Assembly: GCA_020851035.1 (NCBI GenBank)
Contig: JADZDM010000033.1
Span: 1 to 64,000 of the forward strand
Source of the DNA: Gemmatimonadaceae bacterium
GTDB lineage: Bacteria; Gemmatimonadota; Gemmatimonadetes; Gemmatimonadales; Gemmatimonadaceae
Direction of reading: 5' to 3'
DNA: 64,000 nt
A program made the position numbers and the translations under genes. The notes beneath the pieces were generated by a model. The model had not been told where the DNA came from and did no database searches. It saw nothing but the letters and a program-made list of their open reading frames with translations. Positions 1-64,000 of this stretch are shown piece after piece; position 1 is the first letter of the stretch, and each line of letters opens with the position of its first letter.

Positions 1-208
1 GAGATCTCGAGTTCAAGGGGACGGAGATCTCGAGTTCAAGGGGACGGAGATCTCGAGTTCAAGGGGACGGAGATCTCGAGTTCAAGGGGACGGAGATCTC
101 GAGTTCAAGGGGACGGAGATCTTGAACGTTTCGATGACGTTCAAGATCTCCGTCCCCTTGAACGGCCGAACGTTTCGATGACGTTCAAGATCTCCGTCCC
201 CTTGAACG
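1..208. repeat. Cluster of 23-bp palindromic repeat units (tandem array plus inverted copies)
   Basis: Five perfect head-to-tail 23-bp units run from 1 to 115. The last is completed by a copy with intact TTCAAG and CTTGAA arms at 104-126. Two copies in the opposite orientation follow at 140-162 and 184-206. They sit inside a 41-bp direct repeat (124-164 and 168-208) that also contains GTTTCGATGACG. Each unit is arm TTCAAG, core GGGACGGAGAT, arm CTTGAA; in the tandem part the right arm is CTCGAG. The array may continue to the left of the window. It lies just beyond the 3' end of the DAHP synthase gene. It resembles REP-type repeats mobilised by RAYT transposases, but no transposase is present. 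Confidence 0.9.
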
Positions 209-230
209 CGCTCGACGCGACCCCGGCCGG

Positions 231-1346
231 TCAGCCCGCGCGACGCGCCCGCACTGCGTCCGCCAGCCCGGCCAGCACCGGCGCCGTCTGCGCCCAGCCG
301 AGGCACGCGTCCGTGATCGAGACGCCAGCCGCCAGTGCCCGACCCGGCACGAAGTCCTGGCGCCCCTCCTCGAGGAAACTCTCGAGCATCACGCCCATGA
401 TGCGCGCATCCCCGCCCGCGATGCGACGCGACACGTCGGACGCGACATCGAGCTGGCGCCGGTGCTGCTTCTCGCTGTTCGCGTGTGACGCGTCGATCAT
501 CACCTGCTCGCGCAGCCCCGCCGCGCGCAGGATGGCGCAGGCTGCCTTCACGTCCGCGTCACAGTAGTTCGGCGCACTGCCGCCGCGGAGGATCACGTGG
601 CAGTCACGGTTCCCGCGTGTCTCGAAGATGGCGGCCTGCCCCATCTTCGTCATGCCCATGAACGCGTGCGCCGAGGCGGCCGCCACGATGGCGTCGGCCG
701 CCACCTTCACGCTGCCATCGGTGCCGTTCTTGAACCCCACCGGACAACTCAGGCCCGAGGCGAGCTGGCGGTGGCTCTGGCTCTCCGTGGTGCGCGCCCC
801 GATCGCACCCCACGCCACCAGGTCGCTCAGGAACTGTGGACTGAGCAGGTCGAGGAACTCGGTGCCCACCGGCAGCCCCAGCTCGACGATCTCGATGAGC
901 AGCCGCCGCGCCCGCGCGAGCCCCTCGTTGATCGCGAAGCTGCCATCCAGGTGCGGGTCGTTGATGTAGCCCTTCCATCCGACCGTGGTGCGTGGCTTCT
1001 CGAAGTAGGTGCGCATCACGACGAGCAGCGCGTCGCCCGCATCGTCGGCCGCCTGCTTCAGGCGTCGCGCATACGCCAGCGCGGCCTCGTGGTCGTGGAT
1101 GGAGCAGGGGCCCACCACCACGAGGAGCCGGTCGTCGTGTCCGTCCAGCACGGCGGCGATGCGGGTGCGTGCCTGCTCCACCAGCGCCAGCGTGAGTTCC
1201 GAGCCCGGCAACTCCTCCATCAGCAGCGCCGGCGTGATGAGGGGGCGCACCGCCTCGATCCGCGTGTCGTCGATCCGCGTGCCGTCACGGGTGCCGTGGC
1301 GTCGCCCGACTTCACGATCGTGGCGGTGGTCGTCGAGCGTGCTCAT
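231..1346 (-). CDS. aroG: 3-deoxy-7-phosphoheptulonate synthase (class I DAHP synthase)
   Basis: This 371-residue protein matches class I (AroF/G/H-type) DAHP synthase, which condenses phosphoenolpyruvate with erythrose 4-phosphate in the first cytoplasmic step of the shikimate pathway. Visible family signatures are VVGPCSIHD near residue 78, MRTYFEKPRT, GTEFLDLLSPQ, GARTTESQSHRQ, CPVGFKNGTDG and HVILRGG. The length is slightly above the usual 350, with a short polar N-terminal extension before the conserved core. The ATG at 1346 is the first good start. It is transcribed alone, divergently from the cytochrome gene. Which of the three isozymes it most resembles, and hence its feedback inhibitor, cannot be decided by eye. 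Confidence 0.95.
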   Translation of the reverse strand: MSTLDDHRHDREVGRRHGTRDGTRIDDTRIEAVRPLITPALLMEELPGSELTLALVEQARTRIAAVLDGHDDRLLVVVGPCSIHDHEAALAYARRLKQAADDAGDALLVVMRTYFEKPRTTVGWKGYINDPHLDGSFAINEGLARARRLLIEIVELGLPVGTEFLDLLSPQFLSDLVAWGAIGARTTESQSHRQLASGLSCPVGFKNGTDGSVKVAADAIVAAASAHAFMGMTKMGQAAIFETRGNRDCHVILRGGSAPNYCDADVKAACAILRAAGLREQVMIDASHANSEKQHRRQLDVASDVSRRIAGGDARIMGVMLESFLEEGRQDFVPGRALAAGVSITDACLGWAQTAPVLAGLADAVRARRAG

Positions 1347-1893
1347 GGAGGGACCGTCATGCGGGGCGTGGCCGGTGGAACGGCAGCGGGAGTCGAACGG
1401 GATGCCGGGTCCACCGCGCCGACCTCCACGCTACAAATGTTGCCGGGGGTGGAAGGCGCGCCAGCGCGCGGTGCAGGAGCCTGACGGTGCGCCGCCGGCC
1501 AGGGGACGCCCGCACGACCGGGCCGGCCGGGCGAACAGCACCGGTGCACCATGGTCGGGAAGCGCCCGCGTCGTGTGCATCGCGGCATGACGATGCGTAT
1601 CACAACGCACCACTGCACCACGCCACCTGTACCACTTCGCACCAGCGCAACACGCATCGTGCATCACGCACACACCGGCGCAGAACCGGCACACAACCTG
1701 CGAATGCCCGGGTGTTCCCGCAGTCCCCGCGATACCGAGTCGCGCACGTGTCAGGTGATCGCCGACGGGCCGGTGCAATCGAAGTGGTGACAGGGCCGGC
1801 GTCTGCATCAGCGACAGGTTTTCGATCGGGGAGCGCACGCATGCGCATGCGGCGCGGAACGCCGTCATTCGTCACACTCCCACCCACTCCCCC
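1347..1893. other. Intergenic region between divergent genes, no gene seen
   Basis: This 547-bp gap separates the start of DAHP synthase (minus) from the cytochrome c gene (plus), so it must hold both promoters. Open frames here lack protein-like composition and are products of high GC. I saw no convincing -35/-10 pair, riboswitch or repeat. Confidence 0.5.
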
Positions 1894-2274
1894 ATGCCAC
1901 AGAAACGGAACCCGCTGGTGCCGGCGCTGGCCCCGCTGCTGGTCGCCGTCATCGCCACGTCGTGCAGCGATCGCGATGTCACCACACCCGGCGCGCGTGC
2001 GGCATCCGATCCGGACGTGCCGCAGCTCGCCGTGCTCGCCGGTGTCACCCACCCCGGTCGTGCGCTCGCGGCGAACTGCTTCCAGTGCCACGGCACGGAT
2101 GGTGTCGCGTCGGAACTGAAGATCGCCGGCGAAAGCGCGCGTGAGATCGAGGGCGAGCTGAACGAGATGCGCACGAAGACCCCCGGGCGCAACATCATGA
2201 ACGTCCATGCCCAGGCCTACACTCCCGCGCAGATCGCCCTCATCGCCGACTACTTCGCCAAACAGGGGAAATGA
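1894..2274 (+). CDS. Lipoprotein c-type cytochrome, probable sulfide dehydrogenase cytochrome subunit
   Basis: This is a 126-residue monohaem cytochrome c. The N-terminus is a lipoprotein signal ending at a lipobox-like VIATSC (Cys24), so the mature protein is probably membrane-anchored on the outer face. The haem site is CFQCH (Cys62, Cys65, His66), and a Met-containing segment (RNIMNVHAQAY) can supply the distal ligand. The gene overlaps the following flavoprotein gene by 4 bp (ATGA). That order and partner are those of flavocytochrome c sulfide dehydrogenase (FccA then FccB/SoxF), so it should pass electrons from sulfide oxidation to the respiratory chain. A generic small cytochrome is the alternative. 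Confidence 0.8.
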   Translation: MPQKRNPLVPALAPLLVAVIATSCSDRDVTTPGARAASDPDVPQLAVLAGVTHPGRALAANCFQCHGTDGVASELKIAGESAREIEGELNEMRTKTPGRNIMNVHAQAYTPAQIALIADYFAKQGK

Positions 2275-3578
2275 CCATGGATCGCCGAATCTTCCTGCAG
2301 GGGCTGGGGATGGCCGGGCTTGGCCTCACGGCGTTCCGGTCGGCACTCGGACAGCCGATGGCGCTGCCGCGCGGCGCAACGGGACGCGTCGTGGTGGTCG
2401 GCGGCGGCATGGGGGGCACCACCGTCGCGAAGTTCCTGCGCCTCTGGGGTGGGGCAGGGGTCGACGTGACGCTCGTCGAGCCGAATCCGACGTACTACTC
2501 CAACATCTTCAGCAACATGGTGCTGACGGGTGAGCGGTCGCTGACGCAGCTGGGCTTCAACTACGCCGCGCTCAGCAGCAGGTACGGCGTGCGGGTGGTG
2601 GCCGCGTCGGTCACGTCGATCGATCCCACCGGCCGCAGTGTCGCGCTCTCGAATGGCAGCAGCCTGCCGTACGATCGCCTCGTCCTCTCACCGGGCATCG
2701 ACTTCGAGCCGCTCGCACTCAGCGGCTCGGCCGCGAACACGGCGAAGATCGTGCACGCCTGGAAAGCGGGGGCACAGACCACGTCGTTGAAGGCGCAGAT
2801 CCAGTCCATGACGCGGGCGGACACGTTCATCATGACCATCCCGCCGAAGCCCTACCGCTGCCCGCCCGGGCCGTACGAACGCGCGTGCGTCGTGGCCGAC
2901 TACCTCAAGCGCACCAAGCGCGGTGGCAAGGTCATCATCCTCGATGCCAACCCGGGCATCCAGGCCGAGCCGGTGAACTTCACGCGGGCGTTCACCAGCA
3001 CCCACAAGGGCACCATCACGTACGTGCCGAATGCGCGGGTCTCGCACATCGATGCGAACACGATGACGGTCACCACCGACACCGCAGGCACCTTCCGCGG
3101 CAAGGTCATCAACGCCATCCCGACCCACAAGGCGGGCAGCCTGATCACGGCGTCGGGCATCGGGCTCGCGAATGCCCCCGGCGCGAACGGCGCACCAGGC
3201 AAGTACGCGGGTGTGGACGTGCTCACCTACGAGTCCACGGCCGTGCCGTTCGTGCACGTGCTCGGCGATGCGTCGGCCACGACCCAGCCCAAGGCGGGCC
3301 ATATCGCGAACGCCGAGGCGAAGGTGTGCGCGGATGCCATCATCCAGCTCCTCAGCGGCGGCACCGTCAATCCGTCGCCGGTCACCAACTCGTCGTGCTT
3401 CACGCCCATCACGCGCACCACGGCCTCCTGGCTCTCGGTCGTGTTCCGCTACGACCCGGCCACGCGCACGATGGTGCCCACGGGCAGCGGCGTCACGGAG
3501 TCGGTCGATGCGAACAGCGAGAACTACGAGGACATGCTGAAGTGGTTCACGAACCTCATGTCGGACACGTTCCGGTAG
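2271..3578 (+). CDS. fccB: FAD-dependent sulfide dehydrogenase flavoprotein subunit (FccB/SoxF-like)
   Basis: This 435-residue exported flavoprotein opens with a Tat signal (DRRIFLQG at residues 4-11). The dinucleotide-binding GGGMGGT is at about 44-50. The redox-active cysteine segment YRCPPGPYERAC has Cys197, and a second family cysteine lies in SSCFTP. Both are typical of flavocytochrome c sulfide dehydrogenase, which oxidises sulfide to sulfur or polysulfide in the periplasm and gives electrons to the haem subunit. The ATG at 2271 overlaps the cytochrome stop; a second ATG at 2277 is possible. A strong hairpin follows the stop. Sulfide:quinone reductase is a relative, but the Tat signal and coupled cytochrome favour FccB. 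Confidence 0.88.
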   Translation: MTMDRRIFLQGLGMAGLGLTAFRSALGQPMALPRGATGRVVVVGGGMGGTTVAKFLRLWGGAGVDVTLVEPNPTYYSNIFSNMVLTGERSLTQLGFNYAALSSRYGVRVVAASVTSIDPTGRSVALSNGSSLPYDRLVLSPGIDFEPLALSGSAANTAKIVHAWKAGAQTTSLKAQIQSMTRADTFIMTIPPKPYRCPPGPYERACVVADYLKRTKRGGKVIILDANPGIQAEPVNFTRAFTSTHKGTITYVPNARVSHIDANTMTVTTDTAGTFRGKVINAIPTHKAGSLITASGIGLANAPGANGAPGKYAGVDVLTYESTAVPFVHVLGDASATTQPKAGHIANAEAKVCADAIIQLLSGGTVNPSPVTNSSCFTPITRTTASWLSVVFRYDPATRTMVPTGSGVTESVDANSENYEDMLKWFTNLMSDTFR

Positions 3579-3604
3579 CCCGTGAGGTGCAGTGGGCCGG
3601 CGTC

Positions 3605-3630
3605 GGGGGACCGGAGCGATCCGGTCCCCC
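3605..3630 (+). terminator. Hairpin terminator after the sulfide dehydrogenase pair
   Basis: A perfect 11-bp inverted repeat (3605-3615 with 3620-3630, GGGGGACCGGA and its complement) encloses a GCGA tetraloop 27 bases after the flavoprotein stop. There is no U tract, as is common at this GC content. Confidence 0.7.
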
Positions 3631-3715
3631 GCGTCGTCCAGGCCCGGCGTGGCCGAAACCGCGCCGCCGGCGCTGCGTACGGGGACCCATGCCTCAGCGT
3701 CCCCACACCGCCGTC

Positions 3716-4450
3716 ATGCCACGATCCCGTCCCGTCACCGCGCGCCTTCGCCGGATCGCGCGCGCCAGTGTGCTGCTCATTGCAGCCGCCGTCATCCCGG
3801 TGCACCTCGACGCCCAGACGACGCTGCGTGAGCACCTCGACCCGGCCCGCCTCCACGTGGGGCGCGACTCGTTCGTGGTGATGATCCAGGGCCAGCCGCG
3901 CGGCTGGCAGCGACTGACGGTGGAGCGCGCCGGCACCGGCTGGACCGTGGGCGACGCCATCACCATCGACTCGCTCGTGACGCAGGGCAGCCGCATCACG
4001 CTCGATGCGGCGCTCCACGAGCAGTCGCTGCGCCAGGAGGGGCGGATGCGCGGCCGCGACATGCGGATCGTCCTCGACTTCGCCGGCGGGCGCGTGCGCG
4101 GCTCGGCACTCACACCGTCGGCTCCCGCGGCACTCCAGGTCGACACGGTCGTGGCGGCCGGCACGGTGGACGACAACGCCGTCGCCCCGCTGCTGGCTGC
4201 CGTGCGCCTGCGCGACAGCCTCGACATCTCGTTTCCCGTGCTCGCGAGCGGCAAGGGTACCGTGTCACTCCAGCGTCTTCGCGTGACCGGCCGCGAGACG
4301 GTCACGGTGCCGGCAGGGACGTTCGATGCCTGGCGTGTCGAGCTCACGGCCGAGCGCAGCCGTGTGCTGTTCTTCGTGTCGCAGCAGGCGCCCCATCGTG
4401 TCGTGAAGATGAGCAACGGGCCGGCATTCGAGATGTTGCTGTTGCCGTGA
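3716..4450 (+). CDS. Exported protein of unknown function, DUF3108-like
   Basis: This 244-residue secreted protein has a signal peptide (basic start, then SVLLIAAAVIPVHLDAQ, cleavage after DAQ). The body is mainly beta strands. Near the C-terminus the motif VPAGTFDAWRVEL resembles the end of DUF3108-type proteins, a periplasmic beta-rich family of unknown role. The frame is open far upstream, but only as the shadow of the flavoprotein gene. The ATG at 3716 is chosen because the signal peptide begins there; ATG 3689 is an alternative. It has no operon partner. The family link is tentative. Confidence 0.65.
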   Translation: MPRSRPVTARLRRIARASVLLIAAAVIPVHLDAQTTLREHLDPARLHVGRDSFVVMIQGQPRGWQRLTVERAGTGWTVGDAITIDSLVTQGSRITLDAALHEQSLRQEGRMRGRDMRIVLDFAGGRVRGSALTPSAPAALQVDTVVAAGTVDDNAVAPLLAAVRLRDSLDISFPVLASGKGTVSLQRLRVTGRETVTVPAGTFDAWRVELTAERSRVLFFVSQQAPHRVVKMSNGPAFEMLLLP

Positions 4451-4611
4451 CGGGCGTGCGGGTCGCGGCCGTGTGTGACCGCCGGCTGGTCGGTGAGGTC
4501 GGTCGAGCGCGGTGATCGTGGCCCGTGGCACACGACCAACAGCTCACCCGCGGCGACGCGCTGTCGTGTTGCGCCGACAGAGCGGTGCACGGGAGGCAGG
4601 CCATGGCGGTC

Positions 4612-4632
4612 CCGGGATCCTCCCCTTGAACG
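4612..4632. repeat. Degenerate single copy of the 23-bp repeat unit
   Basis: GGATCC followed by TCCCCTTGAACG matches the right part of an inverted repeat unit, with the left arm lost. It lies in the gap before the AraC-type regulator. Confidence 0.45.
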
Positions 4633-4699
4633 CCCTCGCCTGGCCACCCATGATCCCCGGCATCCGTCCTGCGCCGTTGCACGCCTGCCACCCCCCGTC

Positions 4700-5170
4700 G
4701 TGACCGATCCGCCGCCGACACCGCCGCGCCTCGACCCGGACCTGCTCCGGCGCCTCCTGCGCGCCAGGGACCGGATGGATGCCGCCTCGCACGAGGAGTG
4801 GCCCGTGCGACGGCTCGCGCAGGTCAGCGGCGCCTCGGCGGCACACTTCGCCCGGGCCTTCCGGGACGCCTTCGGCGCTCCCCCGCATCGCTACCTGCTC
4901 ACGCGTCGCATCGAACGCGCCACCGCCCTCCTCCGCGACACCGACCTCCCCATCACCGAGATCGCCTTCCAGACTGGGTGGCAGAGCCTCGGCACCTTCG
5001 GGCGCACCTTCCGCGACATCACCGGCGAGAGCCCCACCCAGCTCCGCGCCCGCGCGCAATCCGTGCCGAACGCGCTCGCCGTCGCGCCGGCGTGCTTCGT
5101 CAGCGCGGCCCAGCGACCGGACCTCAGGTCCGCAGTTTCGGAGAAGCGGCGGCGGGACGCCGCCGGATAG
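4700..5170 (+). CDS. AraC-family single-domain transcriptional regulator
   Basis: This 156-residue cytoplasmic DNA-binding protein consists almost only of the AraC double helix-turn-helix. The first HTH includes RLAQVSGASAAHFARAFRDA; the second includes ITEIAFQTGWQSLGTFGRTF followed by the classical GESPTQLR. There is no effector-binding domain. A GTG start at 4700 gives a compact protein; the frame is open upstream but without protein-like sequence. The next gene, 48 bp downstream and in the same direction, is a VOC (glyoxalase-fold) protein. Short AraC regulators are often paired with such proteins, so it probably controls that gene and the small membrane genes behind it. The inducer is unknown. 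Confidence 0.85.
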   Translation: MTDPPPTPPRLDPDLLRRLLRARDRMDAASHEEWPVRRLAQVSGASAAHFARAFRDAFGAPPHRYLLTRRIERATALLRDTDLPITEIAFQTGWQSLGTFGRTFRDITGESPTQLRARAQSVPNALAVAPACFVSAAQRPDLRSAVSEKRRRDAAG

Positions 5171-5218
5171 CCTTGGCGCCGGGCCACCCGGGCCCGGTCC
5201 ACCTGCAACGGAGGCGTC

Positions 5219-5635
5219 ATGAGCCAGGGAGTCGAGGTCGTCGGCGTGTATGTGCGCGACCAGGAGGAGGCCGCGCAGTTCTATGTCGGGAAACTGGGGT
5301 TCCGCGTGCACACCGATGTGCGCAACGGCGACTATCGCTGGCTCACGGTGCAGCACCCGGAGCAGCCGTCGTTCCAGCTCGGCCTCTTCCGGCCGTCACC
5401 TCCCACGATGGATGAGGCGACCGCGCAGGTGGTGCGCGAGATCGTGGCCAAGGGGGCGATGCCGCCGCTCGTGCTCACGGTCACCGACTGCCGCGCCGAG
5501 TACGACCGCCTCGTCGCGCGCGGCGTGGAGTTCACGCAGGAGCCCATCGCGCGCTACGGCAGCGTGGATGCCGGCTTCCGCGACCCGTCGGGCAACGGGT
5601 GGAAGATGATCGAGGCGCGACGGGGGGGCGCTTGA
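5219..5635 (+). CDS. VOC (glyoxalase/bleomycin-resistance fold) family protein
   Basis: This 138-residue protein has the paired beta-alpha-beta-beta-beta modules of the vicinal oxygen chelate fold. It opens with VEVVGVYVRDQEEAAQFYVG and closes with the family ending FRDPSGNGWKMIE. A GGAGG ribosome site precedes the ATG. Members bind a metal and act on small carbonyl or aromatic compounds, or sequester antibiotics; the substrate cannot be told. It follows the AraC regulator, and its TGA overlaps a TTG start of the next small gene (TTGA), suggesting one transcript. Confidence 0.85.
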   Translation: MSQGVEVVGVYVRDQEEAAQFYVGKLGFRVHTDVRNGDYRWLTVQHPEQPSFQLGLFRPSPPTMDEATAQVVREIVAKGAMPPLVLTVTDCRAEYDRLVARGVEFTQEPIARYGSVDAGFRDPSGNGWKMIEARRGGA

Positions 5636-5853
5636 GCGGCGCCAGGCGCGCGCGTGCGGTGCACCGCTGGATCTCCGTCGCCTTCACGCTCGGCGTGGTC
5701 GCCAACCTCGTCGCCATGGCACTCGAGAGCCAGACGGTGTGGGTGGGCCTGGTGGCCCTGCTGCCCCTGGTCGTGCTGCTGGTCACTGGTCTGTACCTCT
5801 TCGTCGTGCCGTATCTGGCGCAATCGCGCCGCGACCTGCATCGTCGAACGTAG
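5632..5853 (+). CDS. Small two-helix membrane protein, unknown function
   Basis: This 73-residue protein starts at a TTG that overlaps the VOC gene stop (TTGA), implying translational coupling. It has two hydrophobic segments, about residues 12-32 (ISVAFTLGVVANLVAMAL) and 38-60 (VGLVALLPLVVLLVTGLYLF), and a basic C-terminal tail (QSRRDLHRRT). I do not recognise a family. The next gene is also a membrane protein. Confidence 0.6.
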   Translation: MSGARRARAVHRWISVAFTLGVVANLVAMALESQTVWVGLVALLPLVVLLVTGLYLFVVPYLAQSRRDLHRRT

Positions 5854-5888
5854 GGTCGATCCGGCGCTCCGGCCGGTGCCAGCACGCG

Positions 5889-6371
5889 ATGCCGCGCGCG
5901 GCACCGACCGGCGACGCCTTCCTCATCACCGAGCAGGGAATGCCACGCGGCACCGGTCCCCGTGCGCCCGTTTCGAGTCGCATCGCCCTGCGATGGGTGC
6001 CGATCTTCACGCTCTTCGAACTGCACAATCTCGAGGAGCTGCTGCTGGACATGCCGGCGTGGGGACGGCAGCACCTTCCCTGGCTGCGCGACTCCCGTCT
6101 CGGCGTCGGCACCATGGTCATCGCGATCGCGCTGCTGTCAGCGGTCCTGTTCCTGGTCGCCTGGCGCATCCGCCAGGACGATTCACGCACGCGCTGGCTC
6201 CAGCGGCTCTTCCTCGGCGTGATGCTCGCGGTCTTCGGGTGGCACATCGCGATCAGCCTCTGGGCCGGTTCGCTGCAACCCGGCGTGCGGACGGCGGTGC
6301 TGTTCCTGCCCGTCTATGCCTGGCTGCTGCGGGCGCGACCGGACACCGGCGGCGACACGCCGGGTCGCTGA
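5889..6371 (+). CDS. HXXEE-domain membrane protein
   Basis: This protein of about 160 residues carries the motif HNLEE (H-x-x-E-E) in its first helix (TLFELHNLEELLLD), the signature of the HXXEE family of small integral membrane proteins of unknown function. Three further hydrophobic segments follow (GTMVIAIALLSAVLFLVAW, LFLGVMLAVFGWHIAISLW, TAVLFLPVYAWLL). Conserved His and Glu in a membrane suggest a metal-dependent lipid enzyme, but that is inference. ATG 5889 is used; ATG 5940 would give a shorter product starting just before the first helix. It is in line with the AraC-VOC genes. Confidence 0.7.
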   Translation: MPRAAPTGDAFLITEQGMPRGTGPRAPVSSRIALRWVPIFTLFELHNLEELLLDMPAWGRQHLPWLRDSRLGVGTMVIAIALLSAVLFLVAWRIRQDDSRTRWLQRLFLGVMLAVFGWHIAISLWAGSLQPGVRTAVLFLPVYAWLLRARPDTGGDTPGR

Positions 6372-6419
6372 CCGAAGGGGGGTTGACGAACCGCCCGTGT
6401 CGTCTCATCATACAACCAT

Positions 6420-6773
6420 ATGGTTGCACGAGCCCAGCTTTCCGATGCGGAACTCGACCGCCTCTTCCGCGCCCTGGCGGACACCACCCGCCGCGACATC
6501 GTCGCGCGTGTGATGGCCGGTGAGGAGGCGTCGGTGAGCGTGCTCGCCAGCCGGTACGACATGTCGTTCGCGGCGGTGCAGAAACACGTCGCCGTCCTCG
6601 AGGAGGCCCGGCTCGTGACCAAGCACGCCAACGGCCGCGAACGCATCGTCCGCGGCAACCCGGACCAGCTCGCCCGCGCCCGTGAGCTGCTCCTCCGGCT
6701 CGAACACCTCTGGGTCGAGCGCTTCAGCCAGCTCGACGCCGTCCTCGCCGATCCCCGTCCACGCAGGAGTTGA
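6420..6773 (+). CDS. ArsR-family winged-helix regulator (SRPBCC-partner type)
   Basis: This 117-residue ArsR-type repressor opens with the typical LDRLFRALADTTRRDIVARV, and its recognition region is SRYDMSFAAVQKHVAVLEEA. It lacks metal-binding cysteines. This subfamily is usually encoded immediately before an AHSA1/SRPBCC ligand-binding protein, as here: the SRPBCC ATG is 3 bp beyond its stop. It probably represses its own two-gene operon. The upstream segment holds a symmetric CATACAACCATATG-like stretch that overlaps the start codon and could be the operator; that is inference. Confidence 0.88.
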   Translation: MVARAQLSDAELDRLFRALADTTRRDIVARVMAGEEASVSVLASRYDMSFAAVQKHVAVLEEARLVTKHANGRERIVRGNPDQLARARELLLRLEHLWVERFSQLDAVLADPRPRRS

Positions 6774-6775
6774 CC

Positions 6776-7753
6776 ATGCCGATCACGTCCGTGGCGTCCG
6801 ACGCCAGCACCCTCACGCTCACCGTCACCGGCGAGTATCCCGTCACGGTCGAACGGCTCTGGGATGCCTACGCGGATCCGCGCCAGCTCGAACGGTTCTG
6901 GGGACCGGTCGAGTGGCCGGCGACCTTCACGCGTCACGACATGGCCGTCGGCGGCATGTCGCACTATCACATGACCGGGCCCGACGGCACGCAGGCACGC
7001 GGGTGGTTCAGGTTCCTCGCCGTCGAGCCGCACCGCCGCTTCGAGGTCGAGGACGGCTTCGCCGACGCAGCGGGTGCCCCCGATCCGCGGATGCCGACGA
7101 TGCGCATGGTCTACACCTTCGCTGCCACACCCACCGGCTCCCGGTGCACGAGCGTCACGCACTTCACCAGCATCGATGCGATGGAGCAGCTCGTCGGCAT
7201 GGGGATGCTGGAGGGCATGCAGTCTGCTTTGGGGCAGCTCGACGCACTCCTCGCCGACCTGCGCCGCTTCGCCTTCGATCGCACGACCGAGGCGCAGCTC
7301 CTGAGCGACACGCAGGTGCGCGTGAGTCGCGTGGTGCGTGGCACCGTGGCGCAGGTCTGGCACGCCCATCACGACGCCGCACTGATGCAGCGCTGGCTGC
7401 TGGGTCCCGACGGCTGGACGATGCCCGTCTGTGAGGTCGCGACGACGGTCGGCTCGTCGTACCGCTACGAGTGGGAGTCGGCCGACGGGTCGCAGCGATT
7501 CGGCTTCGAGGGGGAGCTGCTCGAGCGGGCCGCGCCGCACCGCGCCGTCACCACCGAGCGGATGATCGGCATGGAAGGGCCGGGCACCACGAACGAGCTC
7601 ACCCTCGTCCCGGTGCAGTTGGGGACGCTGCTCAGCATCGTCATCACCTACCCCAGCAAGGAGCTGCGCGACATGATCCTTGGCACCGGCATGACGACCG
7701 GCATGGAGGCGAGCTACGCGCGACTCGAGCAGGAGTTGCTGACCGCGGTGTAG
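6776..7753 (+). CDS. Tandem AHSA1/SRPBCC domain protein
   Basis: This 325-residue protein is two START-like (SRPBCC/AHSA1) domains fused in tandem. The first has LWDAYADPRQLERFWGPVEW near residue 25 and the second has VWHAHHDAALMQRWLLGPDG near residue 195; both end in the usual long C-terminal helix (GMGMLEGMQ and GTGMTTGMEASY). These domains enclose a hydrophobic ligand pocket. Fusion of two copies is less common than a single domain and suggests either two ligands or an internal pseudo-dimer. A TTG at 6770 would overlap the regulator stop; ATG 6776 is preferred. It is co-transcribed with the ArsR regulator. Confidence 0.85.
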   Translation: MPITSVASDASTLTLTVTGEYPVTVERLWDAYADPRQLERFWGPVEWPATFTRHDMAVGGMSHYHMTGPDGTQARGWFRFLAVEPHRRFEVEDGFADAAGAPDPRMPTMRMVYTFAATPTGSRCTSVTHFTSIDAMEQLVGMGMLEGMQSALGQLDALLADLRRFAFDRTTEAQLLSDTQVRVSRVVRGTVAQVWHAHHDAALMQRWLLGPDGWTMPVCEVATTVGSSYRYEWESADGSQRFGFEGELLERAAPHRAVTTERMIGMEGPGTTNELTLVPVQLGTLLSIVITYPSKELRDMILGTGMTTGMEASYARLEQELLTAV

Positions 7754-7769
7754 GCTGGCCGGCGCCTGG

Positions 7770-9968
7770 TCACGGCGGGCTCAGGATCGCGGCGCGCAGC
7801 CGCCCCGCCGTGGCATCGATCTCGCGATAGGCCAGGACGAGCGGCAGCGTGTTCCCCTCGGACGCCGTGAGCGCCGGCGCGGCGAGGCCGCTGTCGATCG
7901 TCTCGTGCGTCCACGATTCGCCCGGCAGCATGGTGGCGTGCCGGATGAGCCCCGCAGTGTTGTCGCCGTAGGCCACCGAGAGCCTGCCGTTCCAGATGCA
8001 GGCGCGTGGGCCGATGACGTTGTTGCGCGTGGCGCCGCGCCGGCCGCCGGCACCATCGAGCACACCGAAGCGCCAGGCCTCGAGCGAGTGGTCGCCGAGC
8101 GGGCGTTTCGCCCACCGGATGTTCGCATTCGTCATGTCCCCGTAGAACAGATGCACGGCGCCGTCGAAGATGACGGCGCTCGGGAATGAGCCGACGCGGG
8201 CCGAGGTGGGTCCCGTGCCGGGAGGCAGCCCCACGCGCGTGCCGCCGCCGTCGATCACGCCGAAGTCACTCGGCACCGTCGCACCCGGACGCATGAGGCA
8301 GCGGCGCAGCGCGCCGTTCGTCCGGTCGTAGTAGTACGCCTCGATCGTGCCATCCGGCAGCACGAGTGCGGCGACCTGCGGCTCGATGACCGTGAGCAGC
8401 TGGCCGTCCGGCCCGTCCACGTGCCCGTCGGCGGGCTGGTGCACCCAGCCCGTGGTCGGGGTGAACCGCGCATGGCGCAGGTTGTCGCGCAGCGACTGGT
8501 CGGTCGAGCCCGCGGTGCCCGTCTCGAGGTAGAACGCATGCAACTCGTCCACACCGCCCACGAAGCGGGTGACGATGGCGCTCGCGGCACCGCAGACGCG
8601 CGTGCCGTCACCATCGATCACCACCATGGACCCCGTCGGCGCGGCAAGTGACGACACCGGCAGGCTGCGGTGCAACAGTCGCCCGTCGCAGTAGAGCACG
8701 TGGATCAGCGGCCCGGCGCGACAGGCGGAGACCTGGAACGAGATGGGTGTCAGTGGCGCGCGCCGCCCGGCGCTGGCGTCGAGCGTCACGCTGGTGCTGT
8801 TGGGCGCGTTGCCGACGAGCGTCATCACCAGCCCCGTGTCCGACGACGTGAACACCGCCGCGCCGGTGCCCGGGAGCGGCACGCTCGTGACGCCCCACGG
8901 CGCGCTGCTGCCGGTCATCACCGGCGTGCCGATCACGCCCGCCTGCCAGAATGCGCGCCGGCTGCTGCGTGAGCCCACGTTCACCACCTCGGCCCCGCGG
9001 ATGAGGGCCACGCGCACCATCAGTTCGCTGCCGTTCCCGAATGCCGCGAGTCCGGCAGAGTATCCGTGGGTGATGGCGAAGCGCTGCACGGCACGCATCA
9101 CGATCCCGACCGCGTCCGGATTGGCCAGGTCGCCGGGGGTGAGGGTGGGCGCGCGACCGGTGTCGGAAGGGTGGCACGGGATCTGGTCCACCGGCACCAG
9201 CGCGACCCGTACATTTGGATTCGCGGTGCCCGCGATCGGGCGGCGCAGCTTGACGATCGCCATCTGCTTCCGCCGCAGCGGGCCCGGCCCCACGCTGATC
9301 AGGCAGGTCGGAAACGCACCCCAGTAGACGTCGGTCCACACCGCGCCCGGCGCGAGTTCCGGTGCATTGACATGCAGGCTGGCGGTGGGGTCGAGTGTGA
9401 GCCAGCCAGCGCGCGAGAAGAGGAGCGGCAGCGTGTCCGTCTCCACCGCCTGCAACTCGGCGGGCGAATTGCCGAATGGCACCAGCACCACCTCGGCCGC
9501 GGACCGGCGCAGCACCACGAGCTGGCGGATCTGCTCGCCCGTTGCCGACACCGAGTCGTCGAAGGTGGGATAGGCGGCGACCGGCGGATCGTTCGGCACG
9601 TCCGGGACGAGGGCCGCCAGGCTGCGGTCGTTCGCGTCGGCGAAGCGCGCCTTCTCCACCTCGTTGGCGTAGACGCGGGTGTGGACTTCCGCGCCGTTGC
9701 CGGCGCCACCGGTGTCGACGACGATGCGTCCGTCGGCGGTGAGGATGAGCTGCTCGTCGGCACGGTGGATCGCGCCGGGGAACTCGATGTACGGCCCCCA
9801 GAAGGAGCCGACCTTGAGCTCCATCTTGAAGGTCGCATCCGGGTGGGTGACGGGGCCTGCCGCACCGGCGGCGATCTCCCCCTGCGCGACGCCGAGTCCG
9901 TAGACCGTCTCGCCGCGGTTGAAGGTGCGCCAGAAGACGGCGGTGCTGCGCTGGTTCGTGATCCGCAT
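7770..9968 (-). CDS. Large protein with C-terminal beta-propeller-like repeats, unknown function
   Basis: This 732-residue protein has no recognisable signal peptide or membrane helix. The C-terminal third contains repeated blades such as VHLFYGDMTNANIRW, LSVAYGDNTAGLIRHA and IEAYYYDRTNGALRRCLM, which resemble six-bladed fucose-lectin propellers. The N-terminal 200 residues (WGPYIEFPGAIHRADEQLIL and following) and the middle are beta-rich and unfamiliar. Its stop lies 16 bp from that of the convergent SRPBCC gene. A carbohydrate-binding or structural role is possible. The lack of an export signal is odd for such a protein; a wrong start or non-classical export would explain it. Confidence 0.6.
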   Translation of the reverse strand: MRITNQRSTAVFWRTFNRGETVYGLGVAQGEIAAGAAGPVTHPDATFKMELKVGSFWGPYIEFPGAIHRADEQLILTADGRIVVDTGGAGNGAEVHTRVYANEVEKARFADANDRSLAALVPDVPNDPPVAAYPTFDDSVSATGEQIRQLVVLRRSAAEVVLVPFGNSPAELQAVETDTLPLLFSRAGWLTLDPTASLHVNAPELAPGAVWTDVYWGAFPTCLISVGPGPLRRKQMAIVKLRRPIAGTANPNVRVALVPVDQIPCHPSDTGRAPTLTPGDLANPDAVGIVMRAVQRFAITHGYSAGLAAFGNGSELMVRVALIRGAEVVNVGSRSSRRAFWQAGVIGTPVMTGSSAPWGVTSVPLPGTGAAVFTSSDTGLVMTLVGNAPNSTSVTLDASAGRRAPLTPISFQVSACRAGPLIHVLYCDGRLLHRSLPVSSLAAPTGSMVVIDGDGTRVCGAASAIVTRFVGGVDELHAFYLETGTAGSTDQSLRDNLRHARFTPTTGWVHQPADGHVDGPDGQLLTVIEPQVAALVLPDGTIEAYYYDRTNGALRRCLMRPGATVPSDFGVIDGGGTRVGLPPGTGPTSARVGSFPSAVIFDGAVHLFYGDMTNANIRWAKRPLGDHSLEAWRFGVLDGAGGRRGATRNNVIGPRACIWNGRLSVAYGDNTAGLIRHATMLPGESWTHETIDSGLAAPALTASEGNTLPLVLAYREIDATAGRLRAAILSPP

Positions 9969-10086
9969 CGGAGGAGCCCCGGGGGATGGGCGGTGCCAGC
10001 GTGAGGGGGAGGTGCATCGCCGGTACGTCCGAAGGACGTGGTCGGCATCTGGTATTTCTCACCGTCCGGCAGGCTCGACCGTCCGG

Positions 10087-10213
10087 TTCAAGCGGACGCG
10101 TTCAAGGCACGTTCAAGGGGACGGGGATCTTGAATTCAAGGGGACGGAGATCTTGAAACCCTCCCGGTTCAAGGGGACGGGGATCCCGAGTTCAAGGGGA
10201 CGGGGATCCTGAA
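10087..10213. repeat. Repeat cluster, 102-bp four-unit cassette plus degenerate copies
   Basis: Units occupy 10112-10134, 10135-10157, 10168-10190 and 10191-10213. The middle pair is split by the 10-bp spacer ACCCTCCCGG. Degenerate TTCAAG starts precede it at 10087 and about 10102. The layout is identical to the cluster at 12278-12379. Arms are TTCAAG with CTTGAA, CCCGAG or CCTGAA. It lies between two minus-strand genes. Confidence 0.88.
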
Positions 10214-10264
10214 ACCTCTCCGAATCCACGTCCCGTGTCGAACGAGTACCGGCGCTAGCGACGG

Positions 10265-11680
10265 CTACGGCTCCCACTTGTACACGTACATCATCGTGCA
10301 CATCACGAAGCGTCCCCCGGCGTGCACCGTGATGAATGCGTGGTCGGCGCCGGAGCCGCGAGACACCTTCCATACCGCCGGTCGGTCTTCCAGGCTCATC
10401 GCTTCGCGAGTGGGCAGCCCACGCGACACATCCACCGTCATCCACACGGCGCCGGTCACCGTGAGTGCCAGATCGGTGCCCGGGGTCAGTGTGCCGCCCG
10501 GTGCGGTCCAGGACCCACGTTCCGACGTGGGCTCCGGTTGGCGGGGATACAACACCTCCGCCGCGTATGATCCGTCGCTGAACGAGTGACTGCGCACGCG
10601 TCCCGGATCGAGCACCGAGTCGACGCGTTCCGTCCTGATCCGCACCCACCGGCCACCGGTGGCTGGCGCGGGCGCCGGTGCGGCGATGGTCGGTGCGCGC
10701 ACCGGCACCTCGGCCTCGTCCACCACCACCAGGCACCGACCCTCCGACGACTTGGCGCCGAGGCGGTCCACGGCCACCACCGTGAGTACCTCGCCGCGCG
10801 TGGCGGTGCGTCGCAGGGTCGCGCCGCTGCCGGGCAGGCGGGCACCGTCTGCGGCCCACTCATACGTGTAGAGGCGGGTTCGTCCCTTCTGTCGCGACGC
10901 ATTGAACGCCCCGCCGACCGTGGCCGCCGTGACCGTGAAGACCTCGCCCGGCTTCACCACGACGCGATACGGCGAGACGCTCGTCGTGAAGTCCACACGC
11001 ACGAGGATGCGGTCCAGCTCCGTCGTCCGCTGCGCGTGGGCGGCCGTCACCTCCGCCAGCGTCTTCCCGTCGGCGAACCGCATCGCGCCGAAGTGGTTCC
11101 CCGGCAGTTCGTACTCGCTCCGGTACCGCTCGAAGGCGCGCATCAGCTCACGCACACGCGTGGCCGCCTGCTCCCGCTCCCGCTCCGTGGTGGCGTTGCG
11201 CAGGATGTTCTCCTCGTGCGCGATGAAGTCCCGGTACGTGTCGAAGCCCACCCGCCACGCCTCGACCTCGCTGGGATGGCCTCCGCCGGCCAGGTTCTGC
11301 AGCCGCGACGCGCCCTGCGCGAAGTGCGACTGGCCGAGGTGCACCCGTTCGTGCAGGAGGGTCGCGGCCAGGTCCGCCAGGGCCCGGTGCCGCTGGGTGG
11401 CGTCGCGGGTCCGGGTCTGCTCGCCGAGTGCGGCGTTGACGAAGACGCGGTCCTGGCGGTCGATGCCGGTTTCCGACGACGGTGTGAAGTAGATCTTGCC
11501 CGCGCGGAACTGCCCGACGATCCAGGCGCTGTCACTCGTGCGACCGTAGCGTCCGAGCAGCGCGCCGACGGAGTCGATGGACTGCCGCTGTTCGAAGGTG
11601 GGTTCCTGGGCGCTGAGCAGCACCGGCAGTGCCAGCGCGATCAGCAGGTGTGTGCACCTGCCCGTGGTGAGTCGGGTCAT
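10265..11680 (-). CDS. Secreted protein with HExxH motif, putative zinc metallopeptidase
   Basis: This 471-residue protein has a signal peptide (LIALALPVLLSAQ). An HExxH motif (LLHERVHLGQSHF, near residue 110) is the usual zinc site of gluzincin or metzincin peptidases. A Glu-rich helix (AHEENILRNATTERERE) follows 40-60 residues later and may give the third ligand. The C-terminal half is beta-rich with an Ig-like segment (VVVKPGEVFTVTAATVGG) and a Pro/Ala linker. I cannot place it in a named family, and the catalytic role is inference from the motif alone. The ATG at 11680 is chosen because the signal peptide starts there; the longer open frame upstream is not protein-like. Confidence 0.65.
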   Translation of the reverse strand: MTRLTTGRCTHLLIALALPVLLSAQEPTFEQRQSIDSVGALLGRYGRTSDSAWIVGQFRAGKIYFTPSSETGIDRQDRVFVNAALGEQTRTRDATQRHRALADLAATLLHERVHLGQSHFAQGASRLQNLAGGGHPSEVEAWRVGFDTYRDFIAHEENILRNATTEREREQAATRVRELMRAFERYRSEYELPGNHFGAMRFADGKTLAEVTAAHAQRTTELDRILVRVDFTTSVSPYRVVVKPGEVFTVTAATVGGAFNASRQKGRTRLYTYEWAADGARLPGSGATLRRTATRGEVLTVVAVDRLGAKSSEGRCLVVVDEAEVPVRAPTIAAPAPAPATGGRWVRIRTERVDSVLDPGRVRSHSFSDGSYAAEVLYPRQPEPTSERGSWTAPGGTLTPGTDLALTVTGAVWMTVDVSRGLPTREAMSLEDRPAVWKVSRGSGADHAFITVHAGGRFVMCTMMYVYKWEP

Positions 11681-11780
11681 GGTTCGGACCTCCACGTCAC
11701 GCTGCATGGCTGCGTGACGCGAGCCTATCCGGGAGGAGACTCCATCTGCGTCGGTCTTTGCCGGACAGGCCGGCGTCGGC

Positions 11781-12137
11781 TCATCGCAGCCGGTGCGCGA
11801 GCAGCACGGCGAGGATGGCCGGCACGATCCAGATCGCCGCGTGGAAGAGCAGCGCGCCGTTGGTGTCGGCGCTGTTGAGGCGCGGGAGGGGTGCGAAGTA
11901 GCGCACGCGCAGCGTCGAGCCGGGCGCGACCTGCCGCGACGTGGAGCCCCGCCCGCGCCACTCCGCGCCCGCCGCGGTGAATCGCCACGTCGTGGCGAAC
12001 ACGCGGTTCCGGGCGCCCCGGCTGGCGACGACGTTCTCCACCACGGCGGTGGTGGGCGTGCCGGCGGCGAGGAGCAGCAGGGGCCGTGCACCGGCCAGGC
12101 AGGCGAGCAGCGCGAGGATCAGGACGATGCGCGACAT
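11781..12137 (-). CDS. Small membrane protein, DUF3592-like
   Basis: This protein of about 118 residues has an N-terminal hydrophobic segment (IVLILALLACLAGARPLLLLA) and a C-terminal one (LLFHAAIWIVPAILAVLLAHRL), enclosing a beta-rich extracytoplasmic domain with the segment PGSTLRVRYFAPLP. This arrangement resembles DUF3592 proteins, whose function is unknown. ATG 12137 is preferred to 12185. It lies 100 bp upstream of, and in line with, the HExxH protein gene. Confidence 0.6.
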   Translation of the reverse strand: MSRIVLILALLACLAGARPLLLLAAGTPTTAVVENVVASRGARNRVFATTWRFTAAGAEWRGRGSTSRQVAPGSTLRVRYFAPLPRLNSADTNGALLFHAAIWIVPAILAVLLAHRLR

Positions 12138-12277
12138 CCGTCCATGTGGCCTGACGACTGCTGTCCGTGTCGTGGGCATGACCACCTCGGGTGGGCCCGG
12201 TCAGATCCGGTCCTCGGGATGGATTCTACACCGGATGGGTCAGAGGGGGAGGGCGCTGCGGATCACGGGGAGAGCCT

Positions 12278-12379
12278 TTCAAGGGGACGGAGATCTCGAG
12301 TTCAAGGGGACGGAGATCTTGAAACTCTCCCGGTTCAAGGGGACGGAGATCTCGAGTTCAAGGGGACGGGGATCTTGAA
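12278..12379. repeat. Repeat cluster, 102-bp four-unit cassette
   Basis: Units occupy 12278-12300, 12301-12323, 12334-12356 and 12357-12379. The two pairs are split by the 10-bp spacer ACTCTCCCGG. Right arms alternate CTCGAG, CTTGAA, CTCGAG, CTTGAA. Length and spacing equal those of the cluster at 10112-10213; together they bracket the two genes between them. Confidence 0.9.
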
Positions 12380-12461
12380 CGCGTATTCATGGGGACGGGA
12401 ATCGTGCACACACCGACCGGCGCCCCCGCCACGACGGCGGCGCCGGACTCCGGGCGAACCC

Positions 12462-13055
12462 CTACACCGCGCGCTGCCGCAGCCGCCGCCGTCCGCCCAC
12501 CAGCGTCACCACCAGGCCGGCGCCGAGCAGGCCGACCGTCGCCGGCTCGGGCACGACGTCCGACACCGGGGTCACGAGCACCGAGATTCCGCCGGCGTTG
12601 TCGGGCAGGTAGTAGTCACGCAGCGTGAAATCGATGGTGGTGGTGGTCAGGAGCGTGAAGAAGTCGGTGAAGTCCTGCACCTCCGCCAGCGCCGCCACCT
12701 CCGCCTCGGACGAGCCGCGGCCCGCCTCGAAGTACTTGATGACGTTCCGCGTGTCGTCGTTCACGATCAGGAAGGCCCAGCCCCACCCGTTCGTGGTGGT
12801 GTTGTAGCTCCAGGCCCGGTGCAGCGCCCCCATCTGACCCCATGCGTTCGTGACGCGATAGGTGCCCGGCCCGAGGGTGAGTTGCTGCAGCGGCGATCCG
12901 AGCAGCGTGACGTGCTCGCCCGGTACCGGAGCGGGATTGCTGTTCCCCGCCGCGTTGGTGTAGCCGTACCGGCTGTCGATGTTCACGATCTGGGCCGGCG
13001 CCGTCGTGGCGAGCAGCAGGGTGGCGGTGGCGAGCAGGCTGAGACGGTGTCGCAT
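12462..13055 (-). CDS. PEP-CTERM sorting domain protein
   Basis: This 197-residue exported protein begins with a signal peptide (LLATATLLLATTAPAQ) and ends in a PEP-CTERM tail: VPEPATVGLLGAG, a hydrophobic stretch and the basic cluster GGRRRLRQR. Such tails are recognised by an exosortase, which cleaves the protein and anchors it at the envelope together with exopolysaccharide. The central beta-rich part has no family that I recognise. No exosortase gene is in the window. Start ATG 13055 is set by the signal peptide. Confidence 0.85.
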   Translation of the reverse strand: MRHRLSLLATATLLLATTAPAQIVNIDSRYGYTNAAGNSNPAPVPGEHVTLLGSPLQQLTLGPGTYRVTNAWGQMGALHRAWSYNTTTNGWGWAFLIVNDDTRNVIKYFEAGRGSSEAEVAALAEVQDFTDFFTLLTTTTIDFTLRDYYLPDNAGGISVLVTPVSDVVPEPATVGLLGAGLVVTLVGGRRRLRQRAV

Positions 13056-13366
13056 GACGGACGCTCCGAGTCGGGGAGGCGACGCGCACTGCCGGATGCA
13101 GGGCGTCACCCCCTGTGACGGAGAAGTGCGGCGGAACCGGAAATCCCCTGGCGGGCGCTGCCGTGCGATTCGCGCATGGCGGCGATGTCCCGCCGGAAAC
13201 CTGCGAGCCACGGCACTGCGCTGCCGCGCCGCCGCATGTCCGTACCGGTTGCCTCACGACGCCTGCACCGCGCCCGCCTCGCCGGTAGTATCAACGGCGA
13301 GCATCATCACCCGGTCGCGACCTCCGCGCCATCGCGCGCGACACGGAACCCTTCCTTCGCCGCACG
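13056..13366. other. Intergenic region between divergent genes, no gene seen
   Basis: This 311-bp gap lies between the PEP-CTERM gene (minus) and the TonB receptor gene (plus). I looked for a cobalamin or other riboswitch before the receptor and saw none. A Fur-type box was not evident. Confidence 0.45.
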
Positions 13367-15601
13367 ATGCGCACGTCTGTCCAGCCGAATGCCCGCTGCC
13401 GTTGCTTCGCCGCCGTGGCCTCCGTCTCCCTCCTCGCCGCACCGGCCCTCGCGCAGGCGGTGGGCGGGACCGTCCCTGACACCTCGACCCGCGCGACCGC
13501 GGACTCGACCGCGCGTGCCCGCGTGCCACTGGCCCAGGTGACCGTGATCGGCACCGTGCCCGGGGCGTTGCGCGGCATTCCCGGTGCGGCTGTGACCGTG
13601 CCGCTGGGCCAGCTGCAGGTGCTGGCGCCACTCAGCATCAAGGAAGCGATGCGTACGGTGCCCGGCGTGCACGTCGTGGACGAGGATGCGTTCGGCCTCA
13701 ACCTGAACATCGGTGTGCGCGGCCTGCCCCCGCGTCGCTCGTCGCGCGTCCTGCTGCTCGAGGACGGCATGCCGATCCACCTTGGTCCGTACGCCGACCC
13801 GAGCTCGCACTATCACCCGCCGGTCGATGCGCTCGAACGGGTGGAGGTCGTGAAGGGCTCGGCCCAGATCGCGTTCGGGCCACAGACCACCGGGGGCGTG
13901 ATCAACTTCGTCCGGCGTGCCCCGCCGGTGCGTCCCGAGGTGCGCCTCGCACTGCAGGGTGGCGCGCGCGACCTCGCCATGGGTCGCCTCAGCGCCGGCG
14001 GCACCTGGAACGGCGTCGGCCTGCTCGTGAGCGCGGCACGACGCGAGGGCGATGGCACGCGCGTGGGCCAGCACCACCGCGTGCAGGAGCTGTCGCTGCG
14101 TGGCACGATGCCCGTCCCCGGATCGCAGCAGCTCTCGCTCAGCGGCGGGCTCTATCGCGAAGCGTCGCGCTACGGCGAGGCGGGGCTGTCGCAGGAGGAA
14201 TTCGACGCCGATCCCTACCAGAATCCGCTGCCGAACGACGTCTTCGACCTCACGCGGCAGTCGCTGCAGCTGGTGCACGACGCGGCGTTGCCCGGTGCGG
14301 CGGCGCTGCGCACGCAGGTCTACGGCCAGCGCATCGTGCGCACGGCGTGGCGGCAGGGCAGCACCTCGGCCGACCGGTTCGGCACGGGGAGCTACGCCAC
14401 CACCTTTCGCTGCCAGGCCGGCGCCACGTCGGTGGACCAGTGCGGCAACACGGGACGCCCGCGCGAGTACGCCTTCGCCGGTATCGAGCCACGACTCACC
14501 CTGCCGCACGCCGTCGGTGGGTTTCCGGCGACGCTGGAGACCGGCGTCCGGTGGCACGAGGAGCGGATCGAGCGCCGCGAGATCAACGGCACCACGGCGA
14601 ACGCGCGCAGTGGGACACTCGTGCGTGACAACGGCATCGACCTCCGCGCGTTCTCCGCGTTTGCGCGCGAGCAGATCCGCGCCGGTCGGGTGACGCTGAC
14701 GCCGGGTGTGCGGATCGAGCAGGTGCGCGCCGTGAACCGCAACGAGATCGCGGACACCCGCAACGCCGACCGCTACACCGAGGTCCTGCCGGGTGTGGGT
14801 GCCTCGTGGAGCAGCACACCCTCCGCCACCGACGCACCGCTGACGATCATGGCGGGCCTGCACCGCGGCTTCGCGCCGCCGCGGCCTGCGGACATCCTCA
14901 ATCCCGTGCCGGGGCAGGGGATCGTGCAGGTGGATGCGGAGGTGTCATGGACATCGGAGTTCGGTGCACGCTGGCGCCCCACCGACGCCGTGCGGTTCGA
15001 CGCCACGGCCTTCCGCCTCGACTACGACAACCAGATCATCACCGGCTCGCTGGTCGGTTCGGCACAGCGGTTCGTGAACGGCGGTCGCACGCTGCACCAG
15101 GGCCTCGAAGTGGGCACCTCGGTGCTGCTCGACCGGCTGTGGTCGCGTCGCCGTGGCGCGGGCACGGTCACGGCCGACGTGGCCTGGACCTGGCTGCCGA
15201 CGGCGCGCTTCACCGACGATCGCACGAGCACGATCGATGCCACGCAGACGGTGCTCGGCCGTCGCCTGCCGTTCGCACCGAGGCACGTGGTCAACCTGGG
15301 AATCGGCGTCGAGTCCGGGTCGGGCGCCTCGGTGCGAATCAACGGTGACGTGGTCGCGTCGCAGTTCGCCGATGACCTGAACACGGTGCTGCCCTCGGCG
15401 CAGGGGCGGCGCGGCCGGCTGCCGGGATACGCCGTGTTCAATGCCAGCGCGCGCGTGCCCCTGCGCCCCATCGGGCGCGGCGCCGTCGCCAGCGTCTCGG
15501 TCAAGAACATCGCGAACCGCGTCTACATCACGGACCGCCAGGAGGGGATCATGACCGGGATGCCGCGACTGGTGAGCGCCGGGCTCGAGGTGGTGTACTG
15601 A
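13367..15601 (+). CDS. TonB-dependent receptor, FecA-like
   Basis: This 744-residue outer-membrane receptor has a signal peptide (VSLLAAPALAQA). The plug domain carries LSIKEAMRTVPGVHVVDED and then IGVRGLPPRRSSRVLLLEDG and VEVVKGSAQIAFGPQTTGGV, the pattern of the FecA (ferric dicitrate) group. A barrel of about 500 residues ends in the aromatic residue Tyr (SAGLEVVY), as outer-membrane barrels do. It probably imports a ferric chelate or other small ligand with TonB energy. There is no FecIR-type sigma/anti-sigma pair nearby and no N-terminal signalling domain, so it is likely not self-regulated in that way. A hairpin follows the stop. Confidence 0.92.
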   Translation: MRTSVQPNARCRCFAAVASVSLLAAPALAQAVGGTVPDTSTRATADSTARARVPLAQVTVIGTVPGALRGIPGAAVTVPLGQLQVLAPLSIKEAMRTVPGVHVVDEDAFGLNLNIGVRGLPPRRSSRVLLLEDGMPIHLGPYADPSSHYHPPVDALERVEVVKGSAQIAFGPQTTGGVINFVRRAPPVRPEVRLALQGGARDLAMGRLSAGGTWNGVGLLVSAARREGDGTRVGQHHRVQELSLRGTMPVPGSQQLSLSGGLYREASRYGEAGLSQEEFDADPYQNPLPNDVFDLTRQSLQLVHDAALPGAAALRTQVYGQRIVRTAWRQGSTSADRFGTGSYATTFRCQAGATSVDQCGNTGRPREYAFAGIEPRLTLPHAVGGFPATLETGVRWHEERIERREINGTTANARSGTLVRDNGIDLRAFSAFAREQIRAGRVTLTPGVRIEQVRAVNRNEIADTRNADRYTEVLPGVGASWSSTPSATDAPLTIMAGLHRGFAPPRPADILNPVPGQGIVQVDAEVSWTSEFGARWRPTDAVRFDATAFRLDYDNQIITGSLVGSAQRFVNGGRTLHQGLEVGTSVLLDRLWSRRRGAGTVTADVAWTWLPTARFTDDRTSTIDATQTVLGRRLPFAPRHVVNLGIGVESGSGASVRINGDVVASQFADDLNTVLPSAQGRRGRLPGYAVFNASARVPLRPIGRGAVASVSVKNIANRVYITDRQEGIMTGMPRLVSAGLEVVY

Positions 15602-15607
15602 GCGCCG

Positions 15608-15642
15608 GCGGCGGCTGGTGTGGTGTGGCCACCAGCCGTCGC
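15608..15642. terminator. Bidirectional hairpin between convergent genes
   Basis: A 13-bp inverted repeat with one mismatch (15608-15620 with 15630-15642, GCGGCGGCTGGTG against its complement) lies between the convergent TonB receptor stop and the end of the biosynthetic operon. It can serve both strands. Confidence 0.65.
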
Positions 15643-15649
15643 GGGTACC

Positions 15650-16366
15650 TCAACCCAGGCTGCGCATGGCGTAGAAGCGCTCGTGCGAGCTCGTCCCGGG
15701 CCGCTTGATCATCTGCCGGTAAGGCCGGCGGATCCGGTTCGTGTCGAGGCCGCGCCAGAACGCGTGGTCATGGAACGTGCCGGCACTCCCGGTCCGCATG
15801 CACTCGGCACGCTCACCGCTCCAGTGCCAGGCGCCGAGCCGGAGCCCGGCCTGGTCCGTGAAGTGCTGGCCCACGAAGCTGGTGTGCGACCAGGTGGGGT
15901 GCGCATCCTGGTATCGCAGCTCGACGATGGCACCGCCATCCGAGTCCGCGCGGGCGGTCAGCGCCACCTCATCGAACTCCAGTCGCAGGGATGGCTCGAG
16001 CATCACCGGCGCCGCGATGTGCTCGAGATCGGCCGCGACGAACGCCTCGGAGTTCGACCAGACGCTGTGGATCAGGAACGAGAATTTCGCATTGGGCATG
16101 GGGAGTGAGAGGTCCGGCGCCACGTGGATCACCGTGAACAGCTCGTCCATCGGTGCCACGCCCGAGGGCCGCGAGTTGTCCGTCATGCGCACCAGCCCCA
16201 CGCTCACCAGCCCCATGCCGGGCCGGACTTCGACCACGGCCAGCGCGGGTGGCGCCAGGCGCTCCAGTGCGTCGAGGTCGGCCTCGAACGTGAAGAAGCG
16301 CTGGTGCGTGATGCGCCAGTCCAGCACCAGCGCACCCCCGCCGAGGATCGTGTACGGTGCCGTCAC
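15650..16366 (-). CDS. Acetoacetate decarboxylase-like superfamily protein
   Basis: This 238-residue protein is the last gene of the biosynthetic operon. The start is a GTG whose last two bases form part of the TGA of the preceding gene (GTGA). The N-terminal region (FFTFEADLDALERLAPPALA) and the strand pattern after it (GLVSVGLVRMTDN, ELFTVIHVAP) resemble the acetoacetate decarboxylase fold. I could not locate the Schiff-base lysine with confidence, so it may be a hydratase, cyclase or aldol-type homologue. Position suggests that it acts on the keto product of the alpha-oxoamine synthase. Confidence 0.55.
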   Translation of the reverse strand: MTAPYTILGGGALVLDWRITHQRFFTFEADLDALERLAPPALAVVEVRPGMGLVSVGLVRMTDNSRPSGVAPMDELFTVIHVAPDLSLPMPNAKFSFLIHSVWSNSEAFVAADLEHIAAPVMLEPSLRLEFDEVALTARADSDGGAIVELRYQDAHPTWSHTSFVGQHFTDQAGLRLGAWHWSGERAECMRTGSAGTFHDHAFWRGLDTNRIRRPYRQMIKRPGTSSHERFYAMRSLG

Positions 16367-17640
16367 TGCCGCATCTCCTGCCGGCCGAAGCCGAAGTGCT
16401 GCGCCGCAGCCGTCAGGTTCGCGGCGCACTGCCGGATCTGTGCGTCGGAGTGCTCGCTGGTGACGAAGAGTCGCACGCGGGCCTCTCCGATCGGCACCGC
16501 CGGGAACTCCATCACGCTGCCATCCTGTCCATGCCGCTGCAGCCAGTCGCCCAGCGGGATGCTGAGCCGTTCGTCGCCGTAGATCACGGGAACCACCCAG
16601 CTCTCGCTCGGGCCGAGGCTCACGTGCGGCGCCAGCAGTGTGCGGAGGAGGCGTGCGTTGTCCCGCACACGCTCGCGGCGCGCGCGTCCATCGGGTGTCA
16701 TGGCCAGCGCCAGTCCCGCGGTCACACCGGCGGTCACCGCCGGGTCGAGCGCGCAGGAGAACATCCGGCAGCGTGCGTACCAGTCCACGTACCGACTCAC
16801 GTCACGGTGTGCGACGAGGGCACCACCCACGCCGCCGAGTGCCTTGCTGAACGTCAGCACGAGGTAGTCCACGTCGGCCAGCACGCCCTGCTCCTCGGCC
16901 ACGCCGCGGCCGTTCGGCCCTGCCACGAGGAACGAGTGGGCCTCGTCCACCAGCACCTGCGCGCCGTGCGCCTTCGCGATCGGGACGAGTTCCCCCAGCC
17001 GCCCGAAGTCGCCGTCGGCGCTGAAGACCCCCTCGGTGCAGACGAGGGTTCGCGTGGCCGCCGGCAGCCCCGCCAGCACCGCCCGCAGGCTGTCCGGGTC
17101 GTTGTGCTCGAAGTAGTGGATGTTGGCCCGCGAGAGCTGCGCGCCCTCGAGGATCGACATGTGGACGGACCGGTCGAGGACGATGTTGTGCCGCCGCTTC
17201 ATCACTGCCGAGATGGTGCCCGAGTTCACGCCGTAGCCGGCGGAGAAGAGCGAGACGCCGCGATCGGGCAGCCCGATGAACTCGAGGAGCCGCGCCTCGA
17301 GCTCGCGATGCAGCTGCAGGGTGCCGGCCTGCACGGGTGAGCTGCATGCCCCGAGTCCGTACTGGTCCAGCGCGCGCTTCGCGGCGGCGATCACCTCGGG
17401 ATGGTAGCCGTAGCCGAGGTAGTTGTACGAGCAGAAGTTCAGGAGCTGCATCCGCTCCCCGGTGGTGCGCTGGACCTGCACGCTCGGGTGCTGGGCGCCC
17501 AGGCGCGCCGTCTCGAAGGCGTAGCGGCCGTCCTGTTCGACGGCACGCACCCACGCGGCGAACCGTGTCGCCTCGGACAGTTCGCCGTCGATGCTGGACA
17601 GGAACATGTCGTACGAGTAGTCGAGATAGTCGTCGGTCAT
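16363..17640 (-). CDS. Alpha-oxoamine synthase, serine palmitoyltransferase/AONS-like (PLP-dependent)
   Basis: This 425-residue fold-type I PLP enzyme belongs to the AONS group (8-amino-7-oxononanoate synthase, serine palmitoyltransferase, 2-amino-3-ketobutyrate CoA ligase). The PLP lysine is Lys266 in LTFSKALGG, the PLP-ring Asp232 and His235 are in VDEAHS, and LLNFCSYNYLGYGYH near residue 66 is closest in style to serine palmitoyltransferases. The family joins an acyl-CoA or acyl-ACP to an amino acid with loss of CO2, giving an alpha-aminoketone. Coupled by ATGA to the upstream reductase gene in an ACP-containing operon, it is likely the chain-release step. The amino acid used cannot be told. 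Confidence 0.9.
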   Translation of the reverse strand: MTDDYLDYSYDMFLSSIDGELSEATRFAAWVRAVEQDGRYAFETARLGAQHPSVQVQRTTGERMQLLNFCSYNYLGYGYHPEVIAAAKRALDQYGLGACSSPVQAGTLQLHRELEARLLEFIGLPDRGVSLFSAGYGVNSGTISAVMKRRHNIVLDRSVHMSILEGAQLSRANIHYFEHNDPDSLRAVLAGLPAATRTLVCTEGVFSADGDFGRLGELVPIAKAHGAQVLVDEAHSFLVAGPNGRGVAEEQGVLADVDYLVLTFSKALGGVGGALVAHRDVSRYVDWYARCRMFSCALDPAVTAGVTAGLALAMTPDGRARRERVRDNARLLRTLLAPHVSLGPSESWVVPVIYGDERLSIPLGDWLQRHGQDGSVMEFPAVPIGEARVRLFVTSEHSDAQIRQCAANLTAAAQHFGFGRQEMRQ

Positions 17641-18458
17641 GGACCCGCCGGTGCGGTGGTGGCGTGGTGGCGCTCGAAGACGTGCGAGATGCCGTCCGAG
17701 AAGACGTTCCCGTGGTCCACCGTCACGGTCTCGCCGGTCACGGCGTCGAGCAGGCCGCTCGCCAGCGCGACCGCGGCCTGCGCGACTTCCTCCGGCGTCA
17801 CGAACCACGCCGGCGGCACCAGGCTGGCGAGGAAGTCGTGGAAGCCTTCGCCGAAGGTGCTGTCGAATGAGGCGGTGCGGACGGCGCGGGATCGCAGGGT
17901 GTTGATCCGCACGCCGTCGTCGCGCAGCCGGTAGGCGAGGTAGCGCACGAGGGTCTCGCCGGCGGCCTTCCCCGCGGCGACGAAGTCGTAGCCCGGCGTG
18001 TAGCGATCAGGGCCGTCGCTGGACATGACGATCACATGCCGCGGGTACCGGCCCCACGCATCGTGCATCGCGCGGAGGTACCCGAAGGTCGGCCACGTGG
18101 TGGCGCGCATGCTCTTCAGGAAGCCGCGCTCGGTGTAGTCCTCGAGGCCGCCGACCACCAGCGCGTTGCTGGCATTGCTGATGAACACGTCGACGGCCAG
18201 CCCGCGTGCCTGCAGCGCGCCGACGAGGGCGCGCGTGTCCGGCTCGCTCGCCGCATCGGCCTGCTGGACCAGCGGCGGGAGCGCGCCGGCCGCAGCGAAC
18301 TGTGCGCCGATGTCCGCCTCGTCGGCACTGCCCCACGCGTGGGTGAGCACGCACTGCGCACCCAGCCGGCCGAACGCCAGTGCTGCAGCCAGCCCGATGC
18401 CGCGCGTGCCGCCGGTGACCAGCACGGTCCGGCCCGCGAAGGGGCGGAACGGAGTCAT
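17637..18458 (-). CDS. FabL-like SDR, putative enoyl-ACP reductase (copy 2)
   Basis: This 273-residue short-chain dehydrogenase has the nucleotide site VTGGTRGIGLA near residue 15. The catalytic Tyr and Lys are spaced Y-x6-K (GYDFVAAGKAAGE), as in enoyl-ACP reductases FabI and FabL, not Y-x3-K as in ketoreductases. It is a paralogue of the SDR at 18712-19512: both share GGTRGIGLA, a WGS motif after beta-2 and the same active-site spacing. Likely role: NAD(P)H reduction of the enoyl thioester made by the operon. It overlaps the ACP gene and the AONS gene by 4 bp each. Confidence 0.8.
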   Translation of the reverse strand: MTPFRPFAGRTVLVTGGTRGIGLAAALAFGRLGAQCVLTHAWGSADEADIGAQFAAAGALPPLVQQADAASEPDTRALVGALQARGLAVDVFISNASNALVVGGLEDYTERGFLKSMRATTWPTFGYLRAMHDAWGRYPRHVIVMSSDGPDRYTPGYDFVAAGKAAGETLVRYLAYRLRDDGVRINTLRSRAVRTASFDSTFGEGFHDFLASLVPPAWFVTPEEVAQAAVALASGLLDAVTGETVTVDHGNVFSDGISHVFERHHATTAPAGP

Positions 18459-18715
18459 CCCGCTGCCGCCTTCTGCTGTGCCGACTCGTGGAAGAGCGTG
18501 ACCAGGCCCTGGATGTCGCGCAACCCGGACAGCTCGCTGCGCGGGACCTTGAGCCGGAGCTCGCGCATCGTGGCCGACACCACCTCCACGATGTCCAGGC
18601 TGTTGGCGCCGTAGTCCTTCATGGAGCGCGACGGGTCGATGGTCTCCGGGGAGAGCCCGTCGACGGCGTTGGCGAGGTGCTTGCGCACGACGGTGAGGAT
18701 CTCGTGCTCGGTCAT
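18455..18715 (-). CDS. Acyl carrier protein, donor-ACP (AcpK-like) type
   Basis: This 86-residue acyl carrier protein has its phosphopantetheine serine at Ser39 in KDYGANSLDIVEV. The GANS-L/V-D form is that of the donor ACP of HMGS cassettes (AcpK of the bacillaene pathway), which carries the acetyl group made by decarboxylating malonyl-ACP. The Trp six residues after the Ser, which marks acceptor ACPs at beta-branching positions, is absent. It lies between the two FabL-like reductases with 4-bp overlaps on both sides. No phosphopantetheinyl transferase gene is in the window, so activation must come from elsewhere. Confidence 0.88.
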   Translation of the reverse strand: MTEHEILTVVRKHLANAVDGLSPETIDPSRSMKDYGANSLDIVEVVSATMRELRLKVPRSELSGLRDIQGLVTLFHESAQQKAAAG

Positions 18716-19512
18716 GACTGGTGCTCCTGGCTGAGGGTGTAGAGCCGGCTGAAGTTGTCGAACACGTGCGCGCCGCCGTCGGCGCGGATGACCTGCCCGC
18801 CCATGCCGTCGAGCCAGCCGGAGCAGAGCGCGAGCACCGCATCCGCCACCACCTCGGGCGTGCTGATGATGCCGGGTGCGCGTTCGGTCACGAACGGGAT
18901 GAAGACCTCGGAGAAGCTCGAGCGCAGCGCCTCGGTGTCGACGAAGCGCGTGCGCACCACGTTCACGCGTGTGCCGCCATCGCGCAGGCGCTGGTGGAGG
19001 TACCGGGCCAGCGTCTCCAGCGCCGCCTTGGACACCGCGACGAGGTCGTACCGGAAGTGGAGGGTCTCGGCCCCCTCGGACGACATGCCGATCACGTAGC
19101 GCGGGGCATGCCCGAACTGGCGGCGCGCTGCCAGCGTGTGGCTCACCAGCGGCCACGCGCTGTACTCGATGCCGGTGAGCAACCCGCGCAGGGTGTACTC
19201 GTCCAGCCCGGCCACCACCGGTGCGAAGGCGACGTTCGACACGAAGGCGTGGAGCGTGGCATGTGTCCGGCCGATCGTCGCCATCACCTGTGCGGTGTCG
19301 TCGTCCACGCGGGCGTCGGCATCGAGGAGCACGGGCGCCGCGAGGCCGTCGGCGGCAAAACTCTCGTGCAGCGTGCGCTCGCTGACCGACCCCCACTTGG
19401 CGGTGATGAAGACGTCGGCGCCACAGCGGCTGAACGCCTTCGCGGTCGCGAGGCCGATGCCGCGCGTCCCACCGGTCACCAGCACCGCCCGCCCGCGATA
19501 GTCAGTCCACAT
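18712..19512 (-). CDS. FabL-like SDR, putative enoyl-ACP reductase (copy 1)
   Basis: This 266-residue short-chain dehydrogenase has VTGGTRGIGLATAKAF near residue 13 and the active-site stretch YDLVAVSKAALETLARYL, i.e. Tyr-x6-Lys. That stretch and FVDTEALRSSF after it closely follow FabL-type enoyl-ACP reductases. It is a paralogue of the product of 17637-18458. Two such enzymes in one operon suggest two distinct enoyl substrates, for example one on a straight and one on a beta-methyl-branched chain, or a heteromeric enzyme. The stop overlaps the ACP start by 4 bp. Confidence 0.82.
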   Translation of the reverse strand: MWTDYRGRAVLVTGGTRGIGLATAKAFSRCGADVFITAKWGSVSERTLHESFAADGLAAPVLLDADARVDDDTAQVMATIGRTHATLHAFVSNVAFAPVVAGLDEYTLRGLLTGIEYSAWPLVSHTLAARRQFGHAPRYVIGMSSEGAETLHFRYDLVAVSKAALETLARYLHQRLRDGGTRVNVVRTRFVDTEALRSSFSEVFIPFVTERAPGIISTPEVVADAVLALCSGWLDGMGGQVIRADGGAHVFDNFSRLYTLSQEHQS

Positions 19513-19514
19513 GG

Positions 19515-20255
19515 TCACCCCGCATAGCCGGACTCGATCCGTGCACGGATCCCCGTGTCGGCGAACGTGACGCGGTGCATGAGGCTCTCGGCCAGGTGGC
19601 TCTCCTGGAACGCGATCCGGCGACGCAGCCCGATGGCGCGCTTGAGCAGCCGCAGGGCGTCCGGTGCATGCGCCGCGATCCGCCGTGCGACGTCCAGCGC
19701 GCGCGGCAGCACCTCGTGCGACGGCAGCACATGGTTGATGCCACCCGTGCCGCGCAGCGCGCTGCCACGCCGCAGCTCGCCGGTGTAGAGCAGCTCGTGC
19801 GCGAGCGCCGGCGAGAGCACGTGTTCCAGCAGGCGCGTGCTGCCCATCCCCGGCGTGAAGCCCATCGACAGGAAGGGCAGGCCGTAGCGCGCGTCTGCGG
19901 CCAGGCACACCACGTCCGCGCACAGGCCGAGCGCGAACCCGCCGCCGACACCATGTCCCTGCATCGCGGCGATCACGGGCACGGGAAAGGCAAGCACGTC
20001 CTCGGCCAGCCGGATGTCGCCCGGTTCGTGGCGCTGCGCCGCCAGCGCCAGGAGCAGGTCGCGCGGTGCACCGGAGCAGAAGCTGGCGCCGCGGCCCGTC
20101 AGCACCAGCGCGGCAAGGTCGTCGCGCCCGCCGAGGTCGCGCAGCGTGGCCGACAGCGCCTGCACCATCGGGACCGACAGCGCGTTCCCGGTGCCCGGGT
20201 CATCCAGCGTGAGTGTCGCGACGCCGTCCTCGATCGCGACCTGCAGCAGGGTCAT
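19515..20255 (-). CDS. Crotonase-fold decarboxylase ECH2 (PksI-like)
   Basis: This 246-residue enoyl-CoA hydratase-fold protein has the oxyanion-hole segments FCSGAPRD and GHGVGGGFALGLCADVV. The segment MGFTPGMGST is characteristic of ECH2 enzymes of HMGS cassettes (PksI, CurF-type), which decarboxylate 3-methylglutaconyl-ACP to leave a beta-methyl branch. It sits directly after ECH1 and HMGS genes, in the standard cassette order. ATG 20255 overlaps the ECH1 stop (ATGA); another ATG at 20261 is possible. The position of the double bond left after decarboxylation cannot be predicted. Confidence 0.87.
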   Translation of the reverse strand: MTLLQVAIEDGVATLTLDDPGTGNALSVPMVQALSATLRDLGGRDDLAALVLTGRGASFCSGAPRDLLLALAAQRHEPGDIRLAEDVLAFPVPVIAAMQGHGVGGGFALGLCADVVCLAADARYGLPFLSMGFTPGMGSTRLLEHVLSPALAHELLYTGELRRGSALRGTGGINHVLPSHEVLPRALDVARRIAAHAPDALRLLKRAIGLRRRIAFQESHLAESLMHRVTFADTGIRARIESGYAG

Positions 20256-20977
20256 GTCCATGGCGCCTCGCCATCGAGGTAGCGCTGCAGGCGGCGTTGC
20301 GTCGACGGCCGGGCCACCAGTGCGGCGGTGATGCTGCCGCCTTCGAGAATGGCCTCGCGAAGCGGGCGCGACGCCTGCCGGCGCCGCCAGGTGCGGAGCG
20401 GTGCCAGGCAGGTCGCATCACCACGGGCGACGCTGCGCACGAGTTGCCTGACGGCCTGCTCCAGCGCGTGCACCGGCACGATCCGGTCGATCAGCCCGAT
20501 GCGGAGTGCCTCCGCCGCATCGATCGAATGGCCCTGCAATGCCAGCGCCTCCAGTGCGCGGCCTGCCACCCGGTCGCTCAGGACCGGCCAGATGGAGGCG
20601 GGGAAGAAGCCCCACAGCAGCTCCGGCAGGGCGAACGTCGCGCGTGGCGTGGCCAGCACCACATCACACGCGGCCGCGAAGCCCACACCACCGCCGATGG
20701 CGGCGCCATCCACCGCGGCCACCCGCGGGACCGGCAGTTCCGTCAGCAGCACGAGGAGGTCCGCGAAACGCTGCAGGGAGCGGCGCGCCGCGTCGGGATC
20801 CGCCGACGCTGCCGCCTGTTCGAGGGACAAGCCGCGGCAGAAGGTGGTGCCCGGGGCATGCCCGCTGAGGACGAGCACCCGGCCGTCCGGCTCGCCGAAC
20901 GCCACCTCGAGCGCGCGCAGTGAGGTCGCGTCGAACTCGGCGGGCAGTGCGATCACCCTCGCGTGGCTCAGCTCCAT
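20252..20977 (-). CDS. Crotonase-fold dehydratase ECH1 (PksH-like)
   Basis: This 241-residue crotonase-fold protein has CRGLSLEQA as the first oxyanion element and AIGGGVGFAAACDVVLAT as the second. The stretch ALPELLWGFFPASIWPVL is very like PksH-type ECH1 enzymes, which dehydrate HMG-ACP to 3-methylglutaconyl-ACP. Its 5' end overlaps the HMGS-like gene by 10 bp and its stop overlaps the ECH2 start. Context and sequence agree. Confidence 0.87.
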   Translation of the reverse strand: MELSHARVIALPAEFDATSLRALEVAFGEPDGRVLVLSGHAPGTTFCRGLSLEQAAASADPDAARRSLQRFADLLVLLTELPVPRVAAVDGAAIGGGVGFAAACDVVLATPRATFALPELLWGFFPASIWPVLSDRVAGRALEALALQGHSIDAAEALRIGLIDRIVPVHALEQAVRQLVRSVARGDATCLAPLRTWRRRQASRPLREAILEGGSITAALVARPSTQRRLQRYLDGEAPWT

Positions 20978-22200
20978 GCGTACTCCCGCACGTAGTCCCG
21001 GATGCCGCGCAGGACCAGGCGTCCCGTGCCGGCGTAGTGTGTCTCGTACAGGCCTGGGAGCACCGCGCGGACCGGCACGTGCGCGGGCTTGTGCATCGCA
21101 CCGTGGAGGGCGAGCTCGCAGGCCTCGTACTCGGCGATGGACAACGCTCGCCGTGCGTCGAGGGCGGCGTCGATGTGCAGCGCCTGCGCGACTCGCTGGC
21201 TCGAGGCGGTGGTGCGCATACCGTAGAACTCGGCGCACGAGCCGGAGCCGTACGCATAGACGCCAACGCGCGCGCCCGGCGCGGGCGGGTGTTCAGCCAG
21301 CAGCGCGGCGAGCGCGACGAAGGTGCTGGCCCCGTAGATGCCGCCAAGTCGCCGGGTGTAGCGCAACGAGGGTGCCGACTTGCGGGCCCAGTGCTCCCGC
21401 GCTGCAGTGCGTGACAGCCCCAGCGCCTGCTGCGCCAGGCGCATGTGTGCGCGCTCGGCCAGGCCACCGAACGGCACGTGGTAGATGTGTGCCGCGAAGT
21501 GCCGCTCGAAGTCGATCGGCGCGCCCCACTTCCGTTCGTAGTCCGCGTACGTCTCGGCCACGCCATCGAGGTAGGACGCCAGGCTGGTCTCGGCGTCGCC
21601 CGTCTCCACCCCCGGCGCCGGGCGGAAGATGTCTGCGGTCTCGTGGGCGAAGACACCGGAGGCTGCCCCCTCGAACTCCGCCAGCTGCACGTGCCGGCTG
21701 ATCAGCACTGCGGCGGCGCCCGCACCCAGCACCGGCTCCTGCACGCCATGCAGCCCGAGGAGGGCGTGGTCGGCATTGATCACCAGCACGCGGGCGTCCG
21801 GGTCCGGGTCGCTCACGACCAGCCGCCGCGCGACCTGCACGGCGGCCGTGGCGCCGTAGCACGCGTGCTTGACCTCGAAGTTGCGGCAGTCGGAGGGAAG
21901 GTCGAGCAGCCGGTGCACCCAGGAGCTCACCGGCTTCTCCTGGTCGATGGCGCTTTCCGTCGCCACCATGAGCCACCGGATGTGCGGTCGGGTGACCGGC
22001 GTGACGAGCCGGCGTGCGGCGTTCACGGCCAGCGTCACCACGTCGTCGAACGGGCTGAGCACCGTGCGCTCACGGCAGTGCAGCCGCCGCACGAAGTTGT
22101 CGGCGTCCAGCCCGCGTGCGTCGCACAACTGGCCGATGTCCAGCGCCAGTGTACCGACGTCGACGCCGAGGCCCTCGATCCCCACCGGACCCGCGCTCAA
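20968..22200 (-). CDS. HMG-CoA synthase-like beta-branching enzyme (PksG/HMGS-like)
   Basis: This protein of about 410 residues is in the HMG-CoA synthase family. The nucleophile is Cys114 in FEVKHACYGATAA, the general base Glu82 is in VATESAID, and His241 in IYHVPFGG completes the triad. In beta-branching cassettes this enzyme adds acetate from donor ACP to the beta-keto group of an acyl-ACP; in the mevalonate pathway it makes HMG-CoA. The operon (donor ACP, ECH1, ECH2) supports the first. Start: a TTG at 22200 overlapping the TGA of the ketoreductase gene (TTGA); TTG 22209 or GTG 22185 are alternatives. Confidence 0.9.
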   Translation of the reverse strand: MSAGPVGIEGLGVDVGTLALDIGQLCDARGLDADNFVRRLHCRERTVLSPFDDVVTLAVNAARRLVTPVTRPHIRWLMVATESAIDQEKPVSSWVHRLLDLPSDCRNFEVKHACYGATAAVQVARRLVVSDPDPDARVLVINADHALLGLHGVQEPVLGAGAAAVLISRHVQLAEFEGAASGVFAHETADIFRPAPGVETGDAETSLASYLDGVAETYADYERKWGAPIDFERHFAAHIYHVPFGGLAERAHMRLAQQALGLSRTAAREHWARKSAPSLRYTRRLGGIYGASTFVALAALLAEHPPAPGARVGVYAYGSGSCAEFYGMRTTASSQRVAQALHIDAALDARRALSIAEYEACELALHGAMHKPAHVPVRAVLPGLYETHYAGTGRLVLRGIRDYVREYAWS

Positions 22201-22940
22201 TGAAACCAATCGAGGCCTCCGGTGACGCCCAGCGCCTGGCCGTTCACGAAGGATCCCCCCTCACCGGCCAGGTAGAGCACCGCGGCGCCGACGTCGTCGG
22301 GTCGTCCGATGCGACCGACCGGGCAGTGCGCGGCGTAGAAGTCGCGCTTCTGCTGCGACAGCTCGGCCGCCGTCATGTCCGTCTCGAACAGCGAGAGGAG
22401 CAGGGCGTTGCTGGTGATGTTCTTGCGGCCATACTCCTTCGCCACCGCGGCCGACAGCCCCAGGAGGCCCGCCTTGCTGGCGCAGTAGGCGACGTCGCCA
22501 GCCATGCCATGCGCGGCGATCGACGAGATGTAGATGAACCGGCCGAAGCCACCTGAGAGGAACACCGGCAGGAAGGCGCGCGTGAGGTAGAAGGCACTGG
22601 TGAGGTTGGTGTCGATCACGTTCTGCCACTGCTCGTTCCCGAGCGAGAACGTCATGCCTGCACAGGTCACGGCGGCATTCGCGACGACCGCCTGCACGCC
22701 GCCGAACTCGTCGCTCACCGTCTCGGCCACCGCATCGACGGCGTCACTGCTGCGGACATCGAGCTGGTAGGCTTCGCAGCGCACGGCCGGATGTGCCACG
22801 CGGATCTCGTCGCGCAGGCGTGCTGCCGCGGCGCCGCGCGTGTGCCAGGTGAAGGCCACGTCATGTCCGTGCGCAGCGGCGTGCCGCACCAGCCCGGCGC
22901 CGATCCCACGCGATCCGCCCGTGATGAAGAGGACGCTCAT
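22197..22940 (-). CDS. SDR ketoreductase, FabG-like
   Basis: This 247-residue short-chain dehydrogenase has FITGGSRGIGAG at the N-terminus, the structural motif ANAAV, catalytic Ser in IYISSIAAHG, and Tyr-x3-Lys in VAYCASKAGL. This is the 3-oxoacyl-ACP reductase pattern, distinct from the two Y-x6-K reductases of the same operon. It should reduce the beta-keto group after each ketosynthase step. Coupled at both ends: its ATG overlaps the ketosynthase stop (ATGA) and its TGA overlaps the TTG of the HMGS-like gene. Confidence 0.87.
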   Translation of the reverse strand: MSVLFITGGSRGIGAGLVRHAAAHGHDVAFTWHTRGAAAARLRDEIRVAHPAVRCEAYQLDVRSSDAVDAVAETVSDEFGGVQAVVANAAVTCAGMTFSLGNEQWQNVIDTNLTSAFYLTRAFLPVFLSGGFGRFIYISSIAAHGMAGDVAYCASKAGLLGLSAAVAKEYGRKNITSNALLLSLFETDMTAAELSQQKRDFYAAHCPVGRIGRPDDVGAAVLYLAGEGGSFVNGQALGVTGGLDWFH

Positions 22941-24217
22941 GCGTCGTACCGCCGCCAGAGCGCGACGGAGTTGATGCCGCCGAAGCCGAACGAGTTCTTC
23001 AGGCAGAGCGGGGTGTCCACCGCCACGTTGCCGTCGCGACACACGTCGAGGTCCACCTCCGGATCGAGCGTGTCGATGTTGATGGACCGGTGCAGCCGCC
23101 GTGAGCGGAGTTGCAGGATGGCGGCGACCGTCTCGACGGTGGGCGCGGCCCAGCAGGTGTGGCCAAGCATCGACTTCGGGGCATTGATGTGGAGCGACCT
23201 GGCGTGTGCACCGAAGACGCGCTTGATCGAGCGCAATTCGGTGAGGTCGCCGAGTGGCGTGGACGTGGCGTGGGCATTGATGTAGCCGACCTCCGCCGGG
23301 TGCACGCCCGCCTGGTGCAACACGTCCCGCATCAGGCGCGCCTGCCCGTCCTCCGAGGGTTGCGGCAAGTGGTTGCCGTCGGCGTTCGCCCCCACTGCCA
23401 GCACCTCGGCGTAGATGCGTGCTCCCCGCGCGCGCGCTGCGTCGTGCTCCTCGAGCACGAGCGTCGCCCCGCCGTGGGACGGCACGAACCCTTCGCGGCG
23501 CGTGTCGTAGGGCCGGCTCGCGAGCGACGGTGTCTCGTTGAAGCTCTCGTGGGAGATCGCCCCCATCAGCGCCATGGCATGCACGTCGATCGGCGCGAAC
23601 TCGAGGACGGCGCCGACGACGATCGCCGCCTGCATCCCATGGTGCCGGATCTCGTCGACGGCGCTGCGCAGCGCCACGTTGCCGCTGGCACAGGCGGCCC
23701 CCATGGTGTAGATCGGCCCGCCGACCTGCAGCACCTCCGACACCGATCCCGCGTGGTCGGTGTCGAGCGAGTACAGCGACGTCATGCCGTCGAGGAAGTC
23801 CGGCTCGTCCTCGAAGCGCAGCCGCGAGTCGTACTGGTACAGGCCGTTGATGTTGTGCCCCGCGACGATGGCGGCGACTCGCATCCGGTCGACGGGGGCA
23901 TCGAACAGGCCGGCGTCGAGGTAGCCGTCGACGGCCAGCAGGCAGGAGAGGCCGGTGGACCACGGCACCCGTCCCACCAGCCGGCGGAGCCGGCGATGGA
24001 CATCGTCGGGCACCTGGGTGCGCAGCGCCTCGACGCGGGCGGTGACGTCGTACGCCGACAGGTCACCGCCGACCTTCGAGTAGATCCGGTCAGTGGGGAA
24101 GGCACGCCACCGCGTGATCGCGGAGCGGCCGGCGTACAGCGCGTCGCTGAACCCCGCCAGGGTGTCGCCGAGCGGCGTGTTGACGCTCATGCCGGTGAGC
24201 ACCACGCGCCTAGTCAT
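22937..24217 (-). CDS. Beta-ketoacyl synthase (stand-alone KS with intact Cys-His-His)
   Basis: This 426-residue ketosynthase of the thiolase fold has nucleophile Cys176 in MGAACASGN, His316 in NAHATSTPLGD and His353 in PKSMLGHTCWAA. The full triad predicts real chain elongation. This matters because the KS of typical HMGS cassettes (PksF-type) has lost the cysteine and only decarboxylates malonyl-ACP. It is a single polypeptide of FabF size with no fused domain. Its stop overlaps the ketoreductase start, and its start lies inside the 3' end of the dehydratase gene. Confidence 0.9.
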   Translation of the reverse strand: MTRRVVLTGMSVNTPLGDTLAGFSDALYAGRSAITRWRAFPTDRIYSKVGGDLSAYDVTARVEALRTQVPDDVHRRLRRLVGRVPWSTGLSCLLAVDGYLDAGLFDAPVDRMRVAAIVAGHNINGLYQYDSRLRFEDEPDFLDGMTSLYSLDTDHAGSVSEVLQVGGPIYTMGAACASGNVALRSAVDEIRHHGMQAAIVVGAVLEFAPIDVHAMALMGAISHESFNETPSLASRPYDTRREGFVPSHGGATLVLEEHDAARARGARIYAEVLAVGANADGNHLPQPSEDGQARLMRDVLHQAGVHPAEVGYINAHATSTPLGDLTELRSIKRVFGAHARSLHINAPKSMLGHTCWAAPTVETVAAILQLRSRRLHRSINIDTLDPEVDLDVCRDGNVAVDTPLCLKNSFGFGGINSVALWRRYDA

Positions 24218-24731
24218 CGGCGAGCACCTCGGACACGGCGCAGGCCGCGAGCGTGGACCCGAGCCAGGCCTGCGTCGCGGCGACCATGGTGTAGTCCCAC
24301 TCGACGATCGATGCGAGCAGCGTGACGTGGTGGCCTGGCCGCAGCGGTGCGAGGAAGGCCGCGTCGTGGATCCGGATGGCGCGCACCCGCAGCGGGGGCA
24401 GCGCCGCAGGAACGTCGTGTGTGTGGCGGCCGCAGAAGTGGAGCAGGGTGAGCGCCAGCTGCCCCATCGCCTCCACCGTCAGCGCGCCGGGAAACACCGG
24501 ATCACCGGGGAAGTGACCCGTGAACAGTGGCCAGGTGGGGTCCAGCGTCACCGACCCGCGCACTGCGCGCCGGCCGAGGTCGAGGCGATCGATCCCGTCG
24601 ACGAAGAGGAACGGCGCGCGATGTGGCAGCAACTGCTCGATGGCCTGCCGGCCGTGGGCGACGGCGACGCCGGCGTCAGCCGTGAGCAGCGGGTCACGCC
24701 GCAGCGCGCGGTGCTGTGTCTCAGTGAGCAT
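24210..24731 (-). CDS. Hotdog-fold dehydratase, FabZ/FabA-like
   Basis: This 173-residue hotdog-fold protein has LLPHRAPFLFVDGI at about residue 34 and FTGHFPGDPVFPGALTVEAM, which holds the catalytic His and, in VEAMGQ, the acidic residue. This is the FabZ arrangement of 3-hydroxyacyl-ACP dehydratases. In the operon it should supply the enoyl thioester for the FabL-like reductases. ATG 24731 is chosen; the acyltransferase stop lies 11 bp inside the gene. Confidence 0.85.
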   Translation of the reverse strand: MLTETQHRALRRDPLLTADAGVAVAHGRQAIEQLLPHRAPFLFVDGIDRLDLGRRAVRGSVTLDPTWPLFTGHFPGDPVFPGALTVEAMGQLALTLLHFCGRHTHDVPAALPPLRVRAIRIHDAAFLAPLRPGHHVTLLASIVEWDYTMVAATQAWLGSTLAACAVSEVLADD

Positions 24732-25665
24732 GGCGAAGTGCTCGCATGGTCGACTCGAAGTGCTCGGTCGGCGTGGTGTCATGGTCGGTGGCATGGCGCG
24801 CCACCGGCATCCAGGGCTTGCGGAGCAGGTTGTGCAGCACGCGTCCGGGCCCGACCTCCACGAAGCGGGCGTCGGGATGCATCGCGCGGAGACGCTCCAT
24901 CGACTGCCGCCAGCACACGGCGTGCGTCACGTGCCGCGTGAGCCGGTCCACCAGGTCCGCCGGTGTTGGGGAGGGCAGGGGCACCGCGTCGACATTCGGC
25001 AGGTAGACGCCGGCACCGCTGCGCCACGGTGCCGCGCGCAGGTGCTGCTGCAGCACCGGCGCAACCGGGGCGAAGAGTTCGCAGTGCATCGGCAGGCGCG
25101 GCTCGACCAGCACGGCGTCGCCGCACAGATCGTCCCGCACGTGGGCCGCCGCCCACGCGATGGCCGCCGCATCGCCCGCCAGCACGTGCTGGGTCGGCGA
25201 GTTGTGGTTGCTGACGAACAGCCGGCCATGCTGGCGCGCGGCCGGCAGCAGTGCCGCCAGCTCCGCCTCGGTCACGGGGAACACCGTGAGCATCTGCCCG
25301 CGCGGGCCAGCGTCATAGGCGCGTCCGCGTGCACTGACGAGCCGCAGGGCGTCGGTCCACTGCAGCGCGCCGATGTGCACCAGGTGCGCGTATTCCCCCA
25401 GGCTCATGCCGCACGACACGTCGCCCGCGATGCCCCGCTGCTGCACGGCGCGCAGGTGCAACAGGGTGCAGAGGAACACCGACACCTGTGTCTGCCAGTT
25501 GCTGCGGGGGGCACCAGCCAGAGGCGATTCGACGCGCTGGCCGAGGACCTCCGCCGCGTCGCGCAGCAGTCGGGCTCCCCCGTCGGCGAGGTGCGTCGCC
25601 CGCTCCAGCATGCCTGGAACGAGCGAGCTCTGGCCCGGGAACATGAAGACGGTGACTGGCGGCAC
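24721..25665 (-). CDS. Acyltransferase (malonyl-ACP transacylase, FabD/trans-AT-like)
   Basis: This 314-residue protein begins with FMFPGQSS, has nucleophile Ser88 in CGMSLGEYAH (the residue before the Ser is Met rather than the usual His) and catalytic His194 in LPMHCELF. An Arg in LVSARGRAY is where malonyl-specific enzymes bind the carboxylate. It should load malonyl onto the ACP. It is the first gene of the operon. A GTG at 25665 is the most plausible start because the fold begins eight residues later; ATG 25644 lies within the first strand and the open frame above has no protein-like content. Confidence 0.85.
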   Translation of the reverse strand: MPPVTVFMFPGQSSLVPGMLERATHLADGGARLLRDAAEVLGQRVESPLAGAPRSNWQTQVSVFLCTLLHLRAVQQRGIAGDVSCGMSLGEYAHLVHIGALQWTDALRLVSARGRAYDAGPRGQMLTVFPVTEAELAALLPAARQHGRLFVSNHNSPTQHVLAGDAAAIAWAAAHVRDDLCGDAVLVEPRLPMHCELFAPVAPVLQQHLRAAPWRSGAGVYLPNVDAVPLPSPTPADLVDRLTRHVTHAVCWRQSMERLRAMHPDARFVEVGPGRVLHNLLRKPWMPVARHATDHDTTPTEHFESTMRALRHAH

Positions 25666-26011
25666 GGGGACGGTGTGGCGGTCGGTGACGGCGCGCCAGG
25701 CATGCGTCGCCCGGGGCTGTCGTCGTAAGCGCCGGGGGCCTGCGAATCCGGACACCGGCCGTGCCAGGCCCCGTCGCTGACCGGATTCCCCGCCCGGCAA
25801 CGCTTCTGGTGTCATGACGACCGACACGCAGCCGCCCATCCGCCGGGAGGCCGTTACAGAGTTCGGCAGGCCGCCTCGGACGGCGCGGTGTCTCGATGAG
25901 GCCGCTCTCGGGGAGGCGCACGGCCTCCCCGTACGCACGCATCGTGTGCACCTGTATACTCGGGGGGCGCACGCCGATCGGCCGCCGCGCGACCCTTCTC
26001 CATGCCCGTCG
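25666..26011. promoter_or_regulatory. Divergent promoter region of the biosynthetic operon and the sigma factor gene
   Basis: This 346-bp gap separates the first operon gene (minus) from the sigma factor gene (plus). A TATACT hexamer at 25955-25960 is a plausible -10 for the plus-strand gene, about 50 bases before its ATG, but no convincing -35 stands 17 bases before it. No coding potential is seen. All twelve operon genes overlap or nearly touch, so the operon promoter is expected here. Confidence 0.4.
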
Positions 26012-26575
26012 ATGCCAGAGCGAGATGGTCCGATCACCGATCTGCTGAGCCGGTGGCGTGCCGGCGACGCGACCGCGCTCGAACAGCTGCTCCCGATCGT
26101 GTACGACGACCTGCGGCGCGGAGCGGCGGGACAGCTCCGCGGCGAGGCGCCGGGCCACACCCTGACCCCGACGGACGTCGTGCACGAGGCCTATCTCCGC
26201 CTCGTCCGGGCCGAGGTCGAATGGCAGGATCGGGAGCACTTCTTCGCGATGGCGTCCACCGCCATGCGCCGGATCCTCGTCGAGCATGCGCGCCGGCGAC
26301 TGTCGGCCAAGCGCGGCGGTGCGCAGGCGACCATCCCGATCGACAGCCTGCAACTTGCGGCGCCGACCACCGACGAACGATTGCTGGCGCTGGACGAGGC
26401 GCTGACCACGCTCGCGACGATCGAGCCGCGCCTCGCCCGCGTGATCGAATGCCGCTTCTTCCTCGGCATGACGGAAACCGAGGCGGCGGCGGCGCTCGGC
26501 GTCACGGACCGCACCGTCCGCCGCGACTGGATCAAGGCGCGCGGGTGGCTCAAGGTCACGCTCGATGGACCCTGA
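26012..26575 (+). CDS. ECF-type RNA polymerase sigma factor
   Basis: This 187-residue sigma-70-like factor has region 2 with ATALEQLLPIVYDDLRRGA and HTLTPTDVVHEAYLRLV, and region 4 with FLGMTETEAAAALGVTDRTV and the recognition helix ending RDWIKARGWL. Size and sequence fit the ECF group (TIGR02999 type) that is usually encoded next to a Ser/Thr kinase. The kinase gene does follow, overlapping by 11 bp. The gene is divergent from the twelve-gene biosynthetic operon, but a regulatory link is only inference. ATG 26012 gives the family's usual length. Confidence 0.9.
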   Translation: MPERDGPITDLLSRWRAGDATALEQLLPIVYDDLRRGAAGQLRGEAPGHTLTPTDVVHEAYLRLVRAEVEWQDREHFFAMASTAMRRILVEHARRRLSAKRGGAQATIPIDSLQLAAPTTDERLLALDEALTTLATIEPRLARVIECRFFLGMTETEAAAALGVTDRTVRRDWIKARGWLKVTLDGP

Positions 26576-28805
26576 CCGCGGACCGTGGGCGCGTGCCCAT
26601 GCCATCGTCGACGCCGCGCTCGACCAGCCGGCGGACCGGCTCGACGCATTCCTGAGCGACGCCTGCGCCGGCGATGCCGCGCTCGAGTCACGTGTGCGGC
26701 AGTGGCTCTTCGGCATCCAGGCCGCTGCCGCCGATCCCCCGTCGGTGCTGGGCGGGTATCGCCACGCGCCGGCGGAGCCGGTGGGCAGCGCCCCCGACCG
26801 GATCGGGCACTACCGCATCGTGCGCATCCTGGGCACCGGGGGCATGGGCACCGTCTTCGAGGGCGAACGCGACGACGGCACCTTCCGGCACCGGGTCGCG
26901 ATCAAGATGATGCGGCCGGCGATCGCGGGGAGCGGCGAGTTCGTCCAGCGGTTCAACGACGAGCGCCAGATCCTGGCGTCGCTGTCACATCCCAACATCG
27001 CCGGCCTGCTGGACGGCGACGTGACCGCCGACGGTGTGCCGTACTGCGTGCTGGAATACGTCGAGGGGCACACGCTGACGGGGTGGTGTGATGCGCGTGG
27101 CCTCGACCTGCGGGGGCGGATCGCGCTCGTCCGGCAGGTGTGCGGCGCGGTCGGTCACGCGCACACCCGGCTGGTCGTGCATCGCGACATCAAGCCGAGC
27201 AACGTGCTCGTCACGGACGACGGCGTCGTGAAGCTGCTCGACTTCGGCATCGCGCGGCTGATCGACGACTCCGGGGAGCATGCGGCCATCACGCGCCCCG
27301 ATGGCTGGCCCGCCGCGATGACGCCCGAGTACGCCAGTCCCGAGCAGTTCCGTGGCGCCCCGCTCGGCGTGGCAACCGATGTGTACAGCCTCGGCGTGGT
27401 CCTCCACGAGCTCCTCACCGGGGCTCGCCCGTTCCCGGCGGCGCGCGGCTGGCTGGCGCTGCACGATGTCGTGACGCACCAGGAGGCTCCGCTCGTGTCG
27501 TCGGCACCGATCACGCCGGACGACGCGCGCCATCGCGGAGCCTCGGTCACCGCGTTGCGGGCGTTGCTGCGTGGTGATCTCGATTGCGTGGTGGCGCGTG
27601 CGCTCGCGCGCGACCCGGCGCGGCGCTATCGCTCCGTCGACGAACTCGACGCGGACCTCATGCGCTACCTCGCCGGAGAACCGGTGCAGGCGCGCAACGG
27701 CGGGCGCGGGTACCACATCCGGAAGTTCGTCTGGCGCAACCGGGTCGCCGTCGGCGCCGCGGTGATCGCGGCCGTGACGATCCTCACCGCCTCGCTCACG
27801 GCGGTGCTGCAGGCGCGCCGGCTGGCAGCGGTGTCGTCGCAGGCGATGCTGGAGCGGAACGCTGCCCTCGACCTGTCGCGCGTGATGCTCGGTTTCCTCG
27901 AGCTCTCGTGGCCCTGGGATTCCGGCGGGACGACGCGGGCATTACGGCCCCTCCTCGACAGTGCAGGGTCGCGGCTGCTCGATCCGGCTGGCCAGCTCGG
28001 ATCCCGCTATCCCTACCTCCTGCAGTCACTTGCCAGCGGGTACCTCGGGCTGGGTGACTACCCGCGTGCGCTGGCCGTGGAACAACGCGTGCTGCAGCTC
28101 CTCGAGGCACGTGGCGCGCCGCGGGACACACTCGGCCTGGCACGCATGCGAGTGGCGGAATCGCTGCGGCAGTCCGGCCGGACCGACGAGGGACTCGCGC
28201 TCTCGGCGCAGGCGATCGCCGACCTCATGCCGACGCATCCTGTGCTGGTGACCCGACTCCGCATCGCGCGCGCGCGCGGGCTGCGACGTGTCGACCGCGC
28301 GCCTGAGGCCAGTGCGTCACTCGACACGGCCATGCGATCGCTCATGCGCGACTCGACCGGGACGCAGTTGACGCAGGCGAGCGTCTGGGAGGTGCGGGCC
28401 GAACTGGCGCTCGACGCCGGCGAGCTGGATCGCGCCGCCACCTGTTTCCGCCGCTCGCTCGACCTCCGGCTCACGGCGCGGGCGCCGGCGCTGGAGATCG
28501 GCAACGGCTACGGTGACCTCGGCAAGATAGCGCTGCGGCAGGGCGACATCCGCGGCGCGGACTCGCTCGTCACCACCGCCATCGAGCGGAAGAGCGCCGC
28601 AGTGGGACGGGCACATCCCGAGGTGGCCGATGAGGTGGCATCGCTGGCGCAGGTCCGGCTGCGACAGCGTCGCGGGGCGGAGGCGCTCCTCCTGCTCGAG
28701 GAGGCGCTCACCGTCTACCGTGGCGTTGGACGGCAGTCACGGATCGACGGGATCGTGCCCCTGCGCGACTCGCTCCGCAGCGCGCTCCGCGCGGGACGGT
28801 CGTAG
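26565..28805 (+). CDS. Membrane Ser/Thr protein kinase with TPR-type extracytoplasmic domain
   Basis: This 746-residue protein has a Hanks-type kinase domain at about residues 84-370: glycine loop ILGTGGMGTVFEG, VAIKMM lysine, VVHRDIKPSNVL and LLDFGIARL all intact. A transmembrane helix follows at about 390-415 (VAVGAAVIAAVTILTASL). The C-terminal 330 residues are alpha-helical and TPR-like (for example YLGLGDYPRALAVEQRVLQL). Kinases of this type in Gemmatimonadetes, Acidobacteria and Planctomycetes are paired with the kind of ECF sigma factor found just upstream, whose activity they are thought to control. Confidence 0.92.
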   Translation: MDPDRGPWARAHAIVDAALDQPADRLDAFLSDACAGDAALESRVRQWLFGIQAAAADPPSVLGGYRHAPAEPVGSAPDRIGHYRIVRILGTGGMGTVFEGERDDGTFRHRVAIKMMRPAIAGSGEFVQRFNDERQILASLSHPNIAGLLDGDVTADGVPYCVLEYVEGHTLTGWCDARGLDLRGRIALVRQVCGAVGHAHTRLVVHRDIKPSNVLVTDDGVVKLLDFGIARLIDDSGEHAAITRPDGWPAAMTPEYASPEQFRGAPLGVATDVYSLGVVLHELLTGARPFPAARGWLALHDVVTHQEAPLVSSAPITPDDARHRGASVTALRALLRGDLDCVVARALARDPARRYRSVDELDADLMRYLAGEPVQARNGGRGYHIRKFVWRNRVAVGAAVIAAVTILTASLTAVLQARRLAAVSSQAMLERNAALDLSRVMLGFLELSWPWDSGGTTRALRPLLDSAGSRLLDPAGQLGSRYPYLLQSLASGYLGLGDYPRALAVEQRVLQLLEARGAPRDTLGLARMRVAESLRQSGRTDEGLALSAQAIADLMPTHPVLVTRLRIARARGLRRVDRAPEASASLDTAMRSLMRDSTGTQLTQASVWEVRAELALDAGELDRAATCFRRSLDLRLTARAPALEIGNGYGDLGKIALRQGDIRGADSLVTTAIERKSAAVGRAHPEVADEVASLAQVRLRQRRGAEALLLLEEALTVYRGVGRQSRIDGIVPLRDSLRSALRAGRS

Positions 28806-29011
28806 GACGGGAAACCCGTGACCGGGCCGCCGATCGCCTGCCGGACGTGCAGGCACCGCGTCGCCGGGCGCGCGGCGCGGAAACCGACGCTGCGCCTCCT
28901 GCGCCAGTCGAACGCCGGTTGCGCTTCGTGACACAGCGCACGTATCGTGACTTGCATGCGTTCCCGGCGCCGATGGCCGGAGCGACCCTCCCCGGCCCCG
29001 TGAGTGACGCG

Positions 29012-30118
29012 ATGGCAACGCGACGACACTTTGTGCAGAGTGCGGGCATCCTCACGGCCGGACTCCTGGCTGGGTGTGGGGTTGCGCGCAGGGGAGATGG
29101 ACCGGACATGGCTGCAGCGTGGAGAATGCCCGACGAAGCTGAACGTCATTTGCGCACGTGGATGGCATTCGGTGCCAGCGAAGCCATCTGGGGGAGGGCG
29201 CTGCTCCCGGAGGTCCGGCGAAACCTCGCGACGCTGGCCACGACGATTGCCCGCCACGAGCCGGTGTCGATGCTCGTGCGCCCGAACGAGCGCGCGCTGG
29301 CGCGGTCACTGGTGGGGGCAGATGTGGAGCTGGTCGATGTGCCGCTGGACGACCTCTGGGTGCGGGACACCGGACCGACGTTCGTCCTGACCGGCGACGG
29401 GCAGAAGCAGGCGATCGACTTCAACTTCAATGGCTGGGGTAGGAAGCAGGCGCATGCCAGCGATGCGAAGGTCGCGTCCGTCGTGGCGCGCACGTCTCAG
29501 GTTCGCATCATCGGCACCGATCTCGTGCTGGAAGGCGGATGCTTCGAGGTGGACGGCGACGGGACGGCCATCATCACGGAGAGCTGCGTCCTGAACGCCA
29601 ACCGGAATCCCGGCGTCTCGAAGGCCCTGTTCGAGGATCAGCTGATGCCGTTGCTCGGGCTCCGGAAGATCATCTGGCTGCCGGGCATTCGCGGCAAGGA
29701 CATCACCGACGGCCACACGGATTTCTACGCCCGCTTCGCCCGGCCTGGTGTCGTGCTCGCAGGCCATGATCCGGATCCGGCGTCGTACGACCATGCGGTC
29801 ACGGAGCGGCACCTCGAGATGCTGGGATCCGCCACGGACGCACGTGGCCGCAGCCTGGAGGTCATCGTCCTCGACGGGCCGACGACGACCCGGGAGGCCT
29901 ACCTGACCGATGACTTCGCAGCCGGCTACATCGGATACTACGTCTGCAACGGCGCGGTCATCATGCAGGAGTTCGGCGACGCACGGGCAGACCTCGCCGC
30001 GAAGCGTGCCGTGCAGCGCGCATTTCCCGATCGGGTGATCGAACAGATCGCCATCGACGGCATTGCGGCAGGCGGCGGAAGCATTCACTGTGCCACGCAG
30101 CAGGAACCGGCGGTGTGA
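29012..30118 (+). CDS. Agmatine deiminase/peptidyl-arginine deiminase family, exported lipoprotein
   Basis: This 368-residue protein has a Tat signal joined to a lipobox (ATRRHFVQSAGILTAGLLAGC), so it should be exported and lipid-anchored. The catalytic core is complete: LWVRDTGPTFV, LEGGCFEVDGDGT, DGHTDFYARF and the nucleophile Cys in GGGSIHCATQQEP. Agmatine deiminases hydrolyse agmatine to N-carbamoylputrescine in the cytoplasm; the export signal is unusual and leaves open a role on peptidyl-arginine or external agmatine. ATG 29012 is set by the signal. The next gene is a peptidase E-like protein. Confidence 0.85.
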   Translation: MATRRHFVQSAGILTAGLLAGCGVARRGDGPDMAAAWRMPDEAERHLRTWMAFGASEAIWGRALLPEVRRNLATLATTIARHEPVSMLVRPNERALARSLVGADVELVDVPLDDLWVRDTGPTFVLTGDGQKQAIDFNFNGWGRKQAHASDAKVASVVARTSQVRIIGTDLVLEGGCFEVDGDGTAIITESCVLNANRNPGVSKALFEDQLMPLLGLRKIIWLPGIRGKDITDGHTDFYARFARPGVVLAGHDPDPASYDHAVTERHLEMLGSATDARGRSLEVIVLDGPTTTREAYLTDDFAAGYIGYYVCNGAVIMQEFGDARADLAAKRAVQRAFPDRVIEQIAIDGIAAGGGSIHCATQQEPAV

Positions 30119-30213
30119 TGCGCGCGCGTCTGGCGTCACCGCCTGCGCTGACGTGAATCCGCAGGGACTCGGCCGACACCGTGCGCCCATCCGCCACGCC
30201 ATCCCATCCGCAC

Positions 30214-30927
30214 ATGCCACACACCGCAGGCGCCAGCGTCCCCCGCCGCATCCTCATCGCCGGCGGCGGCTTCAACCGCACCTGGATCCGCCACATGGCG
30301 CAGCTCACCGGCAAGCCGCGCCCGCGCATCCTCTACCTCCCTACCGCCGCCGGCGACCACCCCGACGCCATCATCGGCTTCTACGCCGCCTGCGCCACCC
30401 TCGACGTCGAGCCGCTCGTCCAGCGCGTCTTCATCGAGAGCCTCTCCCAGGTCCTCGGCTGGGACGAGGTGCTGCTCTCTGCCGACGCCATCGTCTGCAG
30501 TGGCGGCAACACCCTCAACCAGCAGGCCATCTGGAAGGCGCAGGGCATCGACACCGTCCTCCGCACGGCCTGGGAACGCGGCATCATCCTCGGCGGATCC
30601 AGCGCAGGGTCACTCTGCTGGTTCGAGGAGGGCACCACCGACTCGCGCCCCAGGGCGCTGAGCATCGTGCGCTGCCTGGGCTTCCTGCGCGGCAGCCACT
30701 CGCCTCACTATGACGGCGAGCCGGGGCGACGCCCGCTCTATCACCAGCTGATCGGCAGCGGCGAGATGCAGCCGGGGTACGCCTGCGACAACGACGCCGG
30801 TCTCTACTTCGAGGACAACACGGTGAAGCGCGTCCTCTCCGCGCGCGACGGAGCGAAGGTCTATCATGTGAGCGTGGTGGACGGCACCGTGACCGAGCGC
30901 GTCATGGAGCCCGAACGCCTGACCTGA
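30214..30927 (+). CDS. Peptidase E-like protein (S51 family)
   Basis: This 237-residue class I glutamine-amidotransferase-like fold protein has the nucleophile serine in LGGSSAGSLCWF. N-terminal features are RILIAGGGFNR, YLPTAAGD and VCSGGNTLNQQ. These match peptidase E (alpha-aspartyl dipeptidase) and cyanophycinase relatives. There is no signal peptide. It probably hydrolyses Asp-containing dipeptides. ATG 30214 is used; a GTG at 30181 is in frame. It stands between the deiminase and a Rieske oxygenase, without overlap. Confidence 0.85.
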   Translation: MPHTAGASVPRRILIAGGGFNRTWIRHMAQLTGKPRPRILYLPTAAGDHPDAIIGFYAACATLDVEPLVQRVFIESLSQVLGWDEVLLSADAIVCSGGNTLNQQAIWKAQGIDTVLRTAWERGIILGGSSAGSLCWFEEGTTDSRPRALSIVRCLGFLRGSHSPHYDGEPGRRPLYHQLIGSGEMQPGYACDNDAGLYFEDNTVKRVLSARDGAKVYHVSVVDGTVTERVMEPERLT

Positions 30928-31036
30928 TCGCGCCGGACGGCTGCGCGGTCCGTCATCGCGCGACGGCGCGGCCGCCCGGCGGCGGCGGCGCCGTTCCGCC
31001 CTTTCGCCCGGGCGCACCCCACCTCAGTTTCCGCCC

Positions 31037-32161
31037 ATGCAGCCGTCCATCTCACCAGCCGAGCTGCCGGACTTCACCGCCGGCCACCTCGCGCTCACGC
31101 CGATCGAGCGTGCGGAGACCATCCCCAGCTCATGGTACGTGGACCCGCGGTTCCACGCGGTGGATCGCGACGCCATCTTCGCGCGCACCTGGCAGGGCGT
31201 CGGGCACCTCGGCCAGGTGCGCAACCCGGGTGACTACTTCCTCGCCTCGGTCGCGGACAATTCCATCATCGTGCTGCGCGACCGGGACGGCGCGCTGCGC
31301 GCGTTCTACAACGTGTGCCGCCACCGGGGCGGCCCGCTCGCCATCGAGCGCGAGGGGTGCGTCAAGGCCCTCACCTGCAAGTACCACGGCTGGACCTTCA
31401 TGCTCGACGGCTCGCTGCGCGGCGTGCCGCAGTGGGATCGCGTCGAGCTGTTCGACAAGGGTGACTTCGGGCTGCTGCCGGTGACGGTCGACACGTGGGA
31501 GGACTTCGTGTTCGTGCACCTCGACCCCCACCCGGCGCAGCCGCTCGCGACGGTCATGGGTGGTATCCGCGAGCGCATCGCCCCCATCGACCTCACCACC
31601 AAGACGTTCGTGCGGCGTGTGGACTACGACGTGCAGGCGAACTGGAAGGTCTACATCGACAACTACCTCGAGGGCTACCACATCCCGCATGTGCACCCCG
31701 AGCTGATGACCCTCCTCGACTTCCAGGCCTACGAGACGGAGCTGCACCCGCACTACAGCCTGCAGCACAGCGACCTGGCGGCCGGCGAGAGTGTCTATGC
31801 CGCCGACGGCGGCAAGGCGTGGTACTACTGGGTGTTCCCGAACTTCATGCTGAACATCGCGCCCAACCGCGTGCAGGCCAACCTCGTCACGCCACTGGGG
31901 CACGACCGCTGCCGCGTCACCTTCTGGTACTACTACGACGACGCCGACAACCCGGCGCAGGTCGCGAAGCTGGCCGAGGACGTGCGCTTCTCCGACGAGG
32001 TGCAGGAGGAGGACCGCGAGATCTGCGTGCTGGTGCAGCAGGGGCTCTCGTCGCGCGCCTACGACACGGGCCGCTTCTCGGTGCAGATGGAGACGGGGGT
32101 GCACCAGTTCCAGGGGTTCATCAAGGCCGCGTACCGGGAGTGGGCGCAGGCGCAGTCGTGA
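31037..32161 (+). CDS. Rieske-type aromatic ring-hydroxylating oxygenase alpha subunit
   Basis: This 374-residue oxygenase has a complete Rieske [2Fe-2S] site (C-x-H in NVCRHRGGP at about residue 94, C-x2-H in LTCKYHGWTF). The C-terminal catalytic domain has a mononuclear-iron site around DNYLEGYHIPHVHPEL. The sequence resembles the choline monooxygenase/glycine betaine group and the phenylpropionate dioxygenase alpha subunits. No reductase or ferredoxin gene is adjacent. The stop overlaps the GTG of an APC transporter gene (GTGA), so substrate import and oxidation are probably linked. The substrate is likely an amine or amino acid derivative, which is inference. Confidence 0.87.
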   Translation: MQPSISPAELPDFTAGHLALTPIERAETIPSSWYVDPRFHAVDRDAIFARTWQGVGHLGQVRNPGDYFLASVADNSIIVLRDRDGALRAFYNVCRHRGGPLAIEREGCVKALTCKYHGWTFMLDGSLRGVPQWDRVELFDKGDFGLLPVTVDTWEDFVFVHLDPHPAQPLATVMGGIRERIAPIDLTTKTFVRRVDYDVQANWKVYIDNYLEGYHIPHVHPELMTLLDFQAYETELHPHYSLQHSDLAAGESVYAADGGKAWYYWVFPNFMLNIAPNRVQANLVTPLGHDRCRVTFWYYYDDADNPAQVAKLAEDVRFSDEVQEEDREICVLVQQGLSSRAYDTGRFSVQMETGVHQFQGFIKAAYREWAQAQS

Positions 32162-33510
32162 GCGCCGGCCCCGACGAGCACGGTGACGGGCTGCGTGCCG
32201 AGCTCACGCTGCTCGACGCCACCATGATCAACGTCGGCACGATGGTCGGCTCGGCCATCTTCATCGTGCCGGCAGCCATCGCGGCCCACTTCAGCGGCGT
32301 CTTCCCCACCATCCTCGTCTGGGTGTGCGGCGCGCTGGTCTCGCTCTGCGGCGCGCTCTGCGTGGCCGAGCTGGGCGCGATGATGCCGGCGGCCGGCGGG
32401 CAGTACGTGTACCTCAGCCGCGCCTACGGCCGCGTGTGGGGCTTCCTGTACGGCTGGAGCGCCTCGGTCATCATCAACCCGCTCTCCATCGCGGCCATCG
32501 CCGTGGGCTTCGCGACCTACCTCGCGTACTTCATCCCGATCGGCCCGGCGGGGATCAAGGCTGCGGCCTGCCTCTCGATCGCGGCGCTCACACTGCTCAA
32601 CTGCTTCGGCCTGCGGCTCGGTGCCATCACGCAGAACGTGCTCACGGTGGCCAAGATCGCGGCGGTGGTGGCAGTCATCGCGCTGTGCGTCACGCTGCCC
32701 GGGGGCTCCCTCGCACGGCTCACGCCATTCTGGCCGCACGAGTCGTGGTCGGCGCTCGTGGCACCGTTCGGCGTGGCGATGGTCGCGGTGTTGTGGGCGT
32801 TCGAGGGCTGGATCGAGGTGACCTACGTCGGCAGCGAGATCCGCAACCCGCAGCGCGACATGCCGCTCTCGATCATCATCTCGACCGTCCTGGTCGGCCT
32901 GCTCTACATCGCGCTGGCACTGGCACTCACCTGGGTGCTCGGCCAGCGTGCCGTTGCCGCATCACCGCGGGTGGCGGCCGACGCGATGACGGCCGTCCTC
33001 GGCACCGCCGGTGCCACCGTGATCGCGGCCACCGTGCTGGTGGCGACGCTCGGCTCCAACAACGGCATCGTGTTCACCGCCGCGCGGGTGCCGTACGCCA
33101 TGGCACGGCAGGGCGAGTTCTGGCGCTGGGCGGGACAGGTGAGTGAGCGCCACGCCGTGCCCACGCCGGCGCTGCTGGCGCAGGGAGCGTGGTCGATCCT
33201 GCTGGCGCTCAGCGGGCGCTACGACCAGCTCTTCACCTGCATCGTGTTCGTCGCGTTCCTGTTCTACGGCATGTCCTGCGGGGCCGTGCTGCTCCTGCGG
33301 CGCCGCGAACCGGCCGCCGGCCGGCCGTACCGCACCTGGGGCTACCCCGTCACCCCGCTGGTCTTCATCGCGTTCGCGCTCTTCCTGGTGGTGAACACCG
33401 TGCGCGAGACCCCGGTGGAATCGGCCGTGGGGGTGGGCCTCCTGGTGATAGGGCTCGTCTGCTACCGCACCCTGGGCTGGCATCGCGTGAGACCCGTGCC
33501 CCACGCATAG
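32158..33510 (+). CDS. APC-family amino acid permease
   Basis: This 450-residue polytopic protein has about twelve hydrophobic segments. It opens with the APC signature LLDATMINVGTMVGSAIFIV (helix 1 with the unwound glycine region), then AELGAMMPAAGGQYVYL. It resembles LAT-type exchangers and other amino acid permeases. The GTG start at 32158 overlaps the Rieske oxygenase stop, which indicates one transcript. It probably imports the amine or amino acid that the oxygenase acts on. Confidence 0.9.
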   Translation: MSAGPDEHGDGLRAELTLLDATMINVGTMVGSAIFIVPAAIAAHFSGVFPTILVWVCGALVSLCGALCVAELGAMMPAAGGQYVYLSRAYGRVWGFLYGWSASVIINPLSIAAIAVGFATYLAYFIPIGPAGIKAAACLSIAALTLLNCFGLRLGAITQNVLTVAKIAAVVAVIALCVTLPGGSLARLTPFWPHESWSALVAPFGVAMVAVLWAFEGWIEVTYVGSEIRNPQRDMPLSIIISTVLVGLLYIALALALTWVLGQRAVAASPRVAADAMTAVLGTAGATVIAATVLVATLGSNNGIVFTAARVPYAMARQGEFWRWAGQVSERHAVPTPALLAQGAWSILLALSGRYDQLFTCIVFVAFLFYGMSCGAVLLLRRREPAAGRPYRTWGYPVTPLVFIAFALFLVVNTVRETPVESAVGVGLLVIGLVCYRTLGWHRVRPVPHA

Positions 33511-33578
33511 TTTTCCCGCCACGCGCCGGCCATCCGGCTGGCCGCGGACACCCCGCGACACCCACAGGGAGCTGCAAC

Positions 33579-34163
33579 ATGAACATCACGGACATCCTCA
33601 AGCAGGTCGGTGGCCTCCAGTCGATGGCGAAGGAACTCGGGCTCAGTGAAAGCCAGGTGGCGGCCGGCGCCTCCGCGCTGGCACCGGCGGTGCTGGGCGG
33701 GTTTCAGAAGCAGGCGCAGTCCGGCGGGGTCGAGGGCCTCGGCGGCCTCCTCTCGCAGCTCGGTGGCGGCGCCCTGCTCGACAACGTCGTCTCCGCGCAG
33801 CCCACCGACACGAGCCTCGGCAACAACGTGCTGGGCCAGATCTTCGGCTCGAAGGACGTGAGCCGCACGGTGGCGCAGTCGGCCGCGGCGACGAGCGGGC
33901 TCGATGCCGGTGTGCTGAAGAAGATGCTGCCGATGCTCGCCATGGTTGTCGCCGGCTACATGGCCAAGGGGGGCGGTGCGGCACCGGCGGCGCAGCAGGC
34001 CTCCAGCGGCGGTGGGCTGGGCGGGCTGCTCGGCGGACTGCTCGGCGGCATGGGTGGCGGCGGTGGCCAGCGCGCCGGTGGCCTCGCCGGCATGATCGAT
34101 TCCAACGGCGACGGCAATGCGCTCGATGACATCATGCGCATGGCCGGCAAGATGATCCGGTAA
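33579..34163 (+). CDS. DUF937 domain protein
   Basis: This 194-residue protein of the DUF937 (YidB-like) family has an N-terminal LGLSESQVAAGASALAPAVL, a central KKMLPMLAMVVAGYMAK helix, a glycine-rich linker (GGGLGGLLGGLLGG) and the C-terminal IDSNGDGNALDDIMRMA. That last segment resembles an EF-hand or dockerin-like calcium loop. Function is unknown. It has no signal peptide. The stop is 8 bp from the GH42 start, which suggests co-transcription. Confidence 0.85.
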   Translation: MNITDILKQVGGLQSMAKELGLSESQVAAGASALAPAVLGGFQKQAQSGGVEGLGGLLSQLGGGALLDNVVSAQPTDTSLGNNVLGQIFGSKDVSRTVAQSAAATSGLDAGVLKKMLPMLAMVVAGYMAKGGGAAPAAQQASSGGGLGGLLGGLLGGMGGGGGQRAGGLAGMIDSNGDGNALDDIMRMAGKMIR

Positions 34164-34171
34164 CGCTCGTC

Positions 34172-36331
34172 ATGCCGTTCGGCACCGGTCTGCGGCGGGT
34201 GGTGAGAGTGGCGGCGAGTCGTGCGCTGCTCGCCGCGACGGTGGTGGCATTCGTTCGGGACGCCGGTGCGCAACCTGCGCACCGGCGTCCCGTTCGCGTG
34301 TCGCTCCAGGGTGCCGCCCTCCTCGGCCAGCCCGACCCGATGAGCATCGGGGCCTTCTACTACCCGGAACAGTGGCCGCGCTCGCAGTGGAAGCGTGACA
34401 TGGAGGGCCAGGCCCGCCTGGGGTTCGACTTCACCCACATGGCGGAGTTCAGCTGGACGTACCTCGAGCCGCGCGAGGGCACCTTCGACTTCACCTGGCT
34501 CGACGAGGCGATCGACCTCGCGGCAAAGGCCGGACTGAAGGTCATCCTCGGCACGCCATCTGCGGCGCCCCCGAGCTGGATGGGCGAGCGGTACCCGCAG
34601 GTCTATCGCGTGGACGAACGGGGACGGCGCCACGAACACGGCATCCGCGCGGAGGTGTCGCTCGCCGACCCGACCTATCGCCGTTTCGTGGATCGCATCG
34701 TCACGCGCATGGCGCAGCGCTACGGCAACGATCCGCGCGTCTGGGGCTGGCAGGTGGACAACGAACCCGGCACCTTCGCCGACTTCAGCCCGGCCGCGCG
34801 CATCGCGTTCCAGCGCTGGCTGCGCGCCAGGTACGGCACCATCGCGGCCATGAACGCCGCCTGGGGTGGCAGCTTCTGGAGCTCACGCTACGGCCGCTTC
34901 GGCGAGGTGCGCCTGCCGAACACCGTGCTCGCCGCCGAGGATCGCCTCAGCCCGCACGCGGTGCTCGACCTCGCGCGCTTCGATGCCGACGTCACCGCAC
35001 GGTTTCTCGATGGGCAGGCCGGCATCATCCGGCGATACGCGCGCCATGGCCAGTGGGTGACCACGAACTACACCAACATCACCACCGGCACCGACCCGCG
35101 CCGCAGCCGCGCGATGGACTTCACCACCTTCACGCTCTACCCGGTGGCCGGGAACAACATCCTCGGTGGCGAGAGCTACGCCATCGGCGATCCCACGCGA
35201 TTGATGGAGGCGGCGGCGTACTATCGCCCGATCACGGGCACCTTCGGCATCATGGAAATGCAGCCGGGGCAGGTGAACTGGGGCAGCGTGAATCCGCAGC
35301 CTGCACGCGGTGCCGTCGGCATGTGGATGTGGCACGCGTTCGCGAGCGGCGCGTCTCTGCTAGGCACCTACCGCTATCGTCACCCGCTGCGCGGCAGCGA
35401 GATGTACCATGAGGGCATCACCGGCACGGATGGTGTGACGCTTTCGCGCACCGGCCGCGAGTTCGTGGCGACGATGCGCGCGATCGACTCACTGACGCCG
35501 CTGCTCGACACTGCCGCACGCATGCCGGCGTCGCTGGCCGCGCGGCGCACGGCCATCCTCTGGAGCCACGACAACTTCTGGGACCTGGAGATCCAGCCGC
35601 AGACCACGGAATGGAGGACGTGGGCGCACCGCAACACCGTCACCGCCGCGGTGAAGTCCACGGGCGCGCCGATGGACTTCATCGCCGAGGACGCGGACTT
35701 CGGTGGGTACCCGTTCCTGGTGGCGCCGGCGTACCAGCTCGTGAGTGACGCGCTGGTGGCGAAATGGACGCAATACGTGGAGCGTGGCGGCCACCTCGTG
35801 CTCACGGCGCGCACCGGCCAGAAGGACGAGCGCGGGCACTTCCCCGAGGGACGCTGGGCCGCGCGGCTTTCCAGCCTCACGGGCGTGGACCTCGAGGCGT
35901 TCGACATGCTGCCGCCTGGTGCCACCGCGCAGGTGACGGTGCAGGGTGTGCGGCATGTGTGGCACCGCTGGGGCGACATCCTCGCGCCGCGCGCCGGCAC
36001 GGAGACGCTCGCGACGTACGTCGACCGGTGGTACGACGGAAAGGCGGCGGTCACGACGCACCGCGTCGGTCGGGGCTCGGTCACCGTGATCGGCGTGTCG
36101 ACCGACGATGGCGCACTCGAGCGCGCCGTGATCCGCGACGCTTATCGCCGCGCCGGCGTGACGATCGATGACCTCCCGCCGGGTGTGTTCATCGAGTGGC
36201 GGAGCGGTGTCTTCGTCGCAGTGAACTACGGTACGGCGCCGTTCGCGCCGGTGCTGCCGGCTGGCGCCGCCGTGCTGCGCGGCGTGACGCCGATGCCACC
36301 GGCGGGGGTGCTGGTGTGGAAGGTCCGCTGA
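34172..36331 (+). CDS. Exported GH42-family beta-galactosidase-like glycoside hydrolase
   Basis: This 719-residue enzyme has a signal peptide (ALLAATVVAFVRDAGAQ), and the GH42 TIM barrel begins at SIGAFYYPEQWP. The predicted acid/base is Glu in GWQVDNEPG and the nucleophile Glu in FGIMEMQPGQVNWG. The domain order (barrel, then a Rossmann-like trimerisation domain from about residue 420, then a small beta domain) matches GH42. Most GH42 enzymes are cytoplasmic, so the export signal is notable and suggests that the substrate is an external galactoside or pectin side chain. No sugar transporter is adjacent. Confidence 0.88.
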   Translation: MPFGTGLRRVVRVAASRALLAATVVAFVRDAGAQPAHRRPVRVSLQGAALLGQPDPMSIGAFYYPEQWPRSQWKRDMEGQARLGFDFTHMAEFSWTYLEPREGTFDFTWLDEAIDLAAKAGLKVILGTPSAAPPSWMGERYPQVYRVDERGRRHEHGIRAEVSLADPTYRRFVDRIVTRMAQRYGNDPRVWGWQVDNEPGTFADFSPAARIAFQRWLRARYGTIAAMNAAWGGSFWSSRYGRFGEVRLPNTVLAAEDRLSPHAVLDLARFDADVTARFLDGQAGIIRRYARHGQWVTTNYTNITTGTDPRRSRAMDFTTFTLYPVAGNNILGGESYAIGDPTRLMEAAAYYRPITGTFGIMEMQPGQVNWGSVNPQPARGAVGMWMWHAFASGASLLGTYRYRHPLRGSEMYHEGITGTDGVTLSRTGREFVATMRAIDSLTPLLDTAARMPASLAARRTAILWSHDNFWDLEIQPQTTEWRTWAHRNTVTAAVKSTGAPMDFIAEDADFGGYPFLVAPAYQLVSDALVAKWTQYVERGGHLVLTARTGQKDERGHFPEGRWAARLSSLTGVDLEAFDMLPPGATAQVTVQGVRHVWHRWGDILAPRAGTETLATYVDRWYDGKAAVTTHRVGRGSVTVIGVSTDDGALERAVIRDAYRRAGVTIDDLPPGVFIEWRSGVFVAVNYGTAPFAPVLPAGAAVLRGVTPMPPAGVLVWKVR

Positions 36332-36404
36332 CGCGCGCCACACTGTGACCATCGCGGGTGCGGCGCAGTACACCGGACGTCCGCTTCTCCATGGTGCATA
36401 CCCG

Positions 36405-36851
36405 ATGCGTAACTCGAGATGGCGTGTGTGTGTCGCCGCCGTTGTGGTCGCGTGCGCCGGGCCGACCGGTCCGGACGCGGGACTGCCCTACGTGTATGCG
36501 CTGGCCAGCTGCGGTCCGGCTGACGGGCCGGCGGTGACGCTCACGTTCAGCGGCACCCCGTACTCCGGCGAGCGTGTGAGCCCGCCGTACGTGCTGATGA
36601 CCGTGTACCGCCCCCCGACGGACCTCGCCGGCCGCACCTACACGTTCGATCGCACGGGCGACACCGCGTCGGGCGTGATGATCGATGCGAGTGGCGCCTA
36701 CGTGGGTGCCGTGACGGGCACGCTGCAGGTCGACCGCGTCACGGGCGACAACAGCGTGGTGGCGTATGTGAACGCGCAGCTGCCCGACGGGTCGCGGCTC
36801 CGGCGCGCGTTCGTGGCACCGTGGCGCATTGCACTGGTGGCCTGCGGCTGA
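36405..36851 (+). CDS. Hypothetical lipoprotein
   Basis: This 148-residue protein begins with a short signal and lipobox (VAAVVVACAGPTGPD). The remainder is beta-rich (AVTLTFSGTPYSG, VLMTVYRPP) with no family that I can name. It is followed by a strong bidirectional hairpin. ATG 36405 is chosen for the signal peptide. Confidence 0.6.
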   Translation: MRNSRWRVCVAAVVVACAGPTGPDAGLPYVYALASCGPADGPAVTLTFSGTPYSGERVSPPYVLMTVYRPPTDLAGRTYTFDRTGDTASGVMIDASGAYVGAVTGTLQVDRVTGDNSVVAYVNAQLPDGSRLRRAFVAPWRIALVACG

Positions 36852-36878
36852 CCGGAGCGGCGGAACGGGACGGGATGT

Positions 36879-36918
36879 GGAACGGGGCAGCCGGCGCGAA
36901 TGCCGGCTGCCCCGTTCC
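36879..36918. terminator. Perfect 17-bp bidirectional terminator hairpin
   Basis: A perfect 17-bp inverted repeat (36879-36895 with 36902-36918; GGAACGGGGCAGCCGGC and its complement) around the loop GCGAAT stands between convergent genes, 28 bases after one stop and 19 before the other. Confidence 0.85.
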
Positions 36919-36936
36919 GTATCCATCCGCCGGCAA

Positions 36937-38979
36937 CTACACCACGGCCGCCATCAGGTCCTGCACGGCCTTGCGCAGCATCTTCGCCTTCTCCGGATCA
37001 CACGAGCCGCGCGTCTCGGCCTCGAGCGAACCCGCCAGCGCGCGCAGTGCCGCCTGGCGTGCATCACCTGCGGCGCGTTCGGCCGACTGCAGGCCGGCAC
37101 GGATCTCCGAGATGCGCGACGACGCCAGGCAACCCTTCCGCTCGAGCTGGTCGGTGAAGGCCCGCGCCAGCGCGTAGCTGGGCGGCCATTCCAGCTTCGG
37201 CTGGCCCTGCGCGTTCAGGTAGTCGAAGTGCACCGTCTTCGCCGCGTCGATCTCGTTCTGGCTCACGAACCGGCTCGGCGTCATCTCGGTCAGGTCCAGG
37301 CCGCGTGCGATCTCGGAGCTGATCATCTGGCCGTTGTACCAGTACACCGACCACGAGCCACCCGTCACGATGCGGGTGGAGTCCACCGGGCCGCGGTCGA
37401 ACGACGCGATCTCGAACGGGTGCGCGGGGTCGGTGAAGTCGAACATCGAGATGCCGCCCTGGTACCACGACTGGATCATCACGTCGCGGCCCGGGATCGG
37501 CACCAGCGAGCCGTTGTGCGCCACACAGTTCTCGGCCGACGTCTGCACGGTCGGGATCTTGTAGTAGCCCTGGAACACCAGCTTCCGGTTCACGATCCGG
37601 AAGATCGCATTGGAGCCCCATTCCGGCTTGTCACCGGCGCGGCACTTCGGTGCGGTGCCACCGCCCCACTCGTCCGAGAACAGCAGCTTGGTGCCGTCGT
37701 TGTTGAAGGTCGCCGAGTGCCAGTAGGCAAAGTTCGAGTCGGCGGCCGCGTCGAGGCGCGTCGGGTTGGTCGGGTCGCTGATGTCCAGCAGGATGCCGTG
37801 GCCCTCGCAGGCGCCGCCGGCCAGGCCCAGCGCCGGGTACACGGTGATGTCGTGGCACTGCGAGCGCTCGGAGACCGGGGCCCCCGGGGCGGCGGCGGTG
37901 CCGAAGAGGGTGTTGATCACGCCCTGGATCGAGCCGCGCAGCGCGGTCGAGTCGGCGGCGGTCGGTGCCCCGCTGCCGCCACGCGACTTCACCATGCTGT
38001 CCAGCACCTGGCGGACGAGCTGCGGCGGCACGACGAGGTCGAGTCCCGACTGAGGGTTCTTCGCGATGTAGGCGCCCTGGGCGCGCGCCGCGGTGATCTG
38101 CCGCGACGAGGCCTCACGGTCGGCGTCCGACGGGCCGTGGCCCGGCGTGTTGGTCAGGCCGGCGAAGATGTTCGCGCGGCTCACGACGGCGGCCTTGGTC
38201 GGGTCGGCCAGCGGGACCTTGATGATCTCGATGCGCAGGCGCGCCGAGCTCGCGTCAGCGCTGGTGGTGTTCGTGCAGCCGGCCAGCTCGTTCGGCGAGC
38301 GGATGCCGGCCGAGCCCGAGACGTAGATGTAGACGTTCTGCTTGTCCTTCGGGTCCTCGAGCACCGTGTGCGTGTGCGAGCCGCGGCAGGTCTGCACGTT
38401 GGCGATCAGCTTCGGCGCCTTGATGTCCGTGATGTCGAAGATGCGCACGCCGCGCATGCGCAGCGCGCTCACCGTGTCCTGCACGCCGCCGCCGAGGCAG
38501 TCGGTGCGGCCGTTGTTGGCCTCGACCGACATGAAGAGCAGGTTCCGGTACACCGACACGTCGTTCTGCGAGGCCGGGCACGGGTACGCGGTGGCGAGCA
38601 CCGGCTTCGCCGGGTCGCTCATGTCCCAGATCACCAGGCCATTGAAGTTGCCCTGGATCGCATACTTGCCGGTGAACGTGATGTCGGAGTTCCAGCCGGT
38701 GCCCATCGCGGCGGGCGTCGCCGCGGTGCCGGTCACCTTCATGTTCGACACGGCCACCTGGGCATCACGCAATCCGCCACGCAGGCCGACGCGGCCATCG
38801 CGCAGCCACTCGGCGGGCACGGCACCCGAGGCCGACGCCGTCGACGCCGTCGGCGCCGGGGACGCCGCCGGTGAGGGCGTGTTGGCCGCGCAGGCCGCGA
38901 GGCCGGCGGCAGCGGTCAGCATGGCGAGGGGGCCTGCCTGCGTGCGGGCGCGGAGCAGGAGGGAACTGGACAGGGACAT
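36937..38979 (-). CDS. LVIVD-repeat-like lipoprotein
   Basis: This 680-residue exported protein has a lipobox (AAAGLAACAAN) and a Pro/Ala/Ser-rich linker. A propeller-like body follows with recurring LVIVD-type strands, such as NGLVIWDMSDPAKPVLA, RGVRIFDITDIKAPKLIA, GILLDISDPTNPTRLD and GISMFDFTDPAHPFEIA. The C-terminal 100 residues are helical. LVIVD proteins are surface beta-propellers of unclear function. Several Cys pairs (for example YPCPASQND, TDCLGGG) suggest disulfides. A DUF305 lipoprotein gene lies just upstream in the same direction. Confidence 0.8.
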   Translation of the reverse strand: MSLSSSLLLRARTQAGPLAMLTAAAGLAACAANTPSPAASPAPTASTASASGAVPAEWLRDGRVGLRGGLRDAQVAVSNMKVTGTAATPAAMGTGWNSDITFTGKYAIQGNFNGLVIWDMSDPAKPVLATAYPCPASQNDVSVYRNLLFMSVEANNGRTDCLGGGVQDTVSALRMRGVRIFDITDIKAPKLIANVQTCRGSHTHTVLEDPKDKQNVYIYVSGSAGIRSPNELAGCTNTTSADASSARLRIEIIKVPLADPTKAAVVSRANIFAGLTNTPGHGPSDADREASSRQITAARAQGAYIAKNPQSGLDLVVPPQLVRQVLDSMVKSRGGSGAPTAADSTALRGSIQGVINTLFGTAAAPGAPVSERSQCHDITVYPALGLAGGACEGHGILLDISDPTNPTRLDAAADSNFAYWHSATFNNDGTKLLFSDEWGGGTAPKCRAGDKPEWGSNAIFRIVNRKLVFQGYYKIPTVQTSAENCVAHNGSLVPIPGRDVMIQSWYQGGISMFDFTDPAHPFEIASFDRGPVDSTRIVTGGSWSVYWYNGQMISSEIARGLDLTEMTPSRFVSQNEIDAAKTVHFDYLNAQGQPKLEWPPSYALARAFTDQLERKGCLASSRISEIRAGLQSAERAAGDARQAALRALAGSLEAETRGSCDPEKAKMLRKAVQDLMAAVV

Positions 38980-39029
38980 CGAAAGGCCTCGGGGTTGAGG
39001 AACGGGGAACGGCCGGTGGTGCGACGGGA

Positions 39030-39749
39030 TCAGCGCGGCGGCGCGAAGCCCATCTCGAGCAACATCGAGAGCATGCGCTGGATCTCGGTGGACTGATCCA
39101 CCTCGACGTCCGACGCGAACTTGAAGACGGTCTCGTCCTGCCCCGCGCCCTGGTTGGCGAAGAGCGTGCGCACCATCGTCACCGCGCCACGGTGGTGCTG
39201 CATCATGTACACGAGGAACAGCCGGTCGAACTCCGGGCCACGTGCGGCATCGAGTTCCGTGAGCTGCGCATCGGTGAGCATGCCCGGCATGTTCATCGCG
39301 TGCGCCATGCCACCCATGTTGTGGCCGCCGTGGTCCATGCCGGCCATTGCGCCGGCGGGCGCGGCCTTCGGCGCCATCGTGACGGTGCCGTTGGTGTCCA
39401 CCTGCATCGCGTCCTGGTTGCGGTCACGCAGCCAGGTCTGCATCAGCGCGATGTCATCGGTTTGCGCATTGATGATGCGGGCCGTGAGCCGCAGCACCCC
39501 CGGCGACGCGCCGTGCGTGGGGGCCCATCGCGACATGTAGATGGCCTGGGCATGATGGTGGATCATGCCGCTCATGAAGTCGATGTCGGCCTGCGTGTAC
39601 GGCAGGCGGGCCGAATCGGCGCGGGCGCGGGCCATGGCGCCGGCGGCACCGGGCACGAAGCTGTCGGCCGGGGCGGCGCGCTGGCCGGCGCAGGCCGCGA
39701 TCAGCAGCGCGGTGCCAGCCACGAACAGGGCGGGGCGGAGGTGGATCAT
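39030..39749 (-). CDS. DUF305 lipoprotein
   Basis: This 239-residue protein has a lipobox (GTALLIAACAGQ) and two histidine motifs typical of DUF305: DFMSGMIHHHAQAI and YMMQHHRGAV. A Met/His-rich stretch lies between them (GMDHGGHNMGGMAHAMNMPG). DUF305 is a ferritin-like helical bundle often found with copper-handling genes; the Met/His segment would suit copper or other metal binding, which is inference. ATG 39749 is set by the signal. It precedes the LVIVD-type gene by 50 bp, so the two may be co-transcribed. Confidence 0.87.
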   Translation of the reverse strand: MIHLRPALFVAGTALLIAACAGQRAAPADSFVPGAAGAMARARADSARLPYTQADIDFMSGMIHHHAQAIYMSRWAPTHGASPGVLRLTARIINAQTDDIALMQTWLRDRNQDAMQVDTNGTVTMAPKAAPAGAMAGMDHGGHNMGGMAHAMNMPGMLTDAQLTELDAARGPEFDRLFLVYMMQHHRGAVTMVRTLFANQGAGQDETVFKFASDVEVDQSTEIQRMLSMLLEMGFAPPR

Positions 39750-39942
39750 CCGTGCACGGTCGGCGAAGGGAGGGGGCGTCAGCAGGGAAGGCCGACACCG
39801 CACCGCGGTAAGATACGGCCGGGCAGGCGTACGGGAGTGGACTGCTCGGCGTTGCGGTCGAGGTGGTTAACACGCCGGCAGGATGCACGTCTCATGGCGT
39901 GATACCCGCCGCGCGATGGTCGCCTCGCCCGGCTTTCCGGAG

Positions 39943-40266
39943 ATGCCCATGCCCACGATCAAGACCCTGCGCCTGCTGGCACTTGCCGGCGCCCTCACGC
40001 TCTCGGCCTGTGCCTCGGCCGGTCGCCCAGGTCCCGGCGCCGTCTACGTCCGCTACGGGCCGCCGCCACGTGTGGTCGAGGTCGTTGGTCTGCGACCCGG
40101 GCCCGGCGCCGTGTGGGTGCCCGGCCATCACGCCTGGCGCGGCAACGGCTACGTCTGGATCGGCGGTCGCTACGAGTACCCGGCGCGCGGATTCCGGCGC
40201 TGGGAGGCCGGCCGCTGGCGCCACTCCAGGTCGGGGTGGTACTGGAGTGACGGGCGGTGGCGCTGA
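39943..40266 (+). CDS. Small lipoprotein with tryptophan-rich YXWGXW-like repeats
   Basis: This protein of about 107 residues has a signal and lipobox (LALAGALTLSACASAG). The mature part repeats aromatic/Gly motifs: VWVPGHHAWRGNGYVWIGG, GRYEYPARGFRRWEAG, GRWRHSRSGWYWSDG. These resemble YXWGXW/WXXGHW repeat proteins of proteobacterial envelopes, whose function is unknown. ATG 39943 or 39949 are equivalent choices. Confidence 0.7.
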   Translation: MPMPTIKTLRLLALAGALTLSACASAGRPGPGAVYVRYGPPPRVVEVVGLRPGPGAVWVPGHHAWRGNGYVWIGGRYEYPARGFRRWEAGRWRHSRSGWYWSDGRWR

Positions 40267-40298
40267 GCGGGTGACCGCGCGACGTGCGGCGTACCCGA

Positions 40299-40847
40299 TC
40301 AGCCCAGCAGGTCGCGCATCGTCACACTGAACCCCGGCAGCACGTCGTCGCCGGACAACAGGTCGTCCACGGTCCGTCTTGCGGCACTCCCGTCGGCGCG
40401 ATGGACGTGCGCGGCCCGCCGGATCGGATCGATGATCCAGACCAGGCGCGTGCCGGCGGCGATCCAGTCGCGCACCCGACGCCGCACCTCACCGGCGCGG
40501 TCGTCAGGCGACAGGATCTCCACGGCGAGGTCCGGTGCGAGCTCCGGAAACCCGTGCCGCATCGCAGCCGTCGGAACGCGCGCCGCGCTCACGTAGGCCA
40601 CGTCGGGTGCGCGCACCGTGTCGGGGGCGCGGAAGAGCGTGAACCCGGTTTCGGCCGCCAGCACGTGGCCGAGTTGCTGCCGCTGTACGAACGTCGCAAT
40701 CGCCACCAGCACCCGCGATGCGACGTACCCGTGCTCGTACCCCGCCAGCTCCCGCGCGATCAACCGCCCGCCCACCAGCTCCGCCCGCGCGTGCGGCGCG
40801 GACCGGGCCAGGAGGCCCTCTGCCGTCATCAGCCGGTGGGTGGCCAT
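40299..40847 (-). CDS. Uma2 family (DUF820) endonuclease-like protein
   Basis: This protein of about 182 residues has the Uma2 PD-(D/E)XK-like core: ELVGGRLIARE, VRAPDVAYVSAARV, PDLAVEILSPDD (the Asp and Glu-x-Leu of the nuclease site), VRDWIAAGTRLVWIIDP, and the closing DDVLPGFSVTMRDLL. The family is abundant in cyanobacteria and Gemmatimonadetes; a nuclease activity is predicted but the biological role is unknown. ATG 40847 (MATHRLMTAEGLL) is the typical family start; ATG 40892 is possible. Confidence 0.85.
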   Translation of the reverse strand: MATHRLMTAEGLLARSAPHARAELVGGRLIARELAGYEHGYVASRVLVAIATFVQRQQLGHVLAAETGFTLFRAPDTVRAPDVAYVSAARVPTAAMRHGFPELAPDLAVEILSPDDRAGEVRRRVRDWIAAGTRLVWIIDPIRRAAHVHRADGSAARRTVDDLLSGDDVLPGFSVTMRDLLG

Positions 40848-41016
40848 GATCTCGGAGATCCGGCGTGGGGTGCGCGGGGTGCGTGACGGCATGCACCAGC
40901 GTACGCAGCTGCGTCACGGCCGCGTCATCGGTGCGGCGGGCGATCCCGACCGGCTCATGTGGGCGTGTCACCGTCTTCACGCTTGCGCGAACCTTCCAGC
41001 GTTCAATGGGACCGCG

Positions 41017-41203
41017 TTCAAGGGGACGGAGATCTTGAAATAGCGTTCAAGGGGACGGAGATCTTGAATTCAAGATCTCCGTCCCCTCGAACCAGGATCC
41101 GTTCAAGATCCCCGTCCCCTTGAATCCAAGATCCCCGTCCCCTTGAACCATGATCCGTTCAAGATCCCCGTCCCCTTGAACTCGAGATCCCCGTCCCCTC
41201 GAA
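41017..41203. repeat. Cluster of eight 23-bp repeat units, two forward and six inverted
   Basis: Forward units occupy 41017-41039 and 41046-41068. Inverted units occupy 41069-41091, 41102-41124, 41125-41147, 41158-41180 and 41181-41203, and the join at 41063-41074 is shared by a forward and an inverted arm. Pairs of inverted units are split by 10-bp spacers CCAGGATCCG and CCATGATCCG, the same spacing as in the other clusters. A degenerate TTCAATGGGACCG precedes at 41002. It lies just upstream of the fumarase gene, so it is transcribed into or overlaps that leader. Confidence 0.85.
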
Positions 41204-41282
41204 CCCGTCCCCCAGCCCCCTCGATCCGACACTCACCCGGAGCCCCCGCCGCCCAGTCCCATTCCGCGCTATCCTTCCCCCC

Positions 41283-42809
41283 ATGCCGACCATCATCACC
41301 GAAGCCGACTTCATCCAGTCGGTCGCCGACGCGCTCCAGCACATCTCGTACTTCCACCCGCTGGACTACATCCACGCCCTCGCCGACGCCTACGAGAAGG
41401 AACAGGGTCCTGCGGCGAAGGACGCCATCGCGCAGATCCTCACCAACTCCCGCATGTGCGCCGAGGGCCACCGGCCGATCTGCCAGGACACGGGGATCGT
41501 GGTGGTGTTCGTGAAGGTGGGGATGAACGTCCGCTTCGACACCACCCAGTCGCTGCAGGAACTGGTCAACGAGGGTGTCCGCCGCGCCTACCTGCTGCCC
41601 GAGAACGTGCTCCGCGCCTCGATCGTCGCTGACCCGGCCTTCGCGCGCAAGAACACCCGCGACAACACGCCGGCAGTGGTGCACGTGGAACTCGTGCCCG
41701 GTGACACGGTCGAGGTGAAGCTCGCGGCCAAGGGCGGCGGCTCCGAGAACAAGTCGAAGTTCGCCATGCTCAACCCCAGCGACTCGATCGTGGACTGGGT
41801 GATGAAGACGGTGCCCACCATGGGGGCCGGCTGGTGCCCGCCGGGCATGCTCGGCATCGGCATCGGCGGCACTGCCGACAAGGCGATGCTGATGGCGAAG
41901 GAATCGCTGATGGAGCACATCGACATGGCCCAGCTCAAGGCGCGCGGGCCACAGAACAGGATCGAGGAACTCCGCATCGAGCTCTGCGACCGGATCAACG
42001 CCCTCGGCATCGGCGCGCAGGGACTGGGCGGGCTGAGCACGGTGCTCGACGTGAAGATCTTCGACTTCCCCACGCACGCCGCCTCGAAGCCGATCGCGAT
42101 GATCCCGAACTGCGCCGCCACCCGGCACGCGCACTTCGTGCTCGACGGATCGGGCGTCGCGCAGCTGCCGGTCCCGAAGCTCAGCGACTGGCCCGACGTG
42201 ACGTGGAAGCCCGACATCAACGCGAAGCACGTGGACCTGAACACGCTTACGCAGGATGTCGTCGCGACGTGGAAGGCCGGCGACCGGCTGCTGCTCAACG
42301 GCAAGCTCCTTACCGGCCGCGACGCCGCCCACAAGCGCATCGCCGACCTGTTCGCGAGCGGTGAAGGACTGCCTGAGGGCGTCGACTTCACCAACCGCGT
42401 GATCTACTATGTCGGCCCAGTGGATCCGGTCCGTGACGAGGCCGTCGGCCCCGCCGGCCCGACCACTGCCACCCGCATGGACAAGTTCACCGAGATGATG
42501 CTCGCGAAGACCGGCCTGATCTCGATGATCGGCAAGTCCGAGCGCGGACCCATCGGCCTCGAGGCGATCCGCAAGCACAAGGCGGCGTACCTGATGGCCG
42601 TCGGTGGCGCAGCATACCTCGTGTCCAAGGCGATCCGCTCGTCACGCGTCGTCGCGTTCGCGGACCTCGGCATGGAGGCGATCTACGAGTTCGACGTCGA
42701 GAACATGCCGGTCACCGTCGCGGTCGACTCGGCTGGCTCAAACGTGCACGAGACCGGCCCGCGCGAGTGGGCAGAGCGCATCCGATCGCTTCCGGTGCTG
42801 GCGTCATAG
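41283..42809 (+). CDS. fumA: Class I fumarate hydratase (iron-sulfur)
   Basis: This 508-residue protein is a class I (4Fe-4S, oxygen-sensitive) fumarase, interconverting fumarate and malate. The N-terminal catalytic domain has CAEGHRPICQDTG, GGGSENKSKFAML and CPPGMLGIGIGGTADKA, which hold cluster cysteines and substrate-binding residues. The C-terminal swivelling domain has YYVGPVDPVRDEAVGPAGPT and TRMDKFTEMML. Length equals that of the single-chain FumA/FumB type. The ATG at 41283 follows a repeat cluster by 80 bp. It is a single gene; no succinate or malate enzymes are adjacent. Confidence 0.95.
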   Translation: MPTIITEADFIQSVADALQHISYFHPLDYIHALADAYEKEQGPAAKDAIAQILTNSRMCAEGHRPICQDTGIVVVFVKVGMNVRFDTTQSLQELVNEGVRRAYLLPENVLRASIVADPAFARKNTRDNTPAVVHVELVPGDTVEVKLAAKGGGSENKSKFAMLNPSDSIVDWVMKTVPTMGAGWCPPGMLGIGIGGTADKAMLMAKESLMEHIDMAQLKARGPQNRIEELRIELCDRINALGIGAQGLGGLSTVLDVKIFDFPTHAASKPIAMIPNCAATRHAHFVLDGSGVAQLPVPKLSDWPDVTWKPDINAKHVDLNTLTQDVVATWKAGDRLLLNGKLLTGRDAAHKRIADLFASGEGLPEGVDFTNRVIYYVGPVDPVRDEAVGPAGPTTATRMDKFTEMMLAKTGLISMIGKSERGPIGLEAIRKHKAAYLMAVGGAAYLVSKAIRSSRVVAFADLGMEAIYEFDVENMPVTVAVDSAGSNVHETGPREWAERIRSLPVLAS

Positions 42810-42848
42810 CCCCGCGTGTGCCCGTCTGCGTCGTCGTTGAGCCGGCAT

Positions 42849-43083
42849 CGTGAACAGCTTTGACGCAATGCCGCAAAGGACGCAACGGTCGCAAAAGGTT
42901 CTCCGCGCGTCGCAACGTCTTGCACGCCCGATGAACCAGAACTCGGAGGGAACTGCGGTGGAAGTTGCAGTTCCCATCGCAATTGCGGGGCGTCATTGCT
43001 CACGGGCGCTGGCCTGATACGCAGAATCCCTGTGCGTCCTTCGCGCCCTTTGCGCCGTTGCGTCAAAGCCGTTGCAGTTCACG
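42849..43083. repeat. MITE-like inverted-repeat element between fumarase and amidase
   Basis: This non-coding segment of about 235 bp has imperfect terminal inverted repeats of about 45 bp. The left end reads CGTGAACAGCTTTGACGCAA with more CGCAAAGGACGCAA; the right end reads the complement, TTGCGTCAAAGCCGTTGC then AGTTCACGG, with TGCGCC and CTTTGCG repeats. A smaller inverted pair (AACTGCGGTGGAAGTTGCAG) lies inside. Its right end runs into the last codons of the amidase gene. It resembles the TTGCG/CGCAAAGG hairpin elements of many bacterial genomes. No transposase is seen. Confidence 0.6.
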
Positions 43084-44758
43084 GACGCAGCGGCGGCGTG
43101 GTCGTAGGAGGGCGACGATGGTGGGTGGCCTGCTCGAAGGAGAAGCCGTAGCCCAGCAACTGCGCCTCGCTGAACGGCCGGCCCAGGAACTCCAGCCCCA
43201 CCGGCAGCGCGTCCACCGTGAAGCCCATCGGCACCGTGAGGGCGGGGAATCCGGTCTGCGGACTGATCCCGCGGTTGTCGCCGCGACCGTATCCATCCGT
43301 CGGCCGCGGGTTGCTGAGCACGTCCGCCGCGATCACCGTCGGTGCCGCATCGTACGTGGCATACACGATCGCATCGAGCTGGCGGTCTGCCATGAGCTTG
43401 AGCAGCGCCACCCGCAGCGCCTCGCGCTGCTTCAGCACCTGCAGGTAGCCGGGATCGTTGGTGCTCCTGCCGAGATACCCGATCATCGCCCGCGCGCGCC
43501 ACGGGTTCACCTGGCCGGCCAGCATGATCTCGGCCAGCGTCTTCACCGGTGCGTTCGGGTGCTGCGCGAAGTAGGCGTCGGTCGCCTCCTCGGTCTCGAA
43601 GTCGTTCCCCACGCCGCCACGCATCCGCGGGATCGGCAGCGAGTCGAGCACCACCGCGCCCTGCGCGCGCAGCGTGGCAAGCGCGCCGTCGAACACCACC
43701 CGCACCTTGGCGTACTCCGCCATCAGCACGCGGTTCGTGGAGTCGCGGGTCGTCGCCGAGTCCGCGCGGGCCACCGAGTCGCGCCGCCCGGCGGCGAGGC
43801 CTGCGGCGGTGGTGTCACGCGGGGCGCGTGCGCTGTCCCGCGCGGCACGACGCGGGTCGGCGGTGTCACGCGGGAAGCGCAGCACGCCGATGCGCGCACC
43901 GCGCAGCGCATCCGCGCGCAGCGCCGTGGTGTAGGTGGCCGGCACATGCCCCACCGCGTACGCCGTCACGGGGTCATTCGCGTCGTAGCCCGCGATCACG
44001 TCCAGCACCCGCGCCGCATCGGCCACCGTGCGCGTCATCGGCCCCATCGTGTCCTGCGTGGGGTTGGCGGGCAGCATGCCGAAACGGCTCACCAGCGGCA
44101 GCGTGGGACGCAGCCCCACCAGGCTGCTCACCGCGGCGGGACCGCGGATGGACCCGCCCGTGTCCTCGCCGATCCCCACCAGCCCGAAGTTCGCCGCCAC
44201 GCCCGACGCCGACCCACCCGACGATCCGCTCGGATTGCGCGTCGGGTCGTACGCGTTGCGGATCACGCCAGCCGCCGAGCCGACATAGCGGCCCGCGAAC
44301 TCACCCATCGTCGTCTTGGCGAGGATGATCGCACCCGCGCCCTCCAGCCGCTTCACCACCGTCGCATCGCGCAGCGGCGTGAAGCCCTTGTAGATCGCCG
44401 AGCCATAGGTGGTCGGCATGTCGCGCGTCTCCACCTGGTCCTTCAGCAGCACCGGCACGCAGTGCAGCGTGCCGCGCTTCCCCTTCGCCCGCAGGACGCC
44501 GTCCAGCGAGTCGGCCTCGGCCAGCGCGCGCGTGTTGACGTGCTGGATCGCGTTCAGCGCCGGCCCCCGCTGGTCGTAGGCGGCGATCCGGTCCAGGTAC
44601 GCCTGTACCAGCCCGCGGCAGGTCAGGCGGCGCGCGTCCATCGCGGCCTGGACGCCGGGAATGGTGGCCTCCATCACGTCGAACTGCTGCGCACCGGCGC
44701 GCGTGACGACGAGCGCGGACAGCGCCACGAGGAGCGGGAGCCTGCGCGAGTGGTGCAT
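43079..44758 (-). CDS. Exported amidase (amidase signature family)
   Basis: This 559-residue enzyme has a signal peptide (LLVALSALVVTRAGAQ) and the full amidase-signature site: Lys in VPVLLKDQVET, cis-Ser in PSGSSGGSASGVAANF and nucleophile Ser in GEDTGGSIRGPAA. Members hydrolyse amide bonds of many kinds. A charged, Ala/Arg-rich insertion (around AARDSARAPRDTTAAG) is unusual. The stop codon falls inside the right arm of the adjacent inverted-repeat element, so the element may have supplied the present C-terminus. Confidence 0.9.
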   Translation of the reverse strand: MHHSRRLPLLVALSALVVTRAGAQQFDVMEATIPGVQAAMDARRLTCRGLVQAYLDRIAAYDQRGPALNAIQHVNTRALAEADSLDGVLRAKGKRGTLHCVPVLLKDQVETRDMPTTYGSAIYKGFTPLRDATVVKRLEGAGAIILAKTTMGEFAGRYVGSAAGVIRNAYDPTRNPSGSSGGSASGVAANFGLVGIGEDTGGSIRGPAAVSSLVGLRPTLPLVSRFGMLPANPTQDTMGPMTRTVADAARVLDVIAGYDANDPVTAYAVGHVPATYTTALRADALRGARIGVLRFPRDTADPRRAARDSARAPRDTTAAGLAAGRRDSVARADSATTRDSTNRVLMAEYAKVRVVFDGALATLRAQGAVVLDSLPIPRMRGGVGNDFETEEATDAYFAQHPNAPVKTLAEIMLAGQVNPWRARAMIGYLGRSTNDPGYLQVLKQREALRVALLKLMADRQLDAIVYATYDAAPTVIAADVLSNPRPTDGYGRGDNRGISPQTGFPALTVPMGFTVDALPVGLEFLGRPFSEAQLLGYGFSFEQATHHRRPPTTTPPLRP

Positions 44759-44941
44759 CGGTGCCTGGGTGACGGGTGGCGCACACGCGCCCGCGGCCGG
44801 TGCGGCGGGGCAGGAGACCGGCGCATTCTATGCGGAGGCCGGGGCGCCGGGGGAGAGGCGCGCCCGTGATTCCCCGCCGCCGCCCGATATGTTGGAGCCG
44901 TCAGCCGGCAGCTGCCGGTGTCCCCACCCCGCCTGCCCGTC

Positions 44942-45496
44942 ATGCCACCGGTCCACTACGCCATCCCGGTCGTCCGGAACCTCGTCGAGTACGCGGCCAT
45001 CGTGGCATGGTGGGGCGCGCTGCTCGTGCTGCGCGCCGGCGGCTGGCTCCCGGCAGGCACCGTCGCGGTGCTGGTGGTGCTGGGCTGCTGGGTGAAGGCA
45101 GCCTTCTTCGGCGCCGAGAACTTCCGGCAGCTCTTCGATGCGGCGCGCACCAACCTGCCGCACCACCGCTTCCTGCTGCTGATGGGCGTGAACGCTTCGC
45201 AGATGGTGCTGGCGTTCGCCCTCGACTTCCACGTGCTGCAACTCTGCAACGCGGGCAGCTTCGACGGCATCGCCGCCGACGCGGGGCAGGGGGAGCTGCT
45301 CTTCGACTTCATCTACCTGAGCACGCTCAACTTCTCGTTCTTCGGCTACAGCGACATCCTGCCGCGGACCGTGCCGGCGAAGATCGTGAACCTGACCGAG
45401 ATCGTCCTCGCCTTCGTGACGGTGATCGTGATGTTGTCCGACTTCATCAGCCTGAAGGACTCGCTGCGCGACCCGCAGAACGACAGCCGGTCCTGA
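44942..45496 (+). CDS. Two-pore-helix ion channel-like membrane protein with non-canonical filter
   Basis: This 184-residue membrane protein has four hydrophobic segments. The last part (FDFIYLSTLNFSFFGYSDILP then a long helix VNLTEIVLAFVTVIVML) has the layout of a prokaryotic potassium-channel pore: pore helix, filter and inner helix, with FGYSD where T-V-G-Y-G-D is usual. Ion selectivity, if any, would therefore differ. The first two helices may be extra or voltage-sensor remnants. It is a single gene, ending at a hairpin. The channel role is an inference from layout. Confidence 0.65.
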   Translation: MPPVHYAIPVVRNLVEYAAIVAWWGALLVLRAGGWLPAGTVAVLVVLGCWVKAAFFGAENFRQLFDAARTNLPHHRFLLLMGVNASQMVLAFALDFHVLQLCNAGSFDGIAADAGQGELLFDFIYLSTLNFSFFGYSDILPRTVPAKIVNLTEIVLAFVTVIVMLSDFISLKDSLRDPQNDSRS

Positions 45497-45498
45497 AA

Positions 45499-45533
45499 CG
45501 TGGCCGGCCATGCCCGTGGCACGGCCGGCCGCG
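45499..45533. terminator. Bidirectional hairpin between convergent genes
   Basis: A 16-bp inverted repeat with two imperfect pairs (45499-45514 with 45518-45533; CGTGGCCGGCCATGCC on the left) separates the channel-like gene from the macrodomain gene. Confidence 0.65.
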
Positions 45534-45541
45534 CTCACCGG

Positions 45542-46030
45542 TCAGGCACCTGGCTCGACGGCCTTCACGCCCTTCTCGTACGTGGTGTAGACGAACACCG
45601 GGATGCCCAGATCGCCGAGATGCTTCTCGACCAGCGGCTTCACGTCACTCCAGTCCAGCCCGCCCGCCCCGGTGGCCAGGCGCGGCAGTGCCACGCTGCG
45701 CACACCGCCCTTCTCGATCGCGTGGCGCAGGCGCTTCAGCGCATGGCTCACGTTGCCCACCGTGGCGCGCCCGGATGGCTGTGATGGCAACTCCCCTTCC
45801 TGCGTGAGCAGGTTGAAGATCGTGCGCCCCTCGGCGTTCCGGAACGTCCACAACTCGCCCGGTCGCGGGCTCACCTGGTGCGCGTAGTGGCGGAAGTCCT
45901 TCGCCAGGGAGGGCCACATCTCACGCAGGGCGAGCGCGAGACCGGCATCGAAGTGGTCGTTCGGCGACACGCCATGTGCAATGGCCTGCGCACCAGTCAG
46001 CAGGATGTCGCCCTGGACCTCGTGAATCAT
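45542..46030 (-). CDS. Macrodomain (ADP-ribose-binding) protein
   Basis: This 162-residue single macrodomain opens with VQGDILLTGAQAIAHGVSPN, then FDAGLALALREMWPSLAKDF and SVALPRLATGAGGLDWSDV, and ends with PLVEKHLGDLGIPVFVYTTY. The GAGGLDW loop and N-terminal GDI motif are those of ADP-ribose-binding domains of the OARD1/DarG type, which remove ADP-ribose from proteins or DNA. No toxin gene is adjacent on the same strand, so a DarTG-type pair is not indicated. It is transcribed alone. Confidence 0.82.
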   Translation of the reverse strand: MIHEVQGDILLTGAQAIAHGVSPNDHFDAGLALALREMWPSLAKDFRHYAHQVSPRPGELWTFRNAEGRTIFNLLTQEGELPSQPSGRATVGNVSHALKRLRHAIEKGGVRSVALPRLATGAGGLDWSDVKPLVEKHLGDLGIPVFVYTTYEKGVKAVEPGA

Positions 46031-46311
46031 TCCGTACTCCGTGAAGCGTGAGGGAGAGTCGTCAGGCGCGTGCCTGAACTGTCGCGTCCCGGCCCAGGCT
46101 GGCTGGTGCGGAAGTCACGTGGCGTGCCGTGTGGCGCGTCTGCCCGCTGGTCCAGATGAGGCGATGCCGGCAAGATGCGCCGCTGCCACTACATCGGCTG
46201 GCGGGGTTTGCCTCACGGGGCGTAGGGCGTTCGTGCGCCGTGACCGGCGCCGCGGTCGTGAAGCACTGGGCGTCGTCTCCGGGCCCCCGATCGGGCTTGG
46301 CCCGATCGCTG

Positions 46312-46713
46312 TCAGCGCCGTTCGGAGAGCAGCAGTGCCACCGGCAGCACGGCCCACGCCGCCACGGCGCCTGCCCACAGGCAGGCGTCGATGCGAACCC
46401 AGCGGGTGAATCGCTCGGGCTCGAGGGCCCGGCGCACCGTGTCCACACGCATGTCACGGATGCGGAACACCCGGTCCACCACGACGACACCGCGCGATCG
46501 CAGCCGACGCACGCGCGACCACGCGACCAGCCCCATCGCCATCGGCGAGAGCAGGACGAACGGTGCGTCGACGCCGGTCAAGGCGCGGAGCCCGAGGTCG
46601 ATGCCGGCCGCCAGGATCCCCACCGGCTGTCCCAGCAGCACGAGCACGGGCCACCAGAGCAGGCGCCCCGCATGCCAGCCGTGATCCTGTATGTATGAGA
46701 TGGTCGGACGCAT
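46312..46713 (-). CDS. Small membrane protein, unknown function
   Basis: This 133-residue protein has hydrophobic segments LLWWPVLVLLGQPVGILAAG, FVLLSPMAMGLVAW and WAGAVAAWAVLPVALLL, with a cytoplasmic basic stretch between (RVRRLRSRG). I recognise no family. ATG 46713 is used; the frame is open upstream without protein-like sequence. The 281 bp on its 3' side, up to the macrodomain gene, hold nothing I can support. Confidence 0.55.
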   Translation of the reverse strand: MRPTISYIQDHGWHAGRLLWWPVLVLLGQPVGILAAGIDLGLRALTGVDAPFVLLSPMAMGLVAWSRVRRLRSRGVVVVDRVFRIRDMRVDTVRRALEPERFTRWVRIDACLWAGAVAAWAVLPVALLLSERR

Positions 46714-46955
46714 CTGGCGCTCTGAGACGGCGGTCTGGTGGCAGTCCTGTGATGACGCGGCGTGGAATCTCCGCGTCACGGCTCGGCGGGCCCTGCCCTC
46801 GCACGCGTCGCTGGCCATTCCGTTGGTGGGGATCGCGCGGGGTCCAGGACCGGTCCGGGCACGTCGGCACCCCTCGACGCCGCGTGCGCACCTTCGCAGC
46901 TTGAGACGCACCGACCCCGTCCGCCCCGCGCGTCGACCCCTCCGCCCACCCCCGG

Positions 46956-47213
46956 ATGAACCGCACCGCCATCGCCGTCGTGCTCGTGTTGTTCGGCCTC
47001 GCCGGCCTGTTCATGGCGGCCTGCGGCGGTCTCTTCACCGTCGGCGGGCTGCTCTCGATGAAAGGCGACCCGTACGCCACGTCCATGCTCGTCATCTCCG
47101 TCCCGTCGCTGCTGGTGGGATCGGCGCTGCTCTGGTTCGTCCGACGGCACTGGCTCCGCTGGCGTGCCGAGGGGGGGATGCGGCCACCCTCGCCACCGAT
47201 GCCGCCGGGCTGA
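46956..47213 (+). CDS. Small two-helix membrane protein, unknown function
   Basis: This 85-residue protein has two hydrophobic segments (IAVVLVLFGLAGLFMAACG and MLVISVPSLLVGSALLWF), a basic cytoplasmic patch (RRHWLRWR) and a proline-rich tail. It is convergent with the DUF4173 gene, 15 bp apart. Confidence 0.6.
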   Translation: MNRTAIAVVLVLFGLAGLFMAACGGLFTVGGLLSMKGDPYATSMLVISVPSLLVGSALLWFVRRHWLRWRAEGGMRPPSPPMPPG

Positions 47214-47228
47214 GTCCGGCCCGGACGA

Positions 47229-48698
47229 TCAGCCGGGTGCGGCCGCACAGGGGATGATGCCGCCGCCGCGATACCAGCGGCTGGCCCGCAGCAGCGGGAC
47301 ACTCAGCCCCCGCCAGGTGAAGCCACTCACCCAGTAGGACTCGCTCCGGCCGTGCCACGAAAGCCGCGCCGCCTCGCCCACCGAGCGGCAGTCTGCCGCC
47401 GCCAGCCGGTGCGACTGCGACACCAGCACCGGCAGCGCGTCGGCCGACAGCGCCGCGTGGTACGCGACGTCGAACTCCGCTCCGGCCTGCGCCCGCGCGA
47501 CGTTCGCCCGCACCACCAGCGCCTCGGGGTTCATCAGGTTCAGCACCACCACCCATCCGATCGCCACACCCACCACCGACGGCGCGAAGCGCCCGGGACG
47601 GCCACGCAGCGTGGTCAGCCCGCAGGTCACCAGCACCGCCAGCACGAACACGATCGCCGCCATCGCGAACATGCGATCCATGCTGTGCCCGAACAGCCCG
47701 ACGTAGATCCCGATACGCGTGGCGGCGCTCACGAGCAGCGTCATCACCAGCGCCAGCAGGATCGCGCCGGCGATGTGGAAGTGGCGTCGCGACGGCGCGT
47801 CGGTGCGGTTCATCAGCCACTCCGCCACCACCAGCGTGCCAAGCACGATCACCGACGCGAGGATGAGCTGGAAGAAGCCCTCACGCGCATAGTTCGCGAC
47901 CGTGAGCCCGGCCGTCTCGCGCAGGAAGGCGGCGCCGCCGAACAGCACCCGTGCCTGCGTCAGGAGGAAGAGCGAGAGCAACGCCACCAGCGAGTAGAGC
48001 GGCACCGCAACCGACGCGAACCGCAACCCCGGTGATGCCGGCGCCGGCACGCTGGCGCCGAGGGTATTGCCGGTGGCCGCGCGGAACCAGCCCGCGGTGA
48101 TCCAGGCGACGAGGAGGATCACCAGCAGGTGGCCGATGGTGTCCGCAGCCAGCGACTTCCCGACCGTGTCGAGCAGGTGCTCGAACACCTTGTCCGAGGC
48201 GGCGAGAAGCCCGGTCACCACCAGCAGCGGCGGCACCGCCAGCACCACGCCGACGAGCAGTGCCCGCGCGCGGCCGCTGTCGGCGCCGGCACTGCGCTCG
48301 GCGGAGGTGCGACTGACCACCCCCACCGCGCCAGCGATGGTGTTCACTGCGGCCAGGATGCCGGCCCGTGCGCCTTCCACCACCGTGAGGTCGGCGAGCC
48401 GCCGGCCACTGCCATGCCAGATCGTGAGGATGCCCATCGCGAGCAGCGAGCCGAAGTCCACCGCGTAGAGCAGCTGCGCGTCACGCAGGACGAGGCCGAA
48501 GGCCGCCGCGGCGATGCCGGCGAGCAGGAAGCGGCGCTCGCGGCCACCCTCGCGATCGAGCACCATGGCGATCACCACGACGATCGTGATCCAGACGGCG
48601 AAGCCGAGTCGCCAGTTGACGTTGCCGCGCAGCAGGTAGTCGCCGCTGATGCCGGCGAGCAGTGCCGCCAGGAGGAGCCGTGTGGCCGGGATCGTCAT
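47229..48698 (-). CDS. DUF4173 polytopic membrane protein
   Basis: This 489-residue protein has about ten hydrophobic segments and the DUF4153/DUF4173 family stretch TVANYAREGFFQLILASVIV. The C-terminal 100 residues are soluble (ARAQAGAEFDVAYHAALSAD and following). The function of the family is unknown. Its ATG shares one base with the TGA of uppS (TGATG), which indicates translational coupling. Confidence 0.85.
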   Translation of the reverse strand: MTIPATRLLLAALLAGISGDYLLRGNVNWRLGFAVWITIVVVIAMVLDREGGRERRFLLAGIAAAAFGLVLRDAQLLYAVDFGSLLAMGILTIWHGSGRRLADLTVVEGARAGILAAVNTIAGAVGVVSRTSAERSAGADSGRARALLVGVVLAVPPLLVVTGLLAASDKVFEHLLDTVGKSLAADTIGHLLVILLVAWITAGWFRAATGNTLGASVPAPASPGLRFASVAVPLYSLVALLSLFLLTQARVLFGGAAFLRETAGLTVANYAREGFFQLILASVIVLGTLVVAEWLMNRTDAPSRRHFHIAGAILLALVMTLLVSAATRIGIYVGLFGHSMDRMFAMAAIVFVLAVLVTCGLTTLRGRPGRFAPSVVGVAIGWVVVLNLMNPEALVVRANVARAQAGAEFDVAYHAALSADALPVLVSQSHRLAAADCRSVGEAARLSWHGRSESYWVSGFTWRGLSVPLLRASRWYRGGGIIPCAAAPG

Positions 48699-49375
48699 CA
48701 GGCGCTCGCGCGGTCGGGGAGGCAGCCGAAACGGCGGTCGCGCCGGGCGAAGTCGGCGAATGCATCGTCCAGGTGGGTCACGGTCATGTCGGGCCAGAGG
48801 GTGTCGATGAAGTGGAGCTCGGCATACGCGCACTCCCAGAGCAGGAAGTCGGAGAGCCGGCGCTCGCCGCCGGTGCGCAGCAGCAGGTCCACGGCGGGCA
48901 GCAGCGGCGTGTGTTCGGCAGCGGTGTCACCGTCGCCCTGTGTGTGGGCGATGGCCGCGCGGCTCGAGTAGTCGATCGCCACGCGCAGGTGCATGGTGCG
49001 GCCGGCCTCGGTGCGGCGCTCGGCCTCGCGGATCGCCGCGCGCAGGAGCAGGGGGAGCCGGTCGCGCCGTCCGATGACGGTGAGGCGGATGCCGCTGCGC
49101 GCGAGTTCGGTGGCGTGGGTGCGGAAGTGTGTGGTGAAGAGTGCGAGCAGGGCGTGCACCTCCGGCGCCGGCCGCTTCCAGTTGTCGCTGGAGAAGGCGT
49201 AGAGCGTGAGCTGCTGCACGCCGCGCTGCGCGCAATGCGAGACGACGTCGCGCATGATGCGCGCACCGGCGCGGTGGCCGGCAGCGCGCGGCTGGTCGCG
49301 CTGCTCTGCCCAGCGGCCGTTGCCGTCCATGATGATGGCCAGGTGCGCTGGCGGCTGAAGAGCGCTTTGCTGCAT
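48698..49375 (-). CDS. uppS: Undecaprenyl (polyprenyl) diphosphate synthase
   Basis: This 225-residue cis-prenyltransferase begins HLAIIMDGNGRWAEQR (the diphosphate-binding Asp and Asn-Gly-Arg-Trp region) and has LTLYAFSSDNWKRP, the C-terminal DLLLRTGGERRLSDFLLW, and FIDTLWPDM. It makes the C55 lipid carrier for cell-wall synthesis. It is slightly short compared with 240-250 residues. ATG 49375 has a GGAG site nine bases upstream, which decides it over a TTG at 49384. Usual neighbours (cdsA, dxr) are absent; it sits between a DUF4173 gene and a winged-helix gene, so it may be a second copy. Confidence 0.92.
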   Translation of the reverse strand: MQQSALQPPAHLAIIMDGNGRWAEQRDQPRAAGHRAGARIMRDVVSHCAQRGVQQLTLYAFSSDNWKRPAPEVHALLALFTTHFRTHATELARSGIRLTVIGRRDRLPLLLRAAIREAERRTEAGRTMHLRVAIDYSSRAAIAHTQGDGDTAAEHTPLLPAVDLLLRTGGERRLSDFLLWECAYAELHFIDTLWPDMTVTHLDDAFADFARRDRRFGCLPDRASA

Positions 49376-49489
49376 AAAGTGCAACTCCGTGGGTTCAGGG
49401 TCGTGCGGTGGTGTCGGGTGGGGCGGTGTGCTGTGCTGTGTGTTGTCTGCTGTGTCGCCCGGCGGTGGGCGACGGTGTGCCGGATGCCG

Positions 49490-49846
49490 CTAGCTGCGTT
49501 CGCCGACGCGTCGGATGAGTGCTTCCATGTGGGACAGGTAGCGCTCGAGGGCCTCGCGGCCGGTCGCGGTCAGCCGGTACTCGGTGCGGGGGATGCGGCC
49601 GTCGTAGCCCTTGGTGCACTGGATGTAGCGGGCGTCTTCCAGCTTGCGGGCGTGCACCGAGAGGTTGCCGTCGGTGGTGTCGAGCAGCGCCTTGAGCTCG
49701 TTGAACGAGAGCATCTCGTGCACGGCGAGCGTGCTGACGATGGCGAGGCGCATCCGTTCGTGGATGAGCCGGTCGAGGGCGAGCGGGCTCGGGTCGTTCC
49801 CGTCCACGGCGTCCAGCGGCGGTGCGGCGGGAGTGGAGGCGGTCAT
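49490..49846 (-). CDS. Winged-helix transcriptional regulator (HTH_34 type)
   Basis: This 118-residue DNA-binding protein has the wHTH core RLAIVSTLAVHEMLSFNEL, KALLDTTDGNLSVHARKLE and a wing GYDGRIPRTEYRLTATG. It belongs to the PF13601-like group usually found with a small membrane protein, as here. ATG 49846 has GGAGA six bases upstream; a GTG at 49882 would overlap the preceding stop. It probably regulates its own operon with the membrane protein encoded just upstream. Confidence 0.85.
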   Translation of the reverse strand: MTASTPAAPPLDAVDGNDPSPLALDRLIHERMRLAIVSTLAVHEMLSFNELKALLDTTDGNLSVHARKLEDARYIQCTKGYDGRIPRTEYRLTATGREALERYLSHMEALIRRVGERS

Positions 49847-49874
49847 GTGCTTCTCCGCGGCGGCGGTGGTGCGC

Positions 49875-50528
49875 TTAGCCACCGTGCCTCCGGGCGATCC
49901 AGGCCCCGAAGCCGATCTGCAGGGCGCCGAAGCCGAGCGCAAGCATGAGGTCGCCTGAAATGGAGGGGACGATCAGGGTGAGGCTGCCGAGTGTCATGAA
50001 GGTGGCGCCCATGAGCGGCACGGCGCGGATGGAGAAGGCGCCGGCGGTGGTGATGCCGACGCCGTAGAGGAGCAGCCACATGCCGGGCAGGACGCGCGGG
50101 ACGGTGCTGTCGGGCTGCCAGACGAGGCGCATGTCCACGAGGGAGACGGTGAGGACGGCGCCGGCGATGATGGCGGGCCAGAAGCCGATGAGGAACTTGC
50201 GGGCCGGTGCGCTGAGGAGGGGGGCGCCGGGCTTCACGCCGCGCCGCTGCATCTTGCGCCACATCATGGCGCCGCCCAGGCAGCCGGCGAGGAGTGCCTC
50301 GCCGAGCCAGGTGGTGATCCAGCCGCCGGCGGTGCGCTGGGCGCGGGCGAGGGCGGCGGTGGCGATGGCGGTGAGGCCGATGGCGACCAGTCCCCATCCG
50401 GGCACGTCGGTGAAGGCGGAGGCCCCTTCGATGGTCTTCCGGATGAACGACAGGTCCTGGATGGCCCGGTCGTGCAGGGCCGGCGGGTCCGGGGAGTCGT
50501 CGCGCCGGGACGGTGCGGGGGCGGTCAT
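49875..50528 (-). CDS. Membrane protein partner of a winged-helix regulator
   Basis: This 217-residue protein has a cytoplasmic N-terminus (LHDRAIQDLSFIRKTIEGAS) followed by six hydrophobic segments, such as GWGLVAIGLTAIATAALA and FLIGFWPAIIAGAVLTVSL. The layout of such proteins next to an HTH_34 regulator is common in Gemmatimonadetes and Acidobacteria; its function is unknown. It is co-directional with the regulator, 28 bp apart. Confidence 0.75.
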   Translation of the reverse strand: MTAPAPSRRDDSPDPPALHDRAIQDLSFIRKTIEGASAFTDVPGWGLVAIGLTAIATAALARAQRTAGGWITTWLGEALLAGCLGGAMMWRKMQRRGVKPGAPLLSAPARKFLIGFWPAIIAGAVLTVSLVDMRLVWQPDSTVPRVLPGMWLLLYGVGITTAGAFSIRAVPLMGATFMTLGSLTLIVPSISGDLMLALGFGALQIGFGAWIARRHGG

Positions 50529-50632
50529 GGAGGGATGATTGCGGGGGCGCGGTGGCGATGTCAAGTACTTTGTACGGCAAAGACGATCATCGGTTTCAGC
50601 CGTCACCGGCCCGGACGCTGCCCTTCCGGGGA

Positions 50633-51223
50633 TCAGAAGCCGATGCGGAGCCCGAGCCGCGTCCGGCCGGCCGCCTGGTCCAGCCGCAAACCGACCCGCG
50701 GCGCCGTCTGCAGCGTCTCCCACCGCTCCCGACCCACCAGCGCCCCGATGCCGGCACCCCAGAGCACGCCGCCAAAGGTCACGCCGCTCACGATCTCCGC
50801 CCGCGAGACGCTCTGACACCCGCCGTAGTACGCCCCCGAACCGCACGACCCCGAGCCGTACTGGTCGTCGCTCACGGCAGCGAGCACGCCGAGCGCGAGG
50901 CCGATCCCGCCGCCCCAGAGGATCCCGCGCACGGCGCCCCGGCTCCGGCTCCGCCCGCGCGAGACTTCCACGCTGGTGAGCGCCGTCAGCGGAACCGCGA
51001 TCGTCGGGCTCCCGCTGCGCACCAGCCAGAGGGTGTCGGCGGTGCGCGTGCCCACCACGGCGTCGTACCGTCCCCCCAACAGCGGAGGCGCCGTCACGCG
51101 GACCTTCGTGCCGGGCTGCAACTCGAGCAGCTGCCCGTCACTGCGGGCCGGCAGCGCCATCGTGCACAGCGCCGCTGCCACCAGCAGGGCGCGCATCGGG
51201 GTCGGGCGTCGCGAGGTGTGCAT
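50633..51223 (-). CDS. Exported protein with glycine-zipper-like segments
   Basis: This 196-residue protein has a signal peptide (MRALLVAAALCTMALPARS after a short extension), a small beta domain (TKVRVTAPPLLGGRYDAVVG) and two glycine-rich hydrophobic helices (GILWGGGIGLALGVLAAV; GGVLWGAGIGALVG) separated by a Ser/Gly/Cys loop. Such paired helices may insert in membranes. Unknown function. ATG 51223 or 51196 are possible starts. Confidence 0.6.
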   Translation of the reverse strand: MHTSRRPTPMRALLVAAALCTMALPARSDGQLLELQPGTKVRVTAPPLLGGRYDAVVGTRTADTLWLVRSGSPTIAVPLTALTSVEVSRGRSRSRGAVRGILWGGGIGLALGVLAAVSDDQYGSGSCGSGAYYGGCQSVSRAEIVSGVTFGGVLWGAGIGALVGRERWETLQTAPRVGLRLDQAAGRTRLGLRIGF

Positions 51224-51400
51224 TCCGACAATATGTCGACCCGCGCCGCGCGCGCGGTCAGGCATCGCCCGTCAGCCGGGATTCCGCGGCGCATCCACTC
51301 GCCCGGTGACGTCGTGACCCAGCTGCCGTCACGGGCCGGCGCCGGCGCAGCGCCGCATCGCGCGGCGTGATACTCTCTGGCGCAGGCGCCCGTGCCGCGC

Positions 51401-51440
51401 CACCCGTCGCCACCCGTCGCCACCCGTCGCCACCCGTCGC
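51401..51440. repeat. Four tandem copies of a 10-bp repeat
   Basis: The decamer CACCCGTCGC occurs four times in a row just upstream of the M24-like gene, ending 20 bp before its ATG. It occupies the leader, so copy-number change could alter expression; that is inference. Confidence 0.7.
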
Positions 51441-51460
51441 CACCATCCGCCCCAGCCGCC

Positions 51461-52867
51461 ATGCCGTCCCGCCGCGATTTCGTGCGCACGATGGGCCTCT
51501 CCCTCGCCGCCTCCGCCGCCGCGTCGGCCGACCTCGCCGCTCTCCCGCACTCGGCACCGCCGGAAGGCTCGGAGAAGCTGCTGGTGCCCAATCCGCACCA
51601 CCCGGTGCCGGCGCCCGTCGGCGTGGACCGCCTGCCCCTCGACTGGTACAAGGCCACCTGCCGCCGCCTTCGCGCGGCAGCGAAGGCGCGCGGTGTGGAC
51701 GCGGTGCTGCTCCAGTCGGACCCGAACCTCGTCTATTTCTCGGGCTGTTTCCGCGGCAGCGGCGAGCGCACCACCTGGGCGCTGTTCATGGTCGACGAAC
51801 CGGACACGATCCACTGGTTCACACCCGCCATCGACCGCGACCTCATCACGTCGTGGTGGTGCACCTCGAACACCTACTACTTCTGCTACCCGCACGCCGC
51901 CGGCGGCTTCCCGAATCGCGGGCAGAACCAGCGCGGCAACCGCGTCGACCTCTGGGCCTGGGCACTGGAACAGCTCCGCGCACGCGGGCTGGACGGCAGG
52001 ACCATCGGGCTCGATCGCGAGCTGACCCCCAGCAGCCAGCGCACCTTCAGCCAGGTGCTGCCGTCGGCGAAGCAGGTGGACATCAGCGACATCTGCATGG
52101 GCATGCGCATGATCCGCACGCCAGAGGAGATCGCGCTCCTGCAGCGGGCGTACCGCTACTTCGACAGGGTCCACGCCTTCGCCCGCGACTACATCCTGGA
52201 GCACGGCACGAACACCACCGACTACGAGGTGGGCCAGGCGCTCTCCAGCTACGGCATCAACCTCATGATGCGCGACGTACGGCGCGACGGCCGGCCGCAC
52301 AGCGCCGTCGGCATCGAGGTCACGGGGAACTACGTGCGCGCCGGTGTCGCCACCGCGTACCCGCATCCCAACCAGTTCTTCCACACGAAGCTGCAGCGCG
52401 GCCAGCCGGTGTACGTGAACTGCGACATCCTCCTCGGCGGGTTCGGTGGCGAGGGCTACCGCAACTACATCCTGCTGCCCAGCACCCCGGCCCACGATCG
52501 CATGTGGGAGGTGGTGGCCGAGACGGTGCAGATCATGGTGGAGGAGACGAAGCCCGGCGCCGTCTGCTCCGAGATCGCGCAGAAGGTGCATGCGCACCAG
52601 ATCAAGTCCGGCATGCGTGACTACATCTACCACCGGCCCGGACATGGCCAGGGCACCAACTTCGAGGGGCACCAGGCGCCGTTCCTGGCCCTCGGCGACG
52701 ACACCGTTGTGGAGGAAGGCATGACGTTCTCGGTGGAGCCCGGCCTCTACGACGCGCAGCGCGGCATCGGCATCAACCCCTCCGACCGGCTCCTCGTCAC
52801 CAGGGACCGCGGGGTGCTGCTGAGCAGCATCCCCTTCACGAAGGAGTGGAGTTACCTCGCAGTCTAG
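51461..52867 (+). CDS. Exported M24-fold (Xaa-Pro peptidase/creatinase-like) protein
   Basis: This 468-residue protein with a Tat signal (PSRRDFVRTMGLSLAAS) has the creatinase N-terminal and pita-bread C-terminal domains of the M24 family. The His of GHGQG and the Glu of FSVEPGLY are present, as is the first Asp in YVNCDILLG. The second metal Asp is replaced, and the last Glu ligand falls in GIGINPSD without Glu. Two of five metal ligands therefore seem lost, as in creatinase, so aminopeptidase activity is uncertain. ATG 51461 is set by the signal. Confidence 0.8.
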   Translation: MPSRRDFVRTMGLSLAASAAASADLAALPHSAPPEGSEKLLVPNPHHPVPAPVGVDRLPLDWYKATCRRLRAAAKARGVDAVLLQSDPNLVYFSGCFRGSGERTTWALFMVDEPDTIHWFTPAIDRDLITSWWCTSNTYYFCYPHAAGGFPNRGQNQRGNRVDLWAWALEQLRARGLDGRTIGLDRELTPSSQRTFSQVLPSAKQVDISDICMGMRMIRTPEEIALLQRAYRYFDRVHAFARDYILEHGTNTTDYEVGQALSSYGINLMMRDVRRDGRPHSAVGIEVTGNYVRAGVATAYPHPNQFFHTKLQRGQPVYVNCDILLGGFGGEGYRNYILLPSTPAHDRMWEVVAETVQIMVEETKPGAVCSEIAQKVHAHQIKSGMRDYIYHRPGHGQGTNFEGHQAPFLALGDDTVVEEGMTFSVEPGLYDAQRGIGINPSDRLLVTRDRGVLLSSIPFTKEWSYLAV

Positions 52868-52870
52868 CGC

Positions 52871-53803
52871 CTACAGCCGAATGCCCGTCTCGCGCGAGGT
52901 CTGGAAGATCAGCACGTCGGCCGGCATCGCCTTCGCCAGGCGCAGCCATTCCAGCCAGTCGATGTTGTTGTCCTTCGGTGACTCCAGCTCGCCCAGGTGG
53001 TAGATCGGGACCGTGGGGTGCAGGTGATGCAGGCCGTGGCGCTCGGAGTTGTAGAACAGGAACTTCGCCACGAACCGCGGATAGATCACGTTGCGCGCAT
53101 AGCGCCCCTGCTCGCTGTACCGGAACGCCTTCACCTCGGCCCCCGCGGCGTAGTTCGCGTCCACGTGCACGTGCTGCGTGAGCAGCACCGGGTCACTGAA
53201 GCTCAGGAACAGCAGCAGCGCCGGCACCCAGTGCACCAGCATGAAGCGCGGGGCCAGCACCAGCGCCGGCACGTAGATTATCATCAGGAACAGCACGCTG
53301 AACAGGTTGCGCCGGCGGCTGCGCGGGTCGGGGAACAGCTCGTTCACCCGCTTGAGGTTCCAGAAGTTCATCGCCACGAACGTTGCCGCGAACACCGGAA
53401 TCCAGAAGCGCCAGCAGAAGTTCATCACCCGCGTCAGCGTCGGCGTCGGCTGCCGGAACTGCGAGCTCGGGTCCGACGGATCCTTGTCCTTCCACCCCGA
53501 CCAGATGTGATGGTGGTGGTGCATCTGCCGCCAGCTGAAGAACGGCATCAGGCAGAACACCGAGCTCACGTGCCCGAGCAGCGCGTTGAGCCAGCGCGTG
53601 CGGAAGAAGCCGCCGTGCGCGAAGTCGTGGTGCAGCACGAACCACTGGAACAGGTTCACGGCCAGCAGCACCTGGCCCAGCAGCCAGAGTGGCCACGCAT
53701 CCTGCACCGACAGCGCGATGGCACAGGCGGTGAACGCGAGCTGCCACGCCACGATCGCGGTCGCCCAGCCGTTGCTGCTCGCGAGCGTCACCTTCTCAGC
53801 CAT
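52871..53803 (-). CDS. Fatty acid desaturase
   Basis: This 310-residue membrane protein has the three histidine boxes of membrane-bound desaturases/hydroxylases: LHHDFAHGG, WRQMHHHHHIWSG and SERHGLHHLHP, and four hydrophobic segments. It should introduce a double bond or hydroxyl in a lipid acyl chain using oxygen and a ferredoxin-type donor. It is the last gene of the overlapping operon with the GH3, GNAT and radical SAM genes; its ATG lies within the end of the GH3-like gene. Confidence 0.87.
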   Translation of the reverse strand: MAEKVTLASSNGWATAIVAWQLAFTACAIALSVQDAWPLWLLGQVLLAVNLFQWFVLHHDFAHGGFFRTRWLNALLGHVSSVFCLMPFFSWRQMHHHHHIWSGWKDKDPSDPSSQFRQPTPTLTRVMNFCWRFWIPVFAATFVAMNFWNLKRVNELFPDPRSRRRNLFSVLFLMIIYVPALVLAPRFMLVHWVPALLLFLSFSDPVLLTQHVHVDANYAAGAEVKAFRYSEQGRYARNVIYPRFVAKFLFYNSERHGLHHLHPTVPIYHLGELESPKDNNIDWLEWLRLAKAMPADVLIFQTSRETGIRL

Positions 53804-55427
53804 GCTGCCGCTCCCCGGTCACGGTTCCTGCGCGCGGCACACCCACCAGGGTGCGCGGCTTGATGTCGCCCAATCGCATCCGCTCGCGCGCCGGCCGGGC
53901 CAGGTGTGGTCCGCCGGAGACGAGGGTCACGCGCAATGATGCCAGCTGCCCGAGCCGCCGCGCCAGTGCGTAGTGCGGGTTCGCGCGCAGCAGGTCGTCC
54001 AGCCGTGCGGCGAGTTCCGCCGCCGGCGCCTGACTCGTCCCGGCCGACAGTCGCAGCTCGTACCAGGCCGCGCCCCCCGACTGCATGGCGTGCAGCTCCG
54101 CCAGCTCCGGCGCCTCGCCCGTTCCCGTGACGTCCCACAGTGCGCGGAGGCACCCGGCCACGAACGGCTCGGCGAGTTTCTCGCCACGCAGGTCACTCAC
54201 GTTGCCCGTCCGGCCGAGGAACCGCAGCGACGGCGCAGCGCCAAGGTGTCCGGCACACTCCACGACGTCGCCCAGCCGGTAACGCCAGAGCCCGGCGCCG
54301 TTGGTCACCACCACCTCGTACTCCCCGCCATCCTCGAGTTCATGCGCCAGCCGGAAGCTGCCGCCATCGTCCAGGAACTCGAAGAAGTGCGACGTGAGCG
54401 CCACCGGGTACGCGCCATGCACCGGCACCGTCACCACCGCCTCGGTGGCGAGCAGCCCCTTCGACTGCACCAGCACGCCGGGCAACCGCCGTTCCAGCGC
54501 CGCGTGCCCAGCGGCGGCCGCCTGGTCACCCCAGCAGCTCACCACCTGCAGTGCCGGCCACCACCGCGGCCATTGCTCGGCACCGATGTGGCGGAGCGCC
54601 CGTGCGCGCGCGGCGTTCGCGGGCGCACGCCAGGCCGCGCGGCTCGCCGGCGGCAACGCATCACCCCACGGCAGCGTGCCGAACGCGATGGCATCGAGCA
54701 GCTGGTCCCAGTGGCGCGGTGCGGCGCTCACCAGCAGTTCCAGGAACGACGGATGCCAGACGGAGATCAGTCGCAGCTCCGCCTGGCGCAGCATCGCCAA
54801 CAGCGTGAGGCACCGGAACGCCTCCTCGTCACGCACATGCCGCACCGAGGCCGGCACGGCCATCACCTGTCGCACCAGTGTCCCGGCCCAGCCACCGAGG
54901 TACTCCGCGTCATCCGCGAAGCCCACCCGCACGCCACCCGGCGCGGGCAGTGCGTCGTCGGCGTCGCTGAGTGGGGACACCGACCAGTACGCCGGCCCGC
55001 CGAGCAGTGCCGGCCGGGCGCGCACCAGGTCAGCCATCCAGGCACTCACTGCCGTCGCGAACGACGCCTGCAGCCCTGCCGTGAACGGGACCAGCTTCCG
55101 TGCGCCGGACGATCCGCTCGTCGGGGCCAGGTGTGTCACGGGGGCGGCCGTGAGCAGGTTCCGGTCGCCGGCCTGGATGCGCGGAATCCAGCCGGCGAGA
55201 TCCGACGCATCGGAGAGCGGCACGGTGCGCGCGAAGTCGGCCGGTGTGCGCAGCGCTGCGAATTCGTACCGGCGGCCGTACTCGCACCCCGCGTGACGCG
55301 CGAGCGCCGCGGCGAGCCACGCTGCCTGCGCTTCCGCGGGCGCGTGCAATGCGCGAGCGAATCGGCGCGAGGCTGTGATCCCACTCGCCAGCCAGAGTGT
55401 GTTCACCAGCGCGCTCTGCGGCCTCAT
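53796..55427 (-). CDS. GH3-family acyl-amido synthetase-like protein
   Basis: This 543-residue protein of the GH3 (auxin-responsive) adenylating family has the nucleotide motif THLAPTSGSSGARKLVPFT, then YWSVSPLSDAD and GAGLWRYRLGDVVECAG, with LRFLGRTGNVSDLRGEKL near the end. Plant GH3 enzymes adenylate a carboxylic acid and join it to an amino acid. Bacterial members are less studied. Here it would activate a fatty or other acid made by the operon and amidate it. Its ATG overlaps the stop of the upstream GNAT-like gene (ATGA). Confidence 0.85.
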   Translation of the reverse strand: MRPQSALVNTLWLASGITASRRFARALHAPAEAQAAWLAAALARHAGCEYGRRYEFAALRTPADFARTVPLSDASDLAGWIPRIQAGDRNLLTAAPVTHLAPTSGSSGARKLVPFTAGLQASFATAVSAWMADLVRARPALLGGPAYWSVSPLSDADDALPAPGGVRVGFADDAEYLGGWAGTLVRQVMAVPASVRHVRDEEAFRCLTLLAMLRQAELRLISVWHPSFLELLVSAAPRHWDQLLDAIAFGTLPWGDALPPASRAAWRAPANAARARALRHIGAEQWPRWWPALQVVSCWGDQAAAAGHAALERRLPGVLVQSKGLLATEAVVTVPVHGAYPVALTSHFFEFLDDGGSFRLAHELEDGGEYEVVVTNGAGLWRYRLGDVVECAGHLGAAPSLRFLGRTGNVSDLRGEKLAEPFVAGCLRALWDVTGTGEAPELAELHAMQSGGAAWYELRLSAGTSQAPAAELAARLDDLLRANPHYALARRLGQLASLRVTLVSGGPHLARPARERMRLGDIKPRTLVGVPRAGTVTGERQHG

Positions 55428-56188
55428 GGCGCCGGACGTCGCAGCATGCGCACACCGGCGGCGGTGAGGTTCGCGTCACTCAGCTCCGTCAGGCACACCA
55501 GTTCGTCGCCATCGGCATGGCCGGGATTCGCGGCCAGGAAGTACGCCACGTGTGCATCGGCCCGCCGCCCGTCGTCCACCGCTGCCAGCGCGCCACGCAG
55601 GCGCTGCGGTGCGGTCAGCCGCACCACGCCGGCGTGACGGTCGTACCGCGACCCGAATCGCGCCTCCGCGAGCTGGTCCACCACCCGTTGCACCGCCGCC
55701 GGCGTGGCCGCGTCGTGGCGCGGCCAGAACTCGCGCCAGAACACGGGCAGGAAACGATAGGTGCGATAGCCGGACGTGAGCAGCAGCCAGTACCATCGTG
55801 ACGCGGGCGCCTGCCGCTGCAGCTCGCGCACCATCCCGATCCAGGCGCGTGACAGGATCGGCGATCCCCACGCCTCGGGCGACATGATCGTGTCGCCGGA
55901 GTAGAGCACGTGCACCACCTCGCCGTCCACCACGGCCTGCCAGAGCTGCACCGTGGTGAAGCCCACCAGCCGCCCGTCGCGGCGTATGCGCAGCACCCAG
56001 TCCTTCTCGTCCAGGTCGCGCGCGAACTGCGCCGGCGTCACGCCGTCGAAGTGGGCGGAGAGCAGGCCGAGCATCTCCGCGCGATCGCCGGCCGTGAGGG
56101 CCTGTCGCGCCGTCACGACGCTGCGGTCCTCCACGCTGTCGCCTGCAGGCGCGATGCCTGCGTTGGTGGCAATCCGCGGCGCGGTCAC
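55424..56188 (-). CDS. GNAT-like protein, unknown substrate
   Basis: This 254-residue protein has a middle region FARDLDEKDWVLRIRRDGR followed by VGFTTVQLWQAVVDGEVVHVLYSGDTI, in the style of a GNAT acetyltransferase beta sheet. A catalytic motif is not clear. Start is a GTG (56188) that overlaps the TGA of the preceding gene. Position suggests acyl transfer to the operon's product. Confidence 0.6.
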   Translation of the reverse strand: MTAPRIATNAGIAPAGDSVEDRSVVTARQALTAGDRAEMLGLLSAHFDGVTPAQFARDLDEKDWVLRIRRDGRLVGFTTVQLWQAVVDGEVVHVLYSGDTIMSPEAWGSPILSRAWIGMVRELQRQAPASRWYWLLLTSGYRTYRFLPVFWREFWPRHDAATPAAVQRVVDQLAEARFGSRYDRHAGVVRLTAPQRLRGALAAVDDGRRADAHVAYFLAANPGHADGDELVCLTELSDANLTAAGVRMLRRPAP

Positions 56189-57294
56189 AGCAGCCCCACT
56201 TCGGGGCGGAACGGCGCGCCGGTCCACGTCTCCCCGAATCGCGGGCTGCCGTCCCAGGCCACCTCGTACAGTCGTGACGCATACCGGCGTGGACGCAGCA
56301 GCGCCATGAGTTGCGCCAGCGCGGGATCACGCGCGTCGCGCGCCAGCAGCAGCCACTGGATCCCGCGGGCGGCGGCCGTGCGTCGCAGCAGCGTCCACAA
56401 GGCGGGGCACACCGCACCATCGCGGGTGGATGCACCCAGCACCGCCGCCTGCCGCAGCGCCGTGCCCGGTGCCGGCAGCGGCGGGCGGCCGAGTGCGTGC
56501 TGCACGAGGTTCACCATCAGCCGCCCCTTCTCCAGTGTGCCGGTGTAGCCGTCGATCACGGTCTGCCGGAACGCCGACTGGTCCCACAGGGCCGCCGTCG
56601 CCACGATGCCGCGCCCGTCCCTGATCATGTGAAAGTGCTGCGGCGTGATGCCATGCCGTTCGAGCGCCGCCCAGCGGGCCTCGTCCCAGGTGGGTGTCAG
56701 CTGTCCGTCTCGTGCCGTTGCCTGCAGGAATGCGGTCAGCTCGTCGCGATCGACGGGCGCTTCGGCGCGCAGCGTCGCATCGCGGTGCGGGTCGGCTCCC
56801 TTGGCTGCCACCAGCAGCGTCTCGAGATCGGCGATGTGCGTGTACGCTGGCGCGCCGAGTCGCCCGCCCAGCTCCAGCACGCGGCGCGCGCGGGTGTTGT
56901 CACTGGCGATGCTGGTGAAGTACCCGCTCGCGTCGTCGCCCGTCAGCACCTCGCGCAGGTAGGCATACCCGTCGCGCAGCACCTTGGCGCCGAGGCGCAC
57001 GTCCGGGTGCACGCGAAGCTCGCTGAGGTAGCCTACCCGGCATGGTGCCCCGTTGCGATGGAGCGTGCGGGTGCTGCTCCGGCCGAGGGCCACGAGCTGG
57101 CCGCCGTTCCGCGCGACGATGGTGTGGTCCACGGCGCCACCGAGACCCTCGCCCAGGTCGTAGGAAGGTTCGCGCGTGAAGGCCACCCGCACGCTGCCCG
57201 GCGTGACGCTGGCGCGGAGCAGGGCGCGGATGCCCGCGTCGTCGTCGGGACCGGCCACCGCGAAGTCCAGTGCGGTGCCGCGGTCGGCGCTCAC
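56185..57294 (-). CDS. GNAT-family N-acetyltransferase-like protein
   Basis: This 369-residue protein has an N-terminal GNAT domain: AVAGPDDDAGIRALLRASV, RVGYLSELRVHPDVRLGAKV (the V-x-P and acetyl-CoA loop region), and YFTSIASDNTRARRVLELGG. A second, more divergent GNAT-like half follows. The GTG start at 57294 overlaps the radical SAM stop (GTGA), and its own stop overlaps the GTG of the next gene. Probably acetylates or acylates an amine in the pathway product. Confidence 0.75.
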   Translation of the reverse strand: MSADRGTALDFAVAGPDDDAGIRALLRASVTPGSVRVAFTREPSYDLGEGLGGAVDHTIVARNGGQLVALGRSSTRTLHRNGAPCRVGYLSELRVHPDVRLGAKVLRDGYAYLREVLTGDDASGYFTSIASDNTRARRVLELGGRLGAPAYTHIADLETLLVAAKGADPHRDATLRAEAPVDRDELTAFLQATARDGQLTPTWDEARWAALERHGITPQHFHMIRDGRGIVATAALWDQSAFRQTVIDGYTGTLEKGRLMVNLVQHALGRPPLPAPGTALRQAAVLGASTRDGAVCPALWTLLRRTAAARGIQWLLLARDARDPALAQLMALLRPRRYASRLYEVAWDGSPRFGETWTGAPFRPEVGLL

Positions 57295-58655
57295 CCCGCG
57301 CGCAGCAACGTGCCCTGCCACGCCTGGTCTCCGAGCGGATAGTGGTCGCGCAGGCTCACGTCGTTGCGGTGCATGGCGTTGATCATGTAGAAGTTGCGCC
57401 ACATGAAGGCGTTGCCCCGGTTCACGCGGTCCATGCCGCGCTGCAGGATGCTCGGCCAGCCGTAGAAGGTCTTGCGCGCGCTGAGGCACGCCCGCTGCAG
57501 GTCGTCGGGGGCCATCCCCCGCGGCTGGAACGGGATGCGGTTGTAGCTGTAGCGGTCGTCCAGCCACCAGGCGTCGTACAGCATCCGCCCCTCCTGCACC
57601 AGCCGCGTGTAGAGCGGCGTGCCGGGAAAGGGCGTGAGGTGATTGAAGGCCGCGATGTAGAAGGCGTGCTCGCGCGCGAACTCCACCGTCGGCCGGAAGC
57701 TCTCGGCGGTGTCGCCGTCGTAGCCGAAGATGAAGGTGCCGTACACGCGGATGCCGAAGCGCCGCAGGTTGCCGAGGGCCTGCTCGAAGCCGCCCTTCGC
57801 GGTGTTGAACGTCTTGTTCATCGTCTCCAGGTTCGCCGGGTTCAGGCTCTCGAACCCGATCAGCACCCCCTGGCAGCCGCTGCGCACCAGCAGGTCCAGG
57901 AACTCCTCGTCGTGGGCGGCATTGATGCTCGCCTGGCTCACCCACCGGATCTGGAGCGGGATCAGCGCGCGGAAGAACTCCTTCGCCTGCCGCAGGTTGC
58001 TGGTGATGTTGTCGTCCACGAAGAAGAACAGCTTCTTCGATCCCTTCAGCAGGCGCAGCTCGGCGAGGATGTCGTCGGTGGGGCGGCGCGTCTGCGACGA
58101 CTCGAAGACGGTCTGCACGGCGCAGAACTCACACTTGAAGTGGCAGCCGCGCCCGGCCTCCACCAGTCCCACCGGCAGGTAGCGCTTGCCGCGGAAGATC
58201 GAGCGGTCGGGGCGCAGTCCGGCCAGCGCGGTGCGCCCGGTCGCGCGGTAGAACTTCTGCAGCGTGCCGTGCCGCGCGTCGTCCAGCACCTGCGGCCACA
58301 GCACCTCGGCCTCCCCCGTCACCACCGCCTCGGCATACTGCGCCACCTCGTCGGGGCAGAGCGAGGCGTGGAAACCGCCCATCACCACCGGCACGCCGCG
58401 GCGCCGGTACTCGCTGGCGATCTGGTAGGCGCGCTTCGCCGTGTACGTCTCCACGCTGATCGCCACCAGGTCGGTCGGCTCGTCGAAGGGCACGACCTCC
58501 ATCCGGTCGTCGTGGAACCGCACCTCGATGTCCTTCGGCGTGAGGCCGGCCAGGGTGGCGGCCGGCAGCGACTCCATCTGCCAGGTGCGCACGTACTGCT
58601 GGCCCGGCTTCCGGCCCACGCAGGGATGCACGATCGTGACGCGGAACGGCCTCAC
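57291..58655 (-). CDS. B12-binding radical SAM protein
   Basis: This 454-residue protein has an N-terminal cobalamin-binding-type domain (VAISVETYTAKRAYQIA, PVVMGGFHASLCPDE) and a radical SAM core with the cluster motif C-x3-C-x2-C in EAGRGCHFKCEFCAV. Such enzymes methylate or rearrange unactivated carbons of lipids and natural products. It is the second of two adjacent paralogues. The GTG at 58655 overlaps the upstream TGA. The C-terminal region ends with a short helical domain. Confidence 0.87.
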   Translation of the reverse strand: MRPFRVTIVHPCVGRKPGQQYVRTWQMESLPAATLAGLTPKDIEVRFHDDRMEVVPFDEPTDLVAISVETYTAKRAYQIASEYRRRGVPVVMGGFHASLCPDEVAQYAEAVVTGEAEVLWPQVLDDARHGTLQKFYRATGRTALAGLRPDRSIFRGKRYLPVGLVEAGRGCHFKCEFCAVQTVFESSQTRRPTDDILAELRLLKGSKKLFFFVDDNITSNLRQAKEFFRALIPLQIRWVSQASINAAHDEEFLDLLVRSGCQGVLIGFESLNPANLETMNKTFNTAKGGFEQALGNLRRFGIRVYGTFIFGYDGDTAESFRPTVEFAREHAFYIAAFNHLTPFPGTPLYTRLVQEGRMLYDAWWLDDRYSYNRIPFQPRGMAPDDLQRACLSARKTFYGWPSILQRGMDRVNRGNAFMWRNFYMINAMHRNDVSLRDHYPLGDQAWQGTLLRAG

Positions 58656-60079
58656 GACACCTCGGCGGGCAGCGCCGCCTCGTCTGCCGGTGCCGTCACG
58701 CGGGCCACGGGTCGCGACGGCGCGCGCCCGATGATCCAGTCGCAGTTGTAGAAGCTCGACAGGTGGTGCGCATAGAAGCGATAGCCCAGGTTGGTGCCCA
58801 GCCGCACCGGCCACGGGGCGGGGGAGTGCAGCAGGCGCCGCGCGATGCTCGTGTAGCTGTACGCGTGTTTCCACGCCGACTCGATCCCCAGTTGCAGCTC
58901 CTGCACGCTCATGTGCTTCGGCTGGAACACCACGTGCTGGGCATCGTACAGCTCCCAGTTCTTCGTCAGGATGCGTCCCTCGCGCTCCAGCCGGTGGTAG
59001 AGCGGCGTGTTCGGGAACGGCGTCACCACCGCGAAGCGCGGCAGGTCGATCCGCGCCTGCACCGCGAACTCGGCAGTCTTGAGGAAGACGTCGGGGTGAT
59101 CGTCGTCCAGGCCGAACACGAAGCAGCCCTGCAGCGCGATGCCATGGTCGTGCAGGCGCTCGACCACGCGCGCGTAGTGCTCGGGTGAGTTGAACCCCTT
59201 CCGGTTGCCCTTGAGGTTCGCCGGCGACATCGACTCGAGCCCCATCAGCAGCCCGCGGCAGCCGCTGCGCGCGGCGAGTGACAGGAGCTCCGCATCGTCC
59301 ACCAGCAGCACCGTGCTCAGGCCGTACCATTGCAGCCCGAGTGGGATCAGCGCGGTGAACAGCGCCTTCGCGTAGGCGCGGTCGGCGATCAGGTTCAGGT
59401 CCACGAAGATGAGCTTCGTCGCGCCGTGCTGGCGGATGTCGGCCACCACCTCGTGCACCGGCTTCTGGAACGGTCGTCGCCCCCAGGCTGTGGGCACCAC
59501 GCAGAACTCGCAGGCGTGCACACAGCCGCGCGTGGCCTCGAAGACGTTGTTGGTGAGGAAGTGGCTGGACGGCAGCAGGTCGCGGCGCGGGAACGGGCGG
59601 CCGCCGATCTCCAGGCCGGGTGCCTGCGCGTAGCGCGGCTGCAGTGCGCCGGCCGCGAAGTCCCGCAGGAGCTGCGGCCAGGTCTCCTCGGCGTACCCCG
59701 TCACCACCGCATCGGCGTGCGGCTGTGCGTCGTCGGGGATGAGGGTCGGGTGCGGTCCGCCGAGCACCACCGCGATGCCGCGGGCGCGGAAGTGGTCGGC
59801 CAGCTCGTAGGCGCGGACGGCGGTGCCGGTGATGACCGTGATGCCGACCAGGTCCACGTCCAGGTCGCGCGGCACGTCGGTGATCCCCTCGTCGTGGAGC
59901 GTGACCGTGTGTGGCAGGTCGGCCGGGATCAGTGCGGCGAGGGTGGTGAGCGTGAGCGGCTGGTAGCGGAGCGACTTCTTCCAGATGCCGCCGCGATGGC
60001 GGTAGAGCGGCCCCTTGGGTGAGATGAGGGCAATCCGCAGGTGACGTGCTGGTGCGCCGGGTTGGCTGGTACCGTGCAT
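58652..60079 (-). CDS. B12-binding radical SAM protein
   Basis: This 475-residue protein has the B12-binding-like domain (DLVGITVITGTAVRAYELA, VVLGGPHPTLIPDDA) and the radical SAM cluster motif in FEATRGCVHACEFCVVP. It has the same domain order as its neighbour and about the same length, but differs in sequence, so the two probably act at different steps. It is the first gene of the six-gene operon. ATG 60079 is preferred over ATG 60133. Confidence 0.87.
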   Translation of the reverse strand: MHGTSQPGAPARHLRIALISPKGPLYRHRGGIWKKSLRYQPLTLTTLAALIPADLPHTVTLHDEGITDVPRDLDVDLVGITVITGTAVRAYELADHFRARGIAVVLGGPHPTLIPDDAQPHADAVVTGYAEETWPQLLRDFAAGALQPRYAQAPGLEIGGRPFPRRDLLPSSHFLTNNVFEATRGCVHACEFCVVPTAWGRRPFQKPVHEVVADIRQHGATKLIFVDLNLIADRAYAKALFTALIPLGLQWYGLSTVLLVDDAELLSLAARSGCRGLLMGLESMSPANLKGNRKGFNSPEHYARVVERLHDHGIALQGCFVFGLDDDHPDVFLKTAEFAVQARIDLPRFAVVTPFPNTPLYHRLEREGRILTKNWELYDAQHVVFQPKHMSVQELQLGIESAWKHAYSYTSIARRLLHSPAPWPVRLGTNLGYRFYAHHLSSFYNCDWIIGRAPSRPVARVTAPADEAALPAEVS

Positions 60080-60453
60080 CCGTGGCCCCGTGGTGGTGGT
60101 GGCGTGCGGTCGCGCTCCTCCGGCGTTCAACATGCCCGCGCGGCGGTCCGGGCGACAGGGCGTGACACATCACGCGCGAAAGGCTGACCACATGGCCGGA
60201 TGCGGCGCGGTGGCGGCAGCGAGGGGGCGCGCCGTGGCAAGGTCCTTGCCTCGTATTCCCGCGGGACGGTGCCGTGCAGGTCGCGCAACGTGCCCCGGCG
60301 CCATCGTGGCGCCTGCATCGAACGGGTCACCGGTTCGCATGCGTTGCAGCGACGCCCGTCGCGCAACACGACGCGCACGTTGCCGCACGGCACACCCCGC
60401 CATCCGGTGTGGGCTGGCGCAGCCTGCGTCCACTCCGGACACGAGGACAACAC
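60080..60453. other. Intergenic region between divergent genes, no gene seen
   Basis: This 374-bp gap separates the radical SAM operon (minus) and the fasciclin gene (plus), so it should hold both promoters. I saw no convincing RNA, repeat or small gene. Confidence 0.45.
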
Positions 60454-61002
60454 ATGACTCATCATCGCACCCTGGGACTTGCCACGCTGGTCGCGCTCGC
60501 GGCCTGCTCGAAGCCCGACGGCGCCGGCAGCGCCGTGGCCGACACCGCGGGGGCTCCCGCGGCTGCCGCGTCGCAGTCCGAGCTCGGTCCCCGAAACATC
60601 ATACAGGTCGCCGAACAGGCCGGTTCCTTCAATACGCTGACCAGTGCCCTGCGCACCGCCGGCCTGGCCGACTCGCTTGGTGGCGAGGGTCCGTTCACCG
60701 TCCTGGCGCCGAGTGACGCTGCGTTCGCCAAGCTCCCGCCCGACCAGCTCAACGCGCTGCTGGCGGACACGGCGAAGCTGGCACGCGTGCTCCGCTACCA
60801 CGTGATCGACGGCAAGGTGAGCAGCACCGACGTCGCGGCGATGAAGGAGGCCACGACGCTGAGCGGCGAGAAGGTGGGCATCACGGTGGTGAACGGGGCC
60901 GTGACGCTGAACAAGTCCGCCACCGTCACCTCGCCCGACATCGTGGCCTCGAACGGCGTGATCCACGTGATCGACAGGGTGCTGGTGCCGCAGAGGCCCT
61001 GA
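60454..61002 (+). CDS. Fasciclin (FAS1) domain lipoprotein
   Basis: This 182-residue protein has a lipobox (TLVALAACSKPD), an Ala/Ser-rich linker and one FAS1 domain with SFNTLTSALRTAGLADSLGG, the H1 motif GPFTVLAPSDAAFAKLP and the H2 motif SNGVIHVIDRVLVPQ. FAS1 domains mediate adhesion or bind other proteins at cell surfaces. It is a single gene before the tRNA. Confidence 0.92.
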   Translation: MTHHRTLGLATLVALAACSKPDGAGSAVADTAGAPAAAASQSELGPRNIIQVAEQAGSFNTLTSALRTAGLADSLGGEGPFTVLAPSDAAFAKLPPDQLNALLADTAKLARVLRYHVIDGKVSSTDVAAMKEATTLSGEKVGITVVNGAVTLNKSATVTSPDIVASNGVIHVIDRVLVPQRP

Positions 61003-61089
61003 GCCGTGGGGCAGGGCCGGTGGCGGGCCGTTCCCGGACGGGGCGGCCCCGCTTGTTCCGGCGGGCGGCGACCGATAGCCTTCAGGGAT

Positions 61090-61162
61090 GCGGGAGTAGC
61101 TCAGTTGGTAGAGCGCTAGCCTTCCAAGCTTGATGTCGCGGGTTCGAGTCCCGTCTCCCGCT
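61090..61162 (+). tRNA. tRNA-Gly (anticodon TCC)
   Basis: The 73-base cloverleaf is complete. The acceptor stem is GCGGGAG with CTCCCGC, the D arm GCTCAGTTGGTAGAGC, the anticodon loop CTTCCAA with TCC, and the T arm GCGGGTTCGAGTCCCGT; the discriminator is T. The anticodon stem has one T-T mismatch. CCA is not encoded. A terminator hairpin follows. Confidence 0.95.
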
Positions 61163-61192
61163 CTCGTAAGTCCCTGTGAATCAATGAGATGT

Positions 61193-61218
61193 GCCCCGGT
61201 CAGAAGTCAGACCGGGGC
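61193..61218 (+). terminator. Terminator hairpin after tRNA-Gly
   Basis: A perfect 9-bp stem (61193-61201 with 61210-61218; GCCCCGGTC and complement) around an 8-base loop lies 30 bases beyond the tRNA end. Confidence 0.7.
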
Positions 61219-61479
61219 GCGCTCATATCTGGCCGCTGTCGAGTCAACCACTACAGTCATCCACGTGCCAAGCGAGTTAACCGTCTCGTTTCGGAAGCGC
61301 GTTGCCGTGCTGCGCTAGATGAGCTCTCTCGCGCACTCCGGTTTCGGATCGAGTGCTTCCAGAGGCGGCGTGATCGGATCGGTGTGCCGATCTCTCGCGT
61401 CTACCATAGGTTGCGCGACCGCAGACTCTTACCGGTCAGAGTGGCTCGTTCTCACAGGCTGCGACGCGGAGTGTGCGAG
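61219..61479. other. Gap after tRNA, possible island boundary
   Basis: This 261-bp stretch is clearly lower in GC than its surroundings (for example GAGTTAACCG) and holds no gene that I can support. The genes after it have an unrelated, island-like character. I could not see a repeat of the tRNA 3' end in the window, so an attachment site is not demonstrated. Confidence 0.35.
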
Positions 61480-62997
61480 ATGGAAGTGATGCTCGTTGTG
61501 GCGCTTGTAGCCATGGGTGCATGGGGCTGCTGGCGTCTGATGGGTGCGAAGGCCGGCGACAAGACGGCGCGGGCCGATCCCATTCCGTCGCGCCTGCCCC
61601 GGAAGGCCGCGCAGCTTGCGCCTGATTCGGCACCGGTCGCCACGCCAGCGAGTATCCCCTTTACCATCACGGTGTCCCATGAGGCCACGGTCGAGGATGA
61701 TGACCGGGCTAGTGAGGATGAGTGGGCCGCCGTGGCGTCGCAGCCGGTCCGCTGCACCGTGGATGTGGATCTCCGGTACCGTGATGCGGGTGGCACGGTC
61801 ACCCGGCGACGCGTGACCGTGCAGGAGTTCGACTACGCCGCGCCGCGCTACATGTTCGCGTACTGCCACCTGCGCCGCGCGCGCCGGACGTTCTACCTGG
61901 CGCGCGTCGAGGAGGCTGTCGACCCGGAGACCGGCGAAGTCCTCGACTCCCTGCACGAATTCCTGCGCGGGAAGTACGAAACCTCTCCCGAGGTCTCGCT
62001 CGACCGGCTCTTCGCCGTGCAGCGCAACGCGATGCGGGTGCTCCTCTACGTCGGCAAGGCGGACGGTCGGCTGATGGCCGCCGAGCGCGCCATCATTCAT
62101 CGTGTCGCGCGCGAGCTCACGGGCGACGACCGACTGACGGACCGCCAGATCGACAAAGTGCTCGGCGAATTCACGGCGCCGTCGAAGGCGGTGTTCCAGA
62201 CGTGCATCCGGACGATGGTGAAGGAGGAAGCTCTCGAGCGGCGCTTGCTCGTGCTCCGAGGCGCGGAGGACATGGTGGCCACGCAGGCCACCGTGCATCC
62301 GGACGAACAGAGCGCGCTCGACTACATGCGCGAGAGACTGACGAAGCGCACCGACGTCGCGATCAGCGTCGCCCGTGAGCCGGTTGCCGGCCTCGGCGTG
62401 TCGCTCGAAGACCGGCAGCGCGACGCGGCGGCGCAGCTGGCGCAGCAGCGAGAGGCCTGGCGGCAGCAGGAGGAGCGGGAAGCGGCCGACGCGGCGGCTG
62501 AGGCGCTCCTCCCAACGCGCTGCGGGTACTGCTTCTTCATCACCGGGTCACGGCTGCCCGTGCCGGTGGGCGCGCCCATTGGGACACGCGCCCGGTGCGA
62601 TCGCTGCGGGTTCGAGCAGGTGCTGACCGAGGACGGCGCAAAGCGGCCGGAGAAGTTCCTGATCGCGTACCGGTACCGTGGCGTGCCCGTACCCGCCGGT
62701 GTGACCGTGCCGCACGCGCTGCCCCGTGGTGGCTACGGGGAGCTCATCGGTGCGATCGAGCAGCGTCGGATCGACACGGAGGCGGCGCTGCAGGCGTTGA
62801 TCGAGGCGTTCTCGGCGCGCACGATCGCGGAGCCCGCGTACTCAACCGAGAAGGCACGTATCATCCGGCAGGGCGACGAGGAAGTGGTGGGCCTGAACGC
62901 CAAGATGCAGGACGAGATCGACTCGCTCTACGCCGAGGAACACACGGCGCGGCAACGGCTGAAGGACGAGCTAGAGGCGGCCACGGCGACCGGGTGA
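61480..62997 (+). CDS. TerB and WYL-like domain protein with membrane anchor
   Basis: This 505-residue protein has an N-terminal transmembrane helix (VMLVVALVAMGAWGCW). A WYL-like beta domain at about residues 90-155 follows (TVDVDLRYRDAGGTVTRR; YCHLRRARRTFYLARV). Next comes a TerB-type helical domain (RNAMRVLLYVGKADGRLMAA; HRVARELTGDDRLTDRQI), then a two-CxxC zinc ribbon (TRCGYCFF, ARCDRCGF) and a coiled-coil tail. TerB-with-WYL proteins are common in tellurite-resistance-like and phage-defence loci, where they are thought to act as sensors. ATG 61480 is chosen because the TM helix begins there. Confidence 0.7.
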   Translation: MEVMLVVALVAMGAWGCWRLMGAKAGDKTARADPIPSRLPRKAAQLAPDSAPVATPASIPFTITVSHEATVEDDDRASEDEWAAVASQPVRCTVDVDLRYRDAGGTVTRRRVTVQEFDYAAPRYMFAYCHLRRARRTFYLARVEEAVDPETGEVLDSLHEFLRGKYETSPEVSLDRLFAVQRNAMRVLLYVGKADGRLMAAERAIIHRVARELTGDDRLTDRQIDKVLGEFTAPSKAVFQTCIRTMVKEEALERRLLVLRGAEDMVATQATVHPDEQSALDYMRERLTKRTDVAISVAREPVAGLGVSLEDRQRDAAAQLAQQREAWRQQEEREAADAAAEALLPTRCGYCFFITGSRLPVPVGAPIGTRARCDRCGFEQVLTEDGAKRPEKFLIAYRYRGVPVPAGVTVPHALPRGGYGELIGAIEQRRIDTEAALQALIEAFSARTIAEPAYSTEKARIIRQGDEEVVGLNAKMQDEIDSLYAEEHTARQRLKDELEAATATG

Positions 62998-63188
62998 GCC
63001 GGCCGCGCGCCGCATCGCTTGACGGCACCAGTCGACCCCCGTCCTGCGTTCGATGAGTATGGGCATGCGGATGGAGGGCGGTGCCGGCCCGTCCGCGTCT
63101 GCCTGGCAAAGCGAGGGCGACCCTTGCCCTGCCAGTGAACCGCGGCCAGTATGTGGTGTACCCCTCATTTCCCGAACACACCCCGAAG

Positions 63189-64000
63189 ATGGTTGATTGC
63201 GCCCAGATGTCGCCTGTCGCGTGTGCCGCGGCATTGCTGACACTGGCCCGTGAGCGGGCCAGTGAGGATCTGACGCGCACCTACTCGCGGATCTGCGGGA
63301 TGATCGCAGCCTATGGGGCGGCCCGGGACGTGGTACTGGCGATGCGGAGCGGGGAATTACCCGTGCCGCTGGCGCCGGAATCCCTGTTCGTGGCGGAGTT
63401 CGTCGACGCGGCCGTAGCGGCGGCGGCGCAGCTGGTGGAGGGGTGGTCCGCCGCCGGGCTGCAGGCTCACGCGATTGCGACGGTCACCTATCCGCGTCAG
63501 CTCGAGGAGATCGTGGATGCGCCGCCCATCGTCTTCCATCACGGCGCGCACGAAGCGATTCACACCTTTGGCCTGGCAGTGGTCGGCACACGCAAGGCGT
63601 CGCCCGACGGCCTGAAGCGGGCGCGCCGGGCCGCGACGGCGCTGGCGGAGAATGGCATCACCGTGGTCTCCGGCATGGCGCTGGGAATCGATACGGCGGC
63701 GCATGAGGCCACGATCGCGGCCGGCGGCGTGACGGTGGCCGTCATGGGCACCCCGATCACGAAGCGGTACCCGCGCGAGAATGCGGCGCTGGCCGACGCG
63801 ATCGTGGCCGCTGGCGGCGCGCTGGTGACGGAGTATCCGCCCACGTGGACGACCCAGCGCTGGGACTTCCTGCGGCGCAACCGGACCATGTCTGGCATTG
63901 CGGCCGCGACGCTCGTCATCGAGGCATCCGAGACCTCAGGCGCGAAGTCGCAGGCGGTCGCCGCCGTCCAACATGGCCGGTTGGTGTTCTTGCCGTCCTC
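63189..64000 (+). CDS. DprA/Smf-like protein, cut by the window end
   Basis: The first 270 residues of a DprA-family protein are seen; the stop lies beyond the window. The Rossmann-like core has the DprA motifs FGLAVVGTRKASPDG, VVSGMALGIDTAAHEA, PRENAALADAIV and FLRRNRTMSGIAAATLVIEA (the RNR-x3-G signature). DprA proteins load RecA on single-stranded DNA in competence; shorter homologues also appear in defence islands, and the neighbouring TerB/WYL gene points that way. ATG 63189 is used. The frame is open from 63057, and a GTG at 63135 is a possible earlier start. Confidence 0.75.
   Translation, partial: MVDCAQMSPVACAAALLTLARERASEDLTRTYSRICGMIAAYGAARDVVLAMRSGELPVPLAPESLFVAEFVDAAVAAAAQLVEGWSAAGLQAHAIATVTYPRQLEEIVDAPPIVFHHGAHEAIHTFGLAVVGTRKASPDGLKRARRAATALAENGITVVSGMALGIDTAAHEATIAAGGVTVAVMGTPITKRYPRENAALADAIVAAGGALVTEYPPTWTTQRWDFLRRNRTMSGIAAATLVIEASETSGAKSQAVAAVQHGRLVFLPS

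Follow-up and report, generated by a model that had tools for sequence, protein, structure and literature searches.

The closest known system to the operon described here is the SgaAB(C) pathway of Pseudomonas fluorescens MYb115, an iterative PKS-sphingolipid pathway in which SgaA is a single iterative type I protein (PMC12134224). As is proposed for our operon, it joins a dedicated polyketide/fatty-acyl synthase to a serine palmitoyltransferase (SPT)-like alpha-oxoamine synthase (AONS) for sphingoid bases, and the KDSR-like gene of its cluster has counterparts near some relatives of the operon. However, no beta-branching cassette is described there, while the enzymes encoded in our window (the whole 64,000-nucleotide stretch of DNA that was analysed) are all discrete, have HMGS-ECH1-ECH2 built in, and belong to a type of cluster that exchanges terminators of two clades. 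The bacterial ceramide pathway (SPT, CerS=CC_1154/YghO, CerR=CC_1164, AcpR and AasR) also feeds its AONS with an ACP-bound acyl group, which in the known pathway comes from the fatty-acid pool via AasR (PMC11324152, PMC9386255). CerS-like and CerR-like genes are linked to some relatives of our operon, those of the AONS2 type, but the operon encodes a dedicated branching synthase and the window genome lacks a CerS match.

The third point of comparison is the PKS HMGS (HCS) cassettes (PksG/H/I, CurD/E/F), whose HMGS, ECH1, ECH2 and donor-type ACP are homologous to those of the window, with the ECH2 catalytic His and the HMGS Glu/Cys/His kept. Unlike these cassettes, the window operon retains the ketosynthase (KS) Cys, lacks a modular PKS, and also holds AT, DH, KR and two candidate ERs, with an AONS at its end. 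A literature search, with subscription journals outside its range, returned nothing that links HMGS beta-branching with SPT.

A twelve-gene operon of discrete enzymes

The operon occupies positions 15650-25665 on the minus strand, and its genes are given here in order of transcription. A discrete malonyl-type acyltransferase (AT, 24721..25665; Acyl_transf_1, PF00698, 36 bits), in which the GxSxG Ser, the RG Arg and the PMH His are all found and whose motifs are kept in 17 clusters, is followed by a FabA/FabZ hot-dog dehydratase (DH, 24210..24731; GHFPGDPVFPGALTVE; PF07977, 54 bits), a FabF-type ketosynthase of the ketoacyl-synt family (KS, 22937..24217; top NCBIfam model PRK07103, PksF-like) and a FabG-type SDR with S-YxxxK (KR, 22197..22940). 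The central genes encode a PKS-type 3-hydroxy-3-methylglutaryl synthase with both HMG_CoA_synt N and C domains and intact Glu/Cys/His (HMGS, 20968..22185) and two ECH_1 proteins, a predicted crotonase-family dehydratase (ECH1, 20252..20977) and a predicted crotonase-family decarboxylase that passed the cut-off of NCBIfam PRK07110 (ECH2, 19515..20261). Two candidate enoyl reductases with Y-x6-K, the FabI-like SDR-A (18712..19518) and the FabI/FabL-like SDR-B (17637..18458), enclose a PP-binding ACP related to cassette donor ACPs (18455..18715; GANSLDIVE). The last genes encode the putative terminating enzyme, a PLP-dependent alpha-oxoamine synthase of the Aminotran_1_2 family, BioF/SPT superfamily (AONS1, 16363..17640; VDEAHS, TFSK), and an acetoacetate-decarboxylase-like (ADC-like) protein (15650..16366), which is confined to AONS1-type clusters.

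Neighboring genes overlap by 4-11 bp at 10 of the 11 junctions, the exception being an 11-bp gap between KR and HMGS, and judged from its sequence the operon is translationally coupled. The sequence-only reading had described twelve overlapping genes: all twelve are found where it placed them and on that strand, but the KR/HMGS junction does not overlap. It had also held that nearly every active-site motif was intact. This stands for the assigned catalytic motifs, which are kept across relatives, but not for the ADC family. The ADC-like protein scored 21.6 bits against its Pfam model (cut-off 29.8), and no lysine is invariant across its four homologues to serve as the Schiff-base lysine of acetoacetate decarboxylase. 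When the four proteins were made into a profile and compared with the PDB, no credible relative emerged; we found no plasmid homologue, and a structure prediction from two sequences reached a mean pLDDT of 29.

All the discrete parts of a type II fatty-acid synthase (AT, KS, KR, DH, ER and ACP) are present in the operon. A family search found no KASIII (FabH) starter enzyme among the twelve genes; elsewhere in the genome there are three ACP_syn_III_C matches. A search of the assembly for 16S rRNA gave no match. The ACP is 48-54% identical to ACPs beside PKS-linked HMGS genes (L011-L013), and it has the motif GANSLD. A tryptophan after the ACP serine flags acceptor ACPs. The single ACP of the window lacks this tryptophan, which makes acceptor recognition by HMGS less certain and counts against the beta-branching synthase proposed below.

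Related clusters and the modular PKS question

We found approximately 19 related clusters in Acidobacteriota, Alphaproteobacteria, Chlamydiota and one phylum with mostly large genomes, and the gene order is nearly always one and the same. Since this order is conserved in distant genomes, a chance association of the twelve genes is excluded. The content of the clusters does vary. Two variants count against the proposed synthase: L078 has HMGS with no ECH genes between it and the SDR, and L087 and L090 have one SDR and no AT. AONS is absent from the stretches read of L076, L079 and L082.

The alternative that the genes form an ordinary HMGS cassette acting on a modular PKS from another part of the genome draws on the homology of HMGS, ECH1, ECH2 and ACP to cassette proteins of PKS clusters. 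It could also point to two modular KS-containing genes, the only ones that a family search found in the window genome, on contigs C12 and C21. Each of these two genes, however, is an NRPS hybrid with just one PKS module, which brings its own AT domain. No modular PKS adjoins the cassette in the window, none was seen in the stretches read around the roughly 19 syntenic relatives, and the family search found no trans-AT PKS in the window genome. The KS provides a further distinction. Its active-site Cys-His-His is intact in the window and the Cys is present in all 20 stand-alone clusters, whereas it is replaced by Met, Ala or Ser in 5/5 cassettes that we labelled classical from gene context as read at each PKS-linked locus (L005, L016, L088, L092 and L095). 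The full set, which also includes AT, DH, KR, a pair of ERs and in most cases an AONS, keeps its order in the related genomes with no PKS in the stretches read. Taken together, these observations make the helper role strongly disfavoured, and we regard it as very improbable.

We give almost no credence to the reading that HMGS and the ECH proteins act at the CoA level, in mevalonate, leucine or AIB-like isovaleryl-CoA metabolism, with the fatty-acid synthase genes as accidental neighbors. Such chemistry has a precedent in Myxococcus, where an AIB-type conversion of 3-methylglutaconyl-CoA to dimethylacrylyl-CoA is known (PMC7756340). The window HMGS, however, is nearest to PksG, CurD and 8s81 and distant from mevalonate HMGS, including that of Acidobacteriota. 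On this placement the enzyme is of the PKS type as judged by sequence, and its reassignment to mevalonate metabolism, which the sequence-only reading had named as a possible refutation, was rejected. ECH2 passes the PksI-type model, its His228 aligning with PksI His230; moreover, the operon includes a dedicated donor-type ACP, and the fatty-acid synthase genes are conserved in the operon of all relatives.

Because the KS Cys is kept, the gene order is conserved and no modular PKS is found, the locus appears to encode a type II beta-branching acyl synthase and not a PKS helper. The sequence-only reading of a self-contained operon of discrete FAS-type enzymes thus fared well: the set recurs in order in several phyla away from modular PKSs, and the search for a PKS beyond the window that uses the cassette turned up only the two NRPS hybrids. 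We think it probable that the operon encodes a self-contained, dissociated synthase of this kind feeding an AONS, with a core that is swappable between terminators.

Two AONS clades and a proposed pathway

Two AONS clades terminate the related clusters, AONS1, which includes the window enzyme, and AONS2. AONS1 is monophyletic in the AONS tree (100/100). The cores that carry AONS1 are not (AU p 7e-102, with the AONS-less L076, L079 and L082 counted with the non-AONS1 group). The core tree and the AONS tree are in conflict, therefore terminators were swapped, and the core is probably a transferable module that feeds either AONS1 or AONS2. The window AONS has SPTs as its closest solved structures, but falls below the cut-off of every SPT model tried.

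AONS2-type or related clusters are often accompanied by sphingolipid genes. A YghO/CC_1154-type ceramide synthase lies beside seven of them and a CerR-type epimerase beside four (L079, L083, L084 and L093); a CDP-alcohol phosphotransferase (in two), a fatty-acid hydroxylase (in two) and a KDSR-like SDR are also linked. Because ceramide-synthase and ceramide-reductase genes so often adjoin them, AONS2 clusters are probably sphingolipid systems, and gene linkage gives good support to a sphingoid-like product in these relatives. This reading does not transfer directly to the window, as its genome has no match to a CC_1154/YghO-type ceramide synthase, and the window product is therefore probably a different aminoketone. 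Of the earlier proposal of a sphingoid-like lipid or signal, then, the part that holds concerns the AONS2 relatives with linked ceramide genes; for the window, with its AONS1 and ADC-like protein, we infer such a product more tentatively.

We infer the chemistry, the product, the branch position and the role of the ADC-like protein as follows. AT would load malonyl groups onto the single ACP, and KS would condense them and probably also provide acetyl-ACP through malonyl decarboxylation. HMGS would add acetyl to a beta-ketoacyl-ACP, and dehydration by ECH1 followed by decarboxylation by ECH2 would give a beta-methyl-enoyl-ACP. One FabI-like SDR may reduce this intermediate while the other reduces the ordinary enoyl intermediates arising from KS, KR and DH. 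In the simplest version, acetoacetyl-ACP would become an isovaleryl-ACP starter and yield an iso-branched chain; alternatively, the beta-methyl may be internal or final. AONS would then couple the methyl-branched acyl thioester decarboxylatively to serine, alanine or glycine, the predicted amino acid partners, and form an alpha-aminoketone, which could be a sphingoid-type long-chain base or a shorter analogue. The core would feed AONS2 and ceramide-forming enzymes in relatives and AONS1 in the window, where the ADC-like protein probably modifies the AONS1 product, for instance through cyclisation or dehydration.

A different outcome would be a short cyclised aminoketone, such as a pyrrole, a dihydropyrazine or a similar signal or pigment, instead of a membrane sphingoid, with a short branched beta-keto/acyl chain freed by AONS1 and the ADC-like protein acting as cyclase or dehydratase. 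The ADC-like gene accompanies AONS1 in every case (window, L015, L081 and L085), ceramide genes are never beside it in the stretches read, and the missing ceramide synthase of the window genome also fits. The L015 AONS1 carries an N-terminal ACP fusion that resembles the ACP-AONS of prodigiosin-type clusters, and the top plasmid match of AONS1 (34%) is an ACP-AONS protein in Thioclava (L102), which we take to be prodigiosin-type from its gene neighbors. This protein is without the beta-branching set. In a tree with few references, however, AONS1 is nearer to AONS2 than to prodigiosin-type AONS, and the complete reductive set with two ERs suggests a reduced chain. We consider the cyclised product unlikely.

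For the methyl-branched, AONS-released product that we favor, the adjoining sphingolipid genes of the relatives suggest that branched sphingolipid-like molecules are made by a route not described so far. Chances seem about even that these clusters form a widely scattered, undescribed class of dissociated beta-branching synthases that supply methyl-branched acyl-ACP directly to interchangeable AONS enzymes. One clade would then make sphingolipids with a beta- or iso-branch, and the other, the AONS1/ADC clade of the window, a new aminoketone-derived metabolite. If so, HMGS beta-branching, besides its part in PKS tailoring, would stand at the center of a small, mobile lipid synthase, and bacteria would have a way to make branched sphingoid bases that does not depend on branched amino acids. 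New sphingolipid producers would be predicted in Acidobacteriota, Alphaproteobacteria, Chlamydiota and the large-genome phylum. At 10 kb the operon is of a size that makes direct expression and testing feasible, and the terminator swap would be a natural experiment on how a single acyl synthase can be steered towards different products.

Layout and affinities of the operon

The operon (15650-25665, minus strand) encodes, from 5' to 3', AT, DH, KS, KR, HMGS, ECH1, ECH2, SDR-A, ACP, SDR-B, an alpha-oxoamine synthase (AONS) and an acetoacetate-decarboxylase-like (ADC-like) protein, each family being confirmed with Pfam and NCBIfam. Of the twelve overlapping minus-strand genes described in the sequence-only reading, all twelve stand, as do strand and order, but overlap (4-11 bp) holds at 10 of 11 junctions, the other being an 11-bp gap. 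Both genes called ER encode FabI/FabL-like SDRs with Y-x6-K as in enoyl reductases; the KR carries YxxxK. The operon is flanked by a convergent TonB receptor gene on one side and, upstream, by a divergent ECF sigma factor and Ser/Thr kinase (26012-28805). Among loci in other genomes, the L008 cluster is preceded by a gene resembling this kinase, and L007 by a sigma-like gene. A second minus-strand cluster in the window (52871-60079) also looks biosynthetic, with a fatty acid desaturase, a GH3-family protein, two B12-binding radical SAM enzymes and two proteins that Pfam does not recognise.

Two alternatives had been raised to a self-contained pathway: that the HMGS is an ordinary mevalonate enzyme, or that a modular PKS uses the cassette. 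We reject the former, as the HMGS best matches PksG, CurD and 8s81 (212-227 bits), with mevalonate HMGS well lower (about 160 bits), and a tree separates it from Acidobacteriota mevalonate HMGS with full support. ECH2 scores above the PksI-type NCBIfam model threshold, and its His228 aligns with PksI His230, which is catalytic and conserved (PMC7501309). The KS resembles the cassette-type KS PksF, yet retains the active Cys; this residue is present in 20/20 stand-alone clusters, and five KSs from cassettes of the classical type have Met, Ala or Ser in its place. No modular PKS using the cassette was found either: two of the genome's five KS genes are modular, and these lie on other contigs and belong to NRPS-PKS hybrids with their own AT, so no trans-AT PKS for the cassette to serve is visible among the five.

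The literature searched yielded no paper linking beta-branching with serine palmitoyltransferase (SPT). Nearest in logic is SgaAB of Pseudomonas fluorescens, an iterative type I PKS coupled to an SPT-like AOS that yields sphinganines (PMC12134224). Its architecture differs, however, and no branching set is described for it.

Recurrence of the gene set

The sequence-only reading had proposed recurrence in conserved order as a check, and such recurrence was found. An HMGS query against 84,980 species genomes returned twelve loci, five of which (L007-L010 and L015) carry the same genes in the same order (identity 42-57% for HMGS, 59-73% for KS). A follow-up profile search added clusters in four genome sets: 3 of 396 Acidobacteriota genomes, plus a shorter version in genome G465; about 12 of the 379 genomes from the G302 phylum, which are mostly large and GC-rich; 2 of the 347 sharing an order with a Hyphomicrobiales genome; and one cluster in a Chlamydiota set. 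L076-L095 take their phylum name, where they have one, from the locus that defined their set, and named relatives are mostly metagenome assemblies. L007, titled Cyanobacteria bacterium, falls in the phylum set around an Acidobacteria genome and is probably a mislabelled MAG. In the window's own phylum just 1 of 298 genomes has the operon, which points to its horizontal transfer.

Sixteen of 20 clusters have the core AT-DH-KS-KR-HMGS-ECH1-ECH2-SDR complete and uninterrupted; AT is relocated in L085 and absent from L087, L090 and L078, the last also lacking both ECH genes. The HMGS-bearing L078 cluster (7563-14676) is either a degraded copy or a user of enzymes encoded elsewhere. In L083 (1330-3027), L084 (12144-13856) and L093 (12223-13953), both SDR enoyl-reductase candidates occupy one frame of 565-576 residues, suggesting that the two work as a pair. 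Another stand-alone HMGS/ECH/KR/SDR/DH(/ACP/KS) arrangement, from Chlamydiota and one other genome, occurs at L017 (2610-10203), L089 (9110-19999) and L094 (9164-14050); it has a different gene order, its own HMGS clade and no AONS within the stretch read.

Terminators and the probable product of the operon

In a tree built with few reference AONS, the cluster AONS proteins form two clades: AONS1 (the window, L015, L081 and L085; 57-65% identity to the window protein) and AONS2 (14 proteins, 32-39%). L015 has both types, with an ACP fused in front of its AONS1. The ADC-like gene occurs in all four AONS1 clusters and is absent from every other cluster read. A five-protein core tree groups the window with AONS2-bearing Acidobacteriota clusters (100/100), and a tree constrained to unite the AONS1-bearing cores fails the AU test (p = 7e-102); core and terminator have therefore been exchanged against each other.

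Among solved structures the window AONS is nearest to SPT, and it falls below the SPT, BioF and KBL model cut-offs. The genome's only other AONS groups with Kbl, and no ceramide synthase (CerS) match was found in this genome. The most probable chemistry would be condensation of a methyl-branched acyl-ACP with an amino acid. By analogy with established beta-branching, acetoacetyl-ACP could be converted to isovaleryl-ACP as a starter and then elongated; alternatively, an internal or final beta-methyl is possible. The ACP is of the donor type, and no Trp follows its Ser, so a single ACP may act as both donor and acceptor, or the pathway may draw on a housekeeping ACP as well. Lysine is conserved at no position in the ADC-like family, which makes decarboxylation through a Schiff base unlikely; that the protein cyclises or dehydrates the AONS product is a guess.

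Ceramide-type neighbours of related clusters

A GNAT-type gene adjoins seven clusters (L010, L079, L080, L083, L084, L087 and L093), and the one at L079 aligns with E. coli YghO at 34.5%. Published work names YghO alongside Caulobacter CC_1154 as the dihydroceramide N-acyltransferase (PMC9386255; PMC11324152). Plasmids of Streptomyces and Rubrobacter carry this gene between an AONS and an epimerase/oxidoreductase, the arrangement of SPT, CerS and ceramide reductase (CerR); its neighbours in Roseomonas are LptF/LptG, a CDP-alcohol phosphotransferase and a sterol-desaturase-family gene. By the L080 cluster, putative AMP-ligase-like and ACP-like genes, both assigned by eye from their sequences, and a CerS-like gene stand in a row (2351-5742), resembling Caulobacter aasR-acpR-cerS.

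Four of the clusters have a CerR-like epimerase, and a CDP-alcohol phosphotransferase (near L010 and L086), a fatty-acid hydroxylase (L008 and L009) and a KDSR-like SDR (L086) also occur nearby. Together with the CerS-like genes, these neighbours indicate that the AONS2 clusters most likely serve sphingolipid synthesis and bring a branching acyl synthase of their own.
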